A stretch of DNA of 20,150 nt from a virus. The translations under genes and the position numbers were made by a program. This document shows, piece by piece, positions 1-20,150 of this stretch. Where the stretch lies: positions 1 to 20,150 of the IMG/VR virus record IMGVR_UViG_3300034375_009691. One strand, given 5' to 3'. Under the pieces are notes generated by a model. The model ran no database searches and was not told the DNA's origin. It worked only from the letters and a program-made list of their open reading frames with translations. Positions within the stretch are counted from its first letter, which is position 1; each line of letters opens with the position of its first letter.

Positions 1-50
1 CCTTCCGCCAAAAACGCGCAAAATATGAAAAAGTTAATATGACGTATATC

Positions 51-79
51 TTGACTTTCTGCCTTTCTGCATGTATATT
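51..79 (+). promoter_or_regulatory. Candidate sigma70-type promoter overlapping the first start codon
   Basis: TTGACT (51-56) and TATATT (74-79) are separated by exactly 17 bp, close to the sigma70 consensus. A transcript from this promoter would begin near position 86, downstream of the only plausible ATG (71) of the first gene. Either the match is fortuitous, the gene is also read from an upstream promoter, or the true translation start is different. Two tandem copies of CTTTCTGC (55-70) fill the spacer. No gene is visible in 1-70. Confidence 0.3.
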
Positions 80-841
80 CTCACTAATGATTTTACTGCC
101 GCGGGTGTTCGCATCTCTGGTAGTGGCCGGGTTACCTGGCCGGAGAGCTACGAAAGTTACGGCGCGAAATATGCCGCGACGGCCAGGGCGATCCGGGATT
201 GGGTAGCAACCGGGAAAAAGGCTGGGGCTCTGCCTCCCCTTTTCGATCCGAACGCGATGGTGAGCTGGTGGAAGGCTCACCGGAGAAACAAAGTACCGGC
301 TGGCATCCTCACTGCTTCCCAGTTTGAGCAGGAAGCGGGACCGGCTCCGAAAATTGAATTGCCAGTGGCGGCTGTGACGCGCGCTAAAGATGATGACGAA
401 CAAAAGCGCAATTCCGAAGGGCTATATGATGGGGTTGATGATGCCTTGCGACAAGCACGGGACGAAGTTAGGCTGGCTCATTCGTCGCTAGAAACGGCGC
501 GCAACACAATCGATGAAAATGGTCGCAAGGATAACGGCTTAATTGAGGCGTGCCGTAAGGAATATAATGCAGCCAGCGATAATCTTAGGAAATGGGAGAA
601 AGATTTTATCGGTATCCAGGAGAAGCGCGGATTGTTCGTCCGAAAATCGGCAATGGGTGAAGAGGTTGGAGCAATTGCCGTGGGTCTGTCTCGTGCGTTT
701 TTGAATTCTATGCTTAAGCTGCTGGCTGAAAATGCCCCGGCGATGTCGCAGAAAGAGCAGCGCGCCGCTGCTATCGAGGCGCGTGATCGGTGTTTTGATA
801 TTTTGCGCGAGGGTGACTTTTCGCTGGATGTCTCATTCTAA
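71..841 (+). CDS. Putative terminase small subunit (DNA recognition for packaging)
   Basis: A 256-residue protein directly upstream of the terminase large subunit, the usual place for the small subunit that recognises the packaging site and loads the large subunit. The N-terminal part (about residues 15-85) looks like a helix-turn-helix/Nu1-like DNA-binding region: it has a conserved-looking RAIRDWVATGKK segment followed by LPPLFDPNAMVSWW. The middle (about 115-185) is highly charged and predicted helical, fitting an oligomerisation coiled coil. The stop is 17 nt before the next gene. ATG 71 is the only ATG in frame after the stop at 35-37. The assignment rests mainly on position and the N-terminal pattern; a generic phage DNA-binding protein is the alternative. 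Confidence 0.6.
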   Translation: MYILTNDFTAAGVRISGSGRVTWPESYESYGAKYAATARAIRDWVATGKKAGALPPLFDPNAMVSWWKAHRRNKVPAGILTASQFEQEAGPAPKIELPVAAVTRAKDDDEQKRNSEGLYDGVDDALRQARDEVRLAHSSLETARNTIDENGRKDNGLIEACRKEYNAASDNLRKWEKDFIGIQEKRGLFVRKSAMGEEVGAIAVGLSRAFLNSMLKLLAENAPAMSQKEQRAAAIEARDRCFDILREGDFSLDVSF

Positions 842-858
842 ACCTCACCGCCGCAATA

Positions 859-2757
859 ATGATAGCTGAGAGAGATTTCGCCCGGGGTATTTTCCATGAC
901 ACGTTCCTAGGCAGCCCGCAAGAGCCGGTCTGGAAGTGGGCCGACCGGAAAATATTTTTTGATCAAAAGCAGACGGCGCAAATGGATAGGTACGATTCCT
1001 CGGTCACTCCGTGGGTGCGGGATATTCAGGATGCGATTCGCGACCCGGAAACCAAAGAAGTCACCGGCCTTAAATCCTCCCAGACCGGACTCTCCCAAGG
1101 CGCGCTTAATGCCATCGCTTATATGCCGGAGCACTGTCCGGGTAATGTCCTCTATGCGATAAACAGTAAAGAGAAGGGCTCGGACGTGGCAAACATCCGC
1201 CTCGGGCCGCTGCTAAAAAAACTGGCTGGCTCTCAGCTCTCCGAAGACCCGAACGATTTTGCTACGCTCACTATGCGGTTGAAAAATATGGTGGTGAAAG
1301 TCTCCGGCTCCGGCTCCGCCTCCCCGGTGCGTGAGACCTGGTATCGTGTCGTGGTGATCGATGAGCCGGAAGATTTTGAGCAGCTCCCGGACGGCTCATT
1401 CTATGACTTGGTAAAATCCCGCTTTGCTACCGTAGCCGATGCCACCTTGTTCGTGATCGGCAAGCCGCAACTCGAAGCCACAAAGAAAGATCCTAAATCG
1501 GGGATTATCCATCGCTGTTTCCTGAAAGGCTCGCAAGAGCACTGGCGCTTACCCTGTCCTCATTGCCCTGAAACGTTTGTTTTCCGGCGTGATCATTTCC
1601 AATATCACCAGCACCAGAGCCTTGAGGGCGAGTGGGATCTGGCTGCCATGGAGGCGCCCGGCGGGGTCTGGTATAAGACTCCCTGTTGCGGTAAGCGGAT
1701 CGATGAGCACCAGAAATATGAGCTGGTTAAGCAAGGGCAATGGGTGCCGGCCGAGCTAAAGGACCGCATGAAGCTTTCCAATGAGCCGGTAGCCGCGGAG
1801 CCTGGCGTGCGCTCATTTCATATCAACGATTATTATAGTAACTGGCCCGAGGTGACCTGGGGCAAGTTGTTTGTGAAGTGGGTGCAATGCACAGAGATAA
1901 ATCCGAACAGCGCCCAGCGGGAGGACTACATCAAAAACCACGACGGTCTCCCCATCGCGCCTAAAGAAATCTACGTAGCATCCGAGACGATCAACGCGCT
2001 GCGCGGCGGTATCACCGAGCGCATCACCATCGATCAAATCAACGAGGACGGCACTAACGATAAGATCACACGGGAACAAATCCTAGGCCATCGATTCGGG
2101 CTCAGCTATAACCAGGAAGGCAAGCGGATCAATGACCTGCCGATTAAACCGGTGGCGCTAACGATCTCGGTCGATCGCCAGGATGAATTTTATAAGTGGA
2201 CCGTCATTGCATGGAGCGCTGCCTCCCAGAGTTACCTGGTTGATTTTGGAATCAGTAACACCGATGGGCAGCTGCTCGGCCTGAGGAAACGCCCTTATTA
2301 TTTCGAGGGTAAAAAATATTTTATCTTTGGCGGAGGCGTGGATCGCGGTCACAAAAGCAAAGTGATTTATTCTCTCTGCCAGCGCTCGATTCGGATGGGC
2401 TGGCCGCTGGTGCCGTTGCTCGGCTGGGGCCAGAAACATGAGCGCTATCTCACCGACCCGATTGAGAAGCGCACCACCACGCTCCAAAATGGCGAGGTGA
2501 TGGAATACATCCGCTTTCACGACCACTCGATCAAGATTGATTTTTACAGCGAGACCATCCAGCGGCGCACCGAGCCGCGGCTGTGGATGCCCGACCCGGT
2601 GCCGCATGATATCGTCACCGAGCTGACCTCGGAATACTGGGATCCAGATCTCCGCAAATTCGTCCACCCGGACGGAGCCGCGCCCAACGATTACGGCGAC
2701 ACCCTCAAAATGCAGCTCGGCGTGATCTGGCCCGTGTTCTCGCCGCTGTTTGATTGA
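859..2757 (+). CDS. Terminase large subunit, GpA family (packaging ATPase/nuclease)
   Basis: A 632-residue protein with the layout of lambda gpA-type terminases (Terminase_GpA), which power DNA translocation into the prohead and cut the concatemer. A variant Walker A lies near residues 72-80 (K-SSQTGLS-Q), and Walker B is VVVIDEPE (164-171) with the Asp-Glu pair. A coupling-motif-like LFVIGKPQ follows (197-204). A zinc-ribbon-like region has C233, C236 and C276-C277. The C-terminal nuclease half has ISVDRQDE (D439) and VDRGHKS (D495), the acidic positions expected for RNase-H-like nucleases. The length is typical for the family. The ATG at 859 follows the small-subunit gene by 17 nt, and the stop overlaps the leader of the next gene. 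Confidence 0.95.
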   Translation: MIAERDFARGIFHDTFLGSPQEPVWKWADRKIFFDQKQTAQMDRYDSSVTPWVRDIQDAIRDPETKEVTGLKSSQTGLSQGALNAIAYMPEHCPGNVLYAINSKEKGSDVANIRLGPLLKKLAGSQLSEDPNDFATLTMRLKNMVVKVSGSGSASPVRETWYRVVVIDEPEDFEQLPDGSFYDLVKSRFATVADATLFVIGKPQLEATKKDPKSGIIHRCFLKGSQEHWRLPCPHCPETFVFRRDHFQYHQHQSLEGEWDLAAMEAPGGVWYKTPCCGKRIDEHQKYELVKQGQWVPAELKDRMKLSNEPVAAEPGVRSFHINDYYSNWPEVTWGKLFVKWVQCTEINPNSAQREDYIKNHDGLPIAPKEIYVASETINALRGGITERITIDQINEDGTNDKITREQILGHRFGLSYNQEGKRINDLPIKPVALTISVDRQDEFYKWTVIAWSAASQSYLVDFGISNTDGQLLGLRKRPYYFEGKKYFIFGGGVDRGHKSKVIYSLCQRSIRMGWPLVPLLGWGQKHERYLTDPIEKRTTTLQNGEVMEYIRFHDHSIKIDFYSETIQRRTEPRLWMPDPVPHDIVTELTSEYWDPDLRKFVHPDGAAPNDYGDTLKMQLGVIWPVFSPLFD

Positions 2758-2768
2758 CGCCCCGCGTC
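2754..2768 (+). repeat. 15-nt leader repeat, copy 1 (other copy 17858-17872)
   Basis: TTGACGCCCCGCGTC occurs exactly twice that I can find, here and at 17858-17872. Each copy ends 4-5 nt before an ATG that opens a small gene (2774 and 17877). This copy includes the terminase stop codon TGA. A close variant, TGACGCCGCGCGT, begins at the stop codon of the gene ending at 12204. Shared position before two start codons suggests a leader or regulatory role, or a recombination joint. Confidence 0.6.
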
Positions 2769-2773
2769 CTCCT

Positions 2774-3058
2774 ATGGATGCCGACCCTGCCCTGTGTAAA
2801 ACACTTTACGAGAGCTACACTCTCAACCAGCTTCTCGATAAGCGCCGCGAGTGCACCGATGCGCTGCTCTCGCCGGAGACCATCACCAGCCAGTCGATCG
2901 ATGCGGTCTCTGATTCATTCGCTCCGCGCACCCATGAGGAGCTGGAGCAGACCATCTCAAATATTAACTGTGCTATCTACCGGCACCGCAACCAGGGCAA
3001 GGCCCCGGTTCGCACGGGCTCACCGCGGGCCTTCCATTTTAATCGACCTTGCCGGTAA
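2774..3058 (+). CDS. Small head-tail joining protein, gpW-like
   Basis: A 94-residue protein between terminase and portal, exactly where lambda-type phages carry gpW, the small protein that completes the filled head so the tail can attach. The pattern fits: a helical LNQLLDKRRECTDALL segment, a middle region with alternating hydrophobics, and a second helix HEELEQTISNINCAIYRHR. The ATG at 2774 is chosen over an upstream TTG at 2750 because it lies just behind the 15-nt leader repeat that also precedes the gene at 17877, and because the TTG version overlaps the terminase. An overlapping frame (2754-3101) has Ser/Arg-rich nonsense composition and is rejected. Confidence 0.7.
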   Translation: MDADPALCKTLYESYTLNQLLDKRRECTDALLSPETITSQSIDAVSDSFAPRTHEELEQTISNINCAIYRHRNQGKAPVRTGSPRAFHFNRPCR

Positions 3059-3079
3059 GAACAAACAAACAATTTCAAA

Positions 3080-4837
3080 ATGTCACTTGATCGTGAAATA
3101 ACACCGACCCGCCTCCCTCAGTCTTCCCGTCGTCGTGGTCGTCGACGGGTGTCTTCAGTATCCAGTAGTAGTGCAACGAGACCGGGAGGCGGGCCGGCTG
3201 TCATGATGCCCGACGGCTCGAAAAAACCGCTGGAGTTTTTCATGGGCGGCATGGGTGGCGGCACCGGTTTCAACGGAGCTCAGTCACTTGGCAAGCACCA
3301 GAGCTACATCGTATTTCCCACGCTGGACACCCGCAAGGAAGTCTCCAGTTATTCCCGGACCGAGATGCTCCGCCGCGTGCGTTGGCTGTATAATAACGTC
3401 GGCATTGCACGGCGTTTCGTGCTGGCGATGAGTCGCATGATGGGCACGCTTCAGCCGAGCCCCAACACCCCCGACGCCAAATTCAACCGCGAGGCGCTCG
3501 ACACTTACCGCCGCATCACCGGCTCGCCGCTGCTCTATGAGCGGAGCGGAAAATTTACGGCTGATTCTTACCAGCATTTTCTATCTCGCCGCTGGTTGAT
3601 CGACGGTGATATGCTCACCGTTTTTGCTCGCACTTCCGCGGGCAATTCGATGGTCGTCCCATACGAGGGCCACCAGATCGGCCAGCTTAAAAACGCCAAT
3701 GAGGCCTGGCGCGACGGCGTGCTCTCAGACGAGGGGATGCGCGCCGAGCGTTACCGTGTTCTGCACCCGGATTCTGCCGACGATTACACCGACTTTGAGG
3801 CAGCCACCGCGCACCTCACAGCGTTCTGGGAGAGGGGTGGCCAGGCTCGAGGCGTCACTCCGTTTGCTTCCACGATCACTCGCATGATCGACGTTCGCGA
3901 TCTGACTACTGATATGATGGACTCGATCAAAAAGTCCCATGCCACTTTCGGCCTGTATCTCGAGAACCCCGCACCCCAGACCGGCCTGCTCGGACAGGCT
4001 CTTGGCGATGCCGCCAAGCAATACATGGTGGATGTGGACAACAACAAAGACCTCATCGATGTGGACGTGGACGGATCGCCACTCAATAGCACCGACAACG
4101 ACACCGAGCTCAACGCGATTCTCAAATGGGATGTGCAGGACATCATCGACGGCGGAGCCATGCCCGAGATGAGTAATGGAGCCGTTCCGCGCGTGTTGCA
4201 CGATGACCGCCCACACCCGCACCAGATGGAACTGGTGCGCTGGTTCGTTCGTGAAATGGCGCTCAGCTTCGACCTACCGCCGGAGATTATATGGGACATC
4301 GCCAGTCTTAACGGCAACACCTCCCGCCTGCTCAACGAGGACACCGAGCAGGCGCTCAAATTTTACCGCAACGAAATACTCAAGCCTTTCTGTCAGCGCA
4401 ACTGGTTCCACCTGATCGGCACCGAGATCGCCGAGGGTCGCCTCGATGAGCCGACTACCGGCCGCTGGGATGACGTCCACTGGATGCATCCCAAATCCAA
4501 GACTATCGACCGCGGCCGCGACGGCGCGCTCAACCTGGAAGAACTGCGTATGCCTGGGATGCGGACCCGAGAGGCTCACTTCGGCGAGCTGCAACAACAC
4601 TGGCAAAACCCGGCCCAGCAATGGTTTGATGAAATCGATTGGTTCCTGGAGCAGGCCGAGGAGCGCGACTGGCCGCCAGCCCGCGTCGAGGCCATGCTCT
4701 CCCAGCTACTCGCCGCCCCCGCCGGTTCCGCTCCCTACCCGGGCAGCGATGAGCCCGCACCAGAGCCGCCCGCCAACCAGGAACCAAGCACCAAGAACGA
4801 AGAACCCCCCGGCCTCGGCGAAATGCTAGGCGCTTAA
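3080..4837 (+). CDS. Portal protein, lambda gpB type
   Basis: A 585-residue protein forming the dodecameric ring at the head vertex through which DNA enters and leaves. Signs of the lambda portal family (Phage_portal_2): YSRTEMLRRVRWLYNNVGIARR early in the body, the RRWLIDGDMLTVF strand, and the conserved stretch beginning DLPPEIIWDIASLNGN (from residue 398), ahead of the helix that contacts DNA. The N-terminus is Arg/Ser rich (SSRRRGRRRVSSVSSSS) and probably disordered. The last 35 residues are Pro/Glu rich and are partly encoded by a heptanucleotide repeat tract (4775-4809), so this tail is probably a late addition. The leader is A/C-rich (AACAAACAAACAA) without a Shine-Dalgarno site. The protease gene follows after 43 nt. 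Confidence 0.93.
   Translation: MSLDREITPTRLPQSSRRRGRRRVSSVSSSSATRPGGGPAVMMPDGSKKPLEFFMGGMGGGTGFNGAQSLGKHQSYIVFPTLDTRKEVSSYSRTEMLRRVRWLYNNVGIARRFVLAMSRMMGTLQPSPNTPDAKFNREALDTYRRITGSPLLYERSGKFTADSYQHFLSRRWLIDGDMLTVFARTSAGNSMVVPYEGHQIGQLKNANEAWRDGVLSDEGMRAERYRVLHPDSADDYTDFEAATAHLTAFWERGGQARGVTPFASTITRMIDVRDLTTDMMDSIKKSHATFGLYLENPAPQTGLLGQALGDAAKQYMVDVDNNKDLIDVDVDGSPLNSTDNDTELNAILKWDVQDIIDGGAMPEMSNGAVPRVLHDDRPHPHQMELVRWFVREMALSFDLPPEIIWDIASLNGNTSRLLNEDTEQALKFYRNEILKPFCQRNWFHLIGTEIAEGRLDEPTTGRWDDVHWMHPKSKTIDRGRDGALNLEELRMPGMRTREAHFGELQQHWQNPAQQWFDEIDWFLEQAEERDWPPARVEAMLSQLLAAPAGSAPYPGSDEPAPEPPANQEPSTKNEEPPGLGEMLGA
4775..4809 (+). repeat. Heptanucleotide repeat tract inside the portal gene 3' end
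   Basis: Five consecutive 7-mers read AACCAGG, AACCAAG, CACCAAG, AACGAAG, AACCCCC. They encode part of the disordered portal tail (NQEPSTK then NEEPP), giving the 7-residue periodicity expected of three heptamers per seven codons. Confidence 0.7.
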
Positions 4838-4853
4838 GTAATCATAAGAACAC

Positions 4854-4869
4854 CGTTTCACGCGAAACA
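4854..4869. promoter_or_regulatory. parS-like palindrome between portal and protease genes
   Basis: CGTTTCACGCGAAACA matches the widespread chromosomal parS consensus TGTTTCACGTGAAACA at 14 of 16 positions; the differences are position 1 (C for T) and position 10 (C for T). The GTTTC/GAAAC arms are perfect. It lies in the 43-nt gap between the two genes, 11 nt before the start at 4881. It could be a ParB-binding site, a small RNA hairpin, or chance. Confidence 0.4.
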
Positions 4870-4880
4870 CCATAACCACT

Positions 4881-5771
4881 ATGAAATCTATATTCTTTTC
4901 CCGCTTTGCCCAGGATCTCAGTTTGAAAGCCTGGGAGATGCTACCGGCTCAGCACGACGCCCTGGTCCGCGAGCTGGCCGCGCTGGACTTCGGAGACCTC
5001 GAGGCGCGCCTCGCAGGTCTGGAGCTATCCGGCAAGCCGGAGGGTTATCCCTACGCAGGAGAGGTGGAGGTCTCCCCGGATGGAGCCATCGCTGTAATGA
5101 ATGTATCCGGCCCGCTCTATTCCAATGTTCCAGACTGGGCTAAAGCCATGTTCGGCGTGGCGGATTTGCAGGACATTAATCACGATGTAGAGCAACTCTC
5201 ACAGGACTCCGCGATCGAGACCGTTATCTATAATCTCGATACTCCCGGCGGCCTGGCCGTCCCCTCCTCCGAGACCGCCGAGCTGATACGCGAGCAGGGC
5301 AGGCAAAAGCGCACCGTTGCTTACTCCGGCCCGAGCGCGATGATGGCCTCCGCCGGCTACAAGATCGGCGCAGCCTGCAACGAGATAAAGGCCGCCAACT
5401 CCGCAGACATCGGCTGTGTGGGTACCTACATTTCTATCACGGATGATTCCGAAGCCTACGCAAAAGAGGGAATAAAAAAGCACGTCATCCGCGACGGTAA
5501 ATATAAAGCCATGGGCCTCCCGGGTAAACCCGTCACCGGCGAGGAGCTGGAGCTGCTCGAGGGCGAGGTCTCCCAGCTCAGCAAAAACTTTAAAAGCTTC
5601 GTCCGCGAAAACCGCCCCGGCATCGCCGAGACCGCGCTCGAAGGTCAGACCCTACACGGCACCGCAGCCCGCAACGCTCGCCTCATCGACGGCACCCGCC
5701 GCAATCTCCCGCTAGTCGTAGCTGATGAGATTCGCCGAGCAGCGGTCAAAAAAATAATTAAGAACGGTTGA
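4881..5771 (+). CDS. Capsid maturation protease, S49/SppA (ClpP-crotonase) family
   Basis: A 296-residue protein of the S49 peptidase family, the phage prohead protease like lambda gpC, which trims portal or scaffold inside the maturing head. Key segments: TVIYNLDTPGGLAVPSSE (about 114-131) for the oxyanion region, then PSAMMASAGYKIG with the probable nucleophile Ser157, and GKYKAMGLPGKPVT with the probable catalytic Lys at 207 or 209. No signal peptide or membrane segment is present, unlike cellular SppA, which fits a capsid protease. The length suits a protease-only protein without a fused scaffold; a separate coiled-coil gene follows. The stop codon at 5769-5771 is 23 nt before the next ATG. 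Confidence 0.9.
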   Translation: MKSIFFSRFAQDLSLKAWEMLPAQHDALVRELAALDFGDLEARLAGLELSGKPEGYPYAGEVEVSPDGAIAVMNVSGPLYSNVPDWAKAMFGVADLQDINHDVEQLSQDSAIETVIYNLDTPGGLAVPSSETAELIREQGRQKRTVAYSGPSAMMASAGYKIGAACNEIKAANSADIGCVGTYISITDDSEAYAKEGIKKHVIRDGKYKAMGLPGKPVTGEELELLEGEVSQLSKNFKSFVRENRPGIAETALEGQTLHGTAARNARLIDGTRRNLPLVVADEIRRAAVKKIIKNG

Positions 5772-5794
5772 CATTTTTCAGAACCAGTAACCAT

Positions 5795-6325
5795 ATGGAC
5801 AACAACAACGATAAAACTACACCCGCTCCCGTTGAGAACAACGAGGAGGGAAACGAAAACAAGGGAGGCGTTTTGTCTGTCCTTGGTAACATCTTCGCCA
5901 GCAAAGAAGCCCGCGAAGCCATCAGCGAAACCGCGCAACTAAAGGAAGCCGCCGAGGAAACTGCCCGGCAGCTCGAAGCAGCCGCCGCGGAATTCGATAC
6001 CGTAAAGGGCGAGCGTGACTCAGCCCTCGAGAAGGTCGAGCAGCTCCAGGCAAAACTCGCCGAGCTGCAAGGATACATCTCCGAGAAGGATGCGAAAATC
6101 TCCGAGCTGGACAGCCTCAAGACTAAAGAGGAAGTCAGCACCGCAGCCGCACGCGTGGCCGCCGAGAATCACGTAGACATCCGCGACCTCGCCCCGAGCG
6201 ACTCCGCCGACGAAGACACCACGCCACGCGATGAGCGCGAACTCGAGCTGGCGCTCGAAGCCTGCGAGACTCACGCCGAGCGCTCCGCCCTGGTCAAGCA
6301 ATACCGCAACCGGGCCAACAACTAA
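5795..6325 (+). CDS. Coiled-coil scaffold-like protein
   Basis: A 176-residue acidic protein placed between protease and major capsid protein, the position of the Nu3 scaffold in lambda. The first 25 residues are Asn/Glu rich and disordered. About residues 45-120 form a long heptad-patterned coiled coil (ISETAQLKEAAEETARQLEA and continuing), and a short basic C-terminus ends in KQYRNRANN, resembling the coat-binding tails of scaffolds. I use the ATG at 5795 rather than the upstream TTG at 5768, which overlaps the protease stop. The scaffold role comes from position and composition; a structural head protein is the alternative. Confidence 0.65.
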   Translation: MDNNNDKTTPAPVENNEEGNENKGGVLSVLGNIFASKEAREAISETAQLKEAAEETARQLEAAAAEFDTVKGERDSALEKVEQLQAKLAELQGYISEKDAKISELDSLKTKEEVSTAAARVAAENHVDIRDLAPSDSADEDTTPRDERELELALEACETHAERSALVKQYRNRANN

Positions 6326-6367
6326 TTTTCACAGCAAAACCAACAACAACCAAACTAACAAAATACT

Positions 6368-7285
6368 ATGGCAAATACCATTGATAGTAGCCTCCAGCTG
6401 ACAGAGATCCTCGACAGCGCTCTTACAGCGTTTAAGAGGGCCGTTGTTCCGCTGAATGCTTTTTCCACCGTTTACGCAGATGTTGCCCTACAGGGCGATG
6501 ACACAGTAGATGTACCCTACTACCCACTCGCCACCGATGCCTCCGCTTCCCGTAATGCAGACGGATCGTACAAGGCGCTTGTCACAGATACCGACACCCA
6601 GGTAAAGACCATTACCATCGATACGAACAAGGTGCAGGGCTTGAGCTTCACTGGCCGAGAGCGCGCTCGCCAGCCGGTTTTCGATCCCGAAAAACACGGC
6701 ATGATCAAAGGCGAAAAGCTGGGTTATGATATCGTTGCCGACGTGCTCAGCGTCGTTACTGCCGCCAACTTCGCCGGCTCTACCATCGCCGCCTCCGCTG
6801 CAGCTGATTTCGATGAGGAAGATGTGGCAGACCTGGCTCAATTGTGCGACGAGGCCGAGTGGTCCTCGATCGGCCGCAGTCTGATACTGAACCCTGCTTT
6901 CCATTACAACCTGGTTAAGCAGCCAGCGATTCTCGACCGCAGCCAGAGCGGCTCCAATTCGCTCAACACCGGCGACCTTCCCAACATCATGGGATTCACC
7001 ACATTTTGCAGCAACGGAGTACCTGCAAACGGAGCCGAAAATATTGCTGGTTTTGCCGTGACTGATTCGGCGATCCTCTGCGCATTCGCACCCGTGCCAC
7101 CATCTGACGGCGTTCGCCAGCTCCTGGTTGATTACCAGCAAGTGACCGATCCCGACACCGGCGCAACTCTCGAGTATAAGCGCATCGCCTACCCCGACAC
7201 CGATGAGGAAGCTCAATTCATCGAAGCGCATTACGGGTATGCAGTCGGTGAAGCCGCCGCACTTAAGCGCGTCACAACCACTTAA
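6368..7285 (+). CDS. Major capsid protein (HK97-fold type)
   Basis: A 305-residue protein in the coat-protein position after protease and scaffold. N-terminal helix-rich segment IDSSLQLTEILDSALTAFKR, then a beta-rich body. The segment GRSLILNPAFHYNLVKQ followed by GDLPNIMGFTTFCSNGVP is typical of phage coat proteins in which a beta strand, helix and loop form the A-domain core. DGVRQLLVDYQQVTDPDTGATLEYKRIAYPD resembles the C-terminal P-domain strands. The composition is balanced, with no low-complexity tail. The 42-nt leader is an A/C-rich tract (AACCAACAACAACC) with no Shine-Dalgarno site, although this should be the most highly expressed gene. An antisense frame of 273 codons lies opposite it and is rejected. 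Confidence 0.88.
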   Translation: MANTIDSSLQLTEILDSALTAFKRAVVPLNAFSTVYADVALQGDDTVDVPYYPLATDASASRNADGSYKALVTDTDTQVKTITIDTNKVQGLSFTGRERARQPVFDPEKHGMIKGEKLGYDIVADVLSVVTAANFAGSTIAASAAADFDEEDVADLAQLCDEAEWSSIGRSLILNPAFHYNLVKQPAILDRSQSGSNSLNTGDLPNIMGFTTFCSNGVPANGAENIAGFAVTDSAILCAFAPVPPSDGVRQLLVDYQQVTDPDTGATLEYKRIAYPDTDEEAQFIEAHYGYAVGEAAALKRVTTT

Positions 7286-7294
7286 TCCTGAGTA

Positions 7295-7573
7295 ATGAAG
7301 CTCGGACAAATCATCGCAATTTTACCAGGGGATTCCCGGGCGTCGTGTGTGGCGCTCGGCGATCCCGCCCCCTACCGGGTGGCGCTGGAAGCCTTCAACG
7401 AGGCAGTAGCGGACCCGGGCAACGCTGGTAAGTATGCATCCATTGAATTATGGACGCGCACTGGAGTCGCCAAGAAGCGCAAGCTTCCTAAGGCCGACAA
7501 GCCAGCCAGGAAACAATCTACAAAAAAAGCGGCTCCTTCCAAGAAGCAGGCCGCGCCCAAACCAACCGACTAA
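7295..7573 (+). CDS. Small hypothetical protein with Lys/Ala-rich basic tail
   Basis: 92 residues, starting 9 nt after the capsid gene and therefore probably co-translated. The first 55 residues form a compact-looking domain (MKLGQIIAILPGDSRASC, then FNEAVADPGNAGKYASIELW). The remaining residues are a histone-H1-like run of Lys, Ala and Pro (KKRKLPKADKPARKQSTKK and continuing). I do not recognise the family. The basic tail could contact DNA or the acidic capsid interior; a head accessory or connector protein is possible. It is the last gene before an intrinsic terminator. Confidence 0.7.
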   Translation: MKLGQIIAILPGDSRASCVALGDPAPYRVALEAFNEAVADPGNAGKYASIELWTRTGVAKKRKLPKADKPARKQSTKKAAPSKKQAAPKPTD

Positions 7574-7574
7574 C

Positions 7575-7603
7575 AGCAGTTTAAACCAGCGCCTGGATCT
7601 GCT
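7575..7603 (+). other. Nested stem-loop just after the stop codon
   Basis: AGCAG (7575-7579) pairs with CTGCT (7599-7603), and inside it CCAG (7586-7589) pairs with CTGG (7593-7596) around CGC. It begins 2 nt after the stop at 7571-7573. It lacks a U-tract, so it is not a terminator; it may protect the 3' end of the capsid transcript. The rest of 7604-7681 shows no gene. Confidence 0.35.
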
Positions 7604-7681
7604 AAAACAAACACCAGCGCGCCCCCTTTTTCGTCTGCGGTATTCTTCAGCACCCTTTAGAATTCCACAACAACAACTAAG

Positions 7682-7711
7682 AAAGGAGCGGGTTTTCCCC
7701 GCTCCTTTTTT
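7682..7711 (+). terminator. Strong intrinsic terminator between capsid and tail modules
   Basis: AAAGGAGCGGG (7682-7692) pairs perfectly with CCCGCTCCTTT (7698-7708) around a 5-nt loop TTTTC, and a run of six T (7706-7711) follows. This is a textbook Rho-independent terminator on the + strand. It separates capsid genes from the tail genes, so the tail genes need their own promoter or antitermination. Confidence 0.92.
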
Positions 7712-7714
7712 GTT

Positions 7715-7750
7715 CTTAAAACTTAACCACTTAACACCTTAAAACTTACA
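7715..7750 (+). repeat. CTTAA-based short repeat tract in the leader of the tail module
   Basis: The 36 nt before ATG 7751 consist of CTTAA words spaced 7-8 nt apart (CTTAAAA, CTTAACC, ACTTAAC, ACCTTAA, AACTTAC). It parallels the TCTAATT, AAAGGAC/AACCGAC and TGTACAG heptamers at other junctions. A weak TTAACC-N18-TACAAT promoter-like pair (7723-7752) is embedded, but I would not call it. Confidence 0.55.
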
Positions 7751-8107
7751 ATGGCTGACCAATACTATCGAGCCCACACCAAGCGGATTGCGCGCCACCC
7801 CGGATTGATCGCCCTTTACGATAGCGAGACCGAGACCTTCGGCGCCGCCATCGACTGCGCCCTGGTGCTGGGAGTCTCCGAGCGCGAGGCCCAAGATGGC
7901 GGATTTATCCGCATCCGCAGCGCTACCCTCCACGTAGCCCTCGCCGATATCCTCGCAGCCGGCGAGACCCTGCCTGATTTTATCAACCGCCCCCGCGTGA
8001 AACTCACCGACTGTCGCACCGAAGAAACTGAGGAATTTACCCTCTACGAACGCCACGAGCAGGCTCCCGGATACCTGCTAATCAGGGCCGGGCAATATGA
8101 GCGCTAG
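7751..8107 (+). CDS. Putative head-tail connector/stopper protein
   Basis: 118 residues, the first gene after the terminator. The sequence is mostly beta-strand forming (HPGLIALYDSETETFGAAID, then GGFIRIRSATLHVALADI, then RPRVKLTDCRTEETEEFTLY, then YLLIRAGQYER), consistent with the small beta-barrel head-completion proteins such as lambda gpFII that occupy this place in the gene order. The sequence pattern alone does not prove the family, so the role is inferred from position and fold style. The start ATG lies immediately after the CTTAA repeat tract. Confidence 0.5.
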   Translation: MADQYYRAHTKRIARHPGLIALYDSETETFGAAIDCALVLGVSEREAQDGGFIRIRSATLHVALADILAAGETLPDFINRPRVKLTDCRTEETEEFTLYERHEQAPGYLLIRAGQYER

Positions 8108-8140
8108 ACCTCTGCAATAAAAGCTTGAACGGGGTAAACT

Positions 8141-8174
8141 GTCATGCTTTCTTAACTAAACAGAAACGCATGAC
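8141..8174 (+). promoter_or_regulatory. Hairpin that buries the start codon at 8170
   Basis: GTCATGCTTTCT (8141-8152) pairs with AGAAA-C-GCATGAC (8162-8174): 12 base pairs with a single bulged C at 8167 and a 9-nt loop. The ATG at 8170-8172 lies inside the 3' arm, so the folded RNA would hide the start of the small gene upstream of the winged-helix gene. This suggests translational control. A purely structural transcript boundary is the alternative. Confidence 0.55.
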
Positions 8175-8415
8175 GCTTATCCATTTTTCAGACACCGAAC
8201 TCGAGGGAGTAATCGATCTTTTAACCGACCACCCCCGCCGCGATTCCGCGGCCGCCAAGCTGGCCATCGGCCTGCAGATCGAGCTGGATCGCCGCGCCTT
8301 TTGGAGGCTGCCCATCCTCGAGCGCCTCGCTGCTCAGGCGCAAGCAGCAACAACCAACAAAGGACAACCAACAACCGACAAAGGACAATCAACCCATGAA
8401 TCTAAAGCCGCTTGA
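8170..8415 (+). CDS. Small helical hypothetical protein with repeat-encoded tail
   Basis: 81 residues from ATG 8170; a longer version from TTG 8125 is possible but would have to read through the hairpin. The first 58 residues (MTLIHFSDTELEGVIDLLTD, then SAAAKLAIGLQIELDRRAF) look like a small helical domain. The last 22 are encoded by the heptamer tract at 8352-8393 and show it as a 7-residue repeat (TTNKGQP, TTDKGQS). The gene overlaps the next start (8396) by 20 nt, so the two are probably translationally coupled. Function unknown. Confidence 0.55.
   Translation: MTLIHFSDTELEGVIDLLTDHPRRDSAAAKLAIGLQIELDRRAFWRLPILERLAAQAQAATTNKGQPTTDKGQSTHESKAA
8352..8393 (+). repeat. Six heptanucleotide repeats before the winged-helix gene
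   Basis: Perfectly phased 7-mers: AACCAAC, AAAGGAC, AACCAAC, AACCGAC, AAAGGAC, AATCAAC, ending 2 nt before ATG 8396. The same words occur on the opposite strand at 8961-8988 and on this strand at 18377-18425. CAACCGACAAAGGA (8372-8385) is matched exactly in inverted orientation at 8962-8975. Confidence 0.85.
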
Positions 8416-8950
8416 ATTTCGCCGTTTCACTACCAGCCAAATAGCCGCGCTGATGATCGCCGCCTCGCGTGGTAATTTCATCATTGGCCGCGATTGGCCC
8501 GAGCAGACCCACCGCACCGCGATCAACGACAATTTACGCATGCTCCAGGAGGAAGGTTTCTTTTTCCGCGTCGAGGGCGCCAGCGAGTACCACCACAAAG
8601 CCATCGAGCACTGGATCACCCCCGACGGCCGCAAGGCGCTCGACCTGATCCTCGGCGACTGGGCCAGCGACCGCTCCGGCTCCGTGGTAAAACTGCTGCA
8701 GGCCGCCCCGGTTAAAACGCCGATCAACGTCCTCTGCCAGGTGCAGCGACTGCACGGCCTGCTTGATACCTACTCACTCAGCCGCCCCGGTTTTCCTCCC
8801 GGCGAGGCTCGATACCTGATAACCGCCTGGCGCAAGGCCGGCATTATCACCGCCACTGGAGACTTCCACAAAACCAACCAATTCCCGCGCGTGCCGACCT
8901 ATCGCCTCGCTCCACAATACCGCGAAAAGATTGACCAGATAGCCGCTTAA
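8396..8950 (+). CDS. Double winged-helix-like protein in the tail module
   Basis: 184 residues. About residues 12-80 read as a winged helix-turn-helix: helix TTSQIAALMIAASRGN, recognition-helix-like THRTAINDNLRMLQEEGFF, a wing, then TPDGRKALDLILGDW. A second half-site (EARYLITAWRKAGIITATG, then a YRLAP strand) from about 135 looks like another winged helix. Such proteins normally bind DNA, which is unusual among structural genes. It could be a regulator of late transcription or host genes, or a structural protein that borrowed the fold. The gene is bracketed by heptamer tracts in inverted orientation (8352-8393 and 8953-8998), which marks it as a possible cassette. There is no conserved active site that I can see. 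Confidence 0.65.
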   Translation: MNLKPLEFRRFTTSQIAALMIAASRGNFIIGRDWPEQTHRTAINDNLRMLQEEGFFFRVEGASEYHHKAIEHWITPDGRKALDLILGDWASDRSGSVVKLLQAAPVKTPINVLCQVQRLHGLLDTYSLSRPGFPPGEARYLITAWRKAGIITATGDFHKTNQFPRVPTYRLAPQYREKIDQIAA

Positions 8951-8952
8951 TT

Positions 8953-8998
8953 GTGCTTTTTTCCTTTGTCGGTTGTGCTTTGTCCGTTGGCAAAGGAC
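8953..8998 (-). repeat. Heptanucleotide repeats in inverse orientation after the winged-helix gene
   Basis: On the + strand: GTGCTTT (8953-8959), then after one T, TTCCTTT, GTCGGTT, GTGCTTT, GTCCGTT (8961-8988). Read on the - strand these are the AACGGAC/AAAGCAC/AACCGAC/AAAGGAA family. A + oriented AAAGGAC follows (8992-8998), and CTTTG/CAAAG or TTGTCC/GGACAA can form a small hairpin here. Confidence 0.8.
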
Positions 8999-9013
8999 AA
9001 CTAATAAAGAGAT

Positions 9014-9487
9014 ATGAAATTATCTATTGAATCTGCCATCGTCAGTTTTATAAATGACCAGATCGCTATCGCTCCCGATCGCATCTCTGCTTACGATCCG
9101 GTACAGGTGGTGCCCGGCTCCGGCGATTCGCTGCGGACGGACATCGAGACCCGGCCCGGGATCATGGTCCTCATCGAGGACGCGCCCAACGTGGCCGGCA
9201 ATCTCTCCCAGGCCGAGATCAATATCGTGGTAACCACGCCATGCATCTCCGGCCTGGCCGAGGAGCACGCCGCCTGGACCGGATTCATCGAGTCGATTTT
9301 CCCGCCCCCAATCCCGCCGGATGTCGGTCTCTATTCCGACGCTATCACCACCGCCATCGAGACCGAGACCGCCGGCGACTACACCGCGAATAATTACCAC
9401 GTGCAAGCCCAGGAGGGCAGCGTCGGCGGGGATGGCCGCTGGGTGGCAAATTACCGCATCCGGCTGGGGCTTATGAGAACGCTTTAA
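9014..9487 (+). CDS. Putative tail terminator/tail completion protein
   Basis: 157 residues in the place of gpU-type tail terminators, just before the tail-tube candidate. The pattern agrees with that alpha/beta fold: an N-terminal helix MKLSIESAIVSFINDQ, strands GIMVLIEDAPN and EINIVVTTPCIS, a helix EEHAAWTGFIESIF, and a terminal strand WVANYRIRLGLM. These proteins cap the tail tube and bind the head connector. A related Minor_tail_Z-like or connector protein is the alternative. The leader contains a weak purine stretch AAAGAGAT, one of the few Shine-Dalgarno-like sequences in the window. Confidence 0.5.
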   Translation: MKLSIESAIVSFINDQIAIAPDRISAYDPVQVVPGSGDSLRTDIETRPGIMVLIEDAPNVAGNLSQAEINIVVTTPCISGLAEEHAAWTGFIESIFPPPIPPDVGLYSDAITTAIETETAGDYTANNYHVQAQEGSVGGDGRWVANYRIRLGLMRTL

Positions 9488-9506
9488 TTGACGCTATTGG
9501 GGATTT

Positions 9507-10202
9507 ATGGCAATCGGAGTAACAGATCTTTTCGGCCTCGCCACCCCGGCGATCGGCTACACAACGGAATCGAGCCAACGCGACTCGATCGAAATCGTCA
9601 CCATTCGCGACGAAAACGGCGTGACATCCTGTGTTAGCGCAAAACCCCTGATCACCCGCGAGGTCTCCATTAAAGGAAAAGGCGAGATCATCATGGATGA
9701 TCTGGTCGCGGTGACCAACTCGACCGAGGGCGATATCGAACTATACATGAATAAAGAAACCCAGGGCCTCTCCGAGTTCCCGGATTTCGAGCGCGCGGGC
9801 AAAGGATACCTGGCCCTCGGTTCATCCTCGCCAACCACACCGATGAGCCCCGAGGCTGACCCCTCCGGCGGTGGCTGCCCCACGCTTGGCATCACCTCCA
9901 GCGACATCACCGGAATAACTTCCTTTGAACTCACCGAGCAGCTCGACGAGGCCGACGTGGTTCTCGAATATGATGGCACGTTCGACCATCAATCTTACTT
10001 TGACCCAACCTATGATTTCAGCATCCGCGGCAACGGTGATTTTCCCGTGATCCTGGCCCTTGGCTCCGACGGCGGCCTCCCCGGCACCGTCCCCGAATTC
10101 CAGACCGGCGTCACCATAGTCACCGAGATCAGCGAAAACCAGCGCAACGATAATGAGCCCGACTGGGATGCATCCGGCCAACATTTTCCCGGGGCCGCTT
10201 AA
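9507..10202 (+). CDS. Putative major tail (tube) protein
   Basis: 231 residues between the tail-terminator candidate and the G/GT chaperone pair, where siphoviruses carry the tail tube subunit. It is rich in beta strands (IEIVTIRDENGVTSCVSAKP, REVSIKGKGEIIMDD, FELTEQLDEADVVLEYDG, FQTGVTIVTEISE), acidic, without membrane segments or cysteine clusters, as expected for a tube protein. A Gly/Ser/Pro-rich loop (about residues 105-130) interrupts it. The start ATG is preceded by TTGGGGATTT, a weak ribosome-site candidate. I have no diagnostic motif, so order and composition carry the call. Confidence 0.55.
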   Translation: MAIGVTDLFGLATPAIGYTTESSQRDSIEIVTIRDENGVTSCVSAKPLITREVSIKGKGEIIMDDLVAVTNSTEGDIELYMNKETQGLSEFPDFERAGKGYLALGSSSPTTPMSPEADPSGGGCPTLGITSSDITGITSFELTEQLDEADVVLEYDGTFDHQSYFDPTYDFSIRGNGDFPVILALGSDGGLPGTVPEFQTGVTIVTEISENQRNDNEPDWDASGQHFPGAA

Positions 10203-10218
10203 CGGGTAGCTCACACCC

Positions 10219-10761
10219 ATGGAATTAACCAAGATCTTTCCGATCCATGGCACCGGCTCGCCGTTGGCCGCGCGGGAGACACTGCTGGTTTCAATGCTCT
10301 GCCAGCTTGGTTATGTTCTGTATCAGCGCAACGGCAGCCGCGACCAGGCCAACTTTCAAGACCTCACCGACCCGCAAACCCGGGCGCGGATGTTCGTTTT
10401 CAATTTCGCCACCGCCGTCGAGGTCGTCTATCAACCCGACGACGTGTCGCTACCGGTCAAGCTCGCAGCCGATGCCATCCGGCACCGCGACCTGACTGCC
10501 CCTAAAAGCCTGCTCTGGCGTGCCGCCATTTACGCCGAGTATGAGCCCGGTAAATCCCCGCTTAAGGCCCTGAACCAGCACGCCAGCTTGGTGCCACCCG
10601 AGGAGCGCGAACAATTCGAGCAGCTGCTCGATTACCACGAGGCCGCCCTACGCGAGATCTCCGCCATGCCACGCCATACCGTAGTAAGGCGCAGCGGTCG
10701 CACCTACCATTTGAAAATGGGCGAGGATATCGAGTACCAGATCGCCGCGCTTAGTGCTTAA
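10219..10761 (+). CDS. Hypothetical tail-module protein
   Basis: 180 residues, mainly helical (AARETLLVSMLCQLGYVLYQ, RMFVFNFATAVEVVYQ, REQFEQLLDYHEAALREISA). I do not recognise the family. It sits between the tube candidate and the frameshifted chaperone genes, a place that often carries a tail-assembly accessory or chaperone-like protein. The start ATG is 16 nt after the previous stop, in a leader with a small GGGT/ACCC inverted repeat. No transmembrane segment, signal peptide or metal-binding motif is visible. Confidence 0.75.
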   Translation: MELTKIFPIHGTGSPLAARETLLVSMLCQLGYVLYQRNGSRDQANFQDLTDPQTRARMFVFNFATAVEVVYQPDDVSLPVKLAADAIRHRDLTAPKSLLWRAAIYAEYEPGKSPLKALNQHASLVPPEEREQFEQLLDYHEAALREISAMPRHTVVRRSGRTYHLKMGEDIEYQIAALSA

Positions 10762-10783
10762 AACTTTTTTAAACCTGGATACA

Positions 10784-11254
10784 ATGACCACTGAAAACAA
10801 CGACCTGCAAGCCGCTCGCCGGCTGGCCAAATCAGACCGCGGTTTCTCCGTCGGTGAACTCCAATTCCGCCAGCTATCTGTCGATTCCGCGGAGTTACTC
10901 GCCTCATTCGGCCTGGGCTTTTTTATCGGCGATGGAGAGCCACCCGGAGACGGCGATGATAAAGCCATGCTCGACGCCCTGATGACGATCGCCTGGTGTC
11001 TCTGGGCCGATGAGGAAAAGGTCATCGATCTGAGTCTAGACTTCGATGAGGCCACCACTAAAACCGCCAAGCAGAAATGCACCCGAGAGCTGAAGAAACG
11101 GGTGCGCCTGTTTAAATCCAAGATCGCAATTGAGGACATGGCCAGCGTGCTCGAAAACCTAACCGCCGTTTTCGATCGGATCAACGCCGTGGATTTTGAT
11201 ATCGCCGAGCAAGTCGACGCACCCGAAGCGGAGATTCCGCCGGGAAACTACTAG
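10784..11254 (+). CDS. Tail assembly chaperone, lambda gpG-like (0-frame product)
   Basis: 156 residues from ATG 10784; the extension to 10754 would begin with TTG and overlap the previous gene. The protein is helical and charged (LQAARRLAKSDRGFSVGELQ, MLDALMTIAWCLWADEEKVI, TAKQKCTRELKKRVRLFKSK) and ends in an acidic stretch DAPEAEIPPGNY, like the G proteins that coat the tape measure during tail assembly. The last codons before the stop are a G GGA AAC slippery site, so a minority of ribosomes should continue into the T-like frame. It precedes the tape-measure gene, interrupted only by one gene and an inserted cassette. Confidence 0.75.
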   Translation: MTTENNDLQAARRLAKSDRGFSVGELQFRQLSVDSAELLASFGLGFFIGDGEPPGDGDDKAMLDALMTIAWCLWADEEKVIDLSLDFDEATTKTAKQKCTRELKKRVRLFKSKIAIEDMASVLENLTAVFDRINAVDFDIAEQVDAPEAEIPPGNY

Positions 11255-11291
11255 AGCCAGGGCGGATCGATTCTCTAAAGGCCGGCCTGGC
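11242..11291 (+). promoter_or_regulatory. Programmed -1 ribosomal frameshift signal
   Basis: The heptamer G GGA AAC (11242-11248) is in the correct phase in the 0 frame (codons CCG GGA AAC), followed by TAC and the stop TAG at 11252. A 7-nt spacer (11249-11255) leads to a stem: 11256-11265 pairs with 11282-11291 at nine of ten positions (a single G-G mismatch at 11262/11285) around a 16-nt loop. Heptamer type, phase, spacer and stem all match known -1 signals. Lambda G/GT uses GGGAAAG. Confidence 0.85.
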
Positions 11292-11505
11292 GCACTATTA
11301 CCCATCCCTCAGCTTCGAGCGCATCGGGCGCATGAGTTACGCCGAGGCCCTCATCTGGCACCACTGCGCGCTCCAGAGCAGCCCCTTTATTTGGACCGTA
11401 GCGCGCGAGCGCCAGCCCCTCCATATCCCCGAGCCCGGCGATGGCTCCGACCTCGATCTTGCCTCGCTGCTCGCCGAGGATGAGGGCTTTGATCTTTCTT
11501 TATAA
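11248..11505 (+). CDS. T-like extension of the tail chaperone, made by -1 frameshift
   Basis: This is the -1 frame entered at the slippery site; the full product is G (155 codons) plus 85 residues, about 240 residues spanning 10784-11505. The frame is open from 11200 and has no ATG, GTG or TTG until 11332, so it cannot be expressed whole without the shift. The encoded sequence looks real: GLAHYYPSLSFERIGRMSYA, then EALIWHHCALQSSPFIW, then an acidic tail. In lambda the GT form bridges the tape measure and tube subunits. Another frame here (11196-11483) is Arg-rich nonsense. Confidence 0.82.
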   Translation, partial: LLEPGRIDSLKAGLAHYYPSLSFERIGRMSYAEALIWHHCALQSSPFIWTVARERQPLHIPEPGDGSDLDLASLLAEDEGFDLSL

Positions 11506-11513
11506 GCGAGGAT

Positions 11514-11548
11514 TGTACACTGTACAGCGAATGACTGTACAGTGTACA
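11514..11548. repeat. Perfect 14-bp inverted repeat made of TGTACA words
   Basis: TGTACACTGTACAG (11514-11527) and CTGTACAGTGTACA (11535-11548) are exact reverse complements around the 7-nt loop CGAATGA. Each arm holds two copies of the palindrome TGTACA spaced 7 nt apart. The right arm ends 2 nt before ATG 11551. It could be a paired operator for a dimeric repressor, an RNA hairpin controlling the start, or a variant of the heptamer repeats. It lacks a T-tract, so it is not an intrinsic terminator. Confidence 0.85.
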
Positions 11549-11550
11549 GT

Positions 11551-12204
11551 ATGGCCCAAGAAATTACCGTGGATATCGACGAGGCAGCCTGGAGTCACTG
11601 GCTCGGCCGCTTTGCTGAGCGCTCCAAAAAAACACATGAGGAAATCCTCCGCGATGAGGCCCGGCTCTACATCAAGGAAGTGATCGGGCTAACCCCTCCA
11701 GGCAAGGGCGAGTCCACCGCATCGGTCGGCAAAAAGAAAGGCGAGGCCACCATCCGCTCCGATCTCTCCAAGCTGTTTGCGCCGGTGCCTAAGAAGCTGG
11801 CCGAGGCCGATGTCGATCTCGCCAGGCTGCACAAATCGAAACGCAATCGACGCGGCCGCGTCCCGGTTGGCGTCGAGAAACGCAAGGTTTGGAAAACCGA
11901 TTTTAATCGCTACCTGCGCGAGACCCTCAAGCGCGTCGGTGAGCTGGCCGGCGGCTGGAATAGCGCAGCCGCCAAGCTCGGCCACAAGCCGGCCGCCTGG
12001 ATCTGGCGCCACCAGTCGCCCGGCTCGGTCAAGGTCGAGGTCAGCAATCGACGCATCCGAATCAAGATGATTAACAAGGTCGATCACGCAAGCCAGATGA
12101 GTAACCTCCCGCACCGTCTCCAGCGGGCCGCCAACCGCCGCGCCCACAAGCTCAAGCGTCGGGTGCTCGGGCAGCTTGAGAAAGATTTTGGAAGGATCAG
12201 GTGA
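11551..12204 (+). CDS. Basic tail-completion-like protein (HK97 gp10-like pattern)
   Basis: 217 residues, strongly Lys/Arg rich. The pattern of an early helix with EEILRDEARLYIKEVIGLTPPGKGE, a segment IRSDLSKLFAPV, a beta region SVKVEVSNRRIRIKMINK, and a C-terminal helix RLQRAANRRAHKLKRRVLGQ recalls HK97-gp10-like tail-completion proteins, but its position after the chaperone pair is unusual and the match is by eye. I start at ATG 11551 rather than GTG 11542 because the latter lies inside the inverted repeat. The stop is followed at once by a variant of the 15-nt leader repeat. Confidence 0.55.
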   Translation: MAQEITVDIDEAAWSHWLGRFAERSKKTHEEILRDEARLYIKEVIGLTPPGKGESTASVGKKKGEATIRSDLSKLFAPVPKKLAEADVDLARLHKSKRNRRGRVPVGVEKRKVWKTDFNRYLRETLKRVGELAGGWNSAAAKLGHKPAAWIWRHQSPGSVKVEVSNRRIRIKMINKVDHASQMSNLPHRLQRAANRRAHKLKRRVLGQLEKDFGRIR

Positions 12205-12270
12205 CGCCGCGCGTTTGGCTTGCACAGATGCGACCATAATCGCGCTATATCAGAGACTGTCAGTAGTGTG

Positions 12271-12310
12271 CAATAGAGTGCATTAAGGCGCATTAGGGTG
12301 CATTAAGGCG
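12271..12310. repeat. Four 10-bp direct repeats upstream of the inserted cassette
   Basis: CAATAGAGTG, CATTAAGGCG, CATTAGGGTG, CATTAAGGCG follow one another without gap; copies two and four are identical, and a partial copy follows (CACCATTG). A 10-bp step is one helical turn, so a protein could bind all copies on one face of the DNA. The whole gap 12205-12374 is otherwise non-coding. A weak TTTGCA-N16-TAATAT promoter-like pair (12341-12368) is present just before ATG 12375 but would give a nearly leaderless mRNA. Confidence 0.75.
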
Positions 12311-12374
12311 CACCATTGTTGGACTCTGCTAAATGCCGGATTTGCATACTGTTTTAAGTCGGTAATATTCCAGA

Positions 12375-13211
12375 ATGGTTAATGAAAAATTTAAAGCAAA
12401 AACTCTAGGCAACGTCTTAGAAATCCCCGGAGGAATCACGGTTGAATATGTCCAGCTTACGAAAAAAATTTGTCAAGATTTACTTGCTAACTTGTCGCCG
12501 AATCAAAGAGTGAAAAAAAAGCGTAATTTGTCGGTAATCAATCAAAACCTCAAAGACGGCAATTGGCTTTTTAACGGTGCCACGATTGTTGTTAATTCGA
12601 ATGGAGAGCTGGACGATGGCCAACACCGCCTCACCGAATTTTTGAAAACGGGGATTTACCCTAGTGTGTTGATTGTGAAAGGGACTGACCCGAAGGCGGC
12701 TGAAAACCAAGACACTGGAACGCCGCGCACAATTGCTGATTTCTTCAAGTGGCACGGTGTGAAAAACCACGTAAAGGTCAGTACTGTTGCCATGAAATTA
12801 GCGCAACACGATTATAAAAAAATGCACGGTGGAGCAGCAATCACTAGGCGGCAACTATGGGAAACCTACTTAAAGCATGAGGAGTCTATCGAATTTTGGC
12901 TGCAGCGCTCAAGACTCCTCGATCAATTGTTACCAGTGACGCTTAGAGTTGCTGTATCGGTACCTGCTGAATTGGTAGCGGATCGGGAAACCGTGACTCA
13001 ATTTTGGAAGGAAATAGAAACTGGTATAGGAAGTCGAACAACGCTGACATTGAGAAAGTTACTGGCAAGAGAGTCATTAAAGCCTCGTAAAACGTTATCA
13101 AAAGAGGTTTTATGTGCGGTCGTTTTCAAGGCAATGCAAAAGTATATAGACGGTAAAGAGGCGAAGCTATTAAGGTGGGATAATTCCGAACCCTTTCCCT
13201 ATTTTTATTAA
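12375..13211 (+). CDS. DGQHR-domain/ParB-like phage protein (accessory cargo)
   Basis: 278 residues with the phage ParB-like/DGQHR pattern: NWLFNGATIVVNSNGELDDG leading into DGQHRL (81-86), then VLIVKGTDP, then QDTGTPRTIADF (112-123). The Asp-Gly-Gln-His-Arg cluster is the nucleotide- or nuclease-like core of the ParB/DndB-related fold, now linked in some families to NTP binding or DNA nicking. No helix-turn-helix typical of chromosomal ParB is obvious in the C-terminal half, which is helical and basic. Base composition is visibly more AT-rich than the structural genes on both sides, and codon choice differs, so it is probably a later insertion. The next gene starts 1 nt after its stop. Confidence 0.75.
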   Translation: MVNEKFKAKTLGNVLEIPGGITVEYVQLTKKICQDLLANLSPNQRVKKKRNLSVINQNLKDGNWLFNGATIVVNSNGELDDGQHRLTEFLKTGIYPSVLIVKGTDPKAAENQDTGTPRTIADFFKWHGVKNHVKVSTVAMKLAQHDYKKMHGGAAITRRQLWETYLKHEESIEFWLQRSRLLDQLLPVTLRVAVSVPAELVADRETVTQFWKEIETGIGSRTTLTLRKLLARESLKPRKTLSKEVLCAVVFKAMQKYIDGKEAKLLRWDNSEPFPYFY

Positions 13212-13212
13212 C

Positions 13213-13812
13213 ATGATCTATTCGATGCTTAATACTATTTTTGATTTCGTCAGTTGGGATGATACCCGCCCATCGTTGCAAACTCCATGGATTGCGGATA
13301 CGGTAATTGGCCGCCGCATCATAGCCACCGATGCAAAAGTAATAATATTGGTGGACCCTGAAAAAGCATCCAGCAAAATATTGGAATTTATCAGGTCGGC
13401 AAAATGTGATTATGCTCGCCCCGATGTGGATGCATCGATCGAACCCCTCACCCGCAAAAGAATATACGCTAATTTTCCTGATGTCGCGTTTAAAACGGTG
13501 GTTGAGGAGTGCGGTTTCTGTAAAAGTCATCCTACGAATCGGGCTTATTGCCAAGACTGCTTTGGCTCTGGGAAGGAGTATAAATTAAACCCTGAAAAAG
13601 TCCGTATAGGGGGGCGTAATTTCAAGAGTGAAAATGTTGAACCGGTTTTGGCATTACCCGGGGTACATCGCATGGTATACGAGGGGGAGGGATCTGATAA
13701 ATACAGTCCGGTGGCGTTTAAATTTGCTTATGGCTCTGGCTTGGTTATGCCTTTGACGCCTCGTCATAATCATGGCCGAACTCACCGCCGAACTCGCCCT
13801 GGAGGTTTCTAA
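13213..13812 (+). CDS. Hypothetical CxxC...CxxC protein of the inserted cassette
   Basis: 199 residues. C100-x2-C103 and C113-x2-C116 within ECGFCKSHPTNRAYCQDCFG form a DnaJ-like zinc knuckle with a CxxCxGSG ending. Around it are segments IADTVIGRRIIATDAKVIIL and YSPVAFKFAYGSGLVMPLTP that resemble the strand-helix pattern of clamp-like phage proteins with a terminal GxGLxMP motif. I do not assign a function. It starts 1 nt after the DGQHR gene and is equally AT-rich, so the two form one unit. Its last 14 codons overlap the tape-measure start; the RHNHGRTHRRTRPGGF tail is probably read-through of that sequence after loss of the original end. Confidence 0.65.
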   Translation: MIYSMLNTIFDFVSWDDTRPSLQTPWIADTVIGRRIIATDAKVIILVDPEKASSKILEFIRSAKCDYARPDVDASIEPLTRKRIYANFPDVAFKTVVEECGFCKSHPTNRAYCQDCFGSGKEYKLNPEKVRIGGRNFKSENVEPVLALPGVHRMVYEGEGSDKYSPVAFKFAYGSGLVMPLTPRHNHGRTHRRTRPGGF

Positions 13813-15388
13813 ATTCCGCAAGTCTCTCAAAGATGCCCAGGCCATGACTGGGCGGTTTCAGCGCAACGCTGCGCAGCAGGGTAAGCGGATGGGGAGCAAT
13901 CTATTCGGCGGCGTCGCCAAGGCTGCAGAGGCAGCCGCCAAGGCGGCCGCGGTCTCTTTCGCCGCGATCGCTGCCGCTGGCGTTGGCGCCGGTTACAAGA
14001 TAACCCAGGGGCTTAAATCGGCGTTTGATCTCGGCGGCCGTCTCTCCGATGTGGCCGCGCGGATCGGTGACTCGGCGGGATCGGCGCAGATCCTCGAGAC
14101 CATGTTCGCACAGACCGGAGTCGGCGCGGACAAGATGGCCGCCACGGTTCAGAAAATGCAGCGCTCGGTGATTGAAGCTGGCGAGGGTCTGACCACCTAC
14201 CAGCGCGCGTTCGATGCGCTCGGCCTCGACTATGAGAAGCTCGGCGAGATGGGTGGCGTGGAAGCCTTCACGGAGATCGCTGCCGCGATTGGCAAGCTCG
14301 ACAGTGCCGCGGAGAAGTCGGCCCGGGCAATGCAGATTTTTGGCCGCTCTGGTGGGGAATTGTTGGCTCTTTTTGCCGATCCGGAAGCTTTAGAGAAAGC
14401 CACCTCGATGGTCGGCGCTCAAGCAGGCCTACTCTCGCAGCACGCCAACGAATTCGACCGGGTGAGCGATATATGGGCCGGGCTCGGCACTAAGATCCAG
14501 GGCGCGTTCGTAGGTATGGGATCAAAGCTGATTCAGCACGTATTACCGTTTTTTGAATACCTTAATAAAATCGACCTGGCCCCGATCGGCGAGAAGTTCG
14601 GCGCATCCCTGGTGCGTGCCATCGATTTCGCTCGGGCCGCGTTTGAAGTGCTCGGCACCGGGGACATCATGCTCCTGATTGGCGAGTCGCTCAAGATTGC
14701 GTTCAAGGAAGCGATCGCGGTATTGTATCGCGGTTTTAGCAATGTGGTTTCCGCGGTGCTGCAAAAGCTCGCCATTCTCACCACCGGGGAATTTTGGAAA
14801 GGCATGGGCAACGCGCTCCTGGCCATCGCCGGATCCTTCGCGCTCGCCATGCTCGACGGCACCCGCAAAGTGATCGTGGCGATGCAGGATATCCCCGGCC
14901 TCGAGAAAGCATCTAAAACCGCGGCCGAAAAGTTACAGAACATCATCACCCCGCTCTACGAGAGCACCCGCGAAAATCTCAACAATGCCGGCCCTGTAAA
15001 ATCCCTATTCGATATCGGCGACGATATCCTGAGGGGCCGCCTTTTCGATACCTCGGGCAACCAGGCCCGTCTCGCCGAGATCCTGAAAAAGGTGAACGAT
15101 CAGGTAGGTAAGCTCTCGCCGCTGCCGGCCGCCGCGGGTAACCCTAAGCAAGAATTTGTGTTACCTCCCGGAGAGGAGCAGCCAGCCACCCCCGCAGCCG
15201 CCGGCCTGGCCGCCGCGAAAGTGGTGGCCCAATCGATGCGCCGTATCGGTGGCGGTGGCCGCGTGGCCGGCATCGATAACCAGTTACGCATCGCCCAGCA
15301 ACAGCTCGACACCCAACGCAAAACCGAGGCCCACCTCGCCAAGCTAACCAAGCAGCGCACCAACTCACCCACCGCCGTATTCGCCTAA
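13772..15388 (+). CDS. Tail tape measure protein
   Basis: 538 residues, the longest tail gene and in the tape-measure position. It begins with a helical, basic segment (ELALEVSKFRKSLKDAQAM), then an Ala-rich hydrophobic stretch (AAKAAAVSFAAIAAAGVGAG, about 48-70), followed by LSDVAARIGDSAGSAQILET and MQIFGRSGGELLALFADPE, segments common in tape measures. A second hydrophobic region lies around residues 345-365, and Ala/Pro-rich helices end the protein. With the usual 0.15 nm per residue, tail length would be about 80 nm, a short siphovirus tail. The ATG lies 41 nt inside the preceding cassette gene. No lytic transglycosylase or peptidase domain is visible. Confidence 0.88.
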   Translation: MAELTAELALEVSKFRKSLKDAQAMTGRFQRNAAQQGKRMGSNLFGGVAKAAEAAAKAAAVSFAAIAAAGVGAGYKITQGLKSAFDLGGRLSDVAARIGDSAGSAQILETMFAQTGVGADKMAATVQKMQRSVIEAGEGLTTYQRAFDALGLDYEKLGEMGGVEAFTEIAAAIGKLDSAAEKSARAMQIFGRSGGELLALFADPEALEKATSMVGAQAGLLSQHANEFDRVSDIWAGLGTKIQGAFVGMGSKLIQHVLPFFEYLNKIDLAPIGEKFGASLVRAIDFARAAFEVLGTGDIMLLIGESLKIAFKEAIAVLYRGFSNVVSAVLQKLAILTTGEFWKGMGNALLAIAGSFALAMLDGTRKVIVAMQDIPGLEKASKTAAEKLQNIITPLYESTRENLNNAGPVKSLFDIGDDILRGRLFDTSGNQARLAEILKKVNDQVGKLSPLPAAAGNPKQEFVLPPGEEQPATPAAAGLAAAKVVAQSMRRIGGGGRVAGIDNQLRIAQQQLDTQRKTEAHLAKLTKQRTNSPTAVFA

Positions 15389-15416
15389 TTTCTAATCTCT
15401 AATTTCTAATTTCTAA
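15384..15416 (+). repeat. TCTAATT heptamer repeats at the tape-measure end
   Basis: Phased 7-mers CCTAATT, TCTAATC, TCTAATT, TCTAATT and a partial TCTAA fill the whole gap up to ATG 15417. The tape-measure stop TAA (15386-15388) is part of the first unit, so the repeat itself supplies the stop codon. Confidence 0.85.
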
Positions 15417-16166
15417 ATGGCCGACATCACCATCCGAGGCATCGCTTTTCTAATCAACGAGCAATCCAGCCAGGTCGATAAAACCGGCCTGGTCACGGCG
15501 ACATTGATACTTAAACCAAAGACCCCGCAATATATCAAGGTCGGCGAGGAGGGGCCGCAATACGGAGACGAGCACCCCTATGATGACCGCCTCACCATCG
15601 AGGAGATCAGCATGGAGCACTGGAATAAGGAGGGCACCGTAACGGTGCAATATGCGGGGATGGATACCTCGCAGCTCGACGAGACCGCCGACGCCGAGCA
15701 GACGATCCCGGTTTATAATCTGACCTATGGCACCACCGAGGAACCGATCGAAACCCATGAGGATTTCGCCACCGTGGCCGGCACGCCGTTACTTCCGACA
15801 AGTGGGGCGGTGTTCATGAAGCCTGACGGCACGCAATCGACCGCGGACAACGTGGCATCCGATGCGGACAAAACGGATCTGTACGCGTTCTCGCGCTGGG
15901 AGACCGGCACCGAGCACGAAGGCATCACCCATTACCTAAGCCCCGGCGGGGCGACCTATACCGAGAGCTTCACCACCAACGAAAACCCGCACGCGCTGCT
16001 CAATTTTATCGGGATGGTGGATTCCCCGGATTTCGCCCCGGAAATCGATAATCACGAATGGCTTTATGTGGGCATGGATTACGAGCAGCGCGGGGCCGTG
16101 TATTCCGTGACGCGGACCTGGAAACTGAGCGGCCCAGGCGGCTGGAGTGATGTCTGGTATTCATAG
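15417..16166 (+). CDS. Hypothetical distal tail protein
   Basis: 249 residues directly after the tape measure, where distal tail proteins lie. It is acidic and beta-rich (MADITIRGIAFLINEQSSQV, TATLILKPKTPQYIKVG, GTVTVQYAGMDTSQLDE, GAVYSVTRTWKLSGPGGWSD) with many aromatic residues at the C-terminus. No membrane segments or cysteines. I do not recognise a named family; a distal tail or baseplate hub-associated role is inferred from order. The N-terminal MADITI is shared with the protein at 17877, without further obvious similarity. Confidence 0.65.
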   Translation: MADITIRGIAFLINEQSSQVDKTGLVTATLILKPKTPQYIKVGEEGPQYGDEHPYDDRLTIEEISMEHWNKEGTVTVQYAGMDTSQLDETADAEQTIPVYNLTYGTTEEPIETHEDFATVAGTPLLPTSGAVFMKPDGTQSTADNVASDADKTDLYAFSRWETGTEHEGITHYLSPGGATYTESFTTNENPHALLNFIGMVDSPDFAPEIDNHEWLYVGMDYEQRGAVYSVTRTWKLSGPGGWSDVWYS

Positions 16167-16200
16167 ACCCTAGAAACCTAAATCGTAGAATCCTTTTTCA

Positions 16201-16872
16201 ATGCGCCAGCTACTCAAGAAACTAAAAAAGGTGCGCCCGGGCCAGCCCGTCCGCGCGGAGGATTGGAATGCATTTATCGAAGCGCTGCACGGGATCGCGC
16301 GCGGGGATTTTATCCGCACCGACTCGACCCTCCGCAAAAGTTTCTCCGATGGCATCGTGTCGCTCGGGGTAAAGCCAAAGTTGGAGGTGATTCCCGGTAC
16401 CACCCTGCCAGCCGCTCGCCCCTTCGAGGTGCGCCAAGTGACTGGTTACGATAACGTGGTACAGGTCACTCCGGGAAAGGGTCACTGGAAAGGTGAGTGG
16501 GAGGTGCCGACCTGGCTCGGGGGCGACGCCTTCGATACCGACAAGACCCTCATCACCGGCACTCATAAGCTGCAGTTTCGCCTCGATATCTCGGTCGATG
16601 GCGAGGAGATATCCAGCGATGCCATTAATATCGGCTGGGACCCGGCCGCCAGTTATGAGGGGCTACCTTCCTGGGCGTATGATATCGATTTCTTTGGCGA
16701 CACCGTCACCGAAACGGGATATGATGCCGAGGTGGTGATCGATATCGCCGAGGTTACGTTGGTCAGTAGCAAGATCACCGAGATTGAGCAGCTCATCGAT
16801 TACAATCCAGTATTCCCATGGAACCGCGACATTGCCGTAACAGTCACCGGGGGCGGAGGGTCGTCACCATAA
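16201..16872 (+). CDS. Hypothetical distal tail/baseplate protein
   Basis: 223 residues. The N-terminus is basic and helical (RQLLKKLKKVRPGQPVRAED, then WNAFIEALHGIARGDF), a short motif seen at the start of phage fibre-attachment or baseplate proteins. The rest is beta-rich (KLEVIPGTTL, KLQFRLDISVDGEEISSDA, AEVVIDIAEVTLVSSK), ending in a flexible Gly/Ser run TGGGGSSP. It overlaps the sugar-transferase gene, whose only ATG lies 55 nt before this stop. The leader 16167-16200 contains CCTAGAAACCTAAA, a degenerate version of the heptamer style. Confidence 0.6.
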   Translation: MRQLLKKLKKVRPGQPVRAEDWNAFIEALHGIARGDFIRTDSTLRKSFSDGIVSLGVKPKLEVIPGTTLPAARPFEVRQVTGYDNVVQVTPGKGHWKGEWEVPTWLGGDAFDTDKTLITGTHKLQFRLDISVDGEEISSDAINIGWDPAASYEGLPSWAYDIDFFGDTVTETGYDAEVVIDIAEVTLVSSKITEIEQLIDYNPVFPWNRDIAVTVTGGGGSSP

Positions 16873-17813
16873 GTAAGCCGCTCCTCCATATCATCCACGG
16901 CGACGATCCGCCACTCTGGGCCGTCCAGCACGCCGAGCAGTGGGCGCGCTATGCCGAGGTTAAGGTCTGGAGCTTTGCGGAGATCCTCGAAGATATCGGC
17001 CAGCCCTTCGCCGAGTTTTGCGAGCGGGTCGAATCGGACCGCTTTCGCGCCAACTACGTCCGCCACTGGATACTGTATCGCCACGGCGGATCGTATGCCG
17101 ATTGGGATACTGAGCCGGTGAGCAATCCCTACCGCATCGATGAATGGGGAGACCATTTCGTGATCGCTCCGCACCCCAACCAAATTCCATGGGTGGATAA
17201 CTGTTTTATGTGGGTGCCAGGTCCCGGCCACCCCACGGCCAAGGCGATTGTCGATCTCGTCGATTTTTCTCAGCTCACGGCGAAACAGATCACCCGCCTC
17301 ACCGCCAGCGACAGCCGCCGCTTACGCCTGCCGATGGCCTGGAATCGCAACCGCGAAACCGACGATGCGATCATCCATCATTACTATCTCAGCGCCAGCC
17401 TCGATAAATACGAGATGGCCTGGCTGATGCCGCGCCTAGCCGGCCAGCGAGTAGTCGAAGCCGGTTGTGGTCTGCGCTCCATCGAGCTGGCGCGCGTATG
17501 TGACTTACGCAGCATCGAGCATCAATCTTTCTACGCCGATCGCTGCAGCCGTGTCGGCGTAGACGTCCGTCTCGCCACCCTCAAAGCCTATCCCGAAGTG
17601 TTCGCCGCCAGCGCCCCCACCGCCGACACCCTGCTCATCGATGGCCGCCGCCGCATCGACTGCCTCAGCGCAGCCCTGGAGACCACCCTCCCCGGCACCC
17701 GCGCATACCTTCACGACAGCAAGCGCCCGCGCTACCAGGTCCCGAAGGGCTGGGAGCAGGTCGAAGCCTGCCCCGTCTCCACGCGCGGCCTGGTGGAACT
17801 GGTAAAAGTCTGA
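16818..17813 (+). CDS. Glycosyltransferase (GT32-like, DXD) fused to a methyltransferase-like domain
   Basis: 331 residues in two parts. Residues about 20-200 resemble the DXD sugar transferases of the Gly_transf_sug/GT32 type: PLLHIIHGDDPPLW at the start, then ESDRFRANYVRHWILYRHGG, then SYADWDTEPV with the metal-binding D95-x-D97. Residues about 205-331 look like a Rossmann methyltransferase: VVEAGCG (212-218) for the AdoMet loop, an acidic end of the next strand at LRSIEHQ, TLLIDGRRR (271-279) and YLHDSKR. The expected activity is to add a sugar and methylate it or a neighbour. The gene lies among distal tail genes, 1 kb before a Thr-rich collagen-like fibre. The start is uncertain: the only ATG lies inside the upstream gene, and ATA 16869 overlapping its stop is the other option. 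Confidence 0.78.
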   Translation: MEPRHCRNSHRGRRVVTISKPLLHIIHGDDPPLWAVQHAEQWARYAEVKVWSFAEILEDIGQPFAEFCERVESDRFRANYVRHWILYRHGGSYADWDTEPVSNPYRIDEWGDHFVIAPHPNQIPWVDNCFMWVPGPGHPTAKAIVDLVDFSQLTAKQITRLTASDSRRLRLPMAWNRNRETDDAIIHHYYLSASLDKYEMAWLMPRLAGQRVVEAGCGLRSIELARVCDLRSIEHQSFYADRCSRVGVDVRLATLKAYPEVFAASAPTADTLLIDGRRRIDCLSAALETTLPGTRAYLHDSKRPRYQVPKGWEQVEACPVSTRGLVELVKV

Positions 17814-17857
17814 CAAGGTGAAGGGCTGACAAGGTGCCGACGCAGCGGTCCAGCACT

Positions 17858-17872
17858 TTGACGCCCCGCGTC
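17858..17872 (+). repeat. 15-nt leader repeat, copy 2
   Basis: TTGACGCCCCGCGTC, identical to 2754-2768, ends 4 nt before ATG 17877. The same 63-nt gap also holds two copies of TGACAAGGTG 16 nt apart (17811-17820 and 17827-17836), the first of them containing the upstream stop codon. Confidence 0.6.
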
Positions 17873-17876
17873 TCTG

Positions 17877-18293
17877 ATGGCAGATATTACAATCGACGCG
17901 GCCGACGTGCTCCAGACCGCCGGCACCAAGCGAGGCATTTCCGCTGCGGTCATCACCGCGGGCCAGATCATCACCAACGATTCTAACGGTCAAAAGATCC
18001 TGGCCGATGCGAGCGACAACACCAAGATATCGGATCTCGGCATGGCGGTTTGCTCCGCGCCCAACATCGGCCAGCCGATTTTGTGGGTAAAGCTGGATAG
18101 CGCGCTCGAGATCGGCGTCACGGTAGCCAACGGCAAAGGGCTCTGGCTCTCCGAGACCGCCGGCAGCCTGTGCGATGACGAGGCCGACATCACCAGCATC
18201 GGCGCCACTCACGTCCTGCTAGGCTGTGGCAAGGGCGGCACCGCGATTCATTTCGACGCCACCAGCCCGCTCCAGGGTACGGAAATAACTTAA
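17877..18293 (+). CDS. Small beta-rich structural protein (decoration-like)
   Basis: 138 residues, beta-rich with Gly turns (GISAAVITAGQIITNDSNGQ, ILWVKLDSALEIGVTVANG, ATHVLLGCGKGGTAIHFDA). The layout resembles small phage decoration or spike proteins such as DUF2190-type trimers, but here it lies among fibre genes rather than next to the capsid gene. Three cysteines are present; no enzymatic motif. A fibre-associated or surface-decoration role is possible. The start is preceded by the 15-nt leader repeat. Confidence 0.55.
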   Translation: MADITIDAADVLQTAGTKRGISAAVITAGQIITNDSNGQKILADASDNTKISDLGMAVCSAPNIGQPILWVKLDSALEIGVTVANGKGLWLSETAGSLCDDEADITSIGATHVLLGCGKGGTAIHFDATSPLQGTEIT

Positions 18294-18308
18294 CACGCCG
18301 CGAAAATT

Positions 18309-18515
18309 ATGAAACTCGATCTCGACACCAGCGACGCCACCGAGATCACCGTGCGCGAGGCCCTGAGCTGGTCGGCAAAGAACAAAAGACAAAGGACAAA
18401 GGACAACCGACAACCGACAAACAAAAAACATGGCAACCACTCCCACCGCCCCAAAAGCAGCCTCAGCGGGCACGCTCAATTATTCGCCGGATACGAGGCT
18501 CGATCTTACGATTAA
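18309..18515 (+). CDS. Short ORF whose end is built from heptamer repeats
   Basis: 68 codons. Only the first 24 (MKLDLDTSDATEITVREALS) look like ordinary protein; the next 17 are encoded by the heptamer tract 18377-18425 and show a 7-residue period (KNKRQRT, KDNRQPT). The frame then runs 86 nt into the next gene before meeting a stop. It may be a real small tail gene whose stop was lost when the repeat arrived, or a remnant. Function unknown. Confidence 0.4.
   Translation: MKLDLDTSDATEITVREALSWSAKNKRQRTKDNRQPTNKKHGNHSHRPKSSLSGHAQLFAGYEARSYD
18377..18425 (+). repeat. Seven heptanucleotide repeats before the fibre-module gene
   Basis: Phased 7-mers AAAGAAC, AAAAGAC, AAAGGAC, AAAGGAC, AACCGAC, AACCGAC, AAACAAA, ending 4 nt before ATG 18430. 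Same family and orientation as 8352-8393. Confidence 0.88.
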
Positions 18516-18822
18516 TGTCCCGGAAGATTACGACCTGAGCACCGTAACCGCAGTTTTTGAATTGCGCGAGGCGGGTGCCGTGGTGTTCCGCTACAGCTCG
18601 GGAGTGGATTCTAATCTTTCCATATCCGACCAGGTGATCACCGTGGCGATCGATCCCGGGACCGACTCCGAGGATAGCCTGGATAATACCATCACCGATA
18701 TTCTCGACGAATCCGGCGAGATGGTCGAATGGAATCTCGACCTGGCCCAGACCGGCTCCGATACCGTCGATTATCGCATCCAGGGCCGGCTCTCCGTGCT
18801 ACCGACCCACGGCGAATTTTAA
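18430..18822 (+). CDS. Hypothetical baseplate/fibre-attachment beta-sandwich protein
   Basis: 130 residues. After a short Ala/Thr-rich start (ATTPTAPKAASAG) it is a beta-sandwich-like domain: LDLTINVPEDYDLSTVTAVF, then ELREAGAVVFRYSSG, then QVITVAIDPGT, then VEWNLDLAQTGSDTVDYRIQ and GRLSVLP. The alternation resembles N-terminal domains of baseplate upper proteins (BppU type) that connect receptor-binding proteins to the tail. It lies immediately before the fibre gene (16-nt gap), which supports an adaptor role. The call rests on fold pattern and neighbours only. Confidence 0.6.
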   Translation: MATTPTAPKAASAGTLNYSPDTRLDLTINVPEDYDLSTVTAVFELREAGAVVFRYSSGVDSNLSISDQVITVAIDPGTDSEDSLDNTITDILDESGEMVEWNLDLAQTGSDTVDYRIQGRLSVLPTHGEF

Positions 18823-18838
18823 CACAGAATATTCAATT

Positions 18839-20150
18839 ATGGCCGATATAGATCTCACATTTTCCGCCCCGGTGCTCGACCTGAGTTTCTCCGCGACGGG
18901 GGATCCGTCGATCGATATTGATTTTGCGGGCACCGGCCCCGGCCCGACAGGCCCGCCAGGCGCGGATGGAACATCTTTCACCTGGAGCAACGCTTGGGCC
19001 ACTGCCACCGCCTATTCCGAGAATGATGTGGTGGAGAACGATGGTTCAAGCTATATATGTATTTCAGGTCATACCTCCAGCGCAAGCGATGAGCCCGGGG
19101 TGGGAGGATCTTGGGCCACCTATTGGGACCTGATGGCTCAGAAAGGGGCCGCCGGCGATGGTGAGGGCTCATCTATGGTTTGGAAAAATGCATGGGCCAC
19201 TGCCACCTCCTATTCCGCGGATGATGCGGTGGAGAACGATGGTTCAAGCTATATCTGTATTTTAGCTCATACCTCCAGTGCAAGCGCTGAGCCCGGGGTG
19301 GGAGGATCCTGGGCCACCTATTGGGATTTGATGGCTCAGAAAGGCGACACGGGAGCGACTGGGGCAACAGGGGCACAAGGCCCAGCTGGCAACGATGGTG
19401 CGGACGGAGCAACCGGGGCAACCGGTGCACAAGGCCCAGCAGGCAACGATGGCGCGGACGGAGCAACCGGGGCAACCGGTGCACAAGGCCCAGCAGGCAA
19501 CGATGGCGCGGACGGAGCAACCGGGGCAACCGGTGCACAAGGCCCGGCTGGCAACGATGGCGCGGATGGAACCTCTTTCACCTGGAGCAACGCTTGGCTT
19601 ACTGCCACCGCCTATTCCGAGAATGATGTGGTGGAGAACGATGGTTCAAGCTATATCTGTATTTCAGGTCATACCTCCAGCGCCAGCGCTGAGCCCGGGG
19701 TGGGAGGATCCTGGGCCACTTATTGGGACCTGATGGCTCAGAAAGGCGACACGGGGGCGACTGGGGCAACCGGGGCACAAGGCCCAGCAGGCAACGATGG
19801 CGCGGACGGAGCAACCGGGGCAACCGGTGCACAAGGCCCAGCAGGCAACGATGGCGCAGATGGAGCAACCGGGGCAACCGGTGCACAAGGCCCAGCAGGC
19901 AACGATGGCGCAGATGGAACCTCTTTCACCTGGAGCAACGCCTGGGCCACTGCCACCGCGTTTTCGGAGAATGATGTGGTGGAGAACGATGGGTCAAGCT
20001 ATATATGTATTTCAGGTCATACTTCCAGCGCAAGCGATGAGCCCGGGGTGGGAGGATCTTGGGCCACCTATTGGGACCTGATGGCTCAGAAAGGCGACAC
20101 GGGGGCGACTGGGGCAACCGGGGCACAAGGCCCAGCAGGCAACGATGGCG
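18839..20150 (+). CDS. Tail fibre with CBM5/12-like modules and collagen-like repeats (3' end beyond window)
   Basis: Open from ATG 18839 to the window end (437 codons, incomplete). Residues 1-35 form a short beta-rich start, then GPTGPPGADG. Four 58-residue modules follow at 18971-19144, 19169-19342, 19571-19744 and 19919-20092, each with AW-Y--D-V--(N)DGSSYIC-----EP-----W--YW, the spacing of chitin-binding CBM5/12-type domains. Between them are Gly-X-Y blocks rich in GAT triplets: 19343-19570 (25 triplets), 19745-19918 (19 triplets) and from 20093. The fibre would trimerise through the collagen parts and display carbohydrate-binding heads for host recognition. Other frames and the antisense strand across this repeat stay open because of composition and are not genes. 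Confidence 0.85.
   Translation, partial: MADIDLTFSAPVLDLSFSATGDPSIDIDFAGTGPGPTGPPGADGTSFTWSNAWATATAYSENDVVENDGSSYICISGHTSSASDEPGVGGSWATYWDLMAQKGAAGDGEGSSMVWKNAWATATSYSADDAVENDGSSYICILAHTSSASAEPGVGGSWATYWDLMAQKGDTGATGATGAQGPAGNDGADGATGATGAQGPAGNDGADGATGATGAQGPAGNDGADGATGATGAQGPAGNDGADGTSFTWSNAWLTATAYSENDVVENDGSSYICISGHTSSASAEPGVGGSWATYWDLMAQKGDTGATGATGAQGPAGNDGADGATGATGAQGPAGNDGADGATGATGAQGPAGNDGADGTSFTWSNAWATATAFSENDVVENDGSSYICISGHTSSASDEPGVGGSWATYWDLMAQKGDTGATGATGAQGPAGNDG
19343..20150 (+). repeat. 54-bp tandem repeats and larger duplicated modules in the fibre gene
   Basis: A 54-bp unit encoding GATGATGAQGPAGNDGAD is repeated four times in the first block (first unit extended to 63 bp) and three times in the second, and begins again at 20093. 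Inner units (19406-19459, 19460-19513) are nearly identical at nucleotide level, while the outer ones carry silent changes. The 174-bp binding module is also duplicated with few differences. This points to recent unequal exchange or slippage. Confidence 0.9.

Follow-up and report, generated by a model that had tools for sequence, protein, structure and literature searches.

Heptanucleotide tandem repeats at the gene junctions of a phage with a likely Verrucomicrobiota host

The phage window and its repeat tracts

The window analyzed here is the whole of a 20,150-base virus record that carries a lambda-type head and tail module, including genes for a GpA-family terminase, a lambda-family portal protein, an S49 protease, a major capsid protein and a tape measure protein. 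The GC content of the phage is 57%. Its terminase has an Akkermansia phage as top-listed phage match (22% identity), and homologs of its capsid protein occurred in 20 of the 288 Verrucomicrobiota genomes sampled, the top one having 46% identity over the full length. Because of these matches, the host is likely to belong to the Verrucomicrobiota. The tail gene cluster also contains a glycosyltransferase-like gene with a DXD sugar-binding region (16869–17813), and a collagen-like tail fibre ORF with nested 54-nt and 348-nt repeats (18840–20150) runs off the end of the contig. Seven intervals of the window had been described in an initial annotation as strictly phased 7-nt tracts, and correspond to the following features:

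4775–4805, plus strand: GAACNAA heptamer tract (4.6 units) within the portal ORF (3080–4837), at its 3' end
7715–7748, plus strand: CTTAA words spaced by a mix of 7 and 8 nt, followed after 2 nt by the ATG at 7751
8348–8393, plus strand: RACAANN tract (AAAGGAC/AACCAAC/AACCGAC), ending 2 nt before the ATG at 8396
8953–9002, minus strand: RACAANN-family words, reversed and interrupted, with AAAGGACAAC, forming a hairpin
11514–11549, no strand assigned: palindrome TGTACACTGTACAG-CGAATGA-CTGTACAGTGTACA with TGTACAG words, 1 nt before the ATG at 11551
15385–15416, plus strand: CTAATTT tract of 4.6 units, abutting the ATG at 15417 (0 nt)
18376–18430, plus strand: RACAANN tract (AAAGGAC/AACCGAC) of 6–7 units, abutting the ATG at 18430 (0 nt)

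Within the 20,150 bases of the window, RACAANN was found at three sites and the other words once each. Comparison of the lag-7 identity of each interval with the best window of each of 100 dinucleotide shuffles (19.3 kb each) revealed values of 0.88 at 15384–15416, 0.81 at 18377–18425 and 0.71 at 4775–4809, none of which was reached in any shuffle, and of 0.66 at 8352–8393, reached in one, where a 21-nt period is cleaner. The remaining intervals scored 0.56 (8953–8998, reached in 19 shuffles and alone not significant as a tandem array), 0.62 (7715–7750, reached in 23, with an equal period-8 signal) and 0.57 (11514–11548, reached in 90). Exact 7-nt tandem units exceeded chance in four of the seven. 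The description as strict 7-nt arrays therefore stands for 4775–4805, 8348–8393, 15385–15416 and 18376–18430, which beat at least 99 of 100 shuffles, but not for 8953–8998, where reversed words lie in a hairpin, for the palindrome at 11514–11548, or for the mixed 7/8-nt spacing at 7715–7750, which is not a strict heptamer array.

A scan of lags 2–13 across the window minus the collagen-like fibre repeats showed that lag 7 alone recurs, with four runs versus an expectation of 0.017 per dinucleotide shuffle; one run each was seen at lags 6 and 10. That the tracts are merely chance runs in A/C-rich gaps is a very improbable explanation. Three of the seven intervals do fail to beat the shuffles as 7-nt arrays, but chance is refuted for the four that succeed, and period 7 alone recurs in independent relatives, whereas lag-7 runs are absent from the 203 kb of five reference lambda-type phages.

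Placement at gene starts

The tracts lie mostly at gene junctions. Eleven of 13 tracts are mostly noncoding, versus 0.65 expected, and two overlap the 3' ends of ORFs. The CTAATTT tract occupies the entire gap from the tape-measure stop (15388) to the ATG at 15417, the tract at 18376–18430 occupies that end of a 136-nt gap which is nearer the start, and the hairpin at 8953–9002 fills the gap before the ATG at 9014, ending 11 nt from that start. The tract at 8348–8393 overlaps the end of the preceding ORF (8170–8415) and is unstructured as RNA. A lack of structure was seen in three single tracts that precede starts. The claimed position just before a start codon therefore holds, at distances of 0–11 nt, for 8348–8393, 15385–15416, 18376–18430, 7715–7748, 8953–9002 and the palindrome, but fails for 4775–4805, which lies inside the portal ORF, contains no stop codon and is 75 nt from the next start. 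The units of GAACNAA and RACAANN, the two families that overlap ORF ends, are free of stop codons where seen, which is what tolerance of the tracts would predict.

Placement relative to starts is non-random. For eight of ten tracts from the window and its relatives L008 and L010, the next start is no more than 15 nt away, versus an expectation of 2.5 (p 0.0006, given that a tract lies in a gap). This p-value is indicative only, because some of the intervals had been picked in the initial annotation and the starts were assigned by us. One L008 tract directly follows a stop. In larger sets selected by pattern the bias toward ATG is weak (0.40 versus 0.24 for RACAANN in viral sequences, and little for GCTAANN), and a universal ATG-proximal orientation for each family was rejected as weak or absent in the pattern-collected viral and genome sets.

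It had been proposed that the tracts are leaders replacing Shine-Dalgarno (SD) sites. This was too specific. An SD-like word is absent at 22 of 24 window starts, three of which are positioned to within a base or two, whether or not a tract is present, and the two SD-like words that do occur derive from AAAGGAC repeat units. In heptamer-poor Verrucomicrobiota, SD frequency is at the shuffled level with no enrichment. Since starts lack SD words with or without a tract, and do so in heptamer-poor Verrucomicrobiota as well, SD-free initiation is a background property for which the tracts are not a specific substitute, though they are compatible with it. In the window, the last 25 bases before the starts contain 12% G, in a genome of 57% GC.

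A broader form of the same idea is that the tracts are selected as functional translation leaders, their repeated A/C-rich words recruiting ribosomes by way of S1, Csp or a protein specialized for the task instead of an SD site. Their start-proximal placement, unstructured RNA and SD-less phage context are consistent with this idea, as is the report that TAACTGA repeats are placed in the same way, with SD sites scarce (PMC4679880). We nevertheless consider it unlikely, as most SD-less genes of the window, including the major capsid gene, have no tract, orthologous junctions in relatives have no tract, another sequence or a strong hairpin, one tract lies inside the portal ORF, and the ATG bias is weak in the wider sets.

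Turnover in relatives and occurrence in Verrucomicrobiota genomes

Relatives of the phage fall at several distances. L006 and L007 are 99.6–99.7% identical to the window, L008 and L009 are ~70% identical to it and 99.1% identical to each other over 14.3 kb, and L010 is ~67% identical to the window; a terminase-alignment search for relatives found one new one only, which was short. The heptamer tracts of L008, L009 and L010 are mostly at other junctions and composed of other words (GCTAACC, GAACGAA, GTTAGCG and CAGTAAT). Heptamer DNA precedes the gene at 9014 in the window as well as in L008, in the form of different families, and a single common junction of this kind is expected by chance because there are few tracts per genome. 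In 106 kb of more distant capsid relatives, lag-7 runs numbered just two, of which one was poly-C.

The initial annotation had also proposed comparing tract copy number between close relatives, and this comparison, which spans 0.3–0.9% divergence, came out without any change: none in three window tracts compared with L007, none in the one window tract compared with L006, and none in four L008 tracts compared with L009. The sole indel between near-identical relatives, at 7696, lies outside the tracts. Turnover of the tracts is therefore slow, and they are not hypermutable. Polymerase slippage, one of the origins that had been suggested, keeps its place among the candidates, with the constant copy number among near-identical phages counting against it. 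Contingency loci, in which hypermutable simple-sequence repeats switch the downstream gene by changes in length, classically have tandem repeats ahead of the start, and heptamer tracts are overrepresented in many bacteria. For the phage tracts, however, such a role is highly improbable, as the units are degenerate and their copy number is unchanged among the window, L006 and L007 and between L008 and L009.

Other differences between the relatives were observed. The gene at 8396–8950 (within 8170–8950 of the window) was not detected in L008, L009 or L010, and RACAANN words flank it in opposite orientations, in a cassette-like arrangement. A gene-swap site follows the gene ending at 12204 (window 12164–13211; L008 14336–15421; L009 14416–15264). 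The window gene at 12375–13211, which matches PHROG 5931 (function unassigned), is 96% identical in L009 although its surroundings are ~70% identical, and L008 has a different gene at this site, between two near-identical copies of window 12164–12300. An array of 10-nt units (GTGCATTAAG/GCGCATTAGG) lies upstream of the 12375–13211 gene, at 12261–12312. In addition, the major capsid protein of relatives has an insertion of ~80 residues that is absent from that of the window (6368–7285 versus L008 8585–9739 and L010 6251–7411).

Analyses of Verrucomicrobiota genomes demonstrated that the heptamer habit is genome- or lineage-specific. There were no lag-7 runs in ~735 kb of six genomes versus 23 in 195 kb of G229, and many tracts, mostly noncoding, were identified in G229, G001, G052, G085, G034, G282 and others, being dense in G001, G052 and G085. 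Every heptamer-rich genome has its own words. Period 7 exceeded periods 4–6 and 8–13 in the noncoding DNA of nearly all rich genomes, G244 being the exception with lag 8 slightly above lag 7. Part of the sample from G001, G222, G248 and G282 was taken around pattern hits and is biased. For G229, G034, G052, G085 and G244, sampling followed contig number plus a capsid locus, and the last four of these had been included on account of tracts already seen at that locus.

The exact RACAANN, GAACNAA and GCTAANN patterns each occurred in only 8–10 of 276 genomes. Co-occurrence of word families in the same genome was also considered and set aside, as it was scarce and modest at best. Reversed patterns were poor negative controls because they include other heptamer families (e.g., AATCGNN). 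The RACAANN pattern, that of the AAAGGAC/AACCGAC family, matches many cyanobacteria, Bacteroidetes and a few Verrucomicrobia. Loss of SbcD was rejected as the cause of palindrome-rich genomes, since SbcD presence did not track heptamer content.

Inverted pairs, origin and known systems

Two of the window features are strongly folded. The 8953–8998 region, in which reverse-orientation TTTGTCG GTTGTGC TTTGTCC is followed by AAAGGACAAC, forms a hairpin of -22.7 kcal/mol (z -5.2 versus shuffles), and the fold of the palindrome at 11514–11549 is far stabler than those of shuffles (z -7.1). Copies of the TGTACAG palindrome were also found before the portal gene of L008 (5289–5325), which is another junction than in the window, and in the contigs L614 (~145–187) and L615 (~1785–1823). 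As these copies have unrelated positions in several viral contigs and different loops, and sometimes lie inside ORFs, they suggest that the palindrome is dispersed among viral contigs. As a candidate REP/MITE-type element, it was seen at different junctions. REP palindromes are not known to be built of heptamers. The palindrome was dropped as a pointer to the host, having matched none of 276 Verrucomicrobiota genomes.

Same-family neighbors within 150 nt of each other in the rich genomes are 23 times inverted versus once direct. The GCTAANN inverted pairs of viral contigs have TTAGC then GCTAA in 51 cases and the opposite order in 10 (p ~1e-7), RACAANN pairs in bacterial genomes have one direction in 11 of 11, and the phage hairpins (window 8951–9013 and L008 13440–13531) have the same T-rich-then-A-rich order as these pairs. 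A single polarity for all families was rejected, as the order is reversed in families of G034, G085 and G229; polarity is fixed per family and is not universal. At 16 matched places in G001 (loci L616–L631), including a few overlapping or partial ones, the heptamer arrays mostly have beside them a conserved stretch that begins GTCGAAGAGGCGCTTGA (GTCGAAGAGGCGCTTGAAGTCGAG...). Two alternative arm words occur, TGTGCTT in some places and TTGTCCG in others, and the two arms, where present, match. L360 and L371 have GCTAANN inverted pairs around a common GTTACTT and GCGCGCC hairpin core, with several copies in one viral contig.

Possibly, the phage tracts are parts of widespread polar palindromic intergenic elements, the single tracts being half-elements that phages carry as their hosts do, although we regard this as doubtful. 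We propose, equally tentatively, that such an element may have a short core between two arms built of one 7-nt word, the order of the arms being fixed, and that both arms switch word jointly while the core stays. Another reading, which appears unlikely, is that the tracts are whole or halved arms of small mobile or recombinogenic palindromes; these would insert at gene junctions and at times carry gene cassettes or flank them. It would fit the TGTACAG palindrome at different junctions in the window and L008 and its recurrence in L614 and L615, the conserved G001 core beside arms of two families, the fixed-polarity GCTAANN pairs around their core in L360 and L371, and the gene at 8396–8950 between oppositely oriented copies of the same words. 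However, evidence of a target-site duplication, a transposase or a clean empty site did not emerge, the majority of the phage tracts are single and coreless, and template switching can also yield inverted pairs. The earlier suggestion of a shared mobilizing process is not shown for the phage, although the palindrome lies at different junctions in relatives and the G001 core with heptamer arms is repeated.

The explanation that we prefer, and to which we give about even probability, is that the tracts of this Verrucomicrobiota phage belong to a known kind of intergenic heptanucleotide tandem repeat and were generated by a lineage-specific replication process, tolerated, and perhaps kept as unstructured leaders or hairpins. 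Such a process, 7-nt slippage, would act alike on phage and host DNA, and template switching inside palindromes could add paired arms carrying the same words, thereby explaining those arms. Selection would remove tracts from coding DNA. Start-proximal copies may be kept as A/C-rich, unstructured, G-poor leaders that suit the SD-independent initiation seen throughout the phage, whereas hairpin copies might instead shape the upstream message end or the junction DNA. Counted against a replication process are that no slippage event was seen between the window and L006 or L007, or between L008 and L009, and that different families are seldom found together in one genome, an outcome that need not follow from a single general process.

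An excess of intergenic heptamers in bacteria was reported earlier without a settled explanation, and a phage family with several words and comparable junctions makes both the origin of 7-nt arrays and any role they have in translation tractable. The polarity of inverted pairs, together with the common core in one bacterium, provides testable clues that slippage alone does not explain. Furthermore, if the words follow host lineage, they could help to link uncultured phages to their hosts. A direct report of heptamer arrays in phages or Verrucomicrobia was not found in the open-access literature searched.

Heptamer repeats have been described in cyanobacteria, Beggiatoaceae, Bacteroidetes and Xanthomonas (PMC4679880, PMC4692102). 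Rehm 2015 (PMC4692102) cites an earlier finding of heptamer excess and a suggested link to the length of DNA held in the polymerase. The parallel drawn in the initial annotation with cyanobacterial STRR heptamers was apt, given that RACAANN matches many cyanobacteria and that a bacterial heptamer excess is published (PMC4692102, PMC4679880). Like the phage tracts, the STRR heptamers of Calothrix and Nostoc/Anabaena are 7-nt tandem units of several words, but they reside in bacterial chromosomes, often in longer arrays, whereas the phage arrays are short and degenerate. The TAACTGA repeats of marine Beggiatoaceae (MacGregor 2015, PMC4679880), whose word is used by none of the window tracts, resemble these in being intergenic heptamers mostly just upstream of starts with little SD, a few of which overlap ORF ends, and they also occur in cyanobacteria and Bacteroidetes. 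That genome, however, has one word, with related heptamers rarely forming direct repeats, whereas the phage has several unrelated words as well as hairpin forms. The GGGNATC/GGGGAYT heptamers of Xanthomonas and Nostoc (Rehm 2015, PMC4692102) similarly form heterogeneous intergenic arrays with some inverted pairs, but are G-rich and quadruplex-forming, in contrast to the phage leaders, which are G-poor on the coding strand. REP palindromes tagged with GTAG/CGTC (PMC3733652) are intergenic palindromes comparable to the phage hairpin copies. Similar arrays are thus known from some bacteria; here, several unrelated word families occur in one virus, shift place between relatives and in some cases form hairpins.
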